DNA from: Variovorax paradoxus
Lineage (GTDB): Bacteria > Pseudomonadota > Gammaproteobacteria > Burkholderiales > Burkholderiaceae_C
Assembly (NCBI RefSeq): GCF_030815975.1
Contig: NZ_JAUSXL010000002.1
Location: 2,170,001 to 2,234,000 of the forward strand
Direction of reading: 5' to 3'
DNA: 64,000 nucleotides
This document shows, piece after piece, positions 1 through 64,000 of the stretch. Within the stretch, counting starts at the first letter, position 1. Every line of letters starts with the position of its first letter. A model generated the notes under the pieces. The model made no database searches. It worked only from the letters and a program-made list of their open reading frames with translations, and was not told where the DNA came from. A program made the translations under genes and the position numbers.

Positions 1-298
1 CGTGCGGCGTGGCCTCGACCACGGTGCGGCGCTGGTCGGCCGGATCGCGGGCGCGGATGATGAGGTCGTCGCGCTCCATGCGTGCGAGCACGCCGGTGAG
101 GCTGGGGCCGAGGATGAAGGCCTCGCGAGCCACGCGGCCGGTATCGACCGCGCCGTGCTCGCCAAGTACGCGCAGCACGCGCCATTGCTGGTCGGACAGC
201 GCATGCTCGCGCAGGCTGGGCCGCGTGTGGGCCATCACGGCTTCGCGCGCCTGCAGCAGCAGGCGCGGCAAATTGCGGTGCGTGAATGTGGTGCTCAA
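1..298 (-). CDS. hpaR: HpaR-like MarR family regulator, cut by the window edge
   Basis: This is the N-terminal part (about 99 residues) of a MarR-family winged-helix repressor; the C-terminus lies outside the window. The start NLPRLLLQAREAVM, followed by LREHALSDQQWRVLRVL and GPSLTGVLARMERDDLI, resembles HpaR, the regulator of homoprotocatechuate (4-hydroxyphenylacetate) meta-cleavage operons. The chosen start is a TTG at 298, preceded by a purine-rich GAGACGAG; no upstream ATG is in frame. A perfect 12-bp palindrome 22 bp upstream of the start suggests autoregulation. Whether hpa catabolic genes lie beyond the left edge cannot be seen. The MarR family assignment is firm; the HpaR assignment is likely. 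Confidence 0.82.
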   Translation of the reverse strand, partial: MSTTFTHRNLPRLLLQAREAVMAHTRPSLREHALSDQQWRVLRVLGEHGAVDTGRVAREAFILGPSLTGVLARMERDDLIIRARDPADQRRTVVEATPH

Positions 299-320
299 GG
301 CTCGTCTCTTTCGAAATTAC

Positions 321-332
321 TTAACATGTTAA
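321..332. promoter_or_regulatory. Candidate MarR/HpaR operator palindrome
   Basis: TTAACATGTTAA is a perfect 12-bp palindrome in an AT-rich island, in the gap between the divergent hpaR-like gene and radA. MarR dimers bind such palindromes and commonly repress their own gene. Binding is inferred from position and symmetry. Confidence 0.6.
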
Positions 333-397
333 ATGATTCATCACGCCTTTCCAAGGCCCCTGGCATCAGGGTTTGTGCGGACACCTAAACTCGCCGC

Positions 398-1786
398 ATG
401 GCCAAGGAAAAATCTCTCTTCGTCTGCAGCGAATGCGGCGGCACCAGCCCCAAGTGGCTCGGCAAATGCCCGAGCTGCGGCGCCTGGAACACTCTCATCG
501 AACAGGTGGCGGGCAGCAGCGGCCCGGCCAACAACCGCTTCGGCACACAGTACGCCGCGCTCGCGGGCGTGTCCGAACTTGCCACGCTGTCGGAAATGGA
601 AGCGACCGACATCGAACGCACGCCCACCGGGCTCGACGAACTCGACCGCGTGCTGGGCGGCGGCATCGTCTCGGGCGGCGTCACGCTGATCGGCGGCGAC
701 CCGGGCATCGGCAAGTCGACCTTGCTGCTGCAGGCGGTCGATGCGCTGCAGCGCGCGGGGCAGAACGCGCTCTACGTCACCGGCGAGGAAAGCGGCGCGC
801 AGGTGGCGCTGCGCTCCAGGCGGCTGGGCCTGGACCACTCGCAGGTGCAGGTGCTGGCCGAGATCCAGCTCGAGAAGATCATCGCCACGCTCGACGCCAC
901 GCGCCCGGCCATCGCGGTGATCGACTCGATCCAGACGGTGTATTCCGACCAGCTCACTTCCGCCCCAGGCTCGGTGGCCCAGGTGCGCGAATGCGCGGCC
1001 CACCTCACGCGCTTTGCCAAGACCAGCGGCACGGCGGTGGTGCTGGTGGGCCATGTCACCAAGGAGGGGGCGCTCGCGGGCCCGCGCGTGCTCGAGCACA
1101 TGGTCGACACGGTGCTGTACTTCGAGGGCGACACGCATTCGAGCTTTCGCCTCGTGCGCGCCATCAAGAACCGCTTCGGCGCCGTGAACGAGATCGGCGT
1201 GTTCGCGATGACCGAGCGCGGCCTGAAGGGCGTGACCAACCCGAGCGCGATCTTCCTGAGCCAGCATGCGGAGCCGGTGCCCGGCAGCGTGGTGCTGGTC
1301 ACGCTCGAAGGCACGCGGCCGATGCTGGTGGAGATCCAGGCGCTGGTCGACAACGGCGGGCCGAGTCCGCGCCGCCTCTCGGTGGGCCTGGACCGCGACC
1401 GGCTCGCGATGCTGCTGGCCGTGCTGCACCGCCACGCGGGCGTGGCCTGCATGGACCAGGATGTGTTCGTCAACGCGGTGGGCGGCGTGCGCATCAGCGA
1501 GCCGGCGGCCGACCTGGCCGTGATGCTCGCCATCACCTCAAGCCTGCGCGGCAAGCCGCTGCCCAAGGGGTTCATCGCATTCGGCGAGGTCGGGCTGGCC
1601 GGCGAGGTGCGCCCCGCGCCGCGGGGCCAGGAGCGCCTGCGCGAAGCGGCCAAGCTGGGCTTCAGCGTGGCCGTGGTGCCCAAGGCCAACGCGCCGCGCA
1701 AGGGCTCGAAGGAGATCGAGGGCCTGACCATCCATGCCGTCGAGCGCATCGAGGAGGCGATGGACGTGGTGCGCCGGCTCGACTGA
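398..1786 (+). CDS. radA: DNA repair protein RadA
   Basis: RadA (Sms) is a RecA-related ATPase that drives branch migration of recombination intermediates. The 462 residues match the family length. In order they show a C4 zinc finger (CSECGG...CPSCGAW, residues about 10-29), a Walker A motif GGDPGIGKS near residue 108, the RadA-specific KNRFG motif near 257, and a C-terminal Lon-protease-like domain. No Shine-Dalgarno is visible before ATG 398. A -10-like TAAACT ends only 6 bases before it, so the message may be leaderless. The gene is divergent from the hpaR-like gene. Confidence 0.97.
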   Translation: MAKEKSLFVCSECGGTSPKWLGKCPSCGAWNTLIEQVAGSSGPANNRFGTQYAALAGVSELATLSEMEATDIERTPTGLDELDRVLGGGIVSGGVTLIGGDPGIGKSTLLLQAVDALQRAGQNALYVTGEESGAQVALRSRRLGLDHSQVQVLAEIQLEKIIATLDATRPAIAVIDSIQTVYSDQLTSAPGSVAQVRECAAHLTRFAKTSGTAVVLVGHVTKEGALAGPRVLEHMVDTVLYFEGDTHSSFRLVRAIKNRFGAVNEIGVFAMTERGLKGVTNPSAIFLSQHAEPVPGSVVLVTLEGTRPMLVEIQALVDNGGPSPRRLSVGLDRDRLAMLLAVLHRHAGVACMDQDVFVNAVGGVRISEPAADLAVMLAITSSLRGKPLPKGFIAFGEVGLAGEVRPAPRGQERLREAAKLGFSVAVVPKANAPRKGSKEIEGLTIHAVERIEEAMDVVRRLD

Positions 1787-1795
1787 TCGACCCAT

Positions 1796-1830
1796 GAAAA
1801 AATGCCCGGCGCGCCAATGGCGCGCCGGGC
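1796..1830 (-). terminator. Strong rho-independent terminator reading leftward
   Basis: A perfect 12-bp stem (1804-1815 with 1819-1830) with a 3-base loop is followed, on the minus strand, by ATTTTTTC. On the plus strand the stem is not followed by a T-run, so the intrinsic-terminator signature points leftward. No minus-strand gene is visible just upstream of it, which raises the possibility of an unannotated transcript (see findings). It may also stop radA transcripts as a bidirectional hairpin. Confidence 0.7.
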
Positions 1831-1910
1831 GATCCTCCCTGTTCCCCGATGTGTGACGTGTCTTGTTGTTGTGCTGGCAACCCCGGTTGCCTCTCCCTGA
1901 ATGAAACCGG
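1796..1910 (-). ncRNA. Possible small RNA ending at the 1796-1830 terminator
   Basis: The minus strand of the radA-downstream gap carries a hairpin with GGCAACC/GGTTGCC arms, then a single-stranded AC-rich stretch (CACAACAACAAGACACG), then the strong terminator. No convincing protein is encoded there. Hairpin, unpaired stretch and terminator is the usual architecture of a trans-acting sRNA. No promoter was identified, and the right-hand boundary given is only a guess. Confidence 0.28.
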
Positions 1911-2028
1911 CCTGGTCGGCCCGTGCGGCGAAATGTGCCAGCGGGAGCCGGCGCGCGGTGCGCCTTTCGGGGCGAGTACCGTCCTGCGCGCCTGGCGGTA
2001 GCCAGGGCGGCTACCGCGCGAGGCGACA

Positions 2029-2472
2029 ATGCGCCCCATGAATTTCCAGAAAATACTGGTGCCCGTGGGCGGCATCATCCTGCTCGGGCTCGCATGGCGC
2101 AGCTACGGCTGGGCCGGCGTGGCGCTGACCGGCGGCGTCATCGTGATGTTCCTGCTGCTGCACTTCAACCGCGCGATGCAGGTGCTCAAGCGCGCGGCCG
2201 ACCGGCCGGTGGGCTATGTGGCGAGCGCGGTGATGCTCAACGCCAAGCTCAAGCAGGGCGTGACGCTGATGCACGTCATTGCGATGACGCGCGCCCTGGG
2301 TGAGCTGCGCTCGCCCAAGGACGAGCAGCCCGAGCTCTACCGCTGGACCGACACCGGCGGCTCGTACGTCGACGCCGTGTTCAACGGCGGCAAGCTGCAG
2401 AGCTGGACATTGACGCGGCCCGAAGCGGAGCCCGACGACGCGCCGTCTTCCGAAGAAAACACGGCGCGCTAG
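2029..2472 (+). CDS. Small membrane protein of unknown function
   Basis: This 147-residue protein has two N-terminal hydrophobic segments (about residues 8-23 and 26-43), then a soluble part ending in an acidic Asp/Glu-rich tail. I do not recognise a characterised family, and no catalytic motif is visible. A second ATG at 2038 (MNFQKIL) is an equally good start: GACAAT ends 8 bases before it and could be a -10 for a leaderless message. The gene stands alone between radA and the convergent rdgC. Confidence 0.72.
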   Translation: MRPMNFQKILVPVGGIILLGLAWRSYGWAGVALTGGVIVMFLLLHFNRAMQVLKRAADRPVGYVASAVMLNAKLKQGVTLMHVIAMTRALGELRSPKDEQPELYRWTDTGGSYVDAVFNGGKLQSWTLTRPEAEPDDAPSSEENTAR

Positions 2473-2507
2473 GCAAGGCTGAGGTGCCGCGCTTCCGGCG
2501 CCATCGT

Positions 2508-2526
2508 CGCGGGCCTTCAGCCCGCG
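2508..2526. terminator. Hairpin between convergent genes
   Basis: CGCGGGC and GCCCGCG form a perfect 7-bp stem with a 5-base loop between the convergent 2029 gene and rdgC. There is no T-run on either side, so it is at best a weak or rho-assisted stop. Confidence 0.3.
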
Positions 2527-2543
2527 CGAAGAAGCGCCGGCCG

Positions 2544-3548
2544 TCAGAAGGGCGCGTCTTCTTCCTCGGCTTCGGCGTCGGCCGGCGTGGTGGTCGTGGG
2601 CACTTGCGCGACAGGCTTCGGGGCTGCTGCATCCGTTGGCGCGCCGCTGAACGCCGCCTCGCCGCCCAGCGCGTCGAGCAGCGCCGGCACCAGCTGGCCG
2701 AGCTCGCCGGTGGCAATGGCCACGTCGGCGTCGAAGTTGTCTTCCTTCTTGCCGCCGGCCGCGCCGTCGCCCGTGCCTTCGAGGAACACGATCTTGCGGA
2801 TCAGCATGCCGTGCGTCAGCTCGAAGGACACGCGGTCGTCCCAGGTGAGCGCCAGGCGCGTGGGGCGCTTGCCGTCGGTGATGTGCTTCTGCACTTCCTC
2901 GATGTCGAGCGGATGCTTGGCGTAGCGCACCACGGCCTTGGAGTCGTCGGAGGCCTTGAGCTCGCACTCGCGGTCGATGGTGAAACCCGCGGGCGGCTCC
3001 TGCGTCAGGAGCCAGTTGGCCATGGCGGCCGCGGGCTCGATCTGCGTGTTGATGAGGGCCACCGCAAAGCCGTCGAGCGACTTCACGAGGCTGGTGACCA
3101 CTTCGTCGGCGCGCGCGGCGTTGCCGCTGTTGATCACGAGGCGGCGCTCGGCCTGGTCGATCCACACGGCCACGCGGGCGCTGCGCGTGAAGGCCATCGG
3201 CAGCAGCTCCAGGGTGATGTCCTCCTTGAGCTCCTTCTTTTCCTTCTTGCCGGGCTTGCGGCCGGTGGTGGCCTCGATCTGCGCGCAGCGCTCGTCGAGC
3301 TTGCGGCGCACCACGGAGCCGGGCACCGCCTTGCTCTCGATCATGTATTCGACCAGCCACTGGCCGTCGATGGATTCGACCAGCGGGCCGTTGGCTTCGC
3401 CGCGGGGCTCGGCCCAGCCGGCGGACTTTTCCTGCGAGGGGCCGCAGGGCTCGAAGCGGTGCTTGCCGAGCCCCTCTTCTGCCTCGGCCAATGTTTGGGA
3501 CCAGGCAGGTTCGATGCGATAGACGATGACGTTCTTGAATACGGACAC
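2544..3548 (-). CDS. rdgC: Recombination-associated protein RdgC
   Basis: RdgC is a ring-shaped DNA-binding protein that modulates RecA-dependent recombination. The N-terminus VSVFKNVIVYRI and the interior (LTWDDRVSFELTHGM, KDNFDADV-like segment) are typical. I chose GTG 3548 as the start because AAAAAAGGG sits 5 bases upstream and the protein then begins as family members do (FKN..VYR). An in-frame ATG at 3596 would add 16 residues. The resulting 334 residues are slightly longer than in enteric RdgC, with a low-complexity Ala/Pro/Thr and acidic tail. It is divergent from ilvE. Confidence 0.93.
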   Translation of the reverse strand: MSVFKNVIVYRIEPAWSQTLAEAEEGLGKHRFEPCGPSQEKSAGWAEPRGEANGPLVESIDGQWLVEYMIESKAVPGSVVRRKLDERCAQIEATTGRKPGKKEKKELKEDITLELLPMAFTRSARVAVWIDQAERRLVINSGNAARADEVVTSLVKSLDGFAVALINTQIEPAAAMANWLLTQEPPAGFTIDRECELKASDDSKAVVRYAKHPLDIEEVQKHITDGKRPTRLALTWDDRVSFELTHGMLIRKIVFLEGTGDGAAGGKKEDNFDADVAIATGELGQLVPALLDALGGEAAFSGAPTDAAAPKPVAQVPTTTTPADAEAEEEDAPF

Positions 3549-3681
3549 GGAAACCCTTTTTTCCACTGGTTTGGACAACTGGCCATTGTCGGGCACGGCG
3601 TTCCGGCGGCCACCGTAAAATCGAAAGCTTTTGCGACTTCCCCCCGGTCGCTCCCCACACAGCTCCCAAAGGAATCAGGAA

Positions 3682-4632
3682 ATGAGCTCGATCCCCCCCT
3701 CGCTGGACGACCGTGACGGCAAGATCTGGATGGACGGCGAACTCGTGGACTGGCGCGACGCCAAGATCCACGTGCTGAGCCACACGCTGCACTACGGCTG
3801 CGGCGCCTTCGAGGGCGTGCGCGCCTACAAGACGCCCGAGGGCACGGCGATCTTCCGCCTCGCCGAGCACACCGAGCGGCTCTTCAACAGCGCCAAGATC
3901 CTGCGCATGAAGATTCCCTTCACGCAGGAACAGCTCAACGAAGCCCAGAAGCAGGTGGTGCGCGAGAACAAGCTCGAAAGCTGCTACCTGCGCCCGCTGA
4001 TCTGGATCGGCTCCGAAAAGCTCGGCGTGAGCCCCAAGGGCAACCGGATCCACGCCATGGTCGCGGCCTGGTCCTGGGGCGCCTACCTGGGCGAAGAGGG
4101 CATGCGGCGCGGCATCCGCGTGAAGACCTCGAGCTTCACCCGCCACCACGTCAACATCACCATGACGCAGGCCAAGTCGGTGAGCAACTACACCAACTCG
4201 ATCCTCGCCAACATGGAAGCGCTGGACGACGGCTACGACGAGGCGCTGCTGCTCGACGCGAGCGGCTTCGTCTCCGAAGGCGCGGGCGAGAACATCTTCG
4301 TGGTCAAGGGCGGCGTGGTCTACACGCCCGACCTCTCGGCCGGCGCGCTCAACGGCATCACGCGCAATACCATCCTGCACGTGTGCAAGGATCTCGGCAT
4401 CGAGCTGGTGCAGAAGCGCATCACGCGCGACGAGGTCTACATTGCCGACGAAGCCTTCTTCACCGGCACGGCCGCCGAAGTGACGCCCATCCGCGAGCTC
4501 GACCGCATCGAGATCGGCAACCGCGGCGACGGCGGCTCGCGCGGCCCGATCACCGAGAAAATCCAGGCGGCCTTCTTCGACATCGTGAACGGCAAGAACC
4601 CCAAGTACGCCCACTGGCTCACGAAAGTCTGA
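3682..4632 (+). CDS. ilvE: Branched-chain amino acid aminotransferase
   Basis: This fold-type IV PLP enzyme carries out the last transamination in valine, leucine and isoleucine synthesis. The 316 residues show HTLHYGCGAFEGVRAY near the N-terminus, the PLP-lysine region QAKSVSNYTNS near residue 160, and EGAGENIF and FFTGTAAEVTPI further on. ATG 3682 has AAAGGAATCAGGA upstream. A longer in-frame start at 3631 lacks homology and a ribosome site. TAAAAT at about 3613 is a possible -10. The zinc-finger gene follows after 8 bases. Confidence 0.97.
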   Translation: MSSIPPSLDDRDGKIWMDGELVDWRDAKIHVLSHTLHYGCGAFEGVRAYKTPEGTAIFRLAEHTERLFNSAKILRMKIPFTQEQLNEAQKQVVRENKLESCYLRPLIWIGSEKLGVSPKGNRIHAMVAAWSWGAYLGEEGMRRGIRVKTSSFTRHHVNITMTQAKSVSNYTNSILANMEALDDGYDEALLLDASGFVSEGAGENIFVVKGGVVYTPDLSAGALNGITRNTILHVCKDLGIELVQKRITRDEVYIADEAFFTGTAAEVTPIRELDRIEIGNRGDGGSRGPITEKIQAAFFDIVNGKNPKYAHWLTKV

Positions 4633-4640
4633 GAAAAACC

Positions 4641-4850
4641 ATGCCTACCAACGCAGTCGTCGAACTCCTGGCCAGAGAGCTCAACCATCAGGGCGGCGTG
4701 TTCTGCCCCAGCCCCAAGGCGGACATGAAGCTCTGGGACACCCATCCCAAGGTCTACCTGGACGTGGCGCGCACCGGTGAGGCCAAGTGCCCCTACTGCG
4801 GCACCGTCTACCGCCTGAAGGCGGGCGAGACGGTGTCGTCCCGGCATTGA
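4641..4850 (+). CDS. CHCC zinc-finger domain protein
   Basis: This 69-residue protein belongs to the zf-CHCC family: FCPSPKADMKLWDTHPKVYL, then KCPYCGTVYRL, giving Cys-His-Cys-Cys zinc ligands. Relatives are small proteins often found beside ilvE in Betaproteobacteria, and the domain also occurs in mitochondrial complex I subunit NDUFS6. The cellular role here is unknown. The last codons overlap the start of the next gene (TTGA), which suggests translational coupling. Confidence 0.87.
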   Translation: MPTNAVVELLARELNHQGGVFCPSPKADMKLWDTHPKVYLDVARTGEAKCPYCGTVYRLKAGETVSSRH

Positions 4851-5263
4851 CCGTTCGCGGCCTGCTGGGCCGCTTCGGCGCGGCCTACCTGCTCCTGCTG
4901 CTCATCCTGGGCCTGGCGCTGAACCTGTTCGGCGTCAAGGCCAACGCGGGCGTCAACACGGCGGCGCTCCTGGGCGCCGTGATGTGGGTGTGCCTGGCTT
5001 TCGGCAAGAAGAACGGCCGGTACCTCGCGCGCGATGAAAAGACCCGCGCCGTGCTCGGCATGATCGCGATCGACCTGGCGATCCAGGCCGCGGTGTCGGT
5101 GGCGGCGGCCCTGGCTGCCGGCGCTTCGGTGCTGCAATTGGGGCCGATGCTGCTGGTGCTGCTTTTCGTGGGCGCGCTGCACGCCGCGGTGATCTACTTT
5201 TTCGTCGGCATGGCGGGCCGGCAGTTCGCGGCCGCCGAAGCCAGGCGCAGCAACAGCAGATAG
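4847..5263 (+). CDS. Four-TM membrane protein (ABZJ_00895-like)
   Basis: About 138 residues with four predicted membrane segments: residues about 9-27, 33-46, 62-85 and 90-113. The layout and the KNGRYLARDEKTR loop resemble the uncharacterised ABZJ_00895 family. I place the start at TTG 4847, which overlaps the stop of the zinc-finger gene. An in-frame ATG at 4787 would add 20 residues with no hydrophobic or family-like character. Its stop abuts the stop of the convergent O-antigen-ligase-like gene. Confidence 0.68.
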   Translation: MTVRGLLGRFGAAYLLLLLILGLALNLFGVKANAGVNTAALLGAVMWVCLAFGKKNGRYLARDEKTRAVLGMIAIDLAIQAAVSVAAALAAGASVLQLGPMLLVLLFVGALHAAVIYFFVGMAGRQFAAAEARRSNSR

Positions 5264-6536
5264 TTATAGCGATTGCGGCGGGACCTCGAGCGCCGCCGCG
5301 ATGCGCCGCGTCGGCCACAGGCCGCGCCAGGGCTGCGCATCGCGCAGTTCCTGCGCCAGCCGCAGGTAGACCATCGCAATCCACAGCAGCGCCAGGCCGA
5401 TCTGCGCGTCGCGCATGGCCGAGTTCACGCTCGACGCGATCAGCGCGATCAAGGTGGCGGCCAGCGCGTAGCGGCCCGCGATGTCGGGCCGTTTTCCACG
5501 CCTGCCAGACGGCACCCGCCATGATGGCCAGCAGGCTCAGCAAGGCCGGCAGCCCGCCCTGCGCGCCAACCCACAGGAAGTCGTTGTGCGGCATGTTCGA
5601 ATCGGCGAACAGCGCCGGGCCGCGCTTGTGCCATTGGTCGGTCCAGCCGCCGATGCCCCAGCCGGTGAGCGGCCGGTCGGCGATCATGAGGCCGGTGTCG
5701 CGGTACATGTAGTAGCGGATGACCCAGCTGCCCTTGAAGATCGCGCCGGCCTGCGCCTTCTCGATTTCCTCCACGCCGGTCTCGACCTTGTGCTGCAGCT
5801 GCGGCAGCTGGTAGAGCCCGGCCGCCAGCACCACGGCCCCCAGCACCAGCGCGCTCACCAGCATCTTCAGGTGGCTGCGCCACTGGTGGATGCACACCAC
5901 CGGAATCACCAGCATCAGCGCGAGCACCGAGGTGCGCGAGGTCAGCGGCAGCGCCACCACCAGGCCCAGGCCGAGCACCAGCACGAAGGCCGGAACGGCG
6001 CGCAGCGGCCGGTGCGCGGCGATCTGCGCAATGCCCCACACGGCGGCCGTGGACGCCACCACGCTGAACAGCAGCGCGTTGCTGATCGACTTGTTGCCCA
6101 CTTCCATGACCACCGCGCGCAGCGGCGGCCAGATCTGGAAGCCGATGGCGTAGTAGGCGACGACCAGCAGGACATTCAGCGCCGCGATCAGCAGGAAGCC
6201 GCGCAGCGCCCATATCGCTTCTTCGCGCGCGAGCGCCATCGCCATCAGTATCGTGAGGCCGATGCGCAGGCCGTGGAACAGGTTCGAGCCGGTCTCGGGA
6301 TAGTGCGGCCCGATGGCCAGCACGATGAAGGTCCAGGCCAGGTACGCCACCAGCGGCCACCACAGCGGGTTGGCGCGCAGCCGCGCGAAGCGTTCGCGGT
6401 ATCCGCCGGCCAGCCCCATGGTGGCGAGCAGCAGCAGGGCCGAAAGGTAGGTGACGCCGACGGGCATGAACACCACCAGCCCCCAGAACATGGGCCGCGG
6501 GCCTGACGATGTGCGATCTCTGCATAGGGCCGGCAT
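5264..6536 (-). pseudogene. O-antigen ligase family protein, apparent frameshift
   Basis: A polytopic Wzy_C/O-antigen-ligase-type membrane protein, with about 10 hydrophobic segments, the loop motif RPLTGWGIGG and the conserved MPHNDFLWVGAQGG. Such enzymes attach or polymerise glycans at the periplasmic face. Reading breaks at a four-base homopolymer (5492-5495, AAAA on the coding strand). Upstream the protein reads ...GAVWQAWK; the natural continuation, RPDIAGRYALAATLIALIAS, is in another frame and ends at 5264. The span of 1273 bases is one more than a multiple of three, so one extra A explains it. It could be a sequencing error. The gene closes the operon headed by the ketosynthase; the start is uncertain, with MFWGLVVF at 6491 as an alternative. 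Confidence 0.72.
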
Positions 6537-6590
6537 TCTAGGTGGGGCCGGCGGGCCTCAACCTGACTTCGGACCGGCCGGCCTGTTGTG

Positions 6591-7787
6591 TCAGCCGCGG
6601 CTGGCCGCCGGCAGCCGGATGACAAAGCTGGCGCCGCCGCCCGGGCGCTCTTCGCAGCGCACGCTGCCGCCGTGGCGCTCGGCAATCGACTTCACCAGCG
6701 CGAGCCCCAGGCCCACGCCGCCGTTGCGCTCGCTGGCGCCGGGCAGCCGGTAGAAGGGCTCGAAAATGCGCTCGCGCAGGGCCGCCGGCACGCCGGGTCC
6801 GCGGTCGTTCACGCGCACGGTGGCAAAGCCGTTGGCGCTGCCCAGTTCCACCGAAATTTCGCCCGCTCCATAGCGGCGAGCGTTCTCGAGCAGGTTGCGG
6901 ATCGCGCGGCGCAAGAGGCGCGAGACGCCGGGCACGGTGAGCCTGGCGTTGTCGGTGCCTTCCACCAGGTCGAGCTCGGCATTCACCTGCGAGCACTCCT
7001 CGGCCGCGAGCCCCGTGAGGTCGACCGCCTCGATGGTGCCGATGTCGGCCTCGCTCGCATCGAGCCGGCTGGCCAGCAGGATTTCGTCGATGAGTTGGTC
7101 GAGCTCGCCGATGTTGCGCGAGATTTCTTCCCGTGCCTTGGGGCTCGGGCGTTCGCCCATCAGCTCCAGGCCCATGCGGATGCGGGTGAGCGGCGAGCGC
7201 AGCTCATGCGATGCATTGGCCAGCAGCGACTTGTGCGAACGCACCAGCTGTTCGATGCGTTCGGCCGACGCGTTGAAACGTTTGGAGAGATCAGCCACTT
7301 CGTCCTGCCCTTCTTCGGTCACGCGCACCGAGAGATCGCCCTCGCCCCAGCGCTGCACGCCGCGCTGCAGCGCCTCCAGCCGCTGGGTGAGCCGCCGCAC
7401 GATCGGGTACACGCCCAGCGCCACCGCAATGCCCACCAGCGCGATCATCCAGCCCAGCCCGAACGGCGTGCGCCAGGGCGCGAAGCCGCCGGTACCCGAG
7501 GGCCGATCGCGCGGCGCCACGCGCAGCGTGATGGCCTTGCCGTCGCTGAGCGTCACGTCGAACTCCAGCCCCTGGCCCGGCACGCGCAGCGCCTTGCCGC
7601 TGCCGATGGTGCGGTCCTGCGCATCGAGCACCACCACGTTGCGCGGCACCGGCGCCAGCCGTTCGCGCTCGGCCTCCGCTGCCTCGCGCACGATCCAGTT
7701 GGCCATCAGCGTGAGGATGACGACGCCGCCCACCACCGCGAGCCAGATGCGGACGTAGAGGTGGCGGGAGTAGAGGCTGCGCAGCAT
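6591..7787 (-). CDS. Sensor histidine kinase
   Basis: This membrane sensor kinase should phosphorylate the response regulator encoded just upstream. The 398 residues comprise TM1 (about 14-32), a short periplasmic loop of about 80 residues, TM2 (about 111-131), a HAMP linker, HisKA with phospho-acceptor His in NASHELRSPLTRI (about residue 194), and a HATPase domain with N box NLLENARRYG, DRGPGVP and GVGLGLALV. The start is ATG 7787; an adjacent TTG at 7790 directly abuts the regulator's stop. The stimulus is unknown. The architecture is close to the RstB/EnvZ class. Confidence 0.93.
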   Translation of the reverse strand: MLRSLYSRHLYVRIWLAVVGGVVILTLMANWIVREAAEAERERLAPVPRNVVVLDAQDRTIGSGKALRVPGQGLEFDVTLSDGKAITLRVAPRDRPSGTGGFAPWRTPFGLGWMIALVGIAVALGVYPIVRRLTQRLEALQRGVQRWGEGDLSVRVTEEGQDEVADLSKRFNASAERIEQLVRSHKSLLANASHELRSPLTRIRMGLELMGERPSPKAREEISRNIGELDQLIDEILLASRLDASEADIGTIEAVDLTGLAAEECSQVNAELDLVEGTDNARLTVPGVSRLLRRAIRNLLENARRYGAGEISVELGSANGFATVRVNDRGPGVPAALRERIFEPFYRLPGASERNGGVGLGLALVKSIAERHGGSVRCEERPGGGASFVIRLPAASRG

Positions 7788-7790
7788 CAA

Positions 7791-8513
7791 TCAATCTTGC
7801 TGCTTGGCGAACACGTAGCCCACGCCGCGCACCGTGAGGATGCGCTTCGGGTTCTTGGCGTCGACCTCGATCGCGGCGCGGATGCGGCCCATGTGCACGT
7901 CGATCGAGCGGTCGAAGGCCTCGAGCTCGCGGCCGCGCACGGCCTCCATGATCTGGTCGCGCGTGAGCACGCGCCCGGCGCGCTCGGCCATCGCCACCAG
8001 CAGGTCGAACTGGTAGGAGGTGAGGTCGGCCAGCGCGCCGCCCACCGACACGGTGCGCGCGTTGCGGTCGATCTCGAGCGTGCCGAAGCGCATCACCGTG
8101 CTGGCTTCGGTGTCGGCGCTGTTCTCGCTGCGGCGGCGCAGCACCGCGCGGATGCGCGCGAGCAGCTCGCGCGGCTCGAAGGGCTTGGGCAGGTAGTCGT
8201 CGGCGCCGATTTCCAGGCCGATGATGCGGTCCATCGGATCGCCCTTGGCCGTGAGCATCAGCACCGACACCTTGGAAGCCGGAGGCGGCAGCGAGCGGAT
8301 GCGGCGGCAGATCTCCAGGCCGTCGGTGTCGGGCAGCATCAGGTCGAGGATCACCAGGTCGGGCGCGTGCTGCTGCAGCTGTTCGAGGCCGCTGGCGCCG
8401 TCGCCGGCGTGCGTGAAGAGGAAACCCGACTGCGTCAGGTATTCGCCCACCATCTGCGCCAGGCGGGCGTCGTCTTCGATCATCAGGAGTTGAGGGGTGC
8501 TCATGCGCTTCAT
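7791..8513 (-). CDS. OmpR-family response regulator
   Basis: A 240-residue two-component regulator. The receiver domain has acidic residues EDD (13-15), phospho-acceptor Asp57 in VILDLMLPD and Lys in DYLPKPFEP. A C-terminal OmpR/PhoB winged helix follows, with DQIMEAVRG and SIDVHMGRIRAAIE. ATG 8513 overlaps the stop of the halogenase-like gene (ATGA) and has GGACGACC upstream, so it should be translationally coupled to the biosynthetic genes; ATG 8504 is an alternative start. The kinase gene follows directly. The arrangement suggests that the pair senses or controls the operon's product or an envelope signal. Confidence 0.94.
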   Translation of the reverse strand: MKRMSTPQLLMIEDDARLAQMVGEYLTQSGFLFTHAGDGASGLEQLQQHAPDLVILDLMLPDTDGLEICRRIRSLPPPASKVSVLMLTAKGDPMDRIIGLEIGADDYLPKPFEPRELLARIRAVLRRRSENSADTEASTVMRFGTLEIDRNARTVSVGGALADLTSYQFDLLVAMAERAGRVLTRDQIMEAVRGRELEAFDRSIDVHMGRIRAAIEVDAKNPKRILTVRGVGYVFAKQQD

Positions 8514-10216
8514 GGTCGTCCACCGGGGGCAACGGGGCTTGAACGCCCCGTAAAGTTGGGTAAACGCAGCTTCCGGATGTCAACCGGAAGTTCTGCAAAA
8601 AGCATGGCGCCGCCTTGCACGCTGGCGGGCACGGCGGCGATGTTTTCCTCGAGTATCGAGGGGAGGGTGCAGCCGCCCAGGTCCGCATGGTCCGCCCGCG
8701 CCCGTTCGAGGATCTCGCTGGCCAATTGGCGCAGCTGCGCGGCCGAGGCCCGGATGCGCGCCCTGAACTCGGCATCGTCCAGCCGCGCGTCCTTCAGGCT
8801 CCGATTGAGCTCGGCGAACCAGGGCATGGCGGCCTGGTCGAGCATGACCGGGGCGTTGCGCTTGGCACTGGCCGCGGACCAGCTGCGCAGCAGTTGCTGC
8901 ACCGCGAGGTTCAGGCGCCGGCAGTGCTGCAGCTCTTCCTTCAGGCTGCCCAGCAGCATCAGGTCGGTGAGCCGCTGCTGGAAGAAGATCTGCGAGAGCA
9001 CGCCCCAGTAGTAGGTGTAGTCCCAGATCACCTTCACCGGCAGCACCTCGGGGTCGCCGAACAGCGGGTACTGGTCCTGGTAGAGCGCCAGCGTGCTCTC
9101 GTAGAACGAGTGATAGATCTGGTCGTAGAGCTGCGCGCGGGCTTCGAGCGAACGGCCCGCGCGGTCGTGCGCCACCAGGTCGGTGATGTAGGTGTTGCTG
9201 ATTGCGATGAAGTCGCTGCCCGGCGAATAGAAGGGGTCGAGGAACAGCCCGGCCTCGCCCGTCAGGGCCCAGCGCTGGCCCGAGAACACCTGTTTGCAGC
9301 CGTGCGAGAAGTGCTTGAGAAACGCGAAGTCCTGCAGCAGGTGTCGCTTGCCGTCGAGCGCGTCGTACAGCCTCGGCTGGTAGGTGGCGAACCACTGCAT
9401 GGCCTTGTCGAAGGTGTCGATGGTGTCCAGCGGGTGCAGCTTCGGGTCGGCCACGATGCCCACCGAATGCGAGCCCGAGGCCAGCGGAATCAGCCAGGCC
9501 CAGTAGCCCGCGCCCACCAGGTGGTTGGTGGAAAGCCAGCGCGCCTGCGGATCGCAGCGCTCGCGCCATGTGGCGTTGTCGCTCCATTCGTCGATGGCAA
9601 TGCGCTCGCCGATGCGGAACCACACGGCGTTGACGTCGTGGGCGTTGGCCTCGGCAAGACCGAGCTTGCGCTTGAGCAGGCCGGCGCGGCCGCAGGCATC
9701 GACCAGCCAGCGCGCCTGGGCGCTGTGGGTTTCGCCGCCGCGCGTCCATTCGAGGCGGTGCGGTGCCTCGGCGTCCGGCGCCAGCTCGACGCGGCGCACC
9801 AGCGCGGCATCGTCGAAGCGCACGCCGCGCCGCACGGCTTCCTCGGCCAGGTAGTTTTCGAAGATGCCGCGGTCGATCTGGTAGCTCGGCACCGCCAGGT
9901 AGCGGCTGGCGCCGATCTCGGTGACCTGGTCGATGTCGCGCCGGCCTTCGCTGAAGAAGAAGCGGAAGCCGAACTTGCGCAGCTGCGCGCTGTGCATGTG
10001 GGGCTCGAGGCCGAGCACCGTGTCGAAGTAGTGCGCGCCGATCTCGACCGACGACTCGCCCACCTTGTGCGCCGCGTGCGGCACCGGGTGCGTGCGGCGC
10101 TCCAGCACCAGCACGTCGAGGTCCTGGAAGCGCTGCTTCAGCTGCAGCGCCAGGGTCAGGCCCGCGAGCCCGCCGCCCATGATCACTGCGTCACATCGTT
10201 GCGCAGTGCCGGCCAT
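8510..10216 (-). CDS. FAD-dependent halogenase-like oxidoreductase
   Basis: A 568-residue flavoprotein of the tryptophan-halogenase-like family. It has an N-terminal FAD motif GGGLAGL, then KVGESS near residue 52. LRKFGFRFFF corresponds to the region that holds the catalytic lysine in true halogenases. GYWAWLIP is a variant of the halogenase WxWxIP signature. Similar proteins occur in aryl-polyene, xanthomonadin and flexirubin-type pigment clusters, where their reaction is often unproven. The gene lies 6 bases after the chain-length-factor gene and overlaps the response regulator by four bases. Halogenation, hydroxylation or another oxidation of an ACP-bound chain are all possible. Confidence 0.82.
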   Translation of the reverse strand: MAGTAQRCDAVIMGGGLAGLTLALQLKQRFQDLDVLVLERRTHPVPHAAHKVGESSVEIGAHYFDTVLGLEPHMHSAQLRKFGFRFFFSEGRRDIDQVTEIGASRYLAVPSYQIDRGIFENYLAEEAVRRGVRFDDAALVRRVELAPDAEAPHRLEWTRGGETHSAQARWLVDACGRAGLLKRKLGLAEANAHDVNAVWFRIGERIAIDEWSDNATWRERCDPQARWLSTNHLVGAGYWAWLIPLASGSHSVGIVADPKLHPLDTIDTFDKAMQWFATYQPRLYDALDGKRHLLQDFAFLKHFSHGCKQVFSGQRWALTGEAGLFLDPFYSPGSDFIAISNTYITDLVAHDRAGRSLEARAQLYDQIYHSFYESTLALYQDQYPLFGDPEVLPVKVIWDYTYYWGVLSQIFFQQRLTDLMLLGSLKEELQHCRRLNLAVQQLLRSWSAASAKRNAPVMLDQAAMPWFAELNRSLKDARLDDAEFRARIRASAAQLRQLASEILERARADHADLGGCTLPSILEENIAAVPASVQGGAMLFAELPVDIRKLRLPNFTGRSSPVAPGGRP

Positions 10217-10222
10217 GGAGCC

Positions 10223-11068
10223 TCAGTCCCGGACCCGCTGCAGTTGAAGCCGCAGCGACAGGGCGGAAGACAGCGGCAGGCCGATGGGCGGTGGCGGGTC
10301 GTCTTCCAGGCGCGCCAGCGCTTCGAACAAGCCGAGCGCATGGGCCATCGGGTTGATGTGCGCCAGCGTTTTCGCGGCGTCGGAAAGCGGTACGGGCACA
10401 GTGCAATCGCCGCCGTTCTCTTCCACCGACCAATCGAGCACGGCCACGCTGCGTTCCGTGCGTTCGGCCGCAATCACCAGCGCCACGGCCAAGAGGCCCT
10501 GGCTGTCGGTCACCGAGGTCAGCGGGCCCACCGTGGGCGTGTCGTAGCCCACCAGCAGCACCGGCGACTGATCGGCCGCGCATTGCACGGCCGCTTCGAG
10601 CAGGCCGGCGGCAAAGCTGTTTTCGTAGGCCGAGACCGAGTTGCTGGCCGCCATGCAGCCGGTGCCGATGGTCCAGTAGCCCACGGCCGCGTTGTGCACC
10701 GAGTTGTGAAAGCGCGTGGGCGACAACACCGTGGGGTCGGTGGCGAGCGTGCTGCACATGTAGTCGTTGATCGAGAGATCGCCGTGCGCCGAGACGAACA
10801 CGCAGGGCACGTCCGCAGCGTTGCGGCCCGAGCCCGCCATCGACGCGGCGGCCACTTCGAGCGCCAGGGCCACCGTGTCGGGCGCGCGGCGGCGCTCGGC
10901 CGGCGCCAGCACCTGCGGCGAGGGGCGCCTGGCGGGTGGATCGGCCAGCGCGCCTTCGCCGCGGAGGGCGGCGCGGGCGGCGTCCCAGCCCGGCAGGGTG
11001 GGCGTCCAGAAGGCCGGGCCTTCGATGTAGAGAGTCGGGGGCCTGGGGGCGCTCATGCGGGTTGTCAT
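10223..11068 (-). CDS. Ketosynthase-like chain length factor
   Basis: A 281-residue protein of the beta-ketoacyl synthase-like, N-terminal type (PF13723-like). These proteins pair with a catalytic ketosynthase in aryl-polyene and related type II systems. It has FHNSVHNAAVGYWTIGTG and VLLVGYDTPTVGPL but lacks the C-terminal half with the catalytic histidines. A cysteine in GTGCMAASNS falls near the ketosynthase nucleophile position, which is unusual for a partner subunit. ATG 11068 has GAAGGAGAC upstream, an excellent ribosome site, so I prefer it to the longer start at 11116. It lies between the ketosynthase and the halogenase-like gene. Confidence 0.8.
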   Translation of the reverse strand: MTTRMSAPRPPTLYIEGPAFWTPTLPGWDAARAALRGEGALADPPARRPSPQVLAPAERRRAPDTVALALEVAAASMAGSGRNAADVPCVFVSAHGDLSINDYMCSTLATDPTVLSPTRFHNSVHNAAVGYWTIGTGCMAASNSVSAYENSFAAGLLEAAVQCAADQSPVLLVGYDTPTVGPLTSVTDSQGLLAVALVIAAERTERSVAVLDWSVEENGGDCTVPVPLSDAAKTLAHINPMAHALGLFEALARLEDDPPPPIGLPLSSALSLRLQLQRVRD

Positions 11069-11082
11069 TGGATGTCTCCTTC

Positions 11083-11141
11083 GCGAAACACCGTGGAACC
11101 GGCTTTGCCGGGCCACCGGTGTTGCCCCCGGTAGGGGGAGG
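11083..11141. repeat. Intergenic palindromic repeat (family C, copy 1)
   Basis: ACACCG-GGAACCGGCTT-GCCGGGCC-GGTGTTGCC forms a nested inverted repeat between the ketosynthase and chain-length-factor genes. A close copy occurs at 30602-30650. It lies inside an operon, so any hairpin in the message would be between coding regions and could affect relative expression. Confidence 0.6.
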
Positions 11142-11180
11142 GAGGAGCGACACGAAGTGCGCGGAGCCTGGGGGCGAGCA

Positions 11181-12374
11181 TCATTTACCGAACACCAGCG
11201 AGCAGTTGTTGCCGCCGAAGCCGAAGGAATTGGTCAGCGCGTAGCGCACCTCGCCATGCGCGGGCGCGAGCCTGATCTGCGGGCCGAAGCCCGCGTCGAG
11301 CTGGTTCGTGTTCACCGTGCCCGGCATCAGGCCGCGCTCGATCGCGAGCAGGCTGATCACCGATTCGACGATGCCCGCCGCCCCCAGCGTGTGGCCCATG
11401 AAGCCCTTGGTCGAGCTGGCATGGGTGCGCGCCGGAAAGCGCCGCGCCACCAGGGCGCCTTCGACCTCGTCGTTCTTCTGGCTCGCGGTGCCGTGCATGT
11501 TGATGTAGTCGATGGCCTCGGGCGCCAGGCCCGCGCGCGCCAGCGCCTCGTCGAGCGCGCGCTCGGCGCCCAGGCCCTCGGGGTGCGGCGTCGACATGTG
11601 GTGCGCATCGCTGGCTTCGCCGTAGCCCAAGAGCCGCAGCGGCGCGGCTGCATCGTCCTGCACGCGCTCCAGCAGCGCGAAGCCGGCGGCCTCGCCGAGG
11701 CTGATGCCCTTGCGGCCGGCATCGAAGGGCCGGCACGGCTCGCTCGACACCAGTTCGAGCGAATTGAAGCCGAACAGCACGCTGCCGCACAGCGTGTCGA
11801 CTCCGCCCACCACGGCGGCGTCGGCCAGGCCGAGGCGGATCAGCCGCTCGGCCGAGGCGAACACCTTGGCGCTCGACGAGCAGGCGGTGGAAATGGTCTC
11901 GCTCGGCCCGGTGAGCCCGAGCACCTGCTGCACGAACATGGCCAGCGAATGCGGCGTGTGCACGGCCGGGCGGCGCTGGCTGGCGGGAAAGAGGCCGCCG
12001 GCGTCGAGCTGGGTGTAGGCCAGCTCGGTCTCGCCGATGCTGGAGGTCGAGGTGCCCAGGATCAGCGCGATGCGCGAGGCGCCGTACCTGGCCCGCGCAG
12101 TCGCCACGGCTTCGGGAAAACCATCCGCATGCAGGCCCAGCCAGGCCAGCCGGTTGTTGCGGCAGTCCCACGAGGCCAGCGCCTCGGGCAGGCGGATGTC
12201 CTCGAGCCCGTCGACCCGGCCGATCCAGGTGGGCAGCGGCGCGTCGCCGAAATCGTTGGCGCGCAGGCCGCTGCGCGAATGCTCGAGCGCCTCGGCGAGC
12301 GGCTCCTTGCCGACGCCGACGGCCGACGTGGCCGTGAAGGCGCTGATCTGAAGGGGAGAAATGCGGGGCGGCAC
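11181..12374 (-). CDS. Beta-ketoacyl-ACP synthase (FabF/FabB type)
   Basis: A condensing enzyme of about 397 residues with the full catalytic set: nucleophile Cys in STACSSSAKVF, first His in NMHGTASQKNDE and second His in STKGFMGHTLGAAG, with C-terminal NSFGFGGNNCSLVF. It should extend an ACP-bound chain. GTG 12374 is chosen because family similarity begins there (ISPLQISAFTATSAVG); no ATG fits. It heads the minus-strand operon with the chain-length-factor and halogenase-like genes. No acyl carrier protein, reductase or dehydratase lies beside it, so it must borrow those functions or depend on another locus. Confidence 0.88.
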   Translation of the reverse strand: MPPRISPLQISAFTATSAVGVGKEPLAEALEHSRSGLRANDFGDAPLPTWIGRVDGLEDIRLPEALASWDCRNNRLAWLGLHADGFPEAVATARARYGASRIALILGTSTSSIGETELAYTQLDAGGLFPASQRRPAVHTPHSLAMFVQQVLGLTGPSETISTACSSSAKVFASAERLIRLGLADAAVVGGVDTLCGSVLFGFNSLELVSSEPCRPFDAGRKGISLGEAAGFALLERVQDDAAAPLRLLGYGEASDAHHMSTPHPEGLGAERALDEALARAGLAPEAIDYINMHGTASQKNDEVEGALVARRFPARTHASSTKGFMGHTLGAAGIVESVISLLAIERGLMPGTVNTNQLDAGFGPQIRLAPAHGEVRYALTNSFGFGGNNCSLVFGK

Positions 12375-12502
12375 GTTGCTTTTGGGTGGCGGACGGAAGG
12401 TGAATGATCGCTCTGGGAGCGAAGCGGAGGTAACCGGAAAGTGACAGCCTACCAGTTGCGCGGGGCCCGCGGCGTCAGCTGTTTTCCTATACGGCCCGTG
12501 CC

Positions 12503-13888
12503 CTATGGGCGCTCGGCGGGGGCCTTGGTGGTGGTGATGCGGGCCGCCAGCGCCACCAGCAGCAGCACCGGCACGCCCAGCAGCGCGGTGGCGGTGAAGA
12601 ACTGGGCATAGCCGTGCGCATCGACAAAAGCGCCCGAGTAGCCGGCGATGAACTTGGGCAGCAGCAGCATCAGCGAGCTGAACAGGGCGTACTGCGTGGC
12701 CGAATAGCTGATGTTCGTGAGGCTCGACAGGTAGGCAATGAAGGCCGCCGAGGCAATGCCGCCGGCCAGGTTGTCGGCCGACACTACCGCAATCAGCGCC
12801 GTCAGGTCGTGCCCGCGCGAGGCCAGCCAGGCAAAGAGCAGGTTGCTCGCGGCGCTGAGCACCGCGCCCAGCATCAGCACGCGCATCACGCCCAGCCGCA
12901 TCGACAGCACGCCGCCCACGAAGGCGCCCACCAGCGTCATGACCACGCCGTAGATCTTGCTGACCGTGGCCACCTCGTCCTTGGTGAAGCCCATGTCCAC
13001 GTAGAAGGGGTTGGCCATGATGCCCATCACCACGTCGCTGATGCGGTAGATGGCAATCAGCGAAAGAATCAGCGCGGCCTGCCACTTGTAGCGCCGGATG
13101 AAGTCCGCAAAGGGCTCGACCAGCACGCCCTGCAGCCATTCGGCCGCGTTCTTCGGCTTGGGCAGCACGCGGCGCACCGGCTCGGGCGAGAGCAGCACCG
13201 TGAGCACGCCCACCGCCATCGAGGCCGCCATCACCAGGTAGGCCGTTTTCCAGGCGCCGTTCTGGTAGGCCGCCGCACCCGTGGCGCCAGCGGCCGGCGC
13301 CACTTCGGCCCAGGCCGCCACCCACAGCACGCCGGCGCCGGCCCAGATCATCGCCAGCCGATAGCCGGTCTGGTAGGCGGCGGCGAGCGCGGCCTGCTTG
13401 CGGGTTTCGGCCGACTCGATGCGGAAGGCGTCGAGCGCGATGTCCTGCGTGGCCGAGCCGAAGGCGACCAGCAGCGCGCACCAGATCAGCGGCGCCAGGC
13501 CCTGGCGCGGGTCGTTGAGCGCCATGCCGACCAGCCCGGCGATCACCACGCCCTGCGCCAGCAGCAGCCAGCCGCGCCGGCGCCCGAGCAGCGTGGTCAG
13601 CGGCGGCAGCGGCAGCCGGTCGACCAGCGGTGCCCAGGCCCACTTGAAGCCGTAGGCCAGGCCCACCCAGCTCAGGTAGCCGATGGTGGTGCGGTCGATG
13701 CCCGCCTCGCGCAGGCGAAAGCTCAGCGTGCCCAGCACCAGCAGCAGCGGCAGGCCGGCGGAAAAGCCCAGCGCCAGCATGCGCAGCGTGGCGGGCTCCA
13801 GGTAGACCTTGAGCGCATCGCGCCAGGGCAGGGAGGGGGCGGTGGAGGTTTCGGCGGGCTGGGCAGACATGAACTTCGGATTGTCCAT
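12503..13888 (-). CDS. ampG: AmpG-like MFS permease
   Basis: A polytopic transporter of the major facilitator superfamily, AmpG type. AmpG imports anhydromuropeptides from the periplasm for cell-wall recycling. Matching segments are GFSAGLPLLLVLGTLSFRLREAGI, WVGLAYGFKWAWAPLVDRL, FGSATQDIALDAFRIE and MANPFYVDMGFTK. About 12 membrane segments are expected. The start is unclear: ATG 13888 and ATG 13870 (MSAQPAE) are both plausible and neither has a strong ribosome site. It is divergent from the M48 peptidase gene. The 128-base gap to the ketosynthase suggests a separate unit. Confidence 0.85.
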   Translation of the reverse strand: MDNPKFMSAQPAETSTAPSLPWRDALKVYLEPATLRMLALGFSAGLPLLLVLGTLSFRLREAGIDRTTIGYLSWVGLAYGFKWAWAPLVDRLPLPPLTTLLGRRRGWLLLAQGVVIAGLVGMALNDPRQGLAPLIWCALLVAFGSATQDIALDAFRIESAETRKQAALAAAYQTGYRLAMIWAGAGVLWVAAWAEVAPAAGATGAAAYQNGAWKTAYLVMAASMAVGVLTVLLSPEPVRRVLPKPKNAAEWLQGVLVEPFADFIRRYKWQAALILSLIAIYRISDVVMGIMANPFYVDMGFTKDEVATVSKIYGVVMTLVGAFVGGVLSMRLGVMRVLMLGAVLSAASNLLFAWLASRGHDLTALIAVVSADNLAGGIASAAFIAYLSSLTNISYSATQYALFSSLMLLLPKFIAGYSGAFVDAHGYAQFFTATALLGVPVLLLVALAARITTTKAPAERP

Positions 13889-13947
13889 GAGGGCGCGCCG
13901 CATGCCGAGCCCGTCTTTTTGTCGGCAATTGTTCCTATGATCCGCGC

Positions 13948-14814
13948 ATGTGCACACGATGCGAGCTTCTCGTTTCCTCCGCGGCTTCTTCGGCGTCGCG
14001 CGCCTCGGCCTGGCAGCCGCGGCGGGCCTTCCTGCTCGCGGCGGCCGGTGCGGCATTGGCCGGGCCGGCCCTGGCGCAGGTGAACGTGGGCAATGCCTCG
14101 GTGGCGCGCAACCTGGTGCCGGCCGACCGCATCGAGGCCGCCGGCGTGCAGCAGTACGGCCAGCTGCTCGAACAGGCGCGCGCCAAGGGCGCGCTCGCGG
14201 GCGACGGCAATGCGCAGCTGCAGCGGCTGCGCACCATCGCGAACCGGCTGATCCCCTTTGCCACGCCGTGGAACTCGCGCGCGCGCGACTGGAAATGGGA
14301 AGTCAACCTCATCGGCAGCAAGCAGATCAATGCCTTCTGCATGCCCGGCGGCAAGATCGCGTTCTTCACCGGCATCCTCGAACAGCTCAAGCTCAGTGAC
14401 GACGAGGTCGCCATGGTGATGGGGCACGAGATGGCCCATGCGCTGCGCGAGCATGCGCGCGCGCGCATGGCCAAGAGCGCGGGCACCGGCGCGGCCCTTT
14501 CCATCGGTGCGCAGCTGCTGGGGCTGGGCCAGATGGGCGACCTGGCGGCCCGCGCCGGCACGCAGCTGCTGACTCTCAAATTCAGCCGCAGCGACGAAAC
14601 CGAGGCCGATCTCGTCGGGCTCGAACTCGCGGCGCGCGCGGGCTATGACCCGAAGGCCTCGGTCACGCTCTGGAACAAGATGGCCACCGCCTCGAAGAAC
14701 CAGGGCGGCCTGAGCTTTCTTTCCACCCACCCGAGCGGGCCGGACCGCATCCAGAAGCTCGAGGCCAGCCTGCCGAAGGTCGAAGGGCTTTACCGGGAAG
14801 CGAAGCGGAGCTGA
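13948..14814 (+). CDS. M48-family metallopeptidase, exported
   Basis: A 288-residue zinc metallopeptidase with an N-terminal signal (RRAFLLAAAGAALAGPALA, cleavage near residue 43). The active site GHEMAHALREH carries the HExxH zinc motif, and the third ligand Glu is probably in SDETEADLVGLELAARAGYDP. It resembles LoiP/BepA-type periplasmic peptidases, which clear misfolded envelope proteins. It stands alone, divergent from the AmpG-like gene and followed by a palindromic repeat. Confidence 0.92.
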   Translation: MCTRCELLVSSAASSASRASAWQPRRAFLLAAAGAALAGPALAQVNVGNASVARNLVPADRIEAAGVQQYGQLLEQARAKGALAGDGNAQLQRLRTIANRLIPFATPWNSRARDWKWEVNLIGSKQINAFCMPGGKIAFFTGILEQLKLSDDEVAMVMGHEMAHALREHARARMAKSAGTGAALSIGAQLLGLGQMGDLAARAGTQLLTLKFSRSDETEADLVGLELAARAGYDPKASVTLWNKMATASKNQGGLSFLSTHPSGPDRIQKLEASLPKVEGLYREAKRS

Positions 14815-14821
14815 TGCCTGG

Positions 14822-14935
14822 CTCCCTCTCCCTCTGGGAGAGGGCAGGGGTGAGGGCCGCGGCCTTCCATAATGAGCCGCGCTTCATCGGCGGCACGGAG
14901 CCCTCACCCCAACCCTCTCCCGGGGGGAGAGGGGG
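14822..14935. repeat. REP-like double hairpin (family A, copy 1)
   Basis: Two hairpins in inverted arrangement. CCCTCTCCC/GGGAGAGGG occurs at 14824-14844 and again at 14913-14933, and the flanks (AGGGGTGAGGGC and GCCCTCACCCC) are also mutually inverted. This BIME-like unit recurs at 38823-38932 and, in diverged form, at 43485-43582. It follows the M48 peptidase stop and lies just upstream of the atzF promoter. Confidence 0.8.
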
Positions 14936-14974
14936 CAAATCCCTCACGACGCTGAAAAGACGCCCTGTTCTCGC

Positions 14975-14991
14975 TTGGCACATTGCTTGCA
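14975..14991 (+). promoter_or_regulatory. Sigma-54 (-24/-12) promoter for atzF
   Basis: TTGGCACATTGCTTGCA matches the RpoN consensus YTGGCAC-N5-TTGCW, with GG (14977-14978) and GC (14989-14990) exactly 10 bases apart. Predicted transcription start is near 15002, and the atzF ATG is at 15025. Sigma-54 control fits a nitrogen-scavenging gene set. No clear NtrC-type enhancer was identified upstream. Confidence 0.8.
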
Positions 14992-14996
14992 TCTCG

Positions 14997-15010
14997 ACTT
15001 GTACACAAGT
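14997..15010. promoter_or_regulatory. Candidate GntR operator over the atzF start of transcription
   Basis: ACTTGT-AC-ACAAGT is an inverted repeat with perfect 6-bp arms around 2 bases, in the style of GntR/FadR-family operators. It covers the transcription start predicted from the sigma-54 site, so a bound protein would block initiation. The likely ligand-responsive regulator is the GntR protein encoded at the end of the same cluster (27584-28354). Confidence 0.6.
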
Positions 15011-15024
15011 TTGGATGCTTGATC

Positions 15025-16731
15025 ATGGTGCATGAAGAAAACGGATCGGCCGCGGCGGCGTGGATCGCGCGCTTCGCGCAGCCGGTGCCCGGTGCGGGCA
15101 CCGGCCCCCTTGCGGGCCTGCGCTTTGCCGTCAAGGACAACATCGACGTGGCCGGCGTGCCCACCACCGCCGCCTGCCCGGCCTTCGATCGCCGGCCGCA
15201 AGAGCACTCGGCCGTGGTGCGGAAGCTGCTCGATGCCGGTGCATCGCTGCTGGGAAAGACCAACCTCGACCAGTTCGCCTGCGGCCTGAACGGCACGCGC
15301 TCGCCGTATGGCGAGGTGCCCAATGCCTTCGACGCGCGCTATGTCTCGGGCGGCTCCAGCTCCGGGTCGGCCTATGTGGTGGCCGCGGGCGAGGTCGATT
15401 TCGCGCTCGGCACCGACACCGCCGGCTCGGGCCGCGTGCCCGCAGGGCTCAACAACATCGTCGGGCTCAAGCCCTCGCGCGGCCTGCTGAGCGCCTTTGG
15501 CGTGGTGCCCGCCGCGCAGAGCGCGGATTGCGTGTCGATCTTCGCGCGCACTGTTGGCCTGGCCGTCGACGTGCTTCTTGCGGCCGCCGGGCCCGACGCG
15601 CGCGATCCCTATTCACGCGAACTGGCGCTGCGCAGCGATCCGTTTCCATCGGCCTTCCGCTTCGGCGTGCCCGACACGCTGAGCTTCTTCGGCGATGCCG
15701 CGGCCGAAGACGCCTTTCGCGATGCGCAGGTGCGGCTGGCGGAGTTCGGCGGCACGGCCGTGGCGATTCCGTTTGCGCCGCTGGCCGAGGCCGCCGCGCT
15801 GCTGTATGAAAGCGCGCTCGTGGCCGAGCGCTATGCGGCGGTGCGCGGGTTCTTCGATGCGCACGGCTCCCAGGTGATCGAGCCGGTGCGCGGCATCCTC
15901 GAAAGCGGCCGCGGCTACGACGCCGCCGACGTGTTCGAGGCGCAGACCCGTCTGCGCGCGCTCGCGCAACGCATCGAGCCGATGTGGCGCGGCATCGACG
16001 TGCTGCTGGTGCCGACCGCGCCCACGCACTACACGCGCGAACAGATGCGCGCCGACCCCGTGGTGCGCAACCGCAACCTCGGCGCGTACACCAACTTCGT
16101 CAACCTGCTCGACTATGCCGCGATCTCGGTGCCGAGCTCCCTGCGCGCCGACGGCCTGCCCTTCGGCATCACGCTGATCGGCCCGTGCGGCAGCGATCTG
16201 GCGCTGGCCGAACTGGGCCAGCGCTATCACCACGCCACCGGACTGCCACAGGGCGCCACAGGCTTGCCGCTGCCCGAGCCGCGCGCCATTCCGGGCCTGG
16301 CCGCCTCGCCAGCGCAGACCATGCCCATCGCCGTCGTCGGCGCGCATCTCTCGGGCATGCCGCTCAACGGCCAGCTCACCGAACGCGGCGCCACGCTGCT
16401 GCGCGCCACCACCACCGCGCCGCGCTACCGCCTGCATGCCCTGCCGGGCACCGTGCCGCCCAAGCCGGGGCTGCAGCGCAGCGCGATCGGCGGCGCAGCC
16501 ATCGCGCTCGAAGTGTGGTCCGTTCCCGTCGCGCAGGTCGGCAGCTTCCTGGCCCTGATCCCGCCGCCGCTGGGTCTGGGCAGCGTCGAGCTCGCCGACG
16601 GCAGCTGGGTGCACGGCTTCATCTGCGAAGGCCATGCGCTCGCCGACGCCGAAGACGTGAGCCACCACGGCGGCTGGCGCGCCTACATCGCGAGCCGCGC
16701 CGCAGCTTCTTCCCGAGCCATTCCAACCTGA
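15025..16731 (+). CDS. atzF: Allophanate hydrolase
   Basis: This enzyme converts allophanate to ammonia and CO2, the last step of biuret, cyanuric acid and ATP-dependent urea breakdown. The 568 residues include an amidase-signature domain: Lys in FAVKDNIDVAG (about residue 38), the Ser-rich SGGSSSGSAYVVA and nucleophile Ser in GTDTAGSGRVPAG. A C-terminal domain typical of AtzF/DUR1,2-type enzymes follows. ATG 15025 follows GGATG and suits the predicted promoter; a longer in-frame start at 14983 would lie within the promoter. It is the first gene of the 13-kb nitrogen cluster. Confidence 0.93.
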   Translation: MVHEENGSAAAAWIARFAQPVPGAGTGPLAGLRFAVKDNIDVAGVPTTAACPAFDRRPQEHSAVVRKLLDAGASLLGKTNLDQFACGLNGTRSPYGEVPNAFDARYVSGGSSSGSAYVVAAGEVDFALGTDTAGSGRVPAGLNNIVGLKPSRGLLSAFGVVPAAQSADCVSIFARTVGLAVDVLLAAAGPDARDPYSRELALRSDPFPSAFRFGVPDTLSFFGDAAAEDAFRDAQVRLAEFGGTAVAIPFAPLAEAAALLYESALVAERYAAVRGFFDAHGSQVIEPVRGILESGRGYDAADVFEAQTRLRALAQRIEPMWRGIDVLLVPTAPTHYTREQMRADPVVRNRNLGAYTNFVNLLDYAAISVPSSLRADGLPFGITLIGPCGSDLALAELGQRYHHATGLPQGATGLPLPEPRAIPGLAASPAQTMPIAVVGAHLSGMPLNGQLTERGATLLRATTTAPRYRLHALPGTVPPKPGLQRSAIGGAAIALEVWSVPVAQVGSFLALIPPPLGLGSVELADGSWVHGFICEGHALADAEDVSHHGGWRAYIASRAAASSRAIPT

Positions 16732-16748
16732 CCGATCGAGGAGTCCTC

Positions 16749-17759
16749 ATGCGCATCCCTGAGAAACCGCCCGCCGCCTCCGCCGCGTCGCGCCGCCAGC
16801 TGCTGCAGGCCGGCGCCGCGGGGCTGGCCGTGCTGGCCGCGCCCGCCATCGTGCGCGCGCAGGCCGCGCCCAAGATCCGCATCGGCTTCTGGCCCGTGGC
16901 GGCGGGCCTGCCCTTCTTTGCCGCGGTCGACCGCGGCTACTTCAAGGAAGCGGGCCTCGACGTGGAGCCGCTCACGTTCGCGGGCGCGCAGCAGGTCATG
17001 GAAGGCATGCTCGCGGGCCGCTGCGACGGCAGCGCCAACGGCACGGGCTCGGCCAACCTTGCCATCGGCGAGATCGCGCAGCCGGGGCTCTTCAAGATCT
17101 TCTGCACCAACCCGAGCAACGCCAAGTTCGTGCTCGACGAATTCATCGTCGCCAAGGACAGCCCGATCAAGGCCATGGCCGAGCTGGCCGGCAAGAAGAT
17201 CGCGTCCGGCCCCGGCATCCAGAACGTGACCCTGTGCAAGACCATGCTCGAACGCGCGGGCGCCAAGGGCGCCACCGTGAGCGAGCTTCCCATCGGCCAG
17301 CATGTGGCCGCGCTCGTCGCGGGGCAGGTCGACGCCTGCTACACGCTCGAGCCCACCGGCACCGTGGGCCGCATGAACGGCACCACGCGCGTCATCGAGG
17401 CTGGCGTGGTCGCCAGGTACATCCTCGGCGATCCGATGGCGCCCTGGCACGGCGGCGCGGCCAGCCTCACCAGCGAGTTCATCAAGAAGAACCCCGAGGT
17501 GGCGAAGAAGTACATCGCCGCCTATGCGCGCGGCGTGGAGCTGGTGCGCAGCAAGCCCGACGACGCGCGCCAGCACATGAAGGGCTACACCGCCATCGAA
17601 GGCAGCCTCACGGCCGAAGTGCCGCTCGCCTCGTACACGCTCTACAACGAATTCAAGCCGAGCGACGTCGCGTACTTCCAGAAGTTCTACGACCTGTTCA
17701 CCGAGAAAGGCATCTTCGAGAAGAAGGTACCGGTGGACGGCCTGCTCTACAAGGCATGA
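16749..17759 (+). CDS. ABC transporter substrate-binding protein (NMT1/TauA type)
   Basis: A 336-residue periplasmic binding protein of the NMT1/TauA/SsuA class. It has an N-terminal signal containing twin Arg (ASRRQLLQAGAAGLAVLAAP), which could be Tat-exported. IRIGFWPVAAGLPFFAAVDRGYFKEAGLDVE is the typical start of the mature protein. GAGGAGTCCTC precedes ATG 16749. The stop overlaps the permease start. Relatives bind taurine, sulfonates, nitrate, pyrimidine precursors or ureide-like compounds. The neighbours atzF and the HpxZ-like gene point to a small amide or ureide. Confidence 0.88.
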   Translation: MRIPEKPPAASAASRRQLLQAGAAGLAVLAAPAIVRAQAAPKIRIGFWPVAAGLPFFAAVDRGYFKEAGLDVEPLTFAGAQQVMEGMLAGRCDGSANGTGSANLAIGEIAQPGLFKIFCTNPSNAKFVLDEFIVAKDSPIKAMAELAGKKIASGPGIQNVTLCKTMLERAGAKGATVSELPIGQHVAALVAGQVDACYTLEPTGTVGRMNGTTRVIEAGVVARYILGDPMAPWHGGAASLTSEFIKKNPEVAKKYIAAYARGVELVRSKPDDARQHMKGYTAIEGSLTAEVPLASYTLYNEFKPSDVAYFQKFYDLFTEKGIFEKKVPVDGLLYKA

Positions 17760-18592
17760 CCATGGCCGACGCAAGCACGAGCACGGCCGCGCCGTGGACA
17801 CCGCCCGCCGCCGGCGCGACGGCGGCGGCACCGAAACCGCCGCTGCGCGACCGCCTGCTGCCCTTCATCGGCCCGGTGGCACTGTTCATCGTGTGGGACC
17901 TGGCGGTGCGCCTGGGCTTCATCAAGCCGATCCTCCTGCCCACGCCGGCCGACACCATTGCGGCGCTGATCCCGGGGCTCGCGGGCGGGCCGCTGCTCAC
18001 CGACTTTGCGATGACGGTGTGGCGCACGCTGCAGGCCTTCGCGATTGCGGCGGTGGTCGGCGTGCCGCTGGGCGTGCTGCTCGGCAGCAACGAGCGTGCT
18101 TATCGCAGCGTCGAGTTCCTGATCGACTTCTTCCGCTCCACGCCGTCGTCCGCGCTGATTCCGCTGTTCCTGCTGATCTTCGGCGTGTCGGACGTCAACA
18201 AGGTGGCCATCGCGGCTTTCGGCGCGCTGCTGATCGTGGTGTTCAACAGCGCCTACGGCGTGATCAATGCGCGCAAGCAGCGCGTGATGGCGGCGCGCGT
18301 CATGGGCGCCTCGCGCTGGCAGATCTTCAAGGACGTGCTGGTGTGGGAAAGCCTGCAGCCCAGCTTCGTGGGCCTGCGCTCGGCCGTGTCGATGGCGCTG
18401 GTGATCGTCATCGTGGCCGAGATGTTCATCGGCTCCGACACCGGCCTGGGGCACCGCATCATCGATGCGCAGCAGGTGCTCAACGTCAAGAGCATGTACG
18501 CGGCCATTCTTGCGGCGGGCGCACTGGGCTATGCGCTCAACATTCTCTTTCTCGTCGCCGAGCGCCGCATCGTGCACTGGAGCGGAAGATGA
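17756..18592 (+). CDS. ABC transporter permease (SsuC/TauC type)
   Basis: Inner-membrane permease of the importer encoded by 16749-19422, with about six membrane segments after a Pro/Ala-rich N-terminus. The ABC-contact (EAA) loop reads [30 protein letters not shown], and [15 protein letters not shown] follows as in taurine/sulfonate permeases. I start it at ATG 17756, overlapping the binding-protein stop (ATGA); ATG 17762 is in frame two codons later. The stop overlaps the ATPase gene. Confidence 0.88.
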
Positions 18593-19422
18593 AAGCCACG
18601 CAAGACATCGTCGTCAACGGCCCGGTGTATGCCGACGTGCCCAGGCCCGTCTTCAAGCCCGGCCCGGCCGGCACGCACATCACCATCCGAGGGCTCACCA
18701 AGTACTTCGCGGGCTGGCCGCTGTACGAGAACTTCGACCTCGACATTCCCAAGCACCGGATCGTCTCGGTATTCGGGCCCAACGGCTGCGGCAAGTCCAC
18801 GCTCATCAACATGATCGCGGGGCTCGTTCCCATCGATGCGGGCGAGATCCTGTTCGACGGGAAGCAGCGCAAGGACACCAAGATCGGCTACGTGTTCCAG
18901 AACTACCGCGAGGCGATGTTCCCGTGGATGCGCACCATCGACAACATCGCCTATCCGCTCAAGCTCGAAGGGCGCAGCAAGGCCGAGGTCGACCGGCGCA
19001 TGGAAGAACTCGTCGCATCCTTCGACGTGAAGTTCGACTTGAAGCGCTTTCCGTACGAGCTCTCGGGCGGCCAGCAGCAGACCGCATCGATCATGCGTGC
19101 GCTCGCGCCCAAGCCCGAGGTGCTGTTTCTCGACGAACCCTTTTCGGCGCTCGATTTCGAGATGACGCTCTTCATCCGCGAGAAGCTGCAGGAGGTGTTC
19201 ATGCAGACGGGCACCACCATGCTGCTGGTGTCGCACGACCTCGAAGAGGCCGTGTACCTGGCCGACGAGGTGCTGCTGCTGACCAAGCGGCCCACCAGGG
19301 TGGCCGAGATCCTGCGCTACGGCGATGCGCGGCCACGCACGGTCGAGACGCTCAGCACCGACAGCTTCGTGGCAACCAAGAAGCTCAGCCTCGACATCTT
19401 CCAGCGCGAGGTGCGCAGATGA
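18589..19422 (+). CDS. ABC transporter ATP-binding protein (SsuB/TauB type)
   Basis: Cytoplasmic ATPase of 277 residues for the NMT1-type importer. Walker A is [10 protein letters not shown], the signature [15 protein letters not shown] and Walker [14 protein letters not shown], with the switch His in [17 protein letters not shown]. It overlaps both neighbours by 4 bases, so the three transport genes and the following HpxZ-like gene should be translationally coupled. Confidence 0.9.
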
Positions 19423-19799
19423 CGCTGGAGATCAACATTCCCGAGGTGCTCGCCGAAGTGACGGCCGTGTTCGCACGCTACGAAGAAGCGCTCATGGCCA
19501 ACCAGCCCGCAGTGCTCGACGAACTGTTCTGGAACAGCCCGCTGACGCTGCGCTACGGTTTCTCGGAGAACCACTACGGCCATGCCGGCATCCGCGCCTT
19601 TCGCGCATCGCTGCCGGTGCAGAGCCCGCCGCGCGAGCTGCTGCGCACCGTCATCACCACCTACGGCCGCGACTTCGCGACCGCCAACGTCGAGTTCCGC
19701 CGCGAAGGCAGCGGCCAGACCGGCCGGCAGAGCCAGACCTGGCTGCGCACGGCCGAGGGCTGGCGCGTGGTTGCCGCCCACGTGAGCCTGCTGGGCTGA
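19419..19799 (+). CDS. hpxZ: HpxZ/AtzH-like SnoaL-fold protein
   Basis: A 126-residue DUF3225-type protein of the SnoaL/NTF2-like fold. [31 protein letters not shown] and [15 protein letters not shown] match HpxZ of oxalurate catabolism. AtzH of the cyanuric-acid pathway, also found near atzF, belongs to the same family and handles a carboxylated urea intermediate. The companions HpxW/HpxY-type amidases and AtzE/AtzG are absent here, so its substrate is open. Position beside an importer and atzF suggests it processes an unstable carboxylated ureide upstream of allophanate. Confidence 0.82.
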
Positions 19800-19804
19800 G
19801 CGCG

Positions 19805-19820
19805 GGGCACATTTTTTGCA
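19805..19820 (+). promoter_or_regulatory. Second sigma-54 promoter, before the BMP binding-protein gene
   Basis: GGGCACATTTTTTGCA has GG (19806-19807) and GC (19818-19819) exactly 10 bases apart and keeps the GGCAC and TTGCA blocks. The predicted start of transcription is near 19831 and the next ATG is 19848. It falls in the only sizeable gap (48 bases) of the first half of the cluster. It would give the second importer and the hydrolases their own RpoN-dependent transcript. Confidence 0.7.
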
Positions 19821-19847
19821 CTCCCTTCAACCTCTGGAAAGAACGCC

Positions 19848-20966
19848 ATGACAAGCCCAATCAATCGCCGCGATTCCCTCAAGTCCCTGGCCGCGCTCGG
19901 CGCCGCCGGCACCCTCGGAGGCTGGAGCGCGCTCGCCGGCGCACAGGCCAAGCCGCTGACCGTCGGCGTGATCTACGTCGGCGCGCGCGACGACTATGGC
20001 TACAACCAGGCGCACGCCATGGCCGCGGCCGAGGTCAAGAAGCTGCCCGGCATCAAGGTGGTCGAAGAAGAGAACGTGCCCGAGACCGCCGCCGTGCAGA
20101 AGACCATGGCCGGCATGATCTCGCAGGACGGCGCCAAGCTCCTGTTCCCCACCTCGTTCGGCTATTTCGATCCGCACATCCTGGCTGTCGCGCCGAAGTA
20201 CCCCGACGTTCGCTTCTCGCACTGCGGCGGCCTCTGGACCGAAGGCAAGCACCCGAAGAACGCCGGCAGCTTCTTCGGCTACATCGACGAGTGCCAGTTC
20301 CTGAACGGCGTGATCGCGGCGCACATGACCAAGAGCAACAAGATCGCCTTCGTCGCCGCCAAGCCGATTCCGCAGGTGCTGCGCAACATCAACGCTTTCA
20401 CGCTGGGTGCGCGCTCGGTCAAGCCGAACATCACCTGCAGCGTGATCTTCACCGGCGACTGGTCGATGGCCGTGAAGGAAGCCGAAGCCACCAACAGCCT
20501 GGCCGACCAGGGCTGCGATGTCTTCACCATGCACGTCGACGGCCCCAAGGTGGTGGTGGAGACCGCGGCCAAGCGCGGCAAGATGGTCTGCGGCTACCAC
20601 GCGAGCCAGGCCAAGCTCGCGCCCAACGCGTACCTCACCGGTGCCGAATGGAACTGGCTCACGGCCTACAAGACCGCCATCGAGGCCGCGCAGACCGGCA
20701 AGCCGCATCCCAACTTCCTGCGCGGCGGTTTGAAGGAAGGCTACGTGAAGATGTCGGCCTATGGCCCGATGGTGCCGGACGCCGCGAAGAAGCAGGCCGA
20801 CGACATCAAGGCGAAGATGATCGCGGGCACCTTCGACATCTTCAAGGACGGCATCAAGGACAACAAGGGCGCGGTCGTGGTGCCGGCCGGCAAGGTCTTG
20901 AAGCAGACCGACCTGGAACTCGAAAAGATGAACTACCTGGTCGAAGGCGTCGTCGGTTCGGCCTGA
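19848..20966 (+). CDS. BMP-family ABC transporter substrate-binding protein
   Basis: A 372-residue basic-membrane-protein-type binding protein, the class used by nucleoside and purine-like importers. The signal region includes SLKSLAALGAAGTLGGWSALAGAQA. The mature start KPLTVGVIYVGARDDYGYNQAHA and VFTMHVDGPKVVVETAAKRGK are typical of the family. GGAAAGAAC precedes ATG 19848. Two BMP-type permeases follow directly; the ATPase of the system is encoded 4 kb downstream. Likely cargo is a polar amide such as biuret, triuret or formamide-related compounds, inferred from context. Confidence 0.88.
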   Translation: MTSPINRRDSLKSLAALGAAGTLGGWSALAGAQAKPLTVGVIYVGARDDYGYNQAHAMAAAEVKKLPGIKVVEEENVPETAAVQKTMAGMISQDGAKLLFPTSFGYFDPHILAVAPKYPDVRFSHCGGLWTEGKHPKNAGSFFGYIDECQFLNGVIAAHMTKSNKIAFVAAKPIPQVLRNINAFTLGARSVKPNITCSVIFTGDWSMAVKEAEATNSLADQGCDVFTMHVDGPKVVVETAAKRGKMVCGYHASQAKLAPNAYLTGAEWNWLTAYKTAIEAAQTGKPHPNFLRGGLKEGYVKMSAYGPMVPDAAKKQADDIKAKMIAGTFDIFKDGIKDNKGAVVVPAGKVLKQTDLELEKMNYLVEGVVGSA

Positions 20967-20977
20967 GTTTCAAGCCC

Positions 20978-22039
20978 ATGCGTCACGCGCTCAAGGAATT
21001 CGCCCTGCCGACGTTCGCCATCGCGGCGGCGCTGCTGCTGTTCGGGCTGCTCGTGGCCTTTGCCGGCGTCGATCCGGTGGAGGTCTGGGCGACGCTCTTC
21101 AAGGGTGCGTTCGGCGACTGGTTCTCGTGGCAGAACACCCTGCAGCGCGCCGCGCCGCTGATGCTCACCGCACTGTGCGTGGCGCTGCCCGCGCGGGCGG
21201 GGCTGATCGTCATCGGCGGAGAAGGCGCGCTGGTGCTCGGTGGCCTGGCCTCTGCCGCGCTCGCGCATGCGGTGCCGCTGCCCGGCAACATGCTGGGCAC
21301 AGTGGTGGTCTGCCTCGCAGGCGCGGCGGCCGGTGCGCTGTGGATCATGCTTGCGGGCTGGCTGCGCCAGTACCGCGGCATCAACGAAACCATCAGCAGC
21401 CTGCTGCTGGCCTACATCGCCATCGGCATCTTCAAGCACCTGGTCGAGGGGCCGCTGCGCGATCCGGCGAGCCTCAACAAACCATCGACCCATGCGCTCG
21501 CCGACGGGCTGCTGATCGGCGGCATCGGCGGTTCGGACGTGCACTGGGGCTTCGTGATCGGCGTGGTCGCCTGCCTGGCGCTCGGGTGGTGGCTGCGCGC
21601 CACGGCCTCGGGCTTTTCGGTGCGCGTGGTGGGCGGCAATCCGCGCACCGCGCAGCTCGTGGGACTGCCGGCCACGCGGCTCATCCTCGGGGCCTGCGGG
21701 CTCGGCGGCGCCTGCGCGGGGCTCGCGGGCGCCGTCGAGGTGGCGGCGGTGCACACCAATGCCAATGCCTCGCTGATCGCGGGCTACGGCTATGCGGGCA
21801 TCCTGGTGTCGTTCATCGCGCGCCACAACCCGGTGGCCATCGTGCCGGTGGCGATTCTTTTTGGCGGCTTCGGCGCGGCCGGCAGCCTGCTGCAGCGCAG
21901 GCTCGGGCTGCCCGATGCTTCGGTGCTGGTGCTGCAGGGCATTGCCTTCGTGCTGATCCTTGCGAGCGAGGGGTTGCGCATGGTCGACTGGAACGCCCTG
22001 CGCGCGCGCGTTCCGCGCGGCGCGGGGGCGGTGCGATGA
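20978..22039 (+). CDS. BMP-type ABC transporter permease 1
   Basis: A 353-residue membrane permease (YufP/NupP-like) of the branched-chain/ribose-type superfamily, with about 8-10 hydrophobic segments. Typical segments are RAPLML-like TLQRAAPLMLTALCVALPARAGL, IGGEGALVLGGLASAA, LRQYRGINETISSLLLAYIAI and GYGYAGILVSFIARHNP. The stop overlaps the second permease gene by four bases. Together they should form the channel for the binding protein encoded at 19848. Confidence 0.88.
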   Translation: MRHALKEFALPTFAIAAALLLFGLLVAFAGVDPVEVWATLFKGAFGDWFSWQNTLQRAAPLMLTALCVALPARAGLIVIGGEGALVLGGLASAALAHAVPLPGNMLGTVVVCLAGAAAGALWIMLAGWLRQYRGINETISSLLLAYIAIGIFKHLVEGPLRDPASLNKPSTHALADGLLIGGIGGSDVHWGFVIGVVACLALGWWLRATASGFSVRVVGGNPRTAQLVGLPATRLILGACGLGGACAGLAGAVEVAAVHTNANASLIAGYGYAGILVSFIARHNPVAIVPVAILFGGFGAAGSLLQRRLGLPDASVLVLQGIAFVLILASEGLRMVDWNALRARVPRGAGAVR

Positions 22040-22959
22040 CCGCGGACCAGTGGATTGCGCTCGCGGCCGGCATCGTCGGCGGTGCGCTGCGCGTGGGCGC
22101 GCCCTTCCTGTTCGTGAGCCTCGGCGAATGCCTCACCGAGAAATCGGGCCGCATCAACCTCGGGCTCGAAGGCGTGCTGGTGCTCTCGGCCATGGCGGCC
22201 TTCGGCGGTGCCTATCTCACCGATTCGGCGTGGCTCGGCGTGCTGATCGGCGCGATGGCGGGGGCGGCGCTCGCGCTGCTGCATGGCCTCCTGTGCTCGC
22301 TCGATCGCGTGAACGACGTCGCGACCGGCATCGCGCTGATGCTGCTCGGCACGGGGCTCGCGTTCTATCTTGGCAAGCCGCTGATCCAGCCGCAGGCGCC
22401 GCAGATTCCTGCGATACCGCTGGGCTTCTGGAGCGACAACACGGTGGTGCGCTCGGCATTGCAACTCAATGCGCTGGTGCCGATCGGCGTGGCGCTGGCG
22501 GTGCTGCTCTGGTGGGGCTTTGCGCGCACGCGGGCCGGCCTGCTGGTGCGCATGGCCGGCGACTCGGCGCAGGCCACGCGCGCGCTCGGCTATTCGGTCT
22601 CGGGCCTGCGCATCGCAGCCACCACGGCGGGCGGCTTCATCGCCGGGCTCGGCGGTGCATCGCTCACGCTGTTCTATCCGGGCAGCTGGAACGAAGGCAT
22701 CTCGAGCGGCCAGGGCCTGATCGCGGTGGCGCTCGTGATCTTCGCGCGCTGGAGCCCGCTGCGCTGCGTGGGTGCGGCGCTGCTCTTCGGCGGGGCGGGC
22801 GCCATCGGACCGGCGCTGCAATCCATCGGCATCGGCTGGGGCTATCACCTGTTCAACACCGTGCCCTACGTGCTCACGCTGGTGATTCTGGTGTTGACCT
22901 GCAGGCCCGGCACGGCAGCCGCCGGCGCCCCGGGCGAACTTTCATCGACAAGGAGCTGA
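22036..22959 (+). CDS. BMP-type ABC transporter permease 2
   Basis: A 307-residue second permease (YufQ/NupQ-like). [25 protein letters not shown] and [19 protein letters not shown] are characteristic of this family. ATG 22036 overlaps the stop of permease 1 (ATGA). The formamidase gene starts 5 bases after its stop, with AAGGAG just upstream inside the permease end. Confidence 0.88.
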
Positions 22960-22964
22960 ATCCC

Positions 22965-23966
22965 ATGAGCGGTCTCGGAGGCCTCAACAAATCGGCCCAC
23001 GGCGTCGTCGTCGGCCTGGTGCAGCTGCAGCTGCCGAGCGTGAAGACGCCGGCCGACCTGGCCGCGCAGACGCAGCGCATCTGCGAGATGGTGGGCAAGG
23101 CACGCCGCAACCAGTCGACCATGGATCTCGTGGTGTTTCCCGAGTACGCGCTGCACGGCCTCTCGATGGACATGAACCCCGAAATCATGTGCACGCTCGA
23201 CGGGCCCGAGGTGGCCGCCTTCAAGAGCGCCTGCATCGCGCACCGCATCTGGGGCTGCTTCTCGATCATGGAAGCCAACCCCGACGGCAATCCGTACAAC
23301 AGCGGGCTCATCATCGACGACCAGGGCGCCATCAGGCTCTACTACCGCAAGCTGCATCCGTGGGTGCCGGTCGAGCCGTGGGAGCCCGGCAACCTCGGCA
23401 TCCCGGTGTGCGACGGGCCGAACGGCAGCAGGCTCTCGCTCATCATCTGCCACGACGGCATGTTCCCCGAGATGGCGCGCGAGGCCGCCTACAAGGGCGC
23501 CGACATCATCCTGCGCACGGCGGGCTACACGGCGCCGATCCGCCATGCATGGAAGATCACCAACCAGGCCAACGCCTTCTGCAACCTGGCCTACACCGCG
23601 AGCGTGTGCCTCAGCGGCAGCGACGGCAGCTTCGACTCGATGGGCGAGGGCATGTTCTGCAATTTCGACGGCACGGTGCTGGCCGAGGGCGGCGGCCGCG
23701 CCGACGAGATCATCACCGCCGAGCTGCGGCCCGACCTCGTGCGCGAGGCGCGCACCGGCTGGGGCGTGGAGAACAACATCTACCAGCTCTACCACCGCGG
23801 CTACGTGGCGGTGAAGGGCGGCGCCCAGGACTGCCCCTACACCTACATGCACGACATGGCCGCCGGCATCTACAGCCTGCCCTGGAGCGCCGAGGTGAAG
23901 GTGACCGACGGCACCTCCTGCGGCTTTGCAGCGCCGGAGCGCACCTACGAAGGAAACAAGCGATGA
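22965..23966 (+). CDS. amiF: Formamidase (AmiF-like, nitrilase superfamily)
   Basis: A 333-residue nitrilase-fold amidase that hydrolyses formamide to formate and ammonia. It aligns closely with Helicobacter AmiF: the FPEY glutamate is residue 60, [15 protein letters not shown] holds the catalytic Lys, and IICHDGM the nucleophile Cys. [14 protein letters not shown] and [16 protein letters not shown] are also shared. An aliphatic amidase with broader range is the alternative. It is encoded between the BMP permeases and biuH with overlapping stop/start, so it belongs to the same nitrogen-scavenging transcript. Confidence 0.9.
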
Positions 23967-24664
23967 ACGACACGACACCTTCCCGCCACGTGGCCGCCGA
24001 GCCCTATGCCTGGCCCTACAACGGCGACCTGCGGCCCGGCAATACCGCGTTCATCGTGATCGACATGCAGACCGACTTCTGCGGCAAGGGCGGCTACGTC
24101 GACGTGATGGGCTACGACCTCTCGCTGGTGCAGGCGCCGATCCAGCCGATCGCGCGCACGCTCGCGGCGCTGCGGCCGCTGGGCTTTCACATCATCCACA
24201 CGCGCGAAGGCCACCGGCCGGACCTGGCCGACCTGCCCGCCAACAAGCGCTGGCGCTCGCGCCAGATCGGCGCCAACGGCGTGGGCATCGGCGACGACGG
24301 GCCGTGCGGGCGCATCCTGGTGCGCGGCGAGCCGGGCTGGGAGATCATTCCCGAACTCGCGCCGCTGCCCGGCGAGGTGGTGATCGACAAGCCCGGCAAG
24401 GGCTCGTTCTATGCCACCGACCTGGAGCTGATCCTGCGCACGCGCGGCATCGAGAATCTGGTGCTCGCGGGCATCACCACCGACGTGTGCGTGCACACCA
24501 CGATGCGCGACGCGAATGACCGCGGCTTCGAATGCCTGCTGCTGTCGGACTGCACGGCCGCCACCGACCACGGCAACCATCTGGCGGCTCTCAAGATGAT
24601 CACGATGCAGGGCGGCGTGTTCGGCGCGCATGCAATGTCGCAGGCCTTGCTGGCGGCCCTATGA
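23963..24664 (+). CDS. biuH: Biuret amidohydrolase (isochorismatase-like)
   Basis: This cysteine hydrolase turns biuret into allophanate and ammonia. The 233 residues carry the Asp-Lys-Cys triad: Asp34 in VIDMQTDF, Lys143 in IDKPGKGSF and Cys176 in [17 protein letters not shown]. The N-terminal [15 protein letters not shown] and the segment [19 protein letters not shown] are as remembered from rhizobial BiuH, where the triad is Asp36/Lys142/Cys175. It overlaps the formamidase gene by four bases. Its product allophanate is the substrate of AtzF, encoded at the head of the cluster. Confidence 0.9.
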
Positions 24665-24693
24665 GAACGCCACGGGTCGCGCCATGTGCATGG

Positions 24694-24721
24694 AGCAGCT
24701 GAATGAATTCCTGCTTTTTTT
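24694..24721 (+). terminator. Weak terminator-like hairpin after biuH
   Basis: AGCAG at 24694-24698 can pair with CTGCT at 24711-24715, followed by a run of T. The stem is only 5 bp with a 12-base loop, so efficiency is doubtful. If it works it would lower transcription of the downstream ATPase, triuret-hydrolase-like and gntR genes. Confidence 0.3.
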
Positions 24722-24817
24722 GTTTGTCCCGTTGTGAGTCATTCAGGGCGCGCTCCCGCCGACGGGAGCGTTATTCGGAGCGGTCGTTGATCGAGCGACA
24801 CAACGGCAGCGCCCATC

Positions 24818-24913
24818 GTGCACAGGGCATCGGGTGCTCCCCGCAGCGAAATCAAGGAGGAGGCCGCAGGCCGGGGGACATTCGCGGAGGGGAGTACCCG
24901 GTGGCCTGTGCAC
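24818..24913. repeat. Long palindromic intergenic repeat (family B, copy 1)
   Basis: The unit starts and ends with GTGCAC and is an imperfect palindrome of about 96 bases: GCACAGG-CA-CGGGTGCTCCCC on the left mirrors GGGGAGTACCCGGTGGCCTGTGC on the right. The centre contains GAGGCCGCAGGCC. The same unit occurs inverted at 53658-53751 and again, shortened, at 53813-53905. The similarity extends left to about 24770. It fills most of the 24665-24976 gap, where no gene is seen. Confidence 0.78.
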
Positions 24914-24976
24914 GCGCCCTGAACAACAGCAACAGCGCCCCGGACAAGAGCAGCCGAACGCGCGGTGAAAACTGAT

Positions 24977-26584
24977 ATGACCACCGCATTGCCTCACGCC
25001 ATTGGCGCGCTCCCCGCAGGCAGCGGCGCGCTCGCGCTCGACACCTATGAGTTGACCAAGCGCTTCGGCGCCTTCACCGCGATGGACCGCGTGACGATGC
25101 GCGTCGAGCCCGGCACGGTGCATGCGTTGCTGGGCGAGAACGGCGCGGGCAAGAGCACGCTGGTGAAATGCGTGGCCGGTTTCCAGCGTGCGGAAGAGGG
25201 CAGCATCCTGATCGACGGGCGCGAGCAGGACATTGCCAACCCGATCGTGGCGCGTGCGCTGGGCATCGGCATGGTTTACCAGCATTTCACGCTGGCACCG
25301 GGCATGACGGTGGCCGAGAACCTGCTGCTCGCGGGCGGCAAGACGCCCGCGCTGATCGACTGGAAGGGCAAGCGCGCGGAGCTCAAGGATTTTCTTGCGA
25401 CCACGCCCTTCAGCCTCGATCTCGACGTGCGGCCATCCGAACTGGCGGCGGGCGAGAAACAGAAGCTCGAACTGCTCAAGCAGCTCTACCTGAAGCCGCG
25501 CCTGCTGATTCTCGACGAACCGACCTCGGTGCTCACGCCGCAGGAGGCCGACGAGGTGCTGGGTCATGTGCGCGAGTTCGCGCGAAGCGGCATGTGCACC
25601 GTGCTCATCATCACGCACAAGTTTCGCGAGGTGATGGCCTATGCCGACAGCGTGACGGTGCTGCGCCGCGGCAAGGCGGTGCACCACTGCCGCGTGGCGG
25701 ACACGAGCCCGGCGCAGCTGGCGCAGGCCATGATGGGCGGCGAGGGCGTTTCAGCGTCTGCGCCGGCTTCCTCGCCCATCGCCAGAGCACCGGTGCCCGA
25801 TGCGGCACCCGTCGCCTTGCGGGTCGAAGGCCTCGAGGCGCAGGGGGACCGCGGCACGCTGGCGCTGCACGGGCTGGGCCTGTCGGTGCGCGCCGGCGAG
25901 ATCCTCGGCGTGGCGGGCGTTTCGGGCAACGGGCAGCGCGAACTGGTCGAGGCCCTGGTCGGGCAGCGTCCGCGGCTGGCCGGCAAGGTGAGCGTGATGG
26001 GCCGGCCCTACAGCGCGCGCCGCGCAGAGAACCGCAGCCTCAAGGTCCGCAGCCTGCCCGAGGAGCCGCTGCGCAATGCCTGCGTGGGCGACCTCAGCGT
26101 GGCGGAGAACATGGCGCTGCGCGATTTCGACCGGCCGCCGCTGTCGCGCGGCGGCGTGCTGAACTTTCCGTTCTGGCGCCAGCGGGCGCGCGAATGGATT
26201 GCCGAATACGGCGTGAAGACGCAGGGCGAGGGCGCGCCGATCCGCAGCCTCTCGGGCGGCAATGTGCAGCGTGCGGTGCTGGCGCGAGAGCTGGCCGGCG
26301 ACATCAACGTGCTGATCGCGGCGAACCCCGTGTTCGGCCTGGACTTCGCGGCCGTGGCCGAGATCCACGAGCGCATCGTGCAGGTGCGCGAGAAGGGCGG
26401 GGCGGTGCTGCTGATCAGCGAGGACCTCGACGAGCTGCTGGAGCTTGCGGACCGCATCGTCGTGATGAGCGAAGGGCGGATCGTGTTCGAGACGTCGGCT
26501 GCGGGGGCCGAAAGGCATGTGATCGGGGCGCACATGGGTGGGGGACACCATGGCGAGCCGCCGCCGCTGAAGGCCTCGGCATGA
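24977..26584 (+). CDS. BMP-type ABC transporter ATP-binding protein (double ATPase)
   Basis: A 535-residue protein with two ABC domains, as in YufO/NupO and ribose-type ATPases. The first domain has Walker [11 protein letters not shown] near residue 52, [15 protein letters not shown] and [14 protein letters not shown]. The second has the usual degenerate site [14 protein letters not shown], then [17 protein letters not shown]. It supplies energy to the binding protein and permeases encoded at 19848-22959, from which it is separated by two hydrolase genes and a palindromic repeat. The start is either ATG 24977 or GTG 24965; neither has a clear ribosome site. Confidence 0.86.
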
Positions 26585-26623
26585 GTGCCCTGCCGGCTGT
26601 TGCTGGGCTGCCCGGTGCGCGGT

Positions 26624-26885
26624 GCGGCGCGGTCGCCCCCACTGTGCCGGCCGCTGCGCGGCTCCCCTGCGGTGCTCGCGTTTCGCGGGGTCTCGCAGAA
26701 CTCGCTTCGCTCAAACAGCTGCGAGCCCTGATCCGCGAAACGCTGCGCTCCTCGGCGGCACAGAGGGGGCGCCCACACCGCACCGCACACCGGGCTTCGA
26801 GGTGGAGTGTTCGCAGTCGATGCGTCCGCGGCGATGGGCGGTGTGTTCCCGGTCGGCCGGCCGGGGACACACCGCTCATCGCCGC
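26624..26885. repeat. Two large intergenic hairpins (family D)
   Basis: The first (26624-26792) has imperfect arms of about 32 bases, GGTGCGCGGTGCGG... mirrored by ...CCGCACCGCACACC, enclosing a second inverted pair (GCGTTTCGCGG/CCGCGAAACGC). The second (26829-26885) pairs CGGCGATGGGCGGTGTGTTC with its near complement ending ATCGCCG. The DNA translates in all frames without family resemblance, although GAACTCGCTTCGCTCAAACA is a motif I recognise from Comamonadaceae intergenic repeats. It fills the 26585-26915 gap between the ATPase and the triuret-hydrolase-like gene. Confidence 0.68.
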
Positions 26886-26915
26886 ACCCCCGCCCTGAAC
26901 AACAGCGAGACAAGA

Positions 26916-27587
26916 ATGCGAATAGAGGCCGCCCCCTTCCCCTACGAATTCGAGGTCAGGAACACAGCACTGGTCCTCATCGACATGCAGCGCGACTTCA
27001 TCGAGCCCGGCGGCTTCGGCGAAACGCTGGGCAACGATGTGTCCTTGCTCGAAGCCATCGTGCCCGCAACCCGGGCAGCCCTGGAGGCGTGGCGACGGGC
27101 CGGCGGCCTCGTGGTCCACACCCGGGAAGCGCACAAGGCGGACCTCTCCGACTGCCCGCCCGCCAAACGCAACCGCGGCAACCCGAGCCTGCGCATTGGC
27201 GACGAAGGACCGATGGGCCGCATCCTCGTCGCAGGCGAACCGGGCAGCCAGATCATCGATGCGCTGGCGCCCGTGGAAGGCGAAATCGTCATCGACAAGC
27301 CCGGCAAGGGCGCGTTCTATGCCACCGGGCTGCACGAACTGCTGCAGCAGCGCGGCATCACGCACCTGCTGTTCGGCGGCGTCACCACCGAGGTCTGCGT
27401 GCAGACCAGCATGCGCGAGGCCAACGACCGGGGCTACGACAGCCTGCTGCTCGAAGACTGCACCGAGAGCTACTTCCCGGCCTTCAAGGCGGCCACGCTC
27501 GACATGGTCCGCGCACAGGGCGCGATCGTCGGCTGGACCGCGCCGAGCGCCGCGCTGCTGGCGGTGCTTCGCCAACAGGGGCAATGA
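26916..27587 (+). CDS. trtA: Triuret hydrolase-like cysteine hydrolase
   Basis: A 223-residue isochorismatase-like hydrolase and a paralogue of the nearby biuret hydrolase. It has Asp23 in LIDMQRDF, Lys128 in IDKPGKGAF and Cys161 in [17 protein letters not shown]. The family resemblance and the partnership with biuH fit TrtA, which hydrolyses triuret to a carboxybiuret that decays to biuret. A ureidoacrylate or other ureide hydrolase cannot be ruled out. CAGCGAGACAAGA precedes ATG 26916; the gntR start overlaps its stop. If correct, the cluster covers triuret to ammonia completely. Confidence 0.72.
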
Positions 27588-28354
27588 CAGCGACTAACAT
27601 TCCGCACGTGTCTACCGTTCGCTCCCGCTCCGCTTCGCCCGCGCCCACGCCCGCTTCCGACAAGGCCGTTTTCCGCACGCGCGCCGACGAGGTCTACGCG
27701 CAGCTCAAGCGCGACGTGGCCGATTTCATCCTCGTGCCCGGCGACCGCTTCACCGAAAACGAGATCAGCGAACGGCTCGGCGTTTCGCGCACGCCCGTGC
27801 GGCAGGCGCTGTTCCGCCTTCAGCAGGAGGGCTTCGTCGAGGTGCTGTTCCGCAGCGGCTGGCGCGTGCTGCCGTTCGACTTCGACCAGTTCGAGCAGCT
27901 TTATGACCTGCGCATGGTGCTCGAGACCACTGCCGTGCACCGCCTCTGCGAGGCCGGCCGCCGCGTCGACCGCAGCCTGCTCGACACGCTGGCCGACATC
28001 TGGCTCGTGCCCGCGGCGCAGCGCAGCAGCGACACCGCGCAGGTGGCGCAGTGGGACGAGGCCTTTCACTGCGCGCTCGTGGCGGCCGCGGGCAACGCCG
28101 AGATGGCGCGCGTGCACAGCGACGTGACCGAGCGCATCCGCATCATCCGCCGGCTCGACTTCACGCAGCAGCCGCGCATCGACGCCACCTACGAGGAGCA
28201 CGGCAAGATTCTCAAGGCCGTGCGCGCCAACCGCGGCGACCAGGCCGCGATGCTGCTGCGCGCGCACATCGAGACCAGCCAGGCCGAGGTGCGCAAGATC
28301 ACGCTGCACCAGGTGCACCTGGCGCGGCATGCGGGCAAGGCCGCGCCGCGCTGA
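27584..28354 (+). CDS. GntR-family regulator (FadR/FCD type)
   Basis: A 256-residue regulator with an N-terminal winged helix ([51 protein letters not shown], about residues 37-87). A C-terminal all-helical FCD-type ligand domain follows, with the metal-binding histidines expected in the family ([25 protein letters not shown]). It closes the nitrogen cluster by four-base overlap with the triuret-hydrolase-like gene. The ACTTGT-AC-ACAAGT site at 14997-15010 is a plausible target. Confidence 0.88.
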
Positions 28355-28367
28355 GCGGCGGCTTTGG

Positions 28368-29171
28368 CTACAGCGTGAAGTCGTAATCCACCGTGATCGG
28401 CGCGTGATCGCTGAACTTCACGGTTTTGTAGATCTGCTCGCTGCGCGCGAGCGCACCCAGGGCCGGTGTGGCCAGGTGGTAGTCGAGCCGCCATCCCACG
28501 TTGTTGGCATAGGCCTGGCCGCGGTTGCTCCACCAGGTGTAGGCCTCGGCCGTGGTGTCGGGCTTGAGCATGCGGTAGACGTCCGCCAGGCCCGCACCGT
28601 CGGTGCCGGCGTCGAGCAGCCGGGTCATCCAGGCGCGCTCCTCGGGCAGGAAGCCGCTGTTCTTCTGGTTGCCGCGCCAGTTCTTGAGGTCGATTTCCTT
28701 GTGGGCGATGTTGATGTCGCCACAGAGGATGAATTCGCGCTCCTTCTTGAGCGCGATGAGGTGCGGGAAAAATCCCTTCAGGAAACGGAACTTGGCTTGC
28801 TGCCGCTCCTCGCCCGAACTGCCGCTCGGGAAGTAGCAGCTGATGATCGAGAGCTTGCGTTCAGGCGTGTCGAAGCGCAGTTCGAGATACCGGCCCTCGG
28901 CGTCGAATTCGGCGTCGCCCCAGCCCACGACCACGGCGCTTGGCGCGTGCTTCGTGTAGATCGCGGTGCCGGCGTAGCCTTTTTTCTCGGCGAAATGGAA
29001 ATGGCCCTTAAGGCCGGCCATTTCCTCGAACCGGCCTTCGATGTCGCTCGCCTGCACCCGGATTTCCTGCATGCAAATACAATCCGGCGCAAGTTCGGCC
29101 ACCCAGTCCGCCACCCCCTTCGTGGCGGCCGAACGCAGGCCATTGAGATTGAGGCTGGTCAGTTTGAACAC
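28368..29171 (-). CDS. xthA: Exodeoxyribonuclease III family nuclease
   Basis: An AP endonuclease/3'-5' exonuclease of the ExoIII/ExoA class, about 267 residues, acting in base-excision repair. Motifs include LTSLNLNGLRSA, CMQEIRVQASD (metal-binding Glu), SCYFPSG, CGDINIAHKEIDL and the catalytic SDHAPI near the C-terminus. GTG 29171 is the chosen start: family similarity begins with FKLTSLN, and GGGAAATTCC precedes it. A longer reading from 29282 overlaps pyrE. Its start lies 13 bases from that of divergent pyrE. Confidence 0.94.
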   Translation of the reverse strand: MFKLTSLNLNGLRSAATKGVADWVAELAPDCICMQEIRVQASDIEGRFEEMAGLKGHFHFAEKKGYAGTAIYTKHAPSAVVVGWGDAEFDAEGRYLELRFDTPERKLSIISCYFPSGSSGEERQQAKFRFLKGFFPHLIALKKEREFILCGDINIAHKEIDLKNWRGNQKNSGFLPEERAWMTRLLDAGTDGAGLADVYRMLKPDTTAEAYTWWSNRGQAYANNVGWRLDYHLATPALGALARSEQIYKTVKFSDHAPITVDYDFTL

Positions 29172-29184
29172 AAGGAATTTCCCG

Positions 29185-29868
29185 ATGGCTGTAGATGGTG
29201 AGAAAAGCAGCGCGGTGGCGCAGGACTTTGTCCAGTTCGCGCTCGACGCCGGCGTGCTGCGCTTCGGCGAGTTCAAGACCAAGGCTGGCCGCCTGAGCCC
29301 CTACTTCTTCAATTCGGGCCTGTTCGACGACGGCGCCAAGATCGCGCGGCTCGCCGGATTCTATGCAGACCGGCTGATCGAGAGCGGCGTCGAGTTCGAC
29401 ATGATCTTCGGCCCCGCCTACAAGGGCATTCCGCTGGGTGCCACGGTGGCGGCCGAACTGGCCCGGCGCGGCCGCAACTATCCCTTTGCCTACAACCGCA
29501 AGGAAGCCAAGGCGCACGGCGAAGGCGGCAACCTGGTGGGTGCGCCGCTCGAGGGGCGCGTGCTGATCGTCGACGACGTGATGTCGGCCGGCACTGCGGT
29601 GCGCGAATCCATTGCCGCCATCGAAGCCGCGGGCGCCACACCGCACGCCGTGGCCATTGCGCTCGACCGGCAGGAAAAAGCCACCGAAAACGGCGTCGAT
29701 GTGGCCCACAGCGCGGTGCAGTACGTGCGCAACAACCTGGGCCTGGAGGTGGTGGCCATTGCCACGCTCGACGACCTGCTGAACTATCTCTCGGGCCATG
29801 CCGCCGCAGACCTGGGGGCGCACCATGAGCGGGTGCTCGCCTACCGCGCGCGCTACGGCGCCAGCTGA
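29185..29868 (+). CDS. pyrE: Orotate phosphoribosyltransferase
   Basis: This enzyme makes OMP from orotate and PRPP in pyrimidine synthesis. The 227 residues contain FNSGLFDDGAK, FGPAYKGIPLGATVA, NRKEAKAHGEGG and the PRPP-binding loop VLIVDDVMSAGTA (about residues 126-138). AAGGAA lies 8 bases before ATG 29185. TACAAT at 29078-29083, inside the divergent nuclease gene, could be its -10, giving a leader of about 95 bases. The DUF4124 gene follows after 9 bases. Confidence 0.97.
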   Translation: MAVDGEKSSAVAQDFVQFALDAGVLRFGEFKTKAGRLSPYFFNSGLFDDGAKIARLAGFYADRLIESGVEFDMIFGPAYKGIPLGATVAAELARRGRNYPFAYNRKEAKAHGEGGNLVGAPLEGRVLIVDDVMSAGTAVRESIAAIEAAGATPHAVAIALDRQEKATENGVDVAHSAVQYVRNNLGLEVVAIATLDDLLNYLSGHAAADLGAHHERVLAYRARYGAS

Positions 29869-29877
29869 GGCCACTCC

Positions 29878-30588
29878 ATGCCCCATCCCACATCCATGCG
29901 CCACAAGCCCGGCCAGGCGGCTCGATCGTTCGCAGCCCCGCGGGTGCTGCCGCTGCTGCTGCTGATGGCGCTGTGGACCGGCGCGGTGCCGGCGCAACCC
30001 GCACCGGCGCCGGCCGCCGGCATTTATTCGTGCACCGATGCGCGCGGCCGCACGTTCACGGCCGACCGCCCGATTGCCGAATGCAGCGACCGCGAACAGC
30101 GCGAGCTGAGCCCGAGCGGCACCACGCGCCGCAGGATCGAGCCCACGTACACGGCCCGCGAACTGGCCGAGCGCGAAGACCGCGCCCGCGAGGCCGCATT
30201 GCAGGCCGCGCGGCTGACCGACGAGCGCCGCCGCGAGCGGGCGTTGCTGGTGCGCTATCCCAATGCCACGGTGCATGACCGCGAGCGCGCCGAGGCGCTG
30301 GTGCAGATCGACGCGGTGATCCAGGCCGCGAAGAAGCGCCTGGCCGAACTCGCCGAAGACCGCCAGAAGATCGATGAGGAGCTCGAGTTCTACAAGCACG
30401 ACACGAGCAAGGCGCCCGGCGCCGTGCGCCGCAAGCTCGAGGACAACGCGCAGAGCGTGGCGGTGCAGAACCGCTTCATCGGCGAGCAGGAAGATGAGAA
30501 GAAGCGCGTCAACGCGCGCTTCGACGAGGAGCGCGGGCGCCTGAAGCAGATCTGGTCCCCCGAGAACGGCGGCGTCGTCAAGCGCTGA
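29878..30588 (+). CDS. DUF4124-type exported protein
   Basis: A 236-residue protein with a signal peptide (RVLPLLLLMALWTGAVPAQPAPA, cleavage near residue 40). A short DUF4124 domain follows (GIYSCTDARGRTFTADRPIAECSDREQRELSPSG), with two conserved Cys. The rest is a long charged helical region, about residues 95-225, probably coiled coil. Function is unknown; such proteins are common in Betaproteobacteria. It sits right after pyrE and probably shares its transcript. Confidence 0.85.
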   Translation: MPHPTSMRHKPGQAARSFAAPRVLPLLLLMALWTGAVPAQPAPAPAAGIYSCTDARGRTFTADRPIAECSDREQRELSPSGTTRRRIEPTYTARELAEREDRAREAALQAARLTDERRRERALLVRYPNATVHDRERAEALVQIDAVIQAAKKRLAELAEDRQKIDEELEFYKHDTSKAPGAVRRKLEDNAQSVAVQNRFIGEQEDEKKRVNARFDEERGRLKQIWSPENGGVVKR

Positions 30589-30601
30589 ACGGCCCTTTCG
30601 G

Positions 30602-30650
30602 GAACACCGCGGAACCGGCTTAGCCGGGCCGCTGGTGTTGCCCGCCCGGA
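30602..30650. repeat. Intergenic palindromic repeat (family C, copy 2)
   Basis: GAACACCGCGGAACCGGCTT-GCCGGGCC-GGTGTTGCCC closely matches the element at 11083-11141. It lies between the convergent DUF4124 and gatB genes and can fold into a nested hairpin, so it may act as a transcript end. The remainder of the gap shows nothing else. Confidence 0.6.
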
Positions 30651-30652
30651 GG

Positions 30653-35192
<4,540 letters not shown>

Positions 35193-35211
35193 AAGGCGAA
35201 AGCCATCATCG

Positions 35212-35243
35212 GCCGGCCTCTGCTCGCGCAGGCCGGCTTTTTT
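35212..35243 (+). terminator. Rho-independent terminator between mreB and mreC
   Basis: GCCGGCCT (35212-35219) pairs with AGGCCGGC (35230-35237) around a 10-base loop and is followed by six T. It lies 20 bases after the mreB stop and 35 before mreC. Partial termination here would keep MreB far more abundant than MreC, MreD and PBP2. Confidence 0.88.
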
Positions 35244-35277
35244 GCCATCTGACGTTGCACACAGCCAGGCCTGAACC

Positions 35278-36258
35278 ATGCCCTTGGGCACGCTCGATCG
35301 CACAGCCCCGCCCCTGTTCAACCAGGGGCAGTCGGCGCTCAGCAAGCTGATCTTCTTCGGCGCGCTCGCACTGTTCCTGATGGTGGCCGACGCGCGCTTC
35401 CATCTCGTGCAGCCGCTGCGCGCGGCCGTCGGCGCGGTGCTCTACCCGGTGCAATGGCTGGCGCTCAAGCCGGTGCAGATGGTGGTTGGCGGCAGCCGCT
35501 ATTTCGAAGACCTGCAGGCGGCCCAGCGCAACGAGGACGAGGCGCGCAAGGCGCTCATGCTGCAGGCCGAGCGCGCGAGCCAGGCCGACACGCTCGCGCA
35601 GGACAACGCGCGGCTGCGCGCGCTGCTCGAGCTGCGCCAGACCACCCAGGCCCCGGGCCGAGCGGCCGAGGTGCTGTACGACGCGGCCGACCCCTACACG
35701 CGCAAGATCGTCATCGACCAGGGGCTCACGCAGGGCGTGGCGCCCGGGTCGCCCGTGATCGACGCGCACGGCGTGCTCGGCCAGGTGACGCAGGTGCAGC
35801 CTTTCACGAGCGAGGTCACGCTGGTGATCGACCGCGATCTTTCCATTCCCGTGCAGAACACCCGCACCGGCGTGCGCAGCGTGGCCTTCGGCGACGCGTC
35901 GGCGCATGGCGGCGGCCTCGAACTGCGCTTCATGGCCGCCAATGCCGACCTGCAGGAGGGCGACCTGCTGTCCACCAGCGGCGTCGACGGCGTCTATCCG
36001 CCCGGCCTGCCGGTGGCGAAGATCGAGCGCATCGAGCGCCGCGCCGATTCGGCCTTTGCGCGCATCTACTGCGTGCCGCTGGCCCATGTGACGGCTGCGC
36101 GCTACGTGCTGGTGCTCGCACCCACGGGGGCGCCCTCGGCGCCGCCGCCCGCGGCGCCGGCCGCCGCCGTGCGCAAGAAGCCCGAGGCCAAGCCGGCCGC
36201 CAAGACGGACAAGGCCGCCGACAAGGCCGACAAGAAAGCCGCGGAGCGCGCCCGATGA
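35278..36258 (+). CDS. mreC: Rod shape-determining protein MreC
   Basis: A bitopic inner-membrane protein of the elongasome, 326 residues. One TM helix (about residues 22-38) is followed by a coiled coil (residues about 75-120, NEDEARKALMLQAERASQADTLAQ). The periplasmic beta domain contains VIDAHGVLGQVTQVQPF and LQEGDLLSTSGVDGVYPPGLPV. The C-terminal 45 residues are an unusual Ala/Pro then Lys/Asp/Ala-rich tail. Its stop overlaps mreD. Confidence 0.97.
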   Translation: MPLGTLDRTAPPLFNQGQSALSKLIFFGALALFLMVADARFHLVQPLRAAVGAVLYPVQWLALKPVQMVVGGSRYFEDLQAAQRNEDEARKALMLQAERASQADTLAQDNARLRALLELRQTTQAPGRAAEVLYDAADPYTRKIVIDQGLTQGVAPGSPVIDAHGVLGQVTQVQPFTSEVTLVIDRDLSIPVQNTRTGVRSVAFGDASAHGGGLELRFMAANADLQEGDLLSTSGVDGVYPPGLPVAKIERIERRADSAFARIYCVPLAHVTAARYVLVLAPTGAPSAPPPAAPAAAVRKKPEAKPAAKTDKAADKADKKAAERAR

Positions 36259-36776
36259 TCAAGCGTCCCGGACAACAGCAGCTCCTGCTGCCCGTGAGCC
36301 CGCTGTTCATGTGGGCGAGCCTGGTGGCGGCGCTGCTCATCAACATGATCCCGATCGGCCGCACCGCCTGGATGCCCGACCTGCTTGCGCTGGCCATCGT
36401 GTTCTGGGGCGTGCACCAGCCGATGCGCGTGGGCATCGGCGCGGCCTTCGTCTTCGGGCTGTGCATGGATGTGCACCAGGCCTCCATGCTGGGCCAGCAT
36501 GCGCTGTCCTACACCACGCTGGGCTTCTTCGCGATCACCATCCACCGGCGCCTGCTGTGGTATCCGGTGGCCTCGCAGGCGCTGCAGGTGCTGCCGCTGT
36601 TCGCGCTGTCGCAGCTCATCGAGGTGGTCACGCGGATGGTCGGCGGCGGCGTGTTCCCGGGCTGGAGCGTGCTGATCTCGCCGGCCATCGAGGCCGCGCT
36701 GTGGCCGCTGGCCACCGCCTTGCTGCTCGCGCCCCAGCTGCGCACGCCGGACCCTGACGAGAACCGGCCGCTGTAG
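36255..36776 (+). CDS. mreD: Rod shape-determining protein MreD
   Basis: A 173-residue integral membrane partner of MreC with about five membrane segments. RTAWMPDLLALAIVFWGVHQP and FVFGLCMDVHQASMLGQHAL are typical of MreD. It starts at ATG 36255, overlapping the mreC stop. Confidence 0.95.
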   Translation: MIKRPGQQQLLLPVSPLFMWASLVAALLINMIPIGRTAWMPDLLALAIVFWGVHQPMRVGIGAAFVFGLCMDVHQASMLGQHALSYTTLGFFAITIHRRLLWYPVASQALQVLPLFALSQLIEVVTRMVGGGVFPGWSVLISPAIEAALWPLATALLLAPQLRTPDPDENRPL

Positions 36777-36846
36777 CCATGGCGCGCCCCGGCTCCTCGA
36801 CCCCAGCAGTTGCCATGGCAATGGCCCGCGCCTAAGCTCGCACGCC

Positions 36847-38814
36847 ATGACCGAAATCCGCAACGTCGCTGCCGATCTCGCGCGCTTCAAGCGCCGCGTG
36901 GTGGTGATCGGCCTCGTGGTGCTCTTCGCGTTCAGCCTGCTCGGCGCCCGCCTGTTCTACCTGCAGGTGGTGCGGCATGAAGACCTGGCCGAGCAAGCCG
37001 AGAGCAACCGCACGGCCATCGTGCCCGTGGTGCCCAACCGCGGCCTGATCCTCGACCGCAACGGCATCGTGCTGGCCTCGAACTATTCGGCCTACACGCT
37101 GGAGATCACGCCCTCGAAGGTGGGCGACGTCGAAGAGACCATCGAGAGCCTCACTCAGGTGCTCGAGGTCTCGCCGCGCGACCGCCGCCGCTTCAAGCGC
37201 TTGCGGGAAGATTCGCGCAGCTTCGATTCCATTCCCATCCGCACCCGCCTGAGCGATGAGGAAGTCGCGCGCTTCGCCGCGCAGCGCTACCGCTTCCCGG
37301 GCGTGGAGATCAAGGCCCGGCTGTTCCGCAACTACCCGCACGCCGAGCTGGCCTCGCACGTGCTCGGCTACATCGGCCGCATCAACCAGCGCGAGAAGAC
37401 CGCGATGGAAGACTGGGCCGAGGAAGACCAGGCCAACTACAAGGGCACCGACTACATCGGCAAACTGGGCATCGAGCAGAGCTACGAGAAGACGCTGCAT
37501 GGCCAGACCGGCGTCGAGCAGATGGAAACCTCGGCCGGCGGCCGCGCGGTGCGCCGGCTCGCCAGCCACCCGGCCACGCCCGGCAACACCGTGATGCTGT
37601 CGCTCGACATCAAGCTACAGAAGCTGGTGGAAGACATGTTCGGCGACCGCCGCGGCGCGCTGGTGGCCATCGATCCCAGGACCGGCGAAGTGCTGGCCTT
37701 CGTGAGCAAGCCCACCTTCGACCCCAACCTGTTCGTCGAAGGCATCGACACCGAGAGCTGGCAGGCGCTGACCGAATCGCTCGACAAGCCGCTCCTGAAC
37801 CGCGCGCTGCGCGGCACCTATCCGCCCGGCTCCACCTACAAGCCCTTCATGGCGCTGGCGGCGCTGCAGACCGGCAAGCGCGGCCCGAACGTGGTGGTGA
37901 ACGACCCCGGCTACTTCAACTTCGGCGGCCACCGCTTCGGCAGCCCCGAGGGCAACATCGGCGGCGTCGACATGCGCCGCTCGATCCAGCTGTCGAGCAA
38001 CATCTACTACTACTCGCTGGCCAACGAAATGGGTGTGGACCTGATCCACGACTTCATGAAGCCGATGGGCTTCGGGCAGATCACCGGCATCGATCTGGGC
38101 GGCGAGGTGCGCGGCGTGCTGCCGAGCACCGAGTGGAAGCGCAACGCCTACAAGCGGCCCGAGCAGAAGAAGTGGTATGCGGGCGAGACCATTTCGCTGG
38201 GCATCGGGCAGGGCTACAACGCCTTCACCATGCTGCAGCTCGCGCAGGCCACGTCCATCGTGGCCGACGGCGGCCTGAAGCACAAGCCGCACCTCGTGCT
38301 GGCCACGCGCAACACGGTGAGCGGGCAGGTGGTGCCGCTGCCCAAGCTGCCGGCGGAGAACCTGGGCTACACCGCAGCCAATGTGGCGGTGGTTCGCGAG
38401 GGCCTGACCAGCGTGGTCACCAGCGGCACCGCGCGCGGCGTGTTCGCGGGCGCGCCCTACCAGGCGGCGGGCAAGACCGGCACCGCGCAGGCCGTGACGC
38501 AGGCGCAGAACACCAAGTACAACGCGCGCGCGCTCGAAGAACACCAGCGCGACCATGCGCTGTTCATGGCCTTCGCCCCGGTCAACGATCCGAAGATCGC
38601 CCTGGCGGTGGTCGTCGAGAACGCCGGCTGGGGCGCGGGCGCCGCGGCGCCCATTGCACGCCGCGTGTTCGACTACTGGCTCGCGGACCAGTATCCGAGC
38701 GAAGCCGACATGGCCGCCATCAAGGTCGGCAAGGCCACCGCGCCGATCGGCAAGCCGCGCGTGGCCAGCGAAGTGGCATGGCCGGCGCCGGCCGCAGCCG
38801 CGACCGCACCCTGA
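36847..38814 (+). CDS. mrdA: Penicillin-binding protein 2 (elongation transpeptidase)
   Basis: A class B PBP that cross-links lateral peptidoglycan in the MreBCD elongasome, 655 residues. It has one N-terminal TM helix (about residues 18-39) and a PBP dimer domain with ANYKGTDYIGKLGIEQSYE. The transpeptidase domain has nucleophile Ser329 in PPGSTYKPF, the SSN motif in QLSSNIYY and Lys543 in AAGKTGTAQ. No Shine-Dalgarno is visible. TAAGCT ends 8 bases before ATG 36847, similar to the radA start, so the message might be leaderless from its own promoter. A rodA gene does not follow; a REP-like repeat does. Confidence 0.96.
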   Translation: MTEIRNVAADLARFKRRVVVIGLVVLFAFSLLGARLFYLQVVRHEDLAEQAESNRTAIVPVVPNRGLILDRNGIVLASNYSAYTLEITPSKVGDVEETIESLTQVLEVSPRDRRRFKRLREDSRSFDSIPIRTRLSDEEVARFAAQRYRFPGVEIKARLFRNYPHAELASHVLGYIGRINQREKTAMEDWAEEDQANYKGTDYIGKLGIEQSYEKTLHGQTGVEQMETSAGGRAVRRLASHPATPGNTVMLSLDIKLQKLVEDMFGDRRGALVAIDPRTGEVLAFVSKPTFDPNLFVEGIDTESWQALTESLDKPLLNRALRGTYPPGSTYKPFMALAALQTGKRGPNVVVNDPGYFNFGGHRFGSPEGNIGGVDMRRSIQLSSNIYYYSLANEMGVDLIHDFMKPMGFGQITGIDLGGEVRGVLPSTEWKRNAYKRPEQKKWYAGETISLGIGQGYNAFTMLQLAQATSIVADGGLKHKPHLVLATRNTVSGQVVPLPKLPAENLGYTAANVAVVREGLTSVVTSGTARGVFAGAPYQAAGKTGTAQAVTQAQNTKYNARALEEHQRDHALFMAFAPVNDPKIALAVVVENAGWGAGAAAPIARRVFDYWLADQYPSEADMAAIKVGKATAPIGKPRVASEVAWPAPAAAATAP

Positions 38815-38820
38815 ATCTTG

Positions 38821-38935
38821 CTCCCTCTCCCTCCGGGAGAGGGTGGGGGTGAGGGCGCTGTACCGCCGATGAGGCGCGGCACCCGTACGATGGCCGCTGC
38901 CCTCACCCTGGCCCTCTCCCGGAGGGAGAGGGAAC
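38821..38935. repeat. REP-like double hairpin (family A, copy 2)
   Basis: CCCTCTCCC/GGGAGAGGG hairpins at 38823-38843 and 38912-38932 flank a mutually inverted pair (GGTGGGGGTGAGGGC and GCCCTCACC). It is the same unit as 14822-14935. It lies between the convergent mrdA and fahA genes and may serve both as a transcript end. Confidence 0.82.
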
Positions 38936-38941
38936 AAAACC

Positions 38942-40219
38942 CTAAGCGGTAACTGTTCCGCTGACCTCGCCCAGGCCGATGCGCACCGCGCCCGCGCGCT
39001 CGCAGTAGCCGCGAATCACCAGCGTGTCGCCGTCCTCGAGGAAGGTGCGCTTTTCGCCATTGGGCAGCGTGATCGGCTGCTTGCCGCCCTGCGTGAGTTC
39101 GATCAGCGAGCCGGCCTCGTCGGGCCGGGGGCCCGAGAGCGTGCCCGAGCCCAGCAGGTCGCCGGGCTGCAGGTTGCAGCCGTTCACCGTGTGGTGCGCG
39201 ACCAGTTGCGCGGCGGTCCAGTAGGCGGCCTCGGTGGTGTTGCCGCGCGTGAGGCGCGCTGGCGCCACGCCTTCGGCGCGCATCTTCGCGGTCTGCAGCA
39301 GCACCTCGAGCGTGATGTCGAGCGCGCCGCCTTCGCGGTTCGAAGGTGCGTCGAGGTACGCGAGCGGCTGCGGGTCTCCCGCGGGCCGTTCGAACCGGGC
39401 GCGGAACGGCGCCAGGGCTTCCATCGTCACGATCCACGGCGACAGCGTGCTTGCGAAATTCTTCGAGAGGAAGGGGCCGAGCGGCTGGTATTCCCAGGCC
39501 TGGATATCGCGCGCCGACCAGTCGTTGAGCAGCGTCACGCCGAACAGGTGCTCTTCGGCCTCGCCGATGGCAATCGGCTCGCCGAGCGCATTGCCGCGGC
39601 CGATGAAGAAGCCCAGCTCCAGCTCGTAGTCGAGCCGCTTCGACGGGCCGAAGCTGGGCTCCGCCGCATCGGGCGCCTTGGTCTGGCCCTGCGGCCGCTT
39701 GAAGACCTGCCCGCTCACGCCGATCGACGAGGCGCGGCCGTGATAGCCGATCGGCACCCACTTGTAGTTGGGCATCAGCGGCTGGTCGGGGCGGAACAGC
39801 TTGCCGATGGTGGTGGCGTGGTGGATGCCGGTGTAGAAGTCGGTGTAGTCGCCGATGCGGCAGGGCACGGTCATTTCAGCCTTGGCCTGCGGCAGCAGGG
39901 CCTTGCCGGACCACGCGGCCTGCTGGCCGCTGCCTTCGGCGAGGCCCGCGGAGATGGCCGCGCGCAGGGCCTGCCGCTCCTTCGCGCTCGCGCTCATCAG
40001 TGCATTCATGTCGTCGTTGTCGACCAGGCCGGCCGCCTTCAGGTCCAGCACCTGGTCGCCGATGGCCACGCCGATGCGGAAAGCATCGCTGCTGCTGCCC
40101 GCCGCGCGAAAGCGGCCGAAGGGCAGGTTCTGGATCGGGAAGTCGCAGCCGGCTTCGTTGGCCGAGGCGACCCAGCTGCGCAGCTTCGGGTCATGGGTGG
40201 CGTTGAGTGAGGGGGTCAT
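38942..40219 (-). CDS. fahA: Fumarylacetoacetase
   Basis: The last enzyme of tyrosine/homogentisate breakdown, splitting fumarylacetoacetate into fumarate and acetoacetate. The 425 residues show the N-terminal FAH domain (DFPIQNLPFGRF), then the catalytic region SDYTDFY-like YTDFYTGIHHA, PIGYHGRASSI, LDYELELGFFIGRGN, LLNDWSARDIQAWEYQPLGPF and GTLSGP. It lies 28 bases after hmgA. The maleylacetoacetate isomerase gene of the pathway is not in this window. Confidence 0.97.
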   Translation of the reverse strand: MTPSLNATHDPKLRSWVASANEAGCDFPIQNLPFGRFRAAGSSSDAFRIGVAIGDQVLDLKAAGLVDNDDMNALMSASAKERQALRAAISAGLAEGSGQQAAWSGKALLPQAKAEMTVPCRIGDYTDFYTGIHHATTIGKLFRPDQPLMPNYKWVPIGYHGRASSIGVSGQVFKRPQGQTKAPDAAEPSFGPSKRLDYELELGFFIGRGNALGEPIAIGEAEEHLFGVTLLNDWSARDIQAWEYQPLGPFLSKNFASTLSPWIVTMEALAPFRARFERPAGDPQPLAYLDAPSNREGGALDITLEVLLQTAKMRAEGVAPARLTRGNTTEAAYWTAAQLVAHHTVNGCNLQPGDLLGSGTLSGPRPDEAGSLIELTQGGKQPITLPNGEKRTFLEDGDTLVIRGYCERAGAVRIGLGEVSGTVTA

Positions 40220-40247
40220 GGATGTCTTTCTGTATTTGAGTCGGCGG

Positions 40248-41573
40248 TCAGGGCTTGAACTGGTCCTGGAGACCGGCCCAGCAATCCGCGTAGTCGGTGT
40301 CGAGCGCGGGGCTCTGGAGCGCGAAGTTCGTCGGAATGAAGCGGTAGCGGCTCTCGAACATGAAGGCCAGCGTGTTGTCGAGCTTGTGCGGCTTGAGGTC
40401 GGCGTGCGTGGCCTTGTCGAAGGCTTCCTCGTCGGGGCCGTGCGGCACCATGCAGTTGTGCAGGCTCGCGCCGCCGGGCTTGAAGCCGCCCGGCTTGGCG
40501 TCGTACTCGCCGAGTACCAGGCCCATGAATTCGCTCATGAGGTTGCGGTGGAACCATGGCGGGCGGAAGGTGTTTTCCATCACCATCCAGCGCGGCGGGA
40601 AGATCACGAAGTCGCAGTTCGCGGTGCCGGGCGTGTCGCTGGGCGAGGTCAGCACGGTGAAGATCGACGGATCGGGATGGTCGAAGCTGATGGAGCCGAT
40701 CACCATGAAGTTGGCCGTGTCGTACTTCACCGGCGCCAGGTTGCCGTGCCAGGCGACCACGTTGAAGGGCGACTGCTTGGCGGGCGCCTTCCAGAAGCGG
40801 CCGCCGAATTTCTTGACGAGCTCGTAGGCGCCTTCTTCGGTCTCGAACGCCGCCACGGGCGCCTGGAAGTCGCGCGCGTTGGCCAGGCCGTTCGAGCCGA
40901 TCGGGCCGAGTTCGGGCAGGCGGAAATGCGCGCCGTAGTTCTCGCAGACATAGCCGCGCGAGAGCCCATCGGGCAAGGCCACCTTGAAGGCCATGCCGCG
41001 CGGCAGCAGCGCGATTTCGCCGGGCTTCACGTCGAGCACGCCGAGCTCGGTGGTGATCACGAGGCGGCCCTTCTGCGGCACGATGAGCATTTCGCCGTCC
41101 GCGTTGACGAAGGCGCGGCGCTCCATCGAGCGGCCCGCAAGGTACATGAGCGAACCGATGCCGACCTGCGATTCGGCATCGCCGTTGGCCGCGATGGTGT
41201 GCATGCCGTCGATGAAGTCCACTTCGGCCGCGCCGCCGTCGAGCGGCAGCGGGTGCCAGCGCAGCGGCTCGGGCGGCAGCGCGATCTCGCGGTCGGCGCC
41301 GGTGGTCCAGTGCGCCTGCGCATAGGGCAGGTAGCGGCCCGGCACCACCGAGGGCTGCCGGCGGTACAGCCAGATGCGGCGGTTCTCGTGGCGCGGCGCG
41401 GTGAAGGCGGTGCCCGAGAGCAGCTCGGTGTAGAGGTCGAAGGGCGCGCGCTGCGGGTTGTTGCGGCCCTGCGGCAGGGCGCCCGCAACGGCTTCGGAGG
41501 CGTATTCGTTGCCGAAGCCGCTCAGGTAGTGCCGTTCGCGCACGGGCTCGGTATTGGCGCTCGGGTTTGTCAT
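40248..41573 (-). CDS. hmgA: Homogentisate 1,2-dioxygenase
   Basis: An iron(II) dioxygenase opening the ring of homogentisate to maleylacetoacetate. The 441 residues include [47 protein letters not shown] and the metal-ligand region [16 protein letters not shown]...[14 protein letters not shown] 41573 follows AAAGAGAACACC; a longer reading to 41702 lacks similarity. It is upstream of fahA and downstream of the DUF2783 gene in one minus-strand operon. Confidence 0.98.
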
Positions 41574-41616
41574 GGTGTTCTCTTTCGAAAATCGGGGCGA
41601 TGAAGCTGGCCGGTGT

Positions 41617-41811
41617 TCAGCTGCTGCGCGCGGCCTCGAAGGCCTCGCGCAGCACGGCCAGCGAGCCGATGTGGTTGGCCAGCACCAGCACGAGGCGCGC
41701 ATTGAAGGCGTGGCTCTCCTCGGTGGAAAGCCCCTGGTGCGCTTCGATCAGCGCTTCGTAGAAGTCGTCGGGCGCCTCGAGGTTGGGGGCGGTGATCAGT
41801 TGTTGCTGCAT
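41617..41811 (-). CDS. DUF2783-type small protein
   Basis: A 64-residue protein ([26 protein letters not shown]...) of the DUF2783 type. These are small helical proteins usually encoded next to FAD-dependent aromatic hydroxylases, with no known activity. GAGGACCACC precedes ATG 41811, and the monooxygenase stop lies 8 bases upstream. An accessory role for the monooxygenase is likely. Confidence 0.8.
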
Positions 41812-41819
41812 GGTGGTCC

Positions 41820-43457
41820 TCAAGCCTTGGCCAGTGCGCGGTCGACTGCCGCGCGGATGTCCGCCGCCCTGGGCTGGCGCCAGCGCGCGCAAACGTGCTG
41901 GTCGGGCCGCAGCAGGTAGACGGTGCCGGGTTGCGCGTCGTAGCGCTGCATGGCGAGTTCGCTGCCCGTTGCGCCGTTCTCGAGGCGCACCACGTGCAGC
42001 GGCAGGTCGCTGGCCCTCAGCTCGCCCAGGCTGCGTTCGGCCGTTTCGCCCCTGCCGAACACCAGCGCGGTGAACCGCGCCACATGGCATTCGCGCAGCA
42101 GCCAGCCGGTGCTGCCGTCGGCGCGCACGATGGGCGCATCGGCCGCCGCGGCGCCGGGCACCATCGCACCCGCGAACACATCGGCATCGGGCGTGTTGAG
42201 CGGCGAATCGCGCAGCACCGCCGGCACCGAGAGCCGCCCGCTGTTGACAAGGGTGCGCGCGAAGGCGTGGCGCTTCGTCAGCTCCAGCACCGCGTCGCGG
42301 AACAGCCGGCTCACCTCGCTCTTGGGCGTGATGAAGTCGGTGGCGCGCGTGGAGTGGCGGATGTTCTCGTCGGCGGCGTATTCGCGCTCGCTCGCATAGC
42401 TGTCGAGCAGCGCATCGGGCGCCTCGCCCTTGAGCACGGCTGCGAGCTTCCACGCGAGGTTGTCGGCGTCCTGCACGCCCGAGTTGGCACCGCGCGCGCC
42501 GAACGGCGACACGCCATGCGCCGAGTCGCCCGCGAACAGCACGCGGCCATGGCGGAAGCGCTCCATGCGCTGGCAGGCGAAGGTGTAGACGCTGGCCCAG
42601 CCGATCCGGAACTGCACGCTTTCCAGGCCGATGCTGTCGAGCAGCGCACGCACGCGCGGCGTGATGTTCTCGCTCTTGCGCTCCTCCACCGGGTCGGCGT
42701 CCCAGCCGAGCTGGAAGTCGACGCGCCACATGCCGTCGGCCTGCTTGTGCAGCAGTACGCTCTGGCCAGGGTGGAACGGCGGGTCGAACCAGAAGCGGCG
42801 CTCCACAGGCAGGTCCGCATCCATCGTGATGTCGGCGATCAGGAAGCGGTCGCGGAACACGCGGCCCTTGGCTTCGAGGCCCATCAGCTGCCGCAGGTTG
42901 GAGCGCGAGCCGTCGCAGGCGCCGACGTGATCGGCGGCCAGCCGGTAGCCGCCCTCGGGCGTTTCGATAGTCAGCACCGCGCCGTCGTCGCGCGGCTTGA
43001 TGCCCGTCACCTTGTGGTTCCAGCGCAGGTCGATCAGCGGCAGCGCGGCGGCGCGCTCGACGAGATAGCCCTCGACGTAATACTGCTGCAGGTTGATGAA
43101 GGCCGGGCGCTCGTGGCCGGGCTCGGGCAGCAGGTCGAAGCGATAGACCTGCTCGTCGTGGAAGAACACCTTGCCCACGTGCCACGACACGCCCTTGTCG
43201 ACCATGCGGTCGCCGCAGCCGAGGCGGTCGAAGATCTCGAGCGTGCGCTTGGCAAAGCAGATCGCGCGCGAGCCGCTGGAGAGCGTGTTGTCGTTGTCGA
43301 GCAGCACCACCGGAATCTCGCGCAGTGCGAGGTCGATGGCCAGCGTGAGGCCGACCGGGCCGGCGCCGACGATCACGACCGGGTGACGGGCGGGCGTGGC
43401 CGCGTCCTGGTCGGCGTGGCGCCTGTAGTCGAAGCGCAGGCTTTGATAGTCGATCAC
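41820..43457 (-). CDS. FAD-dependent aromatic monooxygenase
   Basis: A class A flavoprotein hydroxylase of about 545 residues. The FAD-binding GXGXXG is VIVGAGPVGLTLAIDL, then VGACDGSRSNLR (DG motif) and VLFAGDSAHGVSPFGARGANSGVQDADNLAWKL (GD motif). The C-terminal thioredoxin-like region resembles phenol hydroxylase/MhpA-type enzymes. I start it at GTG 43457, with GGAG 9 bases upstream, because everything beyond to 43676 is REP-like repeat. Placement before hmgA-fahA suggests it feeds homogentisate, for instance by hydroxylating a hydroxyphenylacetate; this is inference. Confidence 0.87.
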   Translation of the reverse strand: MIDYQSLRFDYRRHADQDAATPARHPVVIVGAGPVGLTLAIDLALREIPVVLLDNDNTLSSGSRAICFAKRTLEIFDRLGCGDRMVDKGVSWHVGKVFFHDEQVYRFDLLPEPGHERPAFINLQQYYVEGYLVERAAALPLIDLRWNHKVTGIKPRDDGAVLTIETPEGGYRLAADHVGACDGSRSNLRQLMGLEAKGRVFRDRFLIADITMDADLPVERRFWFDPPFHPGQSVLLHKQADGMWRVDFQLGWDADPVEERKSENITPRVRALLDSIGLESVQFRIGWASVYTFACQRMERFRHGRVLFAGDSAHGVSPFGARGANSGVQDADNLAWKLAAVLKGEAPDALLDSYASEREYAADENIRHSTRATDFITPKSEVSRLFRDAVLELTKRHAFARTLVNSGRLSVPAVLRDSPLNTPDADVFAGAMVPGAAAADAPIVRADGSTGWLLRECHVARFTALVFGRGETAERSLGELRASDLPLHVVRLENGATGSELAMQRYDAQPGTVYLLRPDQHVCARWRQPRAADIRAAVDRALAKA

Positions 43458-43484
43458 GTTTTGTCTCCGTGTCTTTGTATTGCT

Positions 43485-43582
43485 CCTTCCCCCCTCTGGG
43501 GGAAGGCTGGGATGGGGGCTGGCGGCGCGCGAGACTGGCGCTCTGCCTGCCCCCACCCCAACCCTCCCCCGAAAGGGGAGGG
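43485..43582. repeat. REP-like double hairpin (family A, diverged copy 3)
   Basis: CCTTCCCCC/GGGGGAAGG (43485-43506) and CCCTCCCC/GGGGAGGG (43562-43582) form two hairpins flanking an inverted GGGATGGGGGC/GCCCCCACCCC pair. The layout is the same as in the other family A copies but with different stem sequences. It lies within an operon, between the MBL and monooxygenase genes, so it may modulate their relative expression. Confidence 0.72.
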
Positions 43583-43593
43583 AGCAAGGCCGG

Positions 43594-44553
43594 TCAGCCT
43601 TCGAGCGCCTTCCACATCTCCACGTCCCGCTCGGCCGTCCACACGCGCGGATCGGCATGGCCCGAGGCTTCGTCATACGCGCGGCTCACGTCGAAGGGCA
43701 TGCAGTGGTCGAAGATCACCCACTGGCTGTACTTGGGGCTCAGCTTCGCGTAGGTGTCCTTGTAGACGGTGTTCAGGTCGCGCCCGGCCTTCACGCCTTC
43801 CTGCACGCTGGCGTACACGTCGGAGATGAAGTCGCGCGTGCCGGCCAGGCCTTCGGCCACCTCGGCCGGCGTGGTGAGCGCGGCGCCGCGGCCCGGCACC
43901 AGCGCGGCGGGCTTGAGCGCGGCGATGTTGTCCAGCGTCTGCGGCCAGTCCTTGAAATAGGCATCGCCCGCATAGGGCGTGGCGCCGAACTCCACCAGGT
44001 CGCCCGACAGCAGCGTGCGCTCCTGCGGCAGCCAGACGACCGTGTCGCCCTTGGTGTGGCCGCGGCCCAACTGGATCAGTTGCACCTCGAGCTTGCCGAG
44101 CCACAGCGTCATCTTTCCGGTGAAGGTCATGGTCGGCCAGGTCAGGCCCGGCGGCACGGTCTCGACGTTCTGGAACAGGCGCGGAAAGCGGCCGATCTCG
44201 CTGGCCTTGTCCTGCTCGCCGCGCTCCACAATCAGGTCGCGCGTGTCCTGGCTGGCCAGGATGTGCTCGGCTCCGTAGCCGGCCGCGCCCAGCACGCGCA
44301 CCGCGTGGTAGTGCGTGAGCACCACGTACTTGATGGGCTTGTCGGTCACTTCGCGGATGCGGCGCACCACGTCGGCCGCCATGGCGGGCGTGGCCTGGGT
44401 GTCGGCCACCAGCACGCAGTCGTCGCCGATGACGATGCCGGTGTTGGGGTCGCCCTCGGCGGTGTAGGCCCAGGCATGCTCCGAGATCTGGCTGAAGGTG
44501 ATCTTCTTCTCTTCCATGTCGGCCTGGCTGGCGAACTTCTTGGCTTGGCTCAT
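43594..44553 (-). CDS. MBL-fold metallohydrolase-like protein, altered metal motif
   Basis: A 319-residue metallo-beta-lactamase-fold protein. The usual HxHxDH zinc motif reads THYHAVRVLG: the two N-terminal histidines remain but Asp and the third His are replaced. Downstream ligands appear kept (LGRGHTKGDT, LLSGDLVEFG, IFDHCMPFD), so at least one metal site may persist. ATG 44553 is preceded by GGAGACACACG. It is the first gene of the operon leading to the monooxygenase, hmgA and fahA. The substrate is unknown; an ester or lactone hydrolase in aromatic catabolism is plausible. Confidence 0.85.
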   Translation of the reverse strand: MSQAKKFASQADMEEKKITFSQISEHAWAYTAEGDPNTGIVIGDDCVLVADTQATPAMAADVVRRIREVTDKPIKYVVLTHYHAVRVLGAAGYGAEHILASQDTRDLIVERGEQDKASEIGRFPRLFQNVETVPPGLTWPTMTFTGKMTLWLGKLEVQLIQLGRGHTKGDTVVWLPQERTLLSGDLVEFGATPYAGDAYFKDWPQTLDNIAALKPAALVPGRGAALTTPAEVAEGLAGTRDFISDVYASVQEGVKAGRDLNTVYKDTYAKLSPKYSQWVIFDHCMPFDVSRAYDEASGHADPRVWTAERDVEMWKALEG

Positions 44554-44596
44554 CGTGTGTCTCCGTCGGGTGGATCGAAATTTTGATTCGTCTAAA

Positions 44597-44610
44597 GCAA
44601 ATTGATTTGC
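44597..44610. promoter_or_regulatory. Candidate IclR operator palindrome
   Basis: GCAAAT-TG-ATTTGC is a perfect 6-bp-arm inverted repeat in an AT-rich divergent gap, 44 bases upstream of the MBL gene start. A second palindrome, TTCATGAA, lies at 44665-44672 nearer the iclR start. Either could bind the IclR regulator. Confidence 0.5.
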
Positions 44611-44698
44611 GGTTAACGAATTGCTGAAGTGTAAGCCCGAGATCAGTTCATGTCTAATCCCTTCTTCATGAACGAACAATCAGACGCCAAGGCGGGCC

Positions 44699-45562
44699 AT
44701 GGCAGCCAATGACCCCGACCGCGCCGCCCAGCGCGGCATCCAGAGCATCGAAGTGGGTGGCCAGCTGCTGCGCGCGCTGGTGCACCACGGCCGGCCGATG
44801 GCGCTGAAAGACCTGGCGCGCGAAGCCGACATGACGGCCGCCAAGGCCCATCCCTACATGGTGAGCTTCGGGCGGCTGGGCCTGATCGAGCAGGACCGCG
44901 CCAGCGGCCACTATCTGCTCGGCCCGCTGGCCTTGCAACTGGGGCTCATCAGCCTGCAGCAGGCCGATCCGGTGCACATTGCGACGCCGCTCATTGCCGA
45001 GGTCGCGCAGCGCATCGGCCACACGGTGGCGCTCGCGGTCTGGGGCGCGCGCGGCGCCACCATCGTGCGCACGGCCGAATCGCCGTCGCCGGTGCACGTG
45101 AACATGCGGCACGGCACGGTGTTCTCGCTCACCAACACCGCCTCGGGCCGCATCTTTGCCGCCTATCTGGAGGCCGGGACGGTGCGGCAACTGCTCGACG
45201 CCGAGCGCCAGCGGCAGAAGCAGCGCAAGGCCGGCGAAGAGCCGCCCGCGGCCGGCATGCCACCGCAGCCGCCGCTGCCTTCGTGGAGCGAATTCGAGCG
45301 CCAGCTGCAGGAAGTGCGCGTGCACGGCATCAGCCGCTCGGAGGGCGAGGTGATCGAGGGCGTGAGCGCCATGGCGGCGCCGGTGTTTGACCACACGGGC
45401 GCCATCGTGCTGTCGGTCACGGCCATCGGCCCGGCTGCCATCTTCGACACCGCCTGGGACGGCCAGATCGCACGCGCGCTCAAGGCCTGCGCGGGCAAGG
45501 TCTCTGCGCGGCTGGGCGCAACCTCTGCCGGAAAAAAGGCTTCCGCACCCCTGGATCCATGA
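44699..45562 (+). CDS. IclR-family transcriptional regulator
   Basis: A 287-residue regulator with an N-terminal winged helix (QSIEVGGQLLRALVHHGRPMALKDLAREADMTAAKAHPYMVSF) and an IclR effector domain (VALAVWGARGATIVRTAES, NTASGRIFAAYL). An insertion rich in Pro/Gln/Arg lies around residues 168-190. It is divergent from the MBL/monooxygenase/hmgA/fahA operon and probably controls it in response to an aromatic acid. Its stop overlaps the sirtuin start. Confidence 0.9.
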   Translation: MAANDPDRAAQRGIQSIEVGGQLLRALVHHGRPMALKDLAREADMTAAKAHPYMVSFGRLGLIEQDRASGHYLLGPLALQLGLISLQQADPVHIATPLIAEVAQRIGHTVALAVWGARGATIVRTAESPSPVHVNMRHGTVFSLTNTASGRIFAAYLEAGTVRQLLDAERQRQKQRKAGEEPPAAGMPPQPPLPSWSEFERQLQEVRVHGISRSEGEVIEGVSAMAAPVFDHTGAIVLSVTAIGPAAIFDTAWDGQIARALKACAGKVSARLGATSAGKKASAPLDP

Positions 45563-46305
45563 GCCTGGGCACCGCTTCTTCCTCCGCCTCCTCTGTCGAA
45601 TCCGCCATCGCCCTGCTGGGCGCCGCCCGGCGCATCGCCGTGCTGTCCGGCGCGGGGCTGTCCAGGGCCTCGGGCATTCCGACCTACCGCGACGCCGACG
45701 GCCTCTGGATGAACCAGAACGCACTGCAGTTCTCCCATGCCGAAGACCTGCAGCGCGACCCCAAGGGCTTCACCCGCTTCTGGGCCCGGCGGCTTTCCAC
45801 CGTCGAGGCCGCGCAGCCGAACCCCGGGCACACGGCGCTCGCGCTGCTGCAGCGGCTGCGCCCGGCCACGCGCCTCATCACGCAGAACGTCGACGGCCTG
45901 CTTTCGATCGCGGGCGGGCTGGACGTGCTCGAACTGCATGGCTCGCTGCGCCGGTGGCGCTGCGACCACTGCGGCAACCGCCGCGGGCCCTGGCCCTTTC
46001 ACCGCTGCATGCGCTGCGCCTCGCGCGCCCGGCCCGATGTCGTGATGTTCGGCGAGATGCTGAACCACGGCGTGCTGCACGATGCCCAGGTGGCCGCGCA
46101 GGAATCGGACGTGTTCATGGTGATCGGCAGCACGGCCGTGGTCTATCCGGCGGCCGAACTGCCGCAGCTGGCGATGGCCCGCGGCAGCCAACTGGTCACG
46201 CTCAACATGGAGCCGCTGCCGCACCTGGACGCGGCGGCCTCGGTGGTCCTGCGCGGCGCGGCGGAGGTGCTGCTGCCGCAATTGGTGGCGGGAATCGGCG
46301 GCTAG
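45559..46305 (+). CDS. Sirtuin-family NAD-dependent protein deacylase
   Basis: A 248-residue Sir2-type enzyme. It has the NAD motif AVLSGAGLSRASGIPTYRD (residues about 30-48), TQNVDGL, catalytic His in LELHGSLRRW, zinc Cys pairs CDHCG and CMRC, and PDVVMFGEML. It should remove acyl groups from protein lysines using NAD. ATG 45559 overlaps the iclR stop (ATGA), a coupling not expected from function. It ends tail-to-tail with the GFA gene, whose stop overlaps by four bases. Confidence 0.9.
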   Translation: MSLGTASSSASSVESAIALLGAARRIAVLSGAGLSRASGIPTYRDADGLWMNQNALQFSHAEDLQRDPKGFTRFWARRLSTVEAAQPNPGHTALALLQRLRPATRLITQNVDGLLSIAGGLDVLELHGSLRRWRCDHCGNRRGPWPFHRCMRCASRARPDVVMFGEMLNHGVLHDAQVAAQESDVFMVIGSTAVVYPAAELPQLAMARGSQLVTLNMEPLPHLDAAASVVLRGAAEVLLPQLVAGIGG

Positions 46306-46814
46306 CTTTCGGAAGCCCTGGCCTCGCGCAGCGTATGCCAACGCGCGAGGCTTGCGGCAGGCCAGTACGCCTCGCGCTCATAGTATTCGGCCACCGCTGG
46401 CGTTTCGGGCGGCAGCACCACCCAGGGCTGCTTCGACATCGTGAAAATGTGCAGGTCCGGCGGCAGTCGGTCGGGCGTATCGAGTGTGCCCACGCGCACG
46501 AAGCACACGGCATCGCCCGCACCGGCGTAGTGGCTCCAGAGCGCGACACGGCAATGGGGGCAGCGAACGTACTTCTGGCCGCGTCCGCTGGCCGAAGGCG
46601 TCAGCACCACATCGACGGTGCCTTGCAGCAGTTGCATGTGCGCGGGTTCGATCAAGGCGTTGAGCGCGAAGGACGAGCCCGTTTCGCGTTGGCACCAGCG
46701 GCAATGGCAGCAGTGCACGAACAGCGGCGCAGCCGTCATGCGGTAGCGCACGGCGCCGCAAGTGCAGCCCCCGTCGAGGGGCACGAAGTCATTGCCGTCA
46801 ACAGCGGCGGCCAT
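46302..46814 (-). CDS. GFA-family (glutathione-dependent formaldehyde-activating-like) protein
   Basis: A 170-residue zinc protein of the GFA/CENP-V fold. Cys motifs are GGCTCGAVRYR, HCCHCRWCQRETGS and VRCPHCRVALW, the usual ligand set. Members were named after an enzyme that joins glutathione and formaldehyde, but most are uncharacterised, so no activity is claimed. It lies 22 bases after the small membrane-protein gene; whether they share a transcript is unclear. Confidence 0.88.
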   Translation of the reverse strand: MAAAVDGNDFVPLDGGCTCGAVRYRMTAAPLFVHCCHCRWCQRETGSSFALNALIEPAHMQLLQGTVDVVLTPSASGRGQKYVRCPHCRVALWSHYAGAGDAVCFVRVGTLDTPDRLPPDLHIFTMSKQPWVVLPPETPAVAEYYEREAYWPAASLARWHTLREARASES

Positions 46815-46836
46815 GGTGCTTTCCTGAAAGGGCCGC

Positions 46837-47058
46837 TCAGCCCTTCTTGCCCCCCAGCAGCACCAGCGCCCCGCCCACCACGATGGCGGCCACGCTGGCC
46901 CAGGCCGGGAAGTTGACCTGCTGCTTCTCTTTCACCGAGAACTCCAGCGGCCCCAGCTTGGCCTGGTGCGTTTCCTTCGTGAAGCTGAAGCCGCCCAGGC
47001 CGAGGCCCGCGATGCCTGCGACGACGAGCAGGATGCCGATGATGCGTGTTGCGTTCAT
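46837..47058 (-). CDS. Small two-TM membrane protein
   Basis: A 73-residue protein with two membrane segments (residues about 5-21 and 49-67) around a polar loop (FTKETHQAKLGPLEFSVKEKQQ) and a Lys-rich end. It resembles DUF3185-type proteins. GGAGGAGAACTCACC before ATG 47058 is a strong ribosome site, so I prefer it to the longer start at 47085. Function unknown. Confidence 0.78.
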   Translation of the reverse strand: MNATRIIGILLVVAGIAGLGLGGFSFTKETHQAKLGPLEFSVKEKQQVNFPAWASVAAIVVGGALVLLGGKKG

Positions 47059-47112
47059 GGTGAGTTCTCCTCCGTTGATGATCAAAAGGCGGCTCGGGCC
47101 GAAGTCGAGAGC

Positions 47113-47781
47113 CTACTGCCGCGGCAGCTGGTCCACCCACTGCACGATCTCGGCCACGGCCGCATCGGTGGCCGCGGCCAGTGCCTTGACGCCGCCGGGC
47201 GCATCGGCGCTCGGGGCCGGCCGGCGCACGGTGAAGCTGCGCTGGCCCAGCACGCGGTCGCCGCCCGTGGTGCCGCGGATCAGCGTGGCGCGCATGCGGA
47301 CCAGGCCGGTGCTGCTGCCGGCCGATTCGAAGTAGTGGCTGAACTCGTCGAGCGAGATGCGCAGCGTGTCGGGCACCTTGCCCTCGGCGCGTGCGATGGT
47401 CGCGCTTTCTTCCGGGCCGAGCACGGTGCGCCGCTCGGCCAGCGCGTCGCGCAGCCGCTGGCGCAGCAGCTGGGCCGGCGGCAGGCTCCAGCGCGATTGG
47501 CCGTAGGGACGCAACTCGTTGGCATCGGCATAGCCGAGCCGGTAGAGGATCTGCGTGCCGTCGAGCCGCGTATTGCTCTCGATCTCGGCCAGCGCGAGCG
47601 TGGGCAATGCGGCGGCGGGCGGGTTGGCGGCGCTGGCCGATGCGGCAAGCCCGGGACCGAAGTCGTACAGCGTGGCGCGTGCGGGCTTGTCGGGCAGCGC
47701 GCCGCAGCCGGCCAGCAGCAGCGCCAGGCCGATGCCGATGCAGGCGGCAAGGCTCGGGCGGGAGGGAGTGGCGGTCTTCAT
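47113..47781 (-). CDS. ABC-type transport auxiliary lipoprotein (PqiC-like)
   Basis: A 222-residue lipoprotein: signal GIGLALLLAGC with lipobox LAGC, then a PqiC/YmbA-type domain (IESNTRLDGTQILYRLGYADANELRPYGQSRW, LRISLDEFSHYFES). It is thought to help an MCE transporter at the outer membrane. ATG 47781 fits a normal signal peptide; an earlier ATG at 47793 only adds MMMT. It is the last gene of the Mla-like operon. Confidence 0.87.
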   Translation of the reverse strand: MKTATPSRPSLAACIGIGLALLLAGCGALPDKPARATLYDFGPGLAASASAANPPAAALPTLALAEIESNTRLDGTQILYRLGYADANELRPYGQSRWSLPPAQLLRQRLRDALAERRTVLGPEESATIARAEGKVPDTLRISLDEFSHYFESAGSSTGLVRMRATLIRGTTGGDRVLGQRSFTVRRPAPSADAPGGVKALAAATDAAVAEIVQWVDQLPRQ

Positions 47782-47795
47782 GGTCATCATCACCT

Positions 47796-48767
47796 TCAGG
47801 GGCGTGCCAGGGACGTGGTGGACGGCGGCGCGGAGAAACCGGGCTCGCCAGGGCCTGCGGCGGTGCCGCCGTTGCCGAACAGCAGCGACTGCGGGTTGTC
47901 GTTGATGCTGTCGGCCGCGCGGCCGAGCCGGCGCACCGCGCGCGAGGTGTCGTCGGCCACGCGGTTCACGCGCGGCAGCGTGGCGGCGTTGAACGTATCG
48001 ACCGACTGCGCCAGCGCCTTGGTGCCGTTGCTCAGCCGCTCGATCGGGCCGTCGGGTGCGTTGAGCCGGCCCACGGTGGTGTTGAAGTTGTTGGCCACGC
48101 GCGAGACGTCGCCGGCCGCCGTCTTCACCGAGGACAGCGTGTTCGGAAGCGCGGCGAGCGCCGGGTTCAGGCCGGTCTTCACCGTGTTGTCGAGCTGCTT
48201 GAGCAGCGTGTTGGCGCTGGCCGAGGCTGCCGCGATGTTCTCCAGCGCATCGGCCGCGCGCTTCTGGTTGTCGTCGCCCAGCAGCTGGTTGGCGCGCTTC
48301 GTCGCCTCGTCGACCTGGTTGATGATGGCTTCGCCGCGGTCCTGCAGCTGCGCGAGCATCGAGGGCTTGAGCGGAATGCGCGGCGGGTCGTCGTCATTGG
48401 GCACGAGCGCGACGTTCGATTCGCCCTTGTCGTCCAGCGCGATGAAGGCCAGGCCGGTCACGCCCTGGTAGCTCAGCGTGGCAAAGCTCGACGTGGTGAG
48501 CGGCACGCGCTGGTCGACCGTGATGCGCACGCGCACGTTGCCCTTGGCCTTGGGATCGAAGTCGATCGAGCTCACCTTGCCGACCGCGATGCCCCGGTAG
48601 CGCACCATGGCCTGCGGCTGCAGCCCGCTGACCGCGTCGCGGGTGGAGAGTTCGTAGATGTTGCGCACGGTGCTGTCGCGCGTGAACCAGACCACCAGCC
48701 CCACGAGCACGGCGATGAGGCCGAGCACGAAGGCACCGGCGGCAAGGGCATGGGCTTTGTTTTCCAT
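47796..48767 (-). CDS. mlaD: MlaD/MCE-domain lipid-binding protein
   Basis: A 323-residue protein with one N-terminal TM helix (residues about 8-27) and an MCE domain (VSGLQPQAMVRYRGIAVGKVSSIDFDP, GVTGLAFIALDDKG). A long helical region (about 135-280) probably forms the hexameric needle or coiled coil. It is longer than classical MlaD and closer to the YebT/LetB or MlaD-PqiB type single-MCE proteins. It moves lipids between the membranes with the ATPase and permease encoded upstream. Confidence 0.9.
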   Translation of the reverse strand: MENKAHALAAGAFVLGLIAVLVGLVVWFTRDSTVRNIYELSTRDAVSGLQPQAMVRYRGIAVGKVSSIDFDPKAKGNVRVRITVDQRVPLTTSSFATLSYQGVTGLAFIALDDKGESNVALVPNDDDPPRIPLKPSMLAQLQDRGEAIINQVDEATKRANQLLGDDNQKRAADALENIAAASASANTLLKQLDNTVKTGLNPALAALPNTLSSVKTAAGDVSRVANNFNTTVGRLNAPDGPIERLSNGTKALAQSVDTFNAATLPRVNRVADDTSRAVRRLGRAADSINDNPQSLLFGNGGTAAGPGEPGFSAPPSTTSLARP

Positions 48768-48781
48768 GGTGTGGCTACCTT

Positions 48782-49597
48782 TCAGTGGACCGCGCCGGCG
48801 GGCGGCGGCGGGGCATCGGCGGGTTTGTCATGCAGGGCCTCCAGGGCGCGCTGGCCGCGCCCGCCCAAGAAATATTCGTGGATGAACGGATGCGGATACG
48901 CGATCACTTCTCGCGCCGAGCCGCTGACGATGACCTTGTGGTCGGCCAGCACCGCGATGCGGGTACTCAGGTCGAACAGGGTGTCCAGGTCGTGCGTGAC
49001 CATCACCACCGTCAGGCCCAGTTCGCGGTGCAGGCCGCGCAGCAGGTCGCAGAAACTGTCGGAGGCCTCGGGGTCGAGGCCGGCGGTGGGTTCGTCGAGC
49101 AGCAGCAGCGGCGGGTCCATGATGAGTGCGCGCGCCAGCGCCACGCGCTTGATCATGCCGCCCGACAGGTCCGCCGGGCTCATGTTGGCATGCCGCGGTT
49201 CCAGGCCCACCATCTGCAGCTTGACCAGCGCCGCGTTGCGGACCAGCTCGTCGGGCAGTAGCTTGAGTTCGCGCAGCGGAAAGGCAATGTTCTCGAGCAC
49301 GCTGAAGGCCGAGAACAGCGCGCCGTGCTGGAACAGCATGCCCACGTTGGCCGCGCCCTTGGCGCTGAGTTCTCCGGGCGCCCGGCCCAGCACCTCGACC
49401 GTGCCCTTCGTCGGCTTTTCGAGCCCGAGGATCTGGCGCAGCAGCACCGTCTTGCCGGTGCCCGAGCCGCCCACCAGCGACAGCACCTCGCCGCGCTCGA
49501 TGCGCAGGTCGAGGTCGCGGTGCACCACGACCTCGCCGTCGGCGCTCTTGAACACCGTCCAGAGCTTGCGGATATCAACGACGTTCGAATCGCTCAT
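48782..49597 (-). CDS. mlaF: MlaF-like ABC transporter ATP-binding protein
   Basis: A 271-residue ATPase: Walker A GGSGTGKT (about residue 40), LSGG signature in ADLSGGMIKRVALARAL, Walker B LLLLDEPTAGLDP and MVTHDLDTLF, all as in MlaF/Ttg2A. It powers the MCE lipid transporter. The next gene, encoding MlaD, follows after 14 bases; the permease gene lies 22 bases upstream. Confidence 0.92.
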   Translation of the reverse strand: MSDSNVVDIRKLWTVFKSADGEVVVHRDLDLRIERGEVLSLVGGSGTGKTVLLRQILGLEKPTKGTVEVLGRAPGELSAKGAANVGMLFQHGALFSAFSVLENIAFPLRELKLLPDELVRNAALVKLQMVGLEPRHANMSPADLSGGMIKRVALARALIMDPPLLLLDEPTAGLDPEASDSFCDLLRGLHRELGLTVVMVTHDLDTLFDLSTRIAVLADHKVIVSGSAREVIAYPHPFIHEYFLGGRGQRALEALHDKPADAPPPPAGAVH

Positions 49598-49619
49598 TGG
49601 TGCACCCTTGGCGCTGCGC

Positions 49620-50786
49620 TCATGCCCGGAACCCCACGCCCTTGAAGAGCACCGCGAACAGCGCGTCGACCAGGATCACCGCGGTGATCGAGGTCACCAC
49701 CGACGAGGTGGTGCCGCGGCCCAGGCTCTCGGTGTTGGGCTTGACCTTCATGCCGAAGTAGCAGCCGATCAGCGCAATCAGAATGCCGAACACCGCCGAC
49801 TTCGCGAGCGCGAGCCACAGATTCGAGATCGGCACCGCGCGCGGCAGCGCCGAGAGAAAGTAGGCCGGCGAAATGTCGAGCGCGGCGTCGGCCGCGAGCA
49901 TGCCGCCCGCGAGCGCCGCCATCGAGGTCCAGAGGCTGATCAGCGGCATCGCGATGGCCAGCGCCATCACGCGCGGCATCACCAGCCTGAAGCCGTGCGG
50001 AATGCCCATCACGCGCATGGCGTCGAGTTCTTCGGTCACGCGCATCACGCCGATCTGCGCCGTGATGGCCGAGCCCGAGCGGCCCGCGATCAGCACTGCC
50101 GCCAGTACCGGCCCGAGCTCGCGGATCAGCGACAGCCCGAGGATGTTGACCACGAAGGCCTCGGCGCCGTACTGGCGCAGCTGCTGCGAGATCAGGTAGG
50201 CCAGCACCACGCCGATCAGAAGGCCGACCAGCGCCGTGATGTGCAGCGCCGTGGCGCCGAACTGGTAGAGGTGCCCCGAAAAATCGCGCCAGGGCGCACG
50301 GTGCGGCGCGCGCAGCAGCGTGCCCGCGTCGAGCGCGAGCTGGCCGATCAGGCCCACGAAGTCGCGCACCACCTCCAGCGCGCGCGCGCCGGTGTGCGAG
50401 AAATGCCGCAGCCGCTCGGCCAGCGTGGGCGGCGGCTCCTCGGGCGTTCCCACGGTGAACTGCGCCACCTGGTCGAGCACCGCCTTGTGCTGCGGCGACA
50501 TCTCGAGCGTAGCTGGCCAGTCGTGGCGCCAGTGGTCCCAGAGCAGCTGCGCGCCAATGTGGTCGAGCTGTTCGATCGGGCGCAGGTCCCAGGCGCGGTC
50601 GTCGGCCGGCGGCGCGCCCGCCAGGTCCCTGGCCAGCGCCTGCCACGCGCTGCGCGACGACATCGCCAGCGTGGTCCAGCGGCCGCTGGCCACGGTCCAG
50701 CGGCGGCCGTCCTGCTCGCGCTCGTCGAGGCGCGGCAACACGCTGCCGGCGGCGGGTGCGTCGGCAGTCGGAGTTGCTATGGGCAT
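49620..50786 (-). CDS. mlaE: MlaE-type permease with N-terminal STAS-like domain
   Basis: About 388 residues. The C-terminal 250 are an MlaE permease (VGLLIGVVLAYLISQQLRQYGAE, IRELGPVLAAVLIAGRSGSAITAQIG, EELDAMRVMGIPHGFRLVMPRVMA). The N-terminal 130 are soluble and read like a STAS domain (WTVASGRWTTLAMSSRSAWQAL, WDLRPIEQLDHIGAQLLWDHW). In E. coli the STAS protein is separate (MlaB); here the two appear fused. ATG 50786 is chosen; one at 50840 adds Arg-rich residues with no similarity. It heads the operon permease-ATPase-MCE-lipoprotein. Confidence 0.88.
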   Translation of the reverse strand: MPIATPTADAPAAGSVLPRLDEREQDGRRWTVASGRWTTLAMSSRSAWQALARDLAGAPPADDRAWDLRPIEQLDHIGAQLLWDHWRHDWPATLEMSPQHKAVLDQVAQFTVGTPEEPPPTLAERLRHFSHTGARALEVVRDFVGLIGQLALDAGTLLRAPHRAPWRDFSGHLYQFGATALHITALVGLLIGVVLAYLISQQLRQYGAEAFVVNILGLSLIRELGPVLAAVLIAGRSGSAITAQIGVMRVTEELDAMRVMGIPHGFRLVMPRVMALAIAMPLISLWTSMAALAGGMLAADAALDISPAYFLSALPRAVPISNLWLALAKSAVFGILIALIGCYFGMKVKPNTESLGRGTTSSVVTSITAVILVDALFAVLFKGVGFRA

Positions 50787-50934
50787 GATGCGGCGATGGC
50801 GGGCGAAGTAAGAAGAAAGGGGCGGTCTGGAAGGGCGCATCGTAACCGGATGAGTCGGCTTTTCCGGTGCGCCGCACCGCCGCTTCGCGTAGGGCGGAAC
50901 GCCGTTTTTCCGATCATTGGCGGCTCCTTTGCGC

Positions 50935-51840
50935 TCAATTCCAGGCCCGTGCGAGCGCGTTCCATGCGCTTGCGATCACGGGCTCGTTGCGCCGCGCCGC
51001 CAGCGAGACGAAGCGCAGCGCGCAGTCCAGCTGCACGCGGTCGGCCATCACGAGGCCGTGCGACTGGCTCTCGCGGATGGCGATCGAGTCGCGCAAGAGG
51101 CTCAGGCCCACGCCCGACTTCAGCAGGTCGAGCATCGAAGCCTCCTGGTCCACCAGCGCCACGCGGCGCGGCGACAGCCCGAGCGGCCCGAACACCTTTT
51201 CCAGCAGCCGGTGGTGCGCCGATTCCGGCGGCGTGGCCAGCCAGGGCAGCGCCGCCAGCGCCTTCCAGTCGCGGCCCAGCACCTGCGGGCCCCAGCCCGC
51301 GGGCGCGACCACGCGGTAGGTGAAGCGCGTGAGCGTGCGCGCCGCGAGCGGCGCCGGCGCGGCGGTATCGCCCTCGTCCGCATCGAGGTGAAAACCCACG
51401 TCGAGCTCGCCGCGAAGCACCTGGGCCAGCACCGTGCCGCTCATGCCGTGGCGCAGCTCAGTCTCGATCTGCGGGGCCGACTCCACCAGCTCGCGCAGGA
51501 ACATGCCGAGCCGCGTGAACTCCGGGTCGAGGATGGTGCCGATGCGCAGCGCCCCGCGCACCGTGCCCTGCAGGTTGCGCGCGGCCTGCTGCAGGTCGCC
51601 CACGGCCGCGAGCACGCGCTCGGCCTGCGGCAGCAGCGCGGCGCCGTCGGCCGTGAGCGCCAGCCCGTGCGGCGTGCGCGTGAAGAGCTGCAGCCCGGTT
51701 TCCTCTGCCAGGCGCTTGAGCTGCAGGCTCACCGCCGGCTGCGTCAGGTGCAGCCGCTCGGCCGCGCGCGACACATTGCCCTCGCGCGCCGCGAGAACGA
51801 AGGCACGCAGAATCTGGAGGTCCAAGGCGGCGGTAGCCAT
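50935..51840 (-). CDS. LysR-family transcriptional regulator
   Basis: A 301-residue LysR regulator: N-terminal winged helix LQILRAFVLAAREGNVSRAAERLHLTQPAVSLQLKRLAEETGLQLFTR (about residues 8-56), then a two-lobed effector domain. It is divergent from the GMC oxidoreductase with a 141-base gap, the classical arrangement for a LysR activator of its neighbour. The ligand is unknown. Confidence 0.92.
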   Translation of the reverse strand: MATAALDLQILRAFVLAAREGNVSRAAERLHLTQPAVSLQLKRLAEETGLQLFTRTPHGLALTADGAALLPQAERVLAAVGDLQQAARNLQGTVRGALRIGTILDPEFTRLGMFLRELVESAPQIETELRHGMSGTVLAQVLRGELDVGFHLDADEGDTAAPAPLAARTLTRFTYRVVAPAGWGPQVLGRDWKALAALPWLATPPESAHHRLLEKVFGPLGLSPRRVALVDQEASMLDLLKSGVGLSLLRDSIAIRESQSHGLVMADRVQLDCALRFVSLAARRNEPVIASAWNALARAWN

Positions 51841-51981
51841 ATAAGAACGATTTATATGCCAACTGCGCCGAAATCATTGGCTTTTTGCACATGGCTTGGG
51901 GGAAACTGCCCGCCGAAGCCTTTCACCGGGCCCATGAGCACAAGAAATACCGCGGACCCTTCCGGAGACAAGCCAGACGCC

Positions 51982-53610
51982 ATGAGCGACACCACATTCG
52001 AATACATCGTGATCGGCGGCGGCACGGCCGGCGCGCTGATGTGCAACCGGCTGACCCGCAAATCGCAGCAGCGCACGCTGCTGATCGAGGCCGGCCGCAA
52101 GGACGACTACCACTGGATCCACATTCCGGTGGGTTATCTCTACTGCATCGGCAATCCGCGCACCGACTGGCTCTACAGCACCGAGCCCGACGCGGGCCTC
52201 AACGGCCGCGTGCTGCGCTATCCGCGCGGCAAGACGCTGGGCGGCTGCTCCAGCATCAACGGCATGATCTACATGCGCGGCCAGTCGCGCGACTACGACC
52301 AGTGGGCGCAACTCACCGGCGACGACGCCTGGCGCTGGCAGAACGTGCTGCCCGATTTCAAGAAGCACGAAGACTATTACCTCGGCGCCGACGAACTGCA
52401 CGGCGCCGGCGGCGAATGGCGCGTGGAAAAGCAGCGCTTGCGCTGGGACATCCTCGACGCCTTTGCCGAGGCCGCGGTGCAGGCCGGCGTGCCGCACAGC
52501 ACCGACTTCAACCGCGGCAGCAACGAAGGCGTCGGCTACTTCCAGGTCAACCAGAAGAACGGCTGGCGCTGGAACACCGCCAAGGCGTTCCTGCGGCCGG
52601 TCTGCTATGGCCGGCCCAACTTCGAGATGTGGGTCAACGCGCATGTCACCCAGCTGATCGTCGAAACCCAGCCCGACGGCAGCCGGCGCTGCACCGGCGT
52701 GCGGGTGTGGGACGGCCACGAGATGGTCACCGCCCATGCCACGCGCGAGGTGGTGCTGTGCGCCGGCAGCATCGGCTCGCCGCAGATCCTGCAGCTCTCG
52801 GGCATCGGCCCGGCCGAGCTGCTGCGCCAGCACGGCATCGAGGTGGTGCTCGACGCGCCCGGCGTCGGCGCCAACCTGCAGGACCACCTGCAGATCCGCG
52901 CGGTCTACAAGATCAACGGCGCGCCCACGCTCAACGTGCTGGCCTCCTCGATGTACGGCAAGGCGAAGATCGGCCTCGAATACCTGATGAAGCGCAGCGG
53001 GCCTATGAGCATGGCGCCTTCGCAGCTCGGCGCCTTCACGCGCAGCTCGCCCGAACATGAGTGGCCGAACCTCGAATACCATGTGCAGCCGCTGTCGCTC
53101 GATGCCTTCGGCGATCCGCTGCACAGCTTTCCGGCCTTTACCGCGAGCGTGTGCAACCTCAATCCCACGAGCCGCGGCACCGTGCGCATCAAGAGCCCGC
53201 GCTTCCAGGATGCGCCGGCCATTGCGCCCAATTACCTGAGCACCGACGAAGACCGCAAGGTGGCGGCCGATTCGCTGCGCGTGACGCGCCGCATCGCCTC
53301 GCAGCCCGCGCTCGCGAAGTACCGGCCCGAGGAATGGAAGCCCGGCGTGCAATACCAGAGCGACGAAGACCTGGCGCGCCTGGCCGGCGACATCGCGACC
53401 ACCATCTTCCATCCGGTCGGCACCACCAAGATGGGCGCCGACGGCGACCCGATGGCGGTGCTCGACTCGAAGCTGCGCGTGCGCGGCGTGCAGGGGCTGC
53501 GCGTGGTCGATGCGGGCGCGATGCCGATCATCACCAGCGGCAACACCAACAGCCCGACATTGATGATGGCCGAGAAGGCTGCGGGGTGGATTCTGGAAGC
53601 GAATCGCTGA
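51982..53610 (+). CDS. GMC-family FAD-dependent oxidoreductase
   Basis: About 542 residues of the glucose-methanol-choline family. The N-terminal FAD motif is YIVIGGGTAGALMCNRL, the GMC signature 1 region is YPRGKTLGGCSSINGMIYMRGQSRDYD, and signature 2 is GSIGSPQILQLSGIGP. The C-terminal catalytic region includes FHPVGTTKMG and GNTNSPTLMMAEKAA. It oxidises an alcohol, most like choline dehydrogenase-type enzymes, but the substrate is not evident. I start at ATG 51982, where the typical N-terminus begins; an in-frame ATG at 51934 is possible. Confidence 0.9.
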   Translation: MSDTTFEYIVIGGGTAGALMCNRLTRKSQQRTLLIEAGRKDDYHWIHIPVGYLYCIGNPRTDWLYSTEPDAGLNGRVLRYPRGKTLGGCSSINGMIYMRGQSRDYDQWAQLTGDDAWRWQNVLPDFKKHEDYYLGADELHGAGGEWRVEKQRLRWDILDAFAEAAVQAGVPHSTDFNRGSNEGVGYFQVNQKNGWRWNTAKAFLRPVCYGRPNFEMWVNAHVTQLIVETQPDGSRRCTGVRVWDGHEMVTAHATREVVLCAGSIGSPQILQLSGIGPAELLRQHGIEVVLDAPGVGANLQDHLQIRAVYKINGAPTLNVLASSMYGKAKIGLEYLMKRSGPMSMAPSQLGAFTRSSPEHEWPNLEYHVQPLSLDAFGDPLHSFPAFTASVCNLNPTSRGTVRIKSPRFQDAPAIAPNYLSTDEDRKVAADSLRVTRRIASQPALAKYRPEEWKPGVQYQSDEDLARLAGDIATTIFHPVGTTKMGADGDPMAVLDSKLRVRGVQGLRVVDAGAMPIITSGNTNSPTLMMAEKAAGWILEANR

Positions 53611-53657
53611 GGCGTTCGTTCGAGCGCTTTTGGTCAGCGCGTTCTTGTTCGGGGCGC

Positions 53658-53905
53658 GTGCACAGGCCACCGGGTACTCCCCTCCGCGAATGTCCCCCGC
53701 CTTCGGCTCCTCCTTTATTTCGCTGCGGGGAGCACCCGATGCCCTGTGCACTGGGGCACGCTGCTGGTACACCGCTGATCAACGACCGTTGCGCATGACG
53801 CTTCCGTCGATGGGGTGCCTTGCGCAGCGAAATCAAGGGGGAGGCCGCAGGCCGGAGGACATTCGCGGAGCAAGGTACCCCGTCGGCGGGAGCGCGCCCC
53901 GAACG
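53658..53905. repeat. Inverted pair of family B palindromic repeats
   Basis: Bases 53658-53751 are an inverted near-copy of 24818-24913, starting GTGCACAGGCCACCGGGTAC and ending CCCTGTGCAC. Similarity to the first copy's flank continues to about 53800 (GATCAACGACCG). A shortened copy in the opposite orientation follows at 53813-53905 (GGGTGCCTTGCGCAGCGAAA, GAGGCCGCAGGCCGGAGGAC). The whole 53611-53931 gap between the convergent GMC and binding-protein genes is made of these repeats. Confidence 0.78.
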
Positions 53906-53931
53906 TCACGGTCCTAACACTCGCGCGCTAG

Positions 53932-55005
53932 TCACTTCTCGATAGTCTTGTTCCAGCGCGCGTTCCAGGCCGGCCGGTTCGCGTTGATGCTGTCCCAGTC
54001 AATGGTGACCGCCGTCTTCATCCACTTGTTGATGTCGGCGACCTGCTGCACACCATCACCCACCGCCGGCGCCTTGGGGTTGGTGGGAATCTGCGCGCCG
54101 TACTGCAGCACGTTGGCCTGAGCCAGCGGGCTCAGCAAGAATTCGGCGAGCTTCTGCGACAGCTCGGGCTCGCTGTTGTTGGCGATCACGCACTGGCCCA
54201 CCATCAGCACCACCGCGCCTTCCTTGGGCGGCGCGTATTCCACCGGAATGCCCTTGGTCTTGAGCGCGGCCACGGCCGTGGGCGTGAGCGGGAAGATCGC
54301 GGCCTCGCCGGTCTGCACCATCTCCGACAGCTTGGCCGAGCTCGGGATGTACTCGAGCACGTTGGGGCCCACGGTGTTGGGCCAGGCCTTGAAGCCGGGC
54401 TCCACGTTCTTGTCGTTGCCGCCCTGGATGCGGTTGAACATCAAGAAGCCGTGCAGCCCGAAGGATGATGACGACATCGACTGGAACACCACCTTGCCCT
54501 TGTACTTGGGATCGGCCAGGTCCATCCACGAGGTGGGTGCCGCCCAGCCCTTTTCCTTGAACATCTTCGCGTTGTAGGCCAGGCCTGTCATGCCCAGGCT
54601 CACGCCGCTGGCCATGTCGTCCTTGAAGCGCGCGGCCGGATAGATCTCGGCGAGCGAGGGATTGGGCCGCTGCTTCTGGCACAGGCCCATGCCGATGGCG
54701 CGCACCATGATGCCGTCATCGAGGAACATCACGTGCATCTGCGGGCGGTCCTTGTTGGCCTGCGCCTTCGCGAGGATATCGGACGAGGTGCCCGGCACCA
54801 CCACCACCTTGGCGCCGTAGAGCTTCTCGAAGGCCGGGAACACGTACTGCGTGTACGCCTTCTCCATGGTGCCGCCGTTCATGCCGATGTAGAGCGTCTT
54901 GGTTTGCGCACTGGCTGCGCCGCCGGCCGCGAGCGCGGCCACCGCCGCCGCACCGAGCATGGTCCGGCGAAGAGAGAAGAAGGAAGTCTTCTGGAAACGG
55001 GACAT
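53932..55005 (-). CDS. ABC transporter substrate-binding protein (polyamine/opine type)
   Basis: A 357-residue periplasmic binding protein of the spermidine/putrescine-type family. The signal is RTMLGAAAVAALAAGGAASAQ (cleavage near residue 34). The mature start TLYIGMNGGTMEKAYTQYVFPAFEKLYGAKVVVVPGTSSDILAKAQ is typical. It is last in a seven-gene minus-strand operon whose ATPase and permeases are encoded at 57.9-60.6 kb. The companion dehydrogenase suggests the cargo is an amino acid derivative or opine rather than a polyamine. Confidence 0.88.
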   Translation of the reverse strand: MSRFQKTSFFSLRRTMLGAAAVAALAAGGAASAQTKTLYIGMNGGTMEKAYTQYVFPAFEKLYGAKVVVVPGTSSDILAKAQANKDRPQMHVMFLDDGIMVRAIGMGLCQKQRPNPSLAEIYPAARFKDDMASGVSLGMTGLAYNAKMFKEKGWAAPTSWMDLADPKYKGKVVFQSMSSSSFGLHGFLMFNRIQGGNDKNVEPGFKAWPNTVGPNVLEYIPSSAKLSEMVQTGEAAIFPLTPTAVAALKTKGIPVEYAPPKEGAVVLMVGQCVIANNSEPELSQKLAEFLLSPLAQANVLQYGAQIPTNPKAPAVGDGVQQVADINKWMKTAVTIDWDSINANRPAWNARWNKTIEK

Positions 55006-55017
55006 GGTGTTTTCCTT

Positions 55018-56148
55018 TCAGGGTGGGGTGGGGGTGAAGCGTTCGATCGAGAAGCTCTCGATCGGCGTGCTGCTGCGGCCGTCGCGCACGAGTTCGGCCA
55101 GCACTTCGCCGGCAGCGGGGCCGATCTGGAAGCCCGCGCCCGAAAAGCCGAAGCCATGGAACAGGCCGGGCGTGGTGCGGCTGGGGCCGAGCACCGGCTG
55201 GCGGTCGGGCAGGTAGCCTTCGGTGCCGCTCCAGGTGCGAATGAAATGCGCATGGCGCAGCGTGGGCAGCAGCTCGATGGCCTGTGCGGAGAGCGAGGCG
55301 ATGGCGTCGCGGTCGGAGCGGGCGCGGTCGGCATCGAGCGCCACACCCTTCCCGCCCCCGCCCAGCACGAGGTTGCCGCGCGCCACCTGGCGGCAGTAGA
55401 TGCCGCCGCCCTCCACGCCGAGGCTCCAGTTCATGAAGAAGGGCAGCGGCTCTGTCACTGCCATCGCGGGATGGCCTGATTGCAGCGGCACCTCTTCGCC
55501 GAACTCCGTGGCAATCGGCCCGGCCCAGGCGCCTGCGCAGTTGAGCAGCGCCGGCGCATGCACTTCGAGCGCATTGCCCGAGCGCAGCATGAACGCCCGG
55601 CCATCGTGCGCCACCTCGTCGACCTTGTGGCGCTCGAAGATCAGCGCGCCGGCGCGCTGCGCCGCGAGTGCGAAGGCCGGCGACACCAGCCGCGGGTTGG
55701 CCTGCCCGTCTTCCGCGCACAGCGAGCCGCCGACGGCGCGCGCGCCGAGCCACGGGCAGCGTTCGCGCAGGCGGGCATCGGAGATCAGCTCGAGCCCCAG
55801 GTCGAAGTCGCGGCTTTGCGCGCGGTAGCGTTCCAGAGATGCCATGTCGGCCTCGCTGCGCGCGATCTTGAAGTGGCCCGAGCGCAGGTACTCGCCGTCG
55901 GTGCCGATGGTTTCGCGCAGGCGCTCCCAGATGCGGTGCGCGCGCTGCGCCAGCGGAAGTTGGCTCAGCGGCCGGCCCTGGCGCCGCACGCCGCCGTAGT
56001 TCACGCCGCTCGAACGCGAGCCGCACAGGTCGCGCTCCAGCAGCACGACGCCGATGCCCATCTGCCGCAAGGCCAGCGCGGCGGACGCGCCGACGATGCC
56101 GCCGCCCACGATGGCGACGTCGGTGTGCAATGTCTTGCGTCCGGTCAT
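55018..56148 (-). CDS. FAD-dependent dehydrogenase, beta subunit (DAO family)
   Basis: A 376-residue D-amino-acid-oxidase-fold flavoprotein: FAD motif DVAIVGGGIVGASAALALRQMGIGVVLLERD, then GVNYGGVRRQGR and a C-terminal PVLGPSRTTPGLFHGFGFSGAGFQIGPAAGE. It resembles the small catalytic subunits OoxB, HcnC and LhpB of multi-subunit amino-acid or opine dehydrogenases. ATG 56148 overlaps the stop of the alpha-subunit gene. The substrate is probably an N-substituted or D-amino acid brought in by the importer. Confidence 0.87.
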   Translation of the reverse strand: MTGRKTLHTDVAIVGGGIVGASAALALRQMGIGVVLLERDLCGSRSSGVNYGGVRRQGRPLSQLPLAQRAHRIWERLRETIGTDGEYLRSGHFKIARSEADMASLERYRAQSRDFDLGLELISDARLRERCPWLGARAVGGSLCAEDGQANPRLVSPAFALAAQRAGALIFERHKVDEVAHDGRAFMLRSGNALEVHAPALLNCAGAWAGPIATEFGEEVPLQSGHPAMAVTEPLPFFMNWSLGVEGGGIYCRQVARGNLVLGGGGKGVALDADRARSDRDAIASLSAQAIELLPTLRHAHFIRTWSGTEGYLPDRQPVLGPSRTTPGLFHGFGFSGAGFQIGPAAGEVLAELVRDGRSSTPIESFSIERFTPTPP

Positions 56149-57560
56149 TCGCCGGCCCCTTCGAGCGACGGCGTTGCGGCGAGATGAATCGGAATCGGCT
56201 TGATGGGTGCCTGCCCGCGCAGCCGTCCCACCTGCTGCAGCGGCAGTCCCGTGGCGTGCGCCAGGATCTCGGCCGCAGCCACGCCGCACATGCGGCCCTG
56301 GCAGCGGCCCATGCCCACGCGCGAGAGCGCCTTCAGGCGGTTCATTTCGTCGGCGCCGTTGACCGAGACGGTCTGACGCAGCGTGCCTGCCGTGACGTTC
56401 TCGCAGCGGCAGACCACCAGCTCGTCGGGCGCATGCGCGGCCCAGTCGGGCGGCAGCGGGAAGGCGCGTTCCAGCCCTTCGCGGAAGCCGCCGAGCTTGT
56501 GGAGCCTGCGTTCGAGCGCTGCGGTGCGCGCGGTGTCGACCGCCACGCCCTGGTCGGCCAGCAGCGCGAGCGCGGCGCGTTCGCCGGCCCATTCGGCCGC
56601 ATCGGCGCCCATGATGCCGGCGCCATCGCCCGCGAGGTACACGCCCTTCACGCTGGAGCGGCCGGCGGCGTCGCGCACCGGCAAATGCGCGCGGTGCAGC
56701 GGCGCGAATTCGAAGCGGCAGCCGAGCAGGTCGGCCAGCTGGGTTTCGGAACGCAGCGCGTAGCCGAAGCCGACGGCATCGCAGGCCAGCGTGCGTTCTT
56801 CGTTGCCGTCTTGCCATGCCACGCCGGTGACGCGGCCCTGCGCCTCGTCGCCGAGCACGCGCAGCGGACGCACGCCACTGTGCAGCGCCACGCCGTGCGC
56901 GCGCAGCCAGCCCACGTAGTACACGCCCTTTGCGAACACCGCGGGCTGCGCCAGCATCGCGGGCGCGGCGGCGATCTGGTTGGCGAGGCGCGCGGTGTCG
57001 AGCACCGCGGCCACGTCCACGCCGGCCTTCGCGTACTGGTAGGCCACCAGGTACAGCAGCGGGCCGGTGCCCATGAACACCACGCGCCGCCCGATGGCGC
57101 AGCCCTGGAACTTGAGCGCCACCTGCGCGCCGCCCAGCGTGTAGACGCCGGGCAAGGTCCAGCCCGGCACCGGCAGCACGCGGTCGGTGGCGCCGGTGGC
57201 AACGATCAACTGGCCGTAGGGGACGCTGTCGGTGCCGCGCGTGGGGCCGTGCAGCACGTCGAGCCGGCCGCCCTGAGCGCTCCACACCAGGCTGTCGGGG
57301 CGGTAGTCGATGCGTTCGCGCAGGGCGTCGAAGGCAATGTGCAACGCGACGGCGCGACGCGCCTCGAGGCCATACAGCGTTTGCGTGCTGCGCTGGGAAA
57401 GGCTCGCGGGAGGCCGCCGGTAGATCTGCCCGCCGGCGCGCGAGGCTTCGTCGATCACCACCGGCTGCAGGCCATGCGCCACCAGCGCCTGTGCCGCGCG
57501 CACACCGGCGGGGCCGGCGCCGACGATCACGGGGCGGATTTCGCCTGCCGCCGCCGTCAT
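56145..57560 (-). CDS. FAD-dependent dehydrogenase, alpha subunit (OoxA/HcnB-like)
   Basis: A 471-residue pyridine-nucleotide-disulfide-fold flavoprotein. It has N-terminal VIVGAGPAGVRAAQAL, a second dinucleotide site VVFMGTGPLLYLVAYQYAKAG and VYLAGDGAGIMGADAAEWAG. The C-terminal BFD-like domain has VCRCENVT and GMGRCQGRMCG, which could bind an Fe-S cluster. It matches the large subunit of opine oxidase, HCN synthase and D-hydroxyproline dehydrogenase complexes. It overlaps the gamma gene upstream and the beta gene downstream by four bases each, so the three should be made stoichiometrically. Confidence 0.87.
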   Translation of the reverse strand: MTAAAGEIRPVIVGAGPAGVRAAQALVAHGLQPVVIDEASRAGGQIYRRPPASLSQRSTQTLYGLEARRAVALHIAFDALRERIDYRPDSLVWSAQGGRLDVLHGPTRGTDSVPYGQLIVATGATDRVLPVPGWTLPGVYTLGGAQVALKFQGCAIGRRVVFMGTGPLLYLVAYQYAKAGVDVAAVLDTARLANQIAAAPAMLAQPAVFAKGVYYVGWLRAHGVALHSGVRPLRVLGDEAQGRVTGVAWQDGNEERTLACDAVGFGYALRSETQLADLLGCRFEFAPLHRAHLPVRDAAGRSSVKGVYLAGDGAGIMGADAAEWAGERAALALLADQGVAVDTARTAALERRLHKLGGFREGLERAFPLPPDWAAHAPDELVVCRCENVTAGTLRQTVSVNGADEMNRLKALSRVGMGRCQGRMCGVAAAEILAHATGLPLQQVGRLRGQAPIKPIPIHLAATPSLEGAGE

Positions 57561-57871
57561 GCGCCGTTCCTCCCGGTGACCAGCGCCATGCCGGGCGCGA
57601 TGAAGGTCGAGCAGGCGCGCAGCCGCTCGCCTTCGCCGGTGGAAATCCAGCAGTCCTGGCAGGCGCCCATCATGCAGAAGCCCGCGCGCGGCTGGCCGCT
57701 GAATTCGTTGCGGCGCAGCTGGCCGCATTGCGTGAGCACGGCCGTCAGCACCGTGTCGCCGGCCAGTGCGCTCGCGGCTGCGCCGTCCAGGGTGAAGGGC
57801 ACGGCCTCGCGGCCGGTGGTCTCGGCCACGCGGTGCAGCAGGGCGGGTGAAGTTGTCGTTGTCGTCGTCAT
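57557..57871 (-). CDS. [2Fe-2S] protein, gamma subunit (HcnA/LhpF-like)
   Basis: A 104-residue ferredoxin-like subunit with CGQLRRN...GFCMMGACQDCWIS and LRACSTFI, giving the plant-type [2Fe-2S] cysteines, as in HcnA and other small subunits of these dehydrogenases. The N-terminus is a run of Thr. The order gamma-alpha-beta is that of hcnABC. It lies 7 bases after the second permease gene, within the transport operon. Confidence 0.86.
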   Translation of the reverse strand: MTTTTTTSPALLHRVAETTGREAVPFTLDGAAASALAGDTVLTAVLTQCGQLRRNEFSGQPRAGFCMMGACQDCWISTGEGERLRACSTFIAPGMALVTGRNGA

Positions 57872-57878
57872 GGCTTGC

Positions 57879-58673
57879 CTATCTGCGCCCCACCAGCACG
57901 CGGTCCAGCCCGTAGACGCGGTCGAGCACCACCATCGCGATGGCCGTCACCGCCACCATCAGCGCCGACACCGCCGCCATCAGCGGATCGATCGACTCGG
58001 TGGCATACATGTACATGCGCACCGGCAGCGTCACCGTGCTGGGCGAGGTGACGAAGATCGACATCGTCACTTCGTCGAAGCTGTTGATGAAGGACAGCAG
58101 CCAGCCGCCCGTGACGCCCGGCAGGATCATCGGCAGCGTGATGCGCCGGAACACCGTGGCCTGGCTCGCGCCCAGCGAGAGCGCGGCCTGCTCGGCGCTG
58201 CGGTCGAAGCCCACCAGCGCGGCCACCACGAGGCGCAGCGTGTAGGGCGTGACGATCAGCGCGTGCGCCATCACCAGCCAGCCGAAGCTGCCCGTGCCGC
58301 CCACCAGCGCGAACAGGCGCAGCAAAGCCACGCCCAGCACCAGGTGCGGAATGATCAGCGGCGAGAGGAACAGGCCGTTGAGGAAATCGCGCCCCGGAAA
58401 CGCGTAGCGCGTGATCGCCATGCCCGCCGGCACCGCGAGCAGCGTGGCGATGGTGGCCGAGGCCAGCGCGAGCCACAGGCTGTTCCAGAAAGACTGCATG
58501 AAGTCTGGATGCGCGAACACCGCCCTGAACCAGCGCAGCGAGAAGTGCGTGGTGGGAATCGTGAGCGTGTTCTCGGGCGTGAACGCGACGATGCACACCA
58601 CCACGAGCGGCGCCAGCATGAAGGTGATGACGAGCGCGTTGAACGCGAGAGCGAGGGGGCCGTTCTTGGTCAT
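57879..58673 (-). CDS. ABC transporter permease (PotC-like)
   Basis: A 264-residue permease with about six membrane segments. The EAA loop reads EQAALSLGASQATVFRRITLPMILPGVTGGW, as in spermidine/putrescine-type systems. The N-terminal TM is LAFNALVITFMLAPLVVVCIVAF. ATG 58673 follows the first permease stop by 4 bases. Confidence 0.9.
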   Translation of the reverse strand: MTKNGPLALAFNALVITFMLAPLVVVCIVAFTPENTLTIPTTHFSLRWFRAVFAHPDFMQSFWNSLWLALASATIATLLAVPAGMAITRYAFPGRDFLNGLFLSPLIIPHLVLGVALLRLFALVGGTGSFGWLVMAHALIVTPYTLRLVVAALVGFDRSAEQAALSLGASQATVFRRITLPMILPGVTGGWLLSFINSFDEVTMSIFVTSPSTVTLPVRMYMYATESIDPLMAAVSALMVAVTAIAMVVLDRVYGLDRVLVGRR

Positions 58674-58677
58674 GGCT

Positions 58678-59538
58678 TCACCCCAATGCCTTTTTGTAGC
58701 GGCCTTCGACCAGGCGGTTGTAGCTCAGCATCACGATGAGATTGGCCGCCAGCAGAACCAACGCAACGGCTGCGCCGAGCGGCCAGTTGAGTTCGTGCAG
58801 GTACTCGTCATACACGACCGTCGCGACCATCTTCAATCGACGCCCGCCCAGCAATCCCGGAATCGCGAACGAGCTCGCAGCCAGGCCGAACACGATCAGG
58901 CTGCCCGAGAGAATGCCCGGCATCACCTGCGGCAGCACGATGCGGCGCAGCGTGGTGAAGTGCGAGGCCCTGAGCGAGAGTGCCGCGTTCTCCACGCCCG
59001 CATCGAGCTTCTGCAGCGAGGTCCAGACCGGAATCACCATGAAGGGCAGCATCACATGGACCAGTGCGACGATCACCGCGGTCTCGGTGTAGAGCATCTT
59101 CACCGGCCCGATGCCCGCCAGCCGCAGCAGTCCGTTCACCGCGCCCTCGGGCCCGAGCAGCATGCTCCAGCCGAAGGCGCGCACCACCACCGACACGAGC
59201 AGCGGCGCCAGCACCACCAGGAGCAGCACCGAGCGCCACGGGTTGCGCATGCGGCTCAGCACATAGGCCTCGGGCGCGCCGACCAGCACGCAGATCAGCG
59301 TGACGAGGCCCGAGATCCAGAAGGTGCGCCAGAAGATGCCGTGGTAGTAGGAGTCGCTGAACACCTGCGCGTAGTGCGCGAGCGTGAACTCGCCGGCCTT
59401 CGGTCCGGTGGCTGGGTCGTACACGTTGAACGACAGCACCGCGGTGAGCGCGAGCGGCACCACCAGCAGGGCCGCGAACAGCAGCAGCGCGGGCCCCGAC
59501 AGCCACCACGGCGTGGCCTTGTTCCTCATTCCGCTCAT
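58678..59538 (-). CDS. ABC transporter permease (PotB-like)
   Basis: A 286-residue permease: N-terminal TM WWLSGPALLLFAALLVVPLALTAV, EAA loop ENAALSLRASHFTTLRRIVLPQVMPGILSG. ATG 59538 overlaps the ATPase stop by four bases; longer readings to 59688 have no similarity. It partners the permease encoded at 57879. Confidence 0.9.
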   Translation of the reverse strand: MSGMRNKATPWWLSGPALLLFAALLVVPLALTAVLSFNVYDPATGPKAGEFTLAHYAQVFSDSYYHGIFWRTFWISGLVTLICVLVGAPEAYVLSRMRNPWRSVLLLVVLAPLLVSVVVRAFGWSMLLGPEGAVNGLLRLAGIGPVKMLYTETAVIVALVHVMLPFMVIPVWTSLQKLDAGVENAALSLRASHFTTLRRIVLPQVMPGILSGSLIVFGLAASSFAIPGLLGGRRLKMVATVVYDEYLHELNWPLGAAVALVLLAANLIVMLSYNRLVEGRYKKALG

Positions 59539-60605
59539 GCCGCCACCGCCGCGTCGGCCGGCAGCAGCCGCGTGCAATGCGCGGGCCAGTCGATGCCGGC
59601 CGCGTGGCCTTCGTCGAGCGCGTCGCGGCCGTCGTTGGGGCTCAGCACCATCAGGTCGCCGGCGGGCGTGCCCAGGCGATAGAGCCATTGGCTGCCCAGG
59701 AAGAAGCGCTCCAGCACCTGGCCGTCGAGGCGGCCGCGGCCGGCCTCCACCAGCTGCAGCTTTTCGGGGCGCACGCTCATCAGCACCGGGTCGCCCGACT
59801 TGTAGCCGGTGTCGTCCACCTCGACCGCGAGCGCGCCCACCGCCACATGGCAGCTGCGCGCGCCGCTGGCCGTGACGCGGCCATTCAGCAGGTTGGCCTT
59901 GCCCACGAAGGTGGAAATGAAGCGCGTGCTCGGATGCTCGTACACGCGGTGCGGATGGTCGATCTGCGTGGCGCAGCCGCCTTCCATCACCACCACGCGG
60001 TCGCTGATCGACATGGCCTCGCTCTGGTCGTGCGTGACCATCACCGTGGTGGTGCCGACCTTGCGCTGGATCTGGCGCAGCTCGAACTGCATTTCCTCGC
60101 GCAGCTTGGCGTCGAGGTTGGAGAGCGGTTCGTCCAGCAGCAGCACCGGCGGCTCGATCACGAGTGCGCGGGCCAGCGCCACGCGCTGGCGCTGGCCGCC
60201 GGAGAGTTCGCGCGGGTAGCGCGTAGCGTGCGCTTCCAGATGCACCAGCGCCAGCGCCTGCTTGACGCGCCCGGCGCGTTCGGACTTCGGCATCTTGCGC
60301 ATCTCGAGGCCGAAGCTCACGTTGTCGGCCACCGTCATGTGCGGAAACAGCGCGTAGGTCTGGAACACGATGCCCAGCCCGCGCGTGTTGGCCTTGGCAT
60401 GCGTGATGTCCTTGCCCGCGAGTTCGATGCGCCCGCTCGACACCGCCTCGAAGCCCGCAATCATCTGCAGCGTCGTGGTCTTGCCGCAGCCCGAGGGGCC
60501 GAGCAGCGAGACGAACTCGCCCTTCTCCACCGTGAGGTTCATGGCCGACACGGCGCGCGTGGCGCCATAGAACTTGGTCAGGTCGGTGAGCCTCAGGAAC
60601 GACAT
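59535..60605 (-). CDS. ABC transporter ATP-binding protein (PotA-like)
   Basis: A 356-residue ATPase: Walker A LLGPSGCGKTTT, signature RELSGGQRQRVALARAL, Walker B VLLLDEPLSNLD and a C-terminal TOBE domain (VRPEKLQLVEAG), as in spermidine/putrescine importers. ATG 60605 has AAAGGCC upstream. It is the first gene of the operon; a sigma-54 site lies about 90 bases upstream of its start codon. Confidence 0.92.
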   Translation of the reverse strand: MSFLRLTDLTKFYGATRAVSAMNLTVEKGEFVSLLGPSGCGKTTTLQMIAGFEAVSSGRIELAGKDITHAKANTRGLGIVFQTYALFPHMTVADNVSFGLEMRKMPKSERAGRVKQALALVHLEAHATRYPRELSGGQRQRVALARALVIEPPVLLLDEPLSNLDAKLREEMQFELRQIQRKVGTTTVMVTHDQSEAMSISDRVVVMEGGCATQIDHPHRVYEHPSTRFISTFVGKANLLNGRVTASGARSCHVAVGALAVEVDDTGYKSGDPVLMSVRPEKLQLVEAGRGRLDGQVLERFFLGSQWLYRLGTPAGDLMVLSPNDGRDALDEGHAAGIDWPAHCTRLLPADAAVAA

Positions 60606-60691
60606 GGAAGGGCCTTTCTGCGGGATTGGAAGATGGGGTGCAGCACCTTGGTGCATGCCGTGGACAAAGAGAGAACTTTCAATTCACTCTA

Positions 60692-60708
60692 TTGCAACGA
60701 TCACGCCA
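60692..60708 (-). promoter_or_regulatory. Sigma-54 (-24/-12) promoter for the importer/dehydrogenase operon
   Basis: On the minus strand TGGCGTGATCGTTGCAA has GG and GC exactly 10 bases apart and the TTGCA block of the RpoN consensus. The predicted transcription start is near 60682, giving a leader of about 77 bases before the ATPase ATG at 60605. That leader includes the palindrome GCACCTTGGTGC (60643-60654). Confidence 0.66.
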
Positions 60709-60750
60709 GATCGCCTCGGGTATTCCATTAATCAGAATCTTTTTCAAATT

Positions 60751-60769
60751 TATTCCATTCAATGGAATA
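60751..60769. promoter_or_regulatory. 19-bp perfect palindrome, candidate IclR operator
   Basis: TATTCCATTCAATGGAATA is perfectly symmetric about its central C. A half-like copy (TATTCCATTAATC) lies at about 60721-60733 and GGAATTCC at 60791-60798. It lies in an AT-rich divergent gap, 43 bases upstream of the iclR start and about 78 bases upstream of the predicted RpoN start on the other strand. IclR proteins bind such palindromes. Confidence 0.68.
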
Positions 60770-60811
60770 TCATCGAGAAAATCGATCCCAGGAATTCCAC
60801 AGGAGCAAGGT

Positions 60812-61672
60812 ATGGAAACTCCCTCGGCGGCCAGCGGCGGCGTGCCGCGTGTCTTTTCGGTGATCCGCGCGCTCGGCGCGGTGCAGGCCGAGGGCGGCCG
60901 CGTGACGCAGATCGCACGTTCCGTGGGCCTCACGCAGGCGACCACGCACCGGCTGCTGCAGTCGCTCATGGCCGAGGGCATGGTCGAACAGGACGAGCGC
61001 AGCAAGCTGTACCGCCTCGGCATCGATTTCTTCGCGCTCGCGGCCAGCGCCGGCAACCCCGGCGACCTGCGCTCCATTTGCCGCCCGGTGCTGCTGCGCC
61101 TGTGCGCGAGCCTGGGCGACAGCATCTTTCTGCTGGCGCGCAGCGGCTTCGACGCGATCTGCCTCGATCGCAGCGAAGGGCCGTTTCCGATCCGCTCGTT
61201 CACCGGCGACATCGGCGGGCGCATCGCGCTGGGCGTGGGGCAGGGCGCGCTCGCGATCCTGGCCTTCCTGCCCGAGGCGGAGCGCGAGGAAGTGATCCGC
61301 TTCAACCTCTCGCGCGTGCGCGAGTACGGCGTGTACGACGAGGTGTACCTGCGCACCGAGATCGAGCGCGTGCGCCAGGCCGGCTATGCCGGGCGCAACA
61401 CCGGCCTGCTCGAAGGCATGGCCGGCGTGGCCGTGCCCATCCTCGACCGCGAGGGCCGCGCGGTGGCCGCGCTGAGCGTGGGCACCATCGCCGACCGGCT
61501 CAATGCCGACCGCATGCCCACGGTGGTGGAACTGCTCAAGCGCGAGGCGGCGGCCATCGGGCCGAGGATCAACCCCTTCGACGCAACGCTGAGGCGGCCG
61601 GCGCAGAGCCTGGCGGGTTCGCCCGCAGGGCAGCGCATCAGCCTGTCCGAGGCGCCGGGGCCCTCGAACTGA
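60812..61672 (+). CDS. IclR-family transcriptional regulator
   Basis: A 286-residue regulator: N-terminal winged helix (VFSVIRALGAVQAEGGRVTQIARSVGLTQATTHRLLQSLMAEGMVEQ) and an effector domain with GDSIFLLARSGFDAICLDRSEGPFPIR and GGRIALGVGQGALAILAFLP. AGGAGCAAGGT before ATG 60812 is a strong ribosome site; a longer reading to 60626 would cover the operator. It is divergent from the importer/dehydrogenase operon and probably controls it, and perhaps the ALDH gene 170 bases downstream. Confidence 0.93.
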   Translation: METPSAASGGVPRVFSVIRALGAVQAEGGRVTQIARSVGLTQATTHRLLQSLMAEGMVEQDERSKLYRLGIDFFALAASAGNPGDLRSICRPVLLRLCASLGDSIFLLARSGFDAICLDRSEGPFPIRSFTGDIGGRIALGVGQGALAILAFLPEAEREEVIRFNLSRVREYGVYDEVYLRTEIERVRQAGYAGRNTGLLEGMAGVAVPILDREGRAVAALSVGTIADRLNADRMPTVVELLKREAAAIGPRINPFDATLRRPAQSLAGSPAGQRISLSEAPGPSN

Positions 61673-61841
61673 GGCAGTGTTCGTGCGCTGTGCGAATGAA
61701 GGGCGAAGGAGTTCATTCCTGAAACGCACCAAGTCCTTCGGTTTTTTCGCTATGCAAGCAGGCACTATTCGCAGATATTGAGCCGTTGCCGCGTCCCCGC
61801 TGCCCTTCTTCTTGTTCTCCTTTCTCCACGCCGGAGCCTCC

Positions 61842-63380
61842 ATGCCAGAAGCCCAAGCCCCCCTTCCCGTCGCCGCCGAAGTCGCGCAGCTGCTGCAGCG
61901 CCTCGGCGTTCCGAATTCCGCCAGCACCGGCGGCGAACTGACGGTGCGCTCGCCGGTCACCGGCGAGGTGATCGCGCAGGTGCCGCAGACCACCGCCGCC
62001 GAAGCGGCCGCCGCCATCGGCCACGCGCACGAGGCCTTCAAGGCCTGGCGCAGCGTGCCCGCGCCGCGCCGCGGCGAACTGGTGCGCCTGCTGGGCGAAG
62101 AGCTGCGCGCGGCCAAGGCCGACCTGGGCCGCCTCGTCACGCTCGAGGCCGGCAAGATTCCGTCGGAAGGCGCGGGCGAAGTGCAGGAAATGATCGACAT
62201 CTGCGACTTCGCGGTCGGCCTCTCGCGCCAGCTCTACGGCCTCACGCTCGCCACCGAGCGCGCCGAGCACCGCATGATGGAAACCTGGCATCCGCTGGGC
62301 GTGTGCGGCGTGATCTCGGCCTTTAACTTTCCGGTGGCCGTGTGGTCGTGGAATGCGGCGCTGGCGCTGGTGTGCGGCGATTCGGTGGTGTGGAAGCCGT
62401 CCGAAAAAACACCGCTCACCGCGCTGGCCGTGCATGCCATTGCGCAGCGCGCCATCGCGCGTTTCGGCGATGCGCCCGAAGGCCTGCTCGGCCTGCTGCT
62501 GGGCCAGCGCGACATCGGCGAGGTGCTGGTCGACGACCACCGGGTGCCGATTCTCTCGGCCACCGGCTCGACCGCGATGGGCCGGCAGGTGGGGCCGAAG
62601 CTGGCCGCGCGCTTCGCACGCGCCATTCTCGAGCTCGGCGGCAACAACGCGGCCATCGTCACGCCTTCGGCCGACCTCGACCTCACGCTGCGCGCCATCG
62701 CGTTCTCGGCCATGGGCACGGCCGGCCAGCGCTGCACCACGCTGCGCCGGCTGTTCGTGCACGACAGCGTGTATGACGCGCTGGTGCCCAAGCTCGCCAA
62801 GGTGTATGCCAACGTGCAGGTCGGCGATCCGCGCGAGGCCGGCACGCTGGTCGGTCCGCTGATCGACCGCGCCGCGTTCGACGGCATGCAGAAGGCCTTG
62901 GGCGAAAGCCGCGAGATCGGCGCCACGGTACATGGCGGCCAGCGCGTGGAGGGCATCGGTACCCAAGACGCCTTCTACGTGCGCCCCGCATTGGTCGAGC
63001 TGAAGTCGCACGACGGCCCGGTGTTGCGCGAGACCTTCGCGCCCATTCTCTATGTGGTGCGCTACACCTCGCTCGACGATGCCATCGAATGGCACAACGC
63101 CGTGGGCGCGGGCCTGTCGTCGTCGATCTTCACGCTCAACGTGCGCGAGGCCGAGCGCTTCCTGTCGAGCGCCGGTTCGGACTGCGGCATTGCCAACGTC
63201 AACATCGGCCCGAGCGGCGCCGAAATCGGCGGCGCCTTCGGCGGCGAGAAGGAAACCGGCGGCGGCCGCGAAGCCGGCTCCGACAGCTGGAAGGCGTACA
63301 TGCGGCGCGCGACCAACACCATCAACTACTCGACCGCGCTGCCGCTCGCCCAGGGCGTGACCTTCGAGATCAACGACTGA
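61842..63380 (+). CDS. amaB: ALDH7-type aldehyde dehydrogenase (AmaB/Pcd-like)
   Basis: A 512-residue NAD(P)-dependent aldehyde dehydrogenase of the family 7 (antiquitin) type: FNFPVAVWSWNAALALVCGDSVVWKPSEKTPL, ELGGNNAAIV with the general-base Glu, and GTAGQRCTTLRRLF with the nucleophile Cys. Such enzymes oxidise alpha-aminoadipate semialdehyde/piperideine-6-carboxylate in lysine catabolism. GGAG lies 7 bases before ATG 61842. The neighbouring dehydrogenase and amino-acid binding-protein genes fit a lysine or pipecolate theme, but that link is inferred. Confidence 0.85.
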   Translation: MPEAQAPLPVAAEVAQLLQRLGVPNSASTGGELTVRSPVTGEVIAQVPQTTAAEAAAAIGHAHEAFKAWRSVPAPRRGELVRLLGEELRAAKADLGRLVTLEAGKIPSEGAGEVQEMIDICDFAVGLSRQLYGLTLATERAEHRMMETWHPLGVCGVISAFNFPVAVWSWNAALALVCGDSVVWKPSEKTPLTALAVHAIAQRAIARFGDAPEGLLGLLLGQRDIGEVLVDDHRVPILSATGSTAMGRQVGPKLAARFARAILELGGNNAAIVTPSADLDLTLRAIAFSAMGTAGQRCTTLRRLFVHDSVYDALVPKLAKVYANVQVGDPREAGTLVGPLIDRAAFDGMQKALGESREIGATVHGGQRVEGIGTQDAFYVRPALVELKSHDGPVLRETFAPILYVVRYTSLDDAIEWHNAVGAGLSSSIFTLNVREAERFLSSAGSDCGIANVNIGPSGAEIGGAFGGEKETGGGREAGSDSWKAYMRRATNTINYSTALPLAQGVTFEIND

Positions 63381-63478
63381 TCGGCTCCGGCCTTGTGTTC
63401 TTGCCGCGCGGCATTTCGCTGCAGCGGGCAGGGCGGCGGCCGTGCGTCCCCAAGAAAAACAACCAGGAGACAGCGAAC

Positions 63479-64000
63479 ATGAAGATGCAACTGAAGACCC
63501 TCGCCGCCGCAGCGCTGCTCGCGCTCGCTTTCGGCGCCGCCGCGCAGCAGGCCCCGGCCGGCGGCACGCTCGACAAGATCAGGAGCAGCGGCAAGGCGGT
63601 GCTCGGCGTGCGCGAAGCCTCGCCGCCCATGGCCTACATGCTGGGCGCGAACGAGAAATACGTGGGCTACCACGTCGAGCTGTGCGAGCGCGTGCTGAAG
63701 GACATCGCGCCCTCGGCCAAGCTCGAATACATGGCCGTGACCGCGCAGAACACCATTGCGCTGGTGCAGAACGGCACGCTCGACATCGGCTGCGGCCCCA
63801 CCACCAACAACACCGCGCGCCAGCAGCAGGTGGCGTTCGCGCTCACCACCTATGTGAGCGAGGTGCGCATGGCGACGCGTGTCGATTCGGGCATCAGCTC
63901 GCTCGACCAGCTGGCGGGCCGCATCGTGTCGGCTTCCACCGGCACCACCGCCGTGCAGCTGCTGCGCAAGCGCGAGCGCGCGCAGAACACCACCATCACC
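63479..64000 (+). CDS. Amino-acid ABC transporter substrate-binding protein, 3' end outside window
   Basis: The first 174 residues of a periplasmic binding protein of the polar amino-acid type (GltI/AatJ-like). The signal is LKTLAAAALLALAFGAAAQQ. GGTLDKIRSSGKAVLGVREASPPMAYM, GYHVELCERVLKDI and GPTTNNTARQQQVAFALTTYVSEVRM follow. CAGGAGACAGCGAAC before ATG 63479 is a good ribosome site. It is still open at base 64000. The permease and ATPase genes would be expected to the right. Confidence 0.9.
   Translation, partial: MKMQLKTLAAAALLALAFGAAAQQAPAGGTLDKIRSSGKAVLGVREASPPMAYMLGANEKYVGYHVELCERVLKDIAPSAKLEYMAVTAQNTIALVQNGTLDIGCGPTTNNTARQQQVAFALTTYVSEVRMATRVDSGISSLDQLAGRIVSASTGTTAVQLLRKRERAQNTTIT

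Follow-up and report, generated by a model that had tools for sequence, protein, structure and literature searches.

A predicted triuret and biuret utilization cluster of Variovorax paradoxus with an AtzH-like protein altered at residue 66 and without atzG-atzE

Operons that bring together trtA, biuH and atzF have been published (PMC7948467), and TrtA, which is defined by its activity on triuret and is about 10^4 less active on biuret, has been described as ultraspecific (PMC7948467); a decarboxylase gene, trtB, is reported to co-occur with trtA (PMC7948467). Triuret clusters of AOB that include a BMP-type importer (bmpA-nupABC) along with atzF, biuH, trtA and trtB have also been published, with gntR among the genes of the synteny figure (PMC12625717). 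A further group, the Comamonadaceae/Burkholderiales atzF-ABC-atzG-atzE-atzH clusters (PMC6219798), follows the order atzF, ABC importer, atzH, further ABC importer and amidases, as for example in locus L015. BiuH figures in the main text of PMC6219798 only as an assay enzyme and in a reference, and triuret is absent from that text, so the biuH/trtA part goes unnamed there. The atzDGEHF system of Pseudomonas ADP (PMC6219798, PMC6834077) has AtzF, AtzH, an AtzT-like importer and sigma-54 promoters in common with the locus described here.

The DNA that we analyzed, referred to as the window, is a stretch of 64,000 nucleotides from the soil bacterium Variovorax paradoxus (contig NZ_JAUSXL010000002.1, positions 2,170,001 to 2,234,000). 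Its cluster consists of 13 genes, all on the + strand, between 15025 and 28354 (Table 1). Every gene named in the first-pass annotation was found in place and on that strand by reading frames and by profile family scans, which covered 10 of the 13 cluster proteins; BMP permeases 1 and 2 were assigned through their reading frames and annotated orthologues. The cluster is compact overall, as had been claimed, apart from two unexplained gaps of 312 bp (24665-24976) and 331 bp (26585-26915). Gene order is conserved in the named relatives and recurs across many genomes, and for this reason, together with the family scans, chance or mis-annotation was rejected as an explanation of the cluster. Elsewhere in the genome there is a possible dicyandiamide-degrading island.

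Table 1. Genes and predicted control sites of the cluster, in positions of the window
Feature	Position	Strand	Basis
Sigma-54 (-24/-12) promoter, TGGCAC-N5-TTGCA	14976..14991	+	Sole exact match in the 64-kb window
Inverted repeat CTTGT-AC-ACAAG, probable GntR operator over the predicted transcription start	14998..15009	+	
atzF, allophanate hydrolase, amidase + AH_C	15025..16731	+	TIGR02713 739 bits, cut-off 511
NMT1-type periplasmic binding protein	16749..17759	+	Family scan; adjoins atzF in most relatives
NMT1-importer permease	17756..18592	+	Family scan, reading frame
NMT1-importer ATPase	18589..19422	+	Family scan, reading frame
atzH/hpxZ-like, Leu at AtzH position 66	19419..19799	+	NF033625 193 bits, cut-off 135
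Second sigma-54-like site, before BMP module	19805..19820	+	One mismatch
BMP-type binding protein, AtzT-like	19848..20966	+	Best PDB match 6PI5 "atrazine periplasmic binding protein", 205 bits
BMP-importer permease 1	20978..22039	+	Reading frame; orthologues annotated ABC permease
BMP-importer permease 2	22036..22959	+	Reading frame; orthologues annotated ABC permease
Formamidase	22965..23966	+	NF009803 567 bits, cut-off 406
biuH, biuret hydrolase	23963..24664	+	NF050097 418 bits, cut-off 370
BMP-importer ATPase, double ABC cassette	24977..26584	+	Family scan; GTG start at 24965 also possible
trtA, triuret hydrolase	26916..27587	+	69% identity to 6XIX over 216 residues; residues match TrtA
GntR-family (FCD) regulator	27584..28354	+	Family scan, reading frame

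The two isochorismatase-like (IHL) paralogues of the cluster are 49% identical to each other, and both keep the Asp-Lys-Cys triad that had been read from them. Alignment beyond the triad, as the first-pass annotation proposed, gives 69% identity of the window TrtA to crystallized TrtA and 75% identity of the window BiuH to crystallized BiuH, with 14 of 14 tested positions matching the respective enzyme in each case. In the window TrtA the triad (Asp24-Lys129-Cys162) and the substrate residues F29, E72, K132 and Q202 are all present, and the six residues that discriminate TrtA from BiuH (F35, N41, A134, E160, Y187 and I205) are all of the TrtA type; the same positions in the window BiuH are all of the BiuH type. 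The window TrtA scores 253 bits against the BiuH profile NF050097, below the cut-off of 370. It was rejected as a RutB (TIGR03614, 98.7 bits against a cut-off of 378) by its TrtA-type residues as well as its score, and as a plain isochorismatase by pairwise scores and aligned residues. The allophanate hydrolase has both domains of AtzF and a score above the TIGR02713 cut-off. The chemistry proposed at first pass, i.e., triuret to carboxybiuret to biuret to allophanate to ammonia, is thus well supported by sequence, and the cluster very probably converts triuret and biuret, both of them by-products of fertilizer, to ammonia.

The same annotation singled out the assembly of these enzymes with two importers and formamidase as worth study. 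As a unit this is not new: besides the published operons cited above, the assembly of enzymes and importers already exists in Herbaspirillum (loci L071, L081, L084 and L085, from strains other than BH-1, the source of TrtA in PMC7948467), where atzF, NMT1 and BMP importers, biuH, trtA, an atzH-like gene and gntR also lie on one strand. The TrtA of L071 (H. frisingense), compared by eye, is nearly identical to crystallized TrtA. Differences between the loci lie in atzH, which in Herbaspirillum follows trtA and encodes Cys66 but in the window stands directly behind the NMT1 importer and encodes Leu66, and in formamidase, which is present in the window and was not found in the Herbaspirillum loci. 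The window also has both an NMT1 importer and formamidase, neither of which appears in the searched text on the AOB clusters (PMC12625717). In contrast to the ADP system it has neither the ring-opening AtzD nor AtzEG, and carboxybiuret would be made by TrtA; by gene content it is not a cyanuric acid operon of the atzDGEHF type. The cluster type is already known. The first-pass interpretation, sound in its chemistry, had missed that atzG-atzE is lacking, that the AtzH pocket is changed and that a conserved promoter and palindrome precede atzF.

In relatives atzG-atzE lies between the NMT1 ATPase gene and atzH; the pair stands behind the NMT1 importer in 46 of 71 scored loci (75 rows scored by gap length, four of them without a scored state), and all 46 encode an AtzE-like amidase. 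The Comamonadaceae/Burkholderiales clusters (PMC6219798) have the pair, but the window cluster and its close Variovorax relatives do not, and it is for want of atzG-atzE that atzH adjoins the NMT1 ATPase gene in the window. A profile search of the window's own genome found no AtzE above the curated cut-off, and the best match (window 32184-33602, - strand) was rejected as GatA; the AtzEG partner of an AtzH acting on 1,3-dicarboxyurea was thus found neither in the cluster nor in the genome. No atzH is seen in nine of these 46, which means that AtzEG can do without AtzH.

The window protein matches PF11533, has the catalytic Tyr22 and Arg46 of AtzH/HpxZ and shares 66% identity with a solved structure. 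Among 102 aligned AtzH sequences Tyr22, Arg46, Arg63 and Arg73 are kept throughout, and the pocket residue Arg66 is found in 60 of 60 beside atzGE and in 14 of 14 elsewhere, as against none of 28 from trtA/biuH-type clusters without atzGE. From these patterns it is probable that the window AtzH is a carboxybiuret decarboxylase with the role of TrtB; we infer that the replacement of Arg66 would have turned the protein from dicarboxyurea to carboxybiuret, the step assigned to TrtB, and it appears that a small enzyme in the middle of the cluster changed its target when two neighboring genes were lost. In favor of such a step, carboxybiuret decays slowly, with a half-life of about 20 min, and trtB co-occurs with trtA (PMC7948467). 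The tie between Arg66 and atzGE is not strict, however: another AtzH encoded in this genome (L143) has Arg66 although no atzGE lies close to it.

The count excludes L088 (short; same place as L144, which was counted), L099 (short; has Arg66 and an amidase match in view), L139 (weakly matching PF11533 and lacking both Arg66 and Arg46) and repeats (L107 and L151 of L145, L113 of L146, L121 of L147, L142 of the window, L135 and L178 of L108, L136 and L157 of L143); for L140 and L141 there was no alignment of AtzH. An AtzE-like amidase is encoded within 5 kb in every one of the 59 "atzGE" loci (the ADP structure makes up the 60th row), and 25 of the 28 "no atzGE" rows are without an amidase, the other three (L019, L020, L021) matching in atzF only. 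L180, one of the 14 rows from elsewhere, shows a fragmentary match to an amidase, and its proper place may be in the atzGE group. No trtA is visible for three of the 28: L020, which lies at a contig end, L074, which shows biuH alone, and L150, which shows a BMP ATPase and formamidase only.

Alternatively, atzH might be a jobless, decaying relic of atzGE loss, its presumed substrate decarboxylating by itself before BiuH acts. Carboxybiuret is known to decarboxylate spontaneously (PMC7948467), comammox clusters without trtB have been reported (PMC12625717), and the median pairwise dN/dS of atzH is 0.239 (40 atzGE-less pairs) versus 0.118 (15 atzGE-coupled pairs), a doubling that also fits relaxed constraint. 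We nonetheless find a relic improbable, since all 16 atzGE-less Variovorax-group copies, the window's included, are free of stop codons, all 16 have Leu at position 66, the catalytic residues are kept in 28 of 28 AtzH of atzGE-less trtA/biuH-type clusters, and without atzGE the gene adjoins trtA in Herbaspirillum, Pseudomonas and others (one gene further away in Ideonella). We consider it about equally improbable that the substrate is still 1,3-dicarboxyurea, or some other ureido acid as for HpxZ in the metabolism of oxalurate, and that an enzyme encoded elsewhere in the genome provides it. Its best PDB match is indeed the AtzH of strain ADP, and Arg66Ala and Arg66Lys are absent from the five impaired variants of that protein listed in PMC6219798, so that the older role does not require Arg66; against this stand the lack of an AtzE above the cut-off in the genome and the confinement of Arg66 loss, among the 102 sequences, to the atzGE-less trtA/biuH-type context.

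Three changes of Arg66 are needed on the best AtzH tree, but the AU test does not reject a single clade (p 0.464) and an independent-pairs test had too few pairs, so independence of the losses is not proved and they may have had a single origin. Our broader proposal, held with rather less than even confidence, is that the slot between the NMT1 and BMP importers may be an exchangeable cassette offering two routes for carboxybiuret: atzG-atzE-atzH(Arg66), which would deaminate it and then decarboxylate dicarboxyurea, or atzH(non-Arg66) alone, which would decarboxylate it straight to biuret. On this view specificity would switch through the loss of Arg66, which removes one positive charge to suit a substrate that has one carboxylate less, and the switch would have arisen more than once among bacteria in which AtzH and TrtA occur together.

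Upstream of atzF, a sigma-54 box lies at -24/-12 of the predicted transcription start. Three matches at up to one mismatch occur in the window versus 1.47 expected, so the window match is weak by itself, but TGGCAC-N5-TTGC with up to one mismatch precedes atzF in 67 of 73 loci compared with 2 of 73 random stretches. The palindrome is the sole window match at up to one mismatch (0.64 expected); CTTGT-N3-CAAG with up to one mismatch stands before atzF in 70 of 73 loci (5 of 73 random stretches), and in 52 of the 73 its distance to the sigma-54 box is 22 bp. We infer that GntR binds the palindrome, and the conservation of both elements implies that the operon would be under nitrogen-starvation control and GntR repression. 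The sigma-54-like site before the BMP module recurs at up to one mismatch in 24 of 63 loci versus 2 of 63 random stretches. Promoters directly before nmtS, trtA and gntR showed no clear excess over random stretches, and, counting against the proposed control, no NtrC-like site, single or paired, was found near the promoter (three matches in the whole window, 4.5 expected).

It is conceivable, though unlikely, that the main substrate of the operon is another ureide or a product of purine degradation, and that triuret and biuret enter only in a minor way. The BMP binding protein resembles AtzT, which binds guanine and 2-hydroxyatrazine (PMC6834077); some 5 kb past the Ideonella cluster, the opposite strand carries xanthine-dehydrogenase-like genes (molybdopterin-binding, (2Fe-2S) and XdhC-family); and the NMT1 importer occurs without nearby trtA/biuH in Cupriavidus and Bordetella ansorpii, two genomes of this kind having no match to the window TrtA at E <= 1e-50. 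In favor of the triuret reading, when 50 of 80 NMT1-importer loci were taken and L013 was left out, 43 of the resulting 49 genomes matched the window TrtA at that threshold (best copy at least 68% identical in 42, 56% in one). Weighing against another main substrate are the full retention of the TrtA specificity residues and the reported ultraspecificity of that enzyme. Formamidase is optional, being found in 35 of 61 loci.

For the whole, the explanation that we consider likely is a nitrogen-scavenging operon combining sigma-54/GntR control, ureide import and the series TrtA, AtzH, BiuH and AtzF. Under nitrogen limitation, sigma-54 RNA polymerase would start from the promoter at 14976-14991 unless GntR occupied 14998-15009, from which a ureide or intermediate may release it. 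Triuret, biuret or their kin would enter through one or both ABC importers, and TrtA is predicted to convert triuret to carboxybiuret and NH3. The AtzH-like protein may then yield biuret, replacing the branch from AtzEG via dicarboxyurea to AtzH that relatives still encode, after which BiuH would give allophanate and AtzF NH3 and CO2. Formamidase could play an accessory part, perhaps by acting on formamide that N-formyl ureides release.

Triuret enters farmland as an impurity of urea fertilizer (PMC7948467), and the promoter offers a testable model for how its use is switched on. If our reading of AtzH is true, a single residue would show by which route carboxybiuret is processed in a given genome, genes annotated merely as "HpxZ" would gain a role, and the protein would be a compact and clear example of substrate switching upon the loss of an enzyme's partner.

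Family scans of ten of the thirteen proteins encoded by the cluster bore out the gene names of the first-pass annotation, with the identity of the two BMP permeases based on annotated orthologues, and the cluster is a real triuret/biuret operon of a kind that is already known. Stop and start codons overlap at nmtS/nmtP, nmtP/nmtA, nmtA/atzH, bmpP1/bmpP2, fmd/biuH and trtA/gntR. The genome is 6.09 Mb, and the nearest relatives of its NMT1-importer proteins are from Variovorax beijingensis and V. paradoxus (top identity 97%), which makes Variovorax the most likely host genus. The 26916 protein (the trtA product) shares 69% identity across 216 residues with the Herbaspirillum TrtA whose crystal structure was solved (6XIX), and 49% with BiuH (6AZO); for the 23963 protein (the biuH product) the figures are 75% with BiuH and 49% with TrtA. 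Six positions have been reported to discriminate the enzymes, F35, N41, A134, E160, Y187 and I205 in TrtA and, in the same order, Y, Y, S, D, T and V in BiuH (PMC7948467). The annotation had proposed an active-site comparison outside the catalytic triad, and at these positions the 26916 protein is TrtA-like and the 23963 protein BiuH-like at six of six; both proteins also retain the triad and Q202. A RutB identity was rejected on weak scores (98.7 and 115.9 bits, respectively, vs a cut-off of 378).

The joining of these enzymes to two importers and formamidase, which the annotation had singled out as deserving study, is not new. Operons with trtA, biuH and atzF have been described (PMC7948467), as has a cluster of atzF, biuH, trtA, trtB and bmpA-nupABC, with gntR among the genes of the synteny figure (PMC12625717), and four Herbaspirillum loci resemble the window in uniting atzF, both importers, biuH, trtA, an atzH-like gene and gntR. 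By eye, the TrtA of locus L071 shows few differences from the crystallised enzyme. The core of BMP importer, biuH, ATPase gene and trtA also occurs on plasmid loci of Ideonella, Enterobacter, Rhizobium and Pseudomonas, three of the four with formamidase, a gene that is optional overall (35 of the 61 loci where bmpP2 and biuH are both visible). Of 200 genomes sampled from the family, 53 had a TrtA-like match of at least 60% identity; at E <= 1e-60 there were 54, the extra match (G041, 52%) being one that may be BiuH rather than TrtA. Across the phylum, 35 of 398 genomes had a match at E <= 1e-75 (56-100% identity). On the 61-kb Enterobacter cloacae plasmid pENT-784 (L003, 623-11976) the cluster is flanked by transposase genes, and many plasmids of Klebsiella, Enterobacter and Citrobacter, clinical and wastewater in origin, carry copies whose TrtA is likewise 64% identical. 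Unlike the Burkholderiales clusters, L120 (genome G397, 1501-3647) pairs a TrtA-like protein (61%) with an AtzE-like amidase (58%) encoded shortly after it. A ChrR-like cupin gene lies 3' of trtA in place of atzH in L004 (12659-13012; PF12973), L109, L110, L111, L112, L114, L115 and L116, and its product is possibly an unrelated carboxybiuret decarboxylase.

The window lacks an atzG-atzE pair behind the NMT1 importer. With the NMT1 binding protein as query, we named 80 loci, the best 80 of 154; several (L028, L029, L030, L034, L055 and further short contigs in the L006-L085 range) are cut off by a contig edge inside the importer or soon past it, and gene-content counts are therefore minimum values. 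In many loci the importer ATPase gene and the one after it are separated by ~1.6-2.1 kb (3.9 kb in L077), and the interval encodes a small protein and an amidase; in L015 these are AtzG (PF13318) and AtzE (NF006631, 672 bits, cut-off 461). Scored by gap length, 46 of 71 rows carry the pair and 25, the window among them, do not; an AtzE-like amidase was found in 46/46 of the former and in none of the latter, bar three matches inside atzF itself. The window's own genome has no AtzE scoring above the curated cut-off. On the importer tree (quick method) presence or absence changes nine times, at least six of them forced by well-supported branches, and near sisters disagree (L015 with the pair, L025 without). 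Nine pair-bearing loci (L038, L041, L057, L061, L063, L065, L066, L067, L068) have no AtzH match in view and are read as AtzEG without AtzH. Clusters of the layout atzF-ABC-atzG-atzE-atzH were described by Esquirol et al., who named neither biuH nor trtA as part of them (PMC6219798).

AtzH of Pseudomonas strain ADP is thought to decarboxylate 1,3-dicarboxyurea supplied by AtzEG; Tyr22 and Arg46 are important, and Arg63, Arg66, Arg73 and Arg96 are among the residues of the docked pocket (PMC6219798). Among 102 AtzH sequences, which are related to one another, Tyr22, Arg46, Arg63 and Arg73 are invariant, and position 66 is the sole alignment column that fully separates the groups: Arg66 is present in 60/60 copies beside atzGE and 14/14 in other contexts, but in 0/28 where a trtA/biuH-type cluster lacks atzGE (residues there: Leu 16, Cys 11, Thr 1; trtA in view in 25). 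Arg66 is kept where a TrtA-like gene and atzGE coexist, as in L015, L108, L144 and L173 (the last with a TrtA-like match of 56% only), and the Cys66 group has lost Arg96 as well (Asp 7, Ser 3, Gly 1). Since carboxybiuret carries a single carboxylate and dicarboxyurea two, loss of a pocket arginine fits a shift of the non-Arg66 proteins to carboxybiuret, the step named TrtB in the literature; that TrtB is the AtzH-like protein of the cluster is our guess. The reading has its limits: the R66A and R66K variants of ADP AtzH are absent from the list of impaired variants (PMC6219798), and the best AtzH tree needs three changes at position 66, with a single clade not rejected (p 0.464). Stop codons are absent from 16/16 Variovorax-group copies, whose median dN/dS (0.239) is close to that of atzF (0.199) and above that of atzGE-coupled copies (0.118); atzH is thus not visibly decaying. 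As a further limit, the genome's second AtzH (L143, G000:C2:1387000-1406500, 4482-11800) retains Arg66 with no atzGE nearby; it lies behind another NMT1 importer, near genes resembling, by eye, a ring-opening amidohydrolase (AtzD/barbiturase type) and an FAD-monooxygenase.

The best solved relative of the BMP binding protein is AtzT (6PI5, 205 bits), which is reported to bind guanine and 2-hydroxyatrazine (PMC6834077). In Cupriavidus pauculus the NMT1 importer stands beside atzF and gntR, with no trtA or biuH nearby, and in Bordetella ansorpii its sole partner is gntR. In one genome from each species (L075, L079) no TrtA-like match reached E <= 1e-50, and the substrate of this importer need not be triuret.

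Features of the cluster and its promoter region in the window
Feature	Position	Remarks
Thirteen genes	15025-28354	+ strand, all one strand
Sigma-54 box	14976-14991	lone exact match in window; 3 matches at one mismatch vs 1.47 expected
Inverted repeat CTTGTACACAAG	14998-15009	sole match in window at one mismatch; 0.64 expected
Second sigma-54-like box	19805-19820	ahead of BMP module
Non-coding gap	24665-24976	precedes BMP ATPase; CGCCCTGAACAACAGC close to 3' end
Non-coding gap	26585-26915	precedes trtA; CGCCCTGAACAACAGC close to 3' end

In the window alone the sigma-54 box and repeat would be weak evidence, and it is conservation that argues for a promoter. In the 73 loci whose sequence reaches far enough upstream of atzF, slightly looser forms at <=1 mismatch occur in 67 (box; 2/73 random stretches) and 70 (repeat; 5/73), with a spacing of exactly 22 bp in 52 and no such pair in nine. 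Placed thus relative to the box, the repeat covers the expected transcription start, which marks it as a probable repressor site, for which the cluster's GntR would be the natural candidate; in L032 and L049 the repeat is also present before the BMP module. The ADP atz operons are sigma-54 dependent (PMC6834077), and by analogy the box suggests nitrogen control; no NtrC-like site pair was found near the promoter.

Elsewhere in the genome, L106 (G000:C2:3597000-3613000, 904-9730) holds a LysR-like gene (by eye), an NMT1 importer, both 'urea amidolyase associated' proteins (TIGR03424/03425), known as carboxyguanidine deiminase subunits, a nitrile hydratase alpha subunit (TIGR01323) with neighbours resembling the beta subunit and accessory proteins, a third isochorismatase-like hydrolase (Thr and Glu at TrtA positions 132 and 202) and an AtzF-like amidase. 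It possibly reads as an island for dicyandiamide -> guanylurea -> carboxyguanidine -> allophanate -> ammonia. The hydrolase has matches at E <= 1e-70 (50% identity) in only two other genomes among 398 of the phylum, and importer, nitrile hydratase and hydrolase recur on one Klebsiella and one Stutzerimonas plasmid. Known guanylurea hydrolases have been described to feed guanidine carboxylase (PMC9800807); no literature report was found of a dicyandiamide/cyanoguanidine route via nitrile hydratase.

Among the open-access papers listed, in one case 10 of 795, no report was found of the position-66 signature or the promoter, a weak test of absence. Both the signature and the exchange at the slot would still stand even if the literature already identified TrtB with the AtzH-like protein. 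What deserves study is the exchangeable atzGEH/atzH slot, the position-66 signature and the sigma-54/GntR promoter, rather than the pairing of importers.
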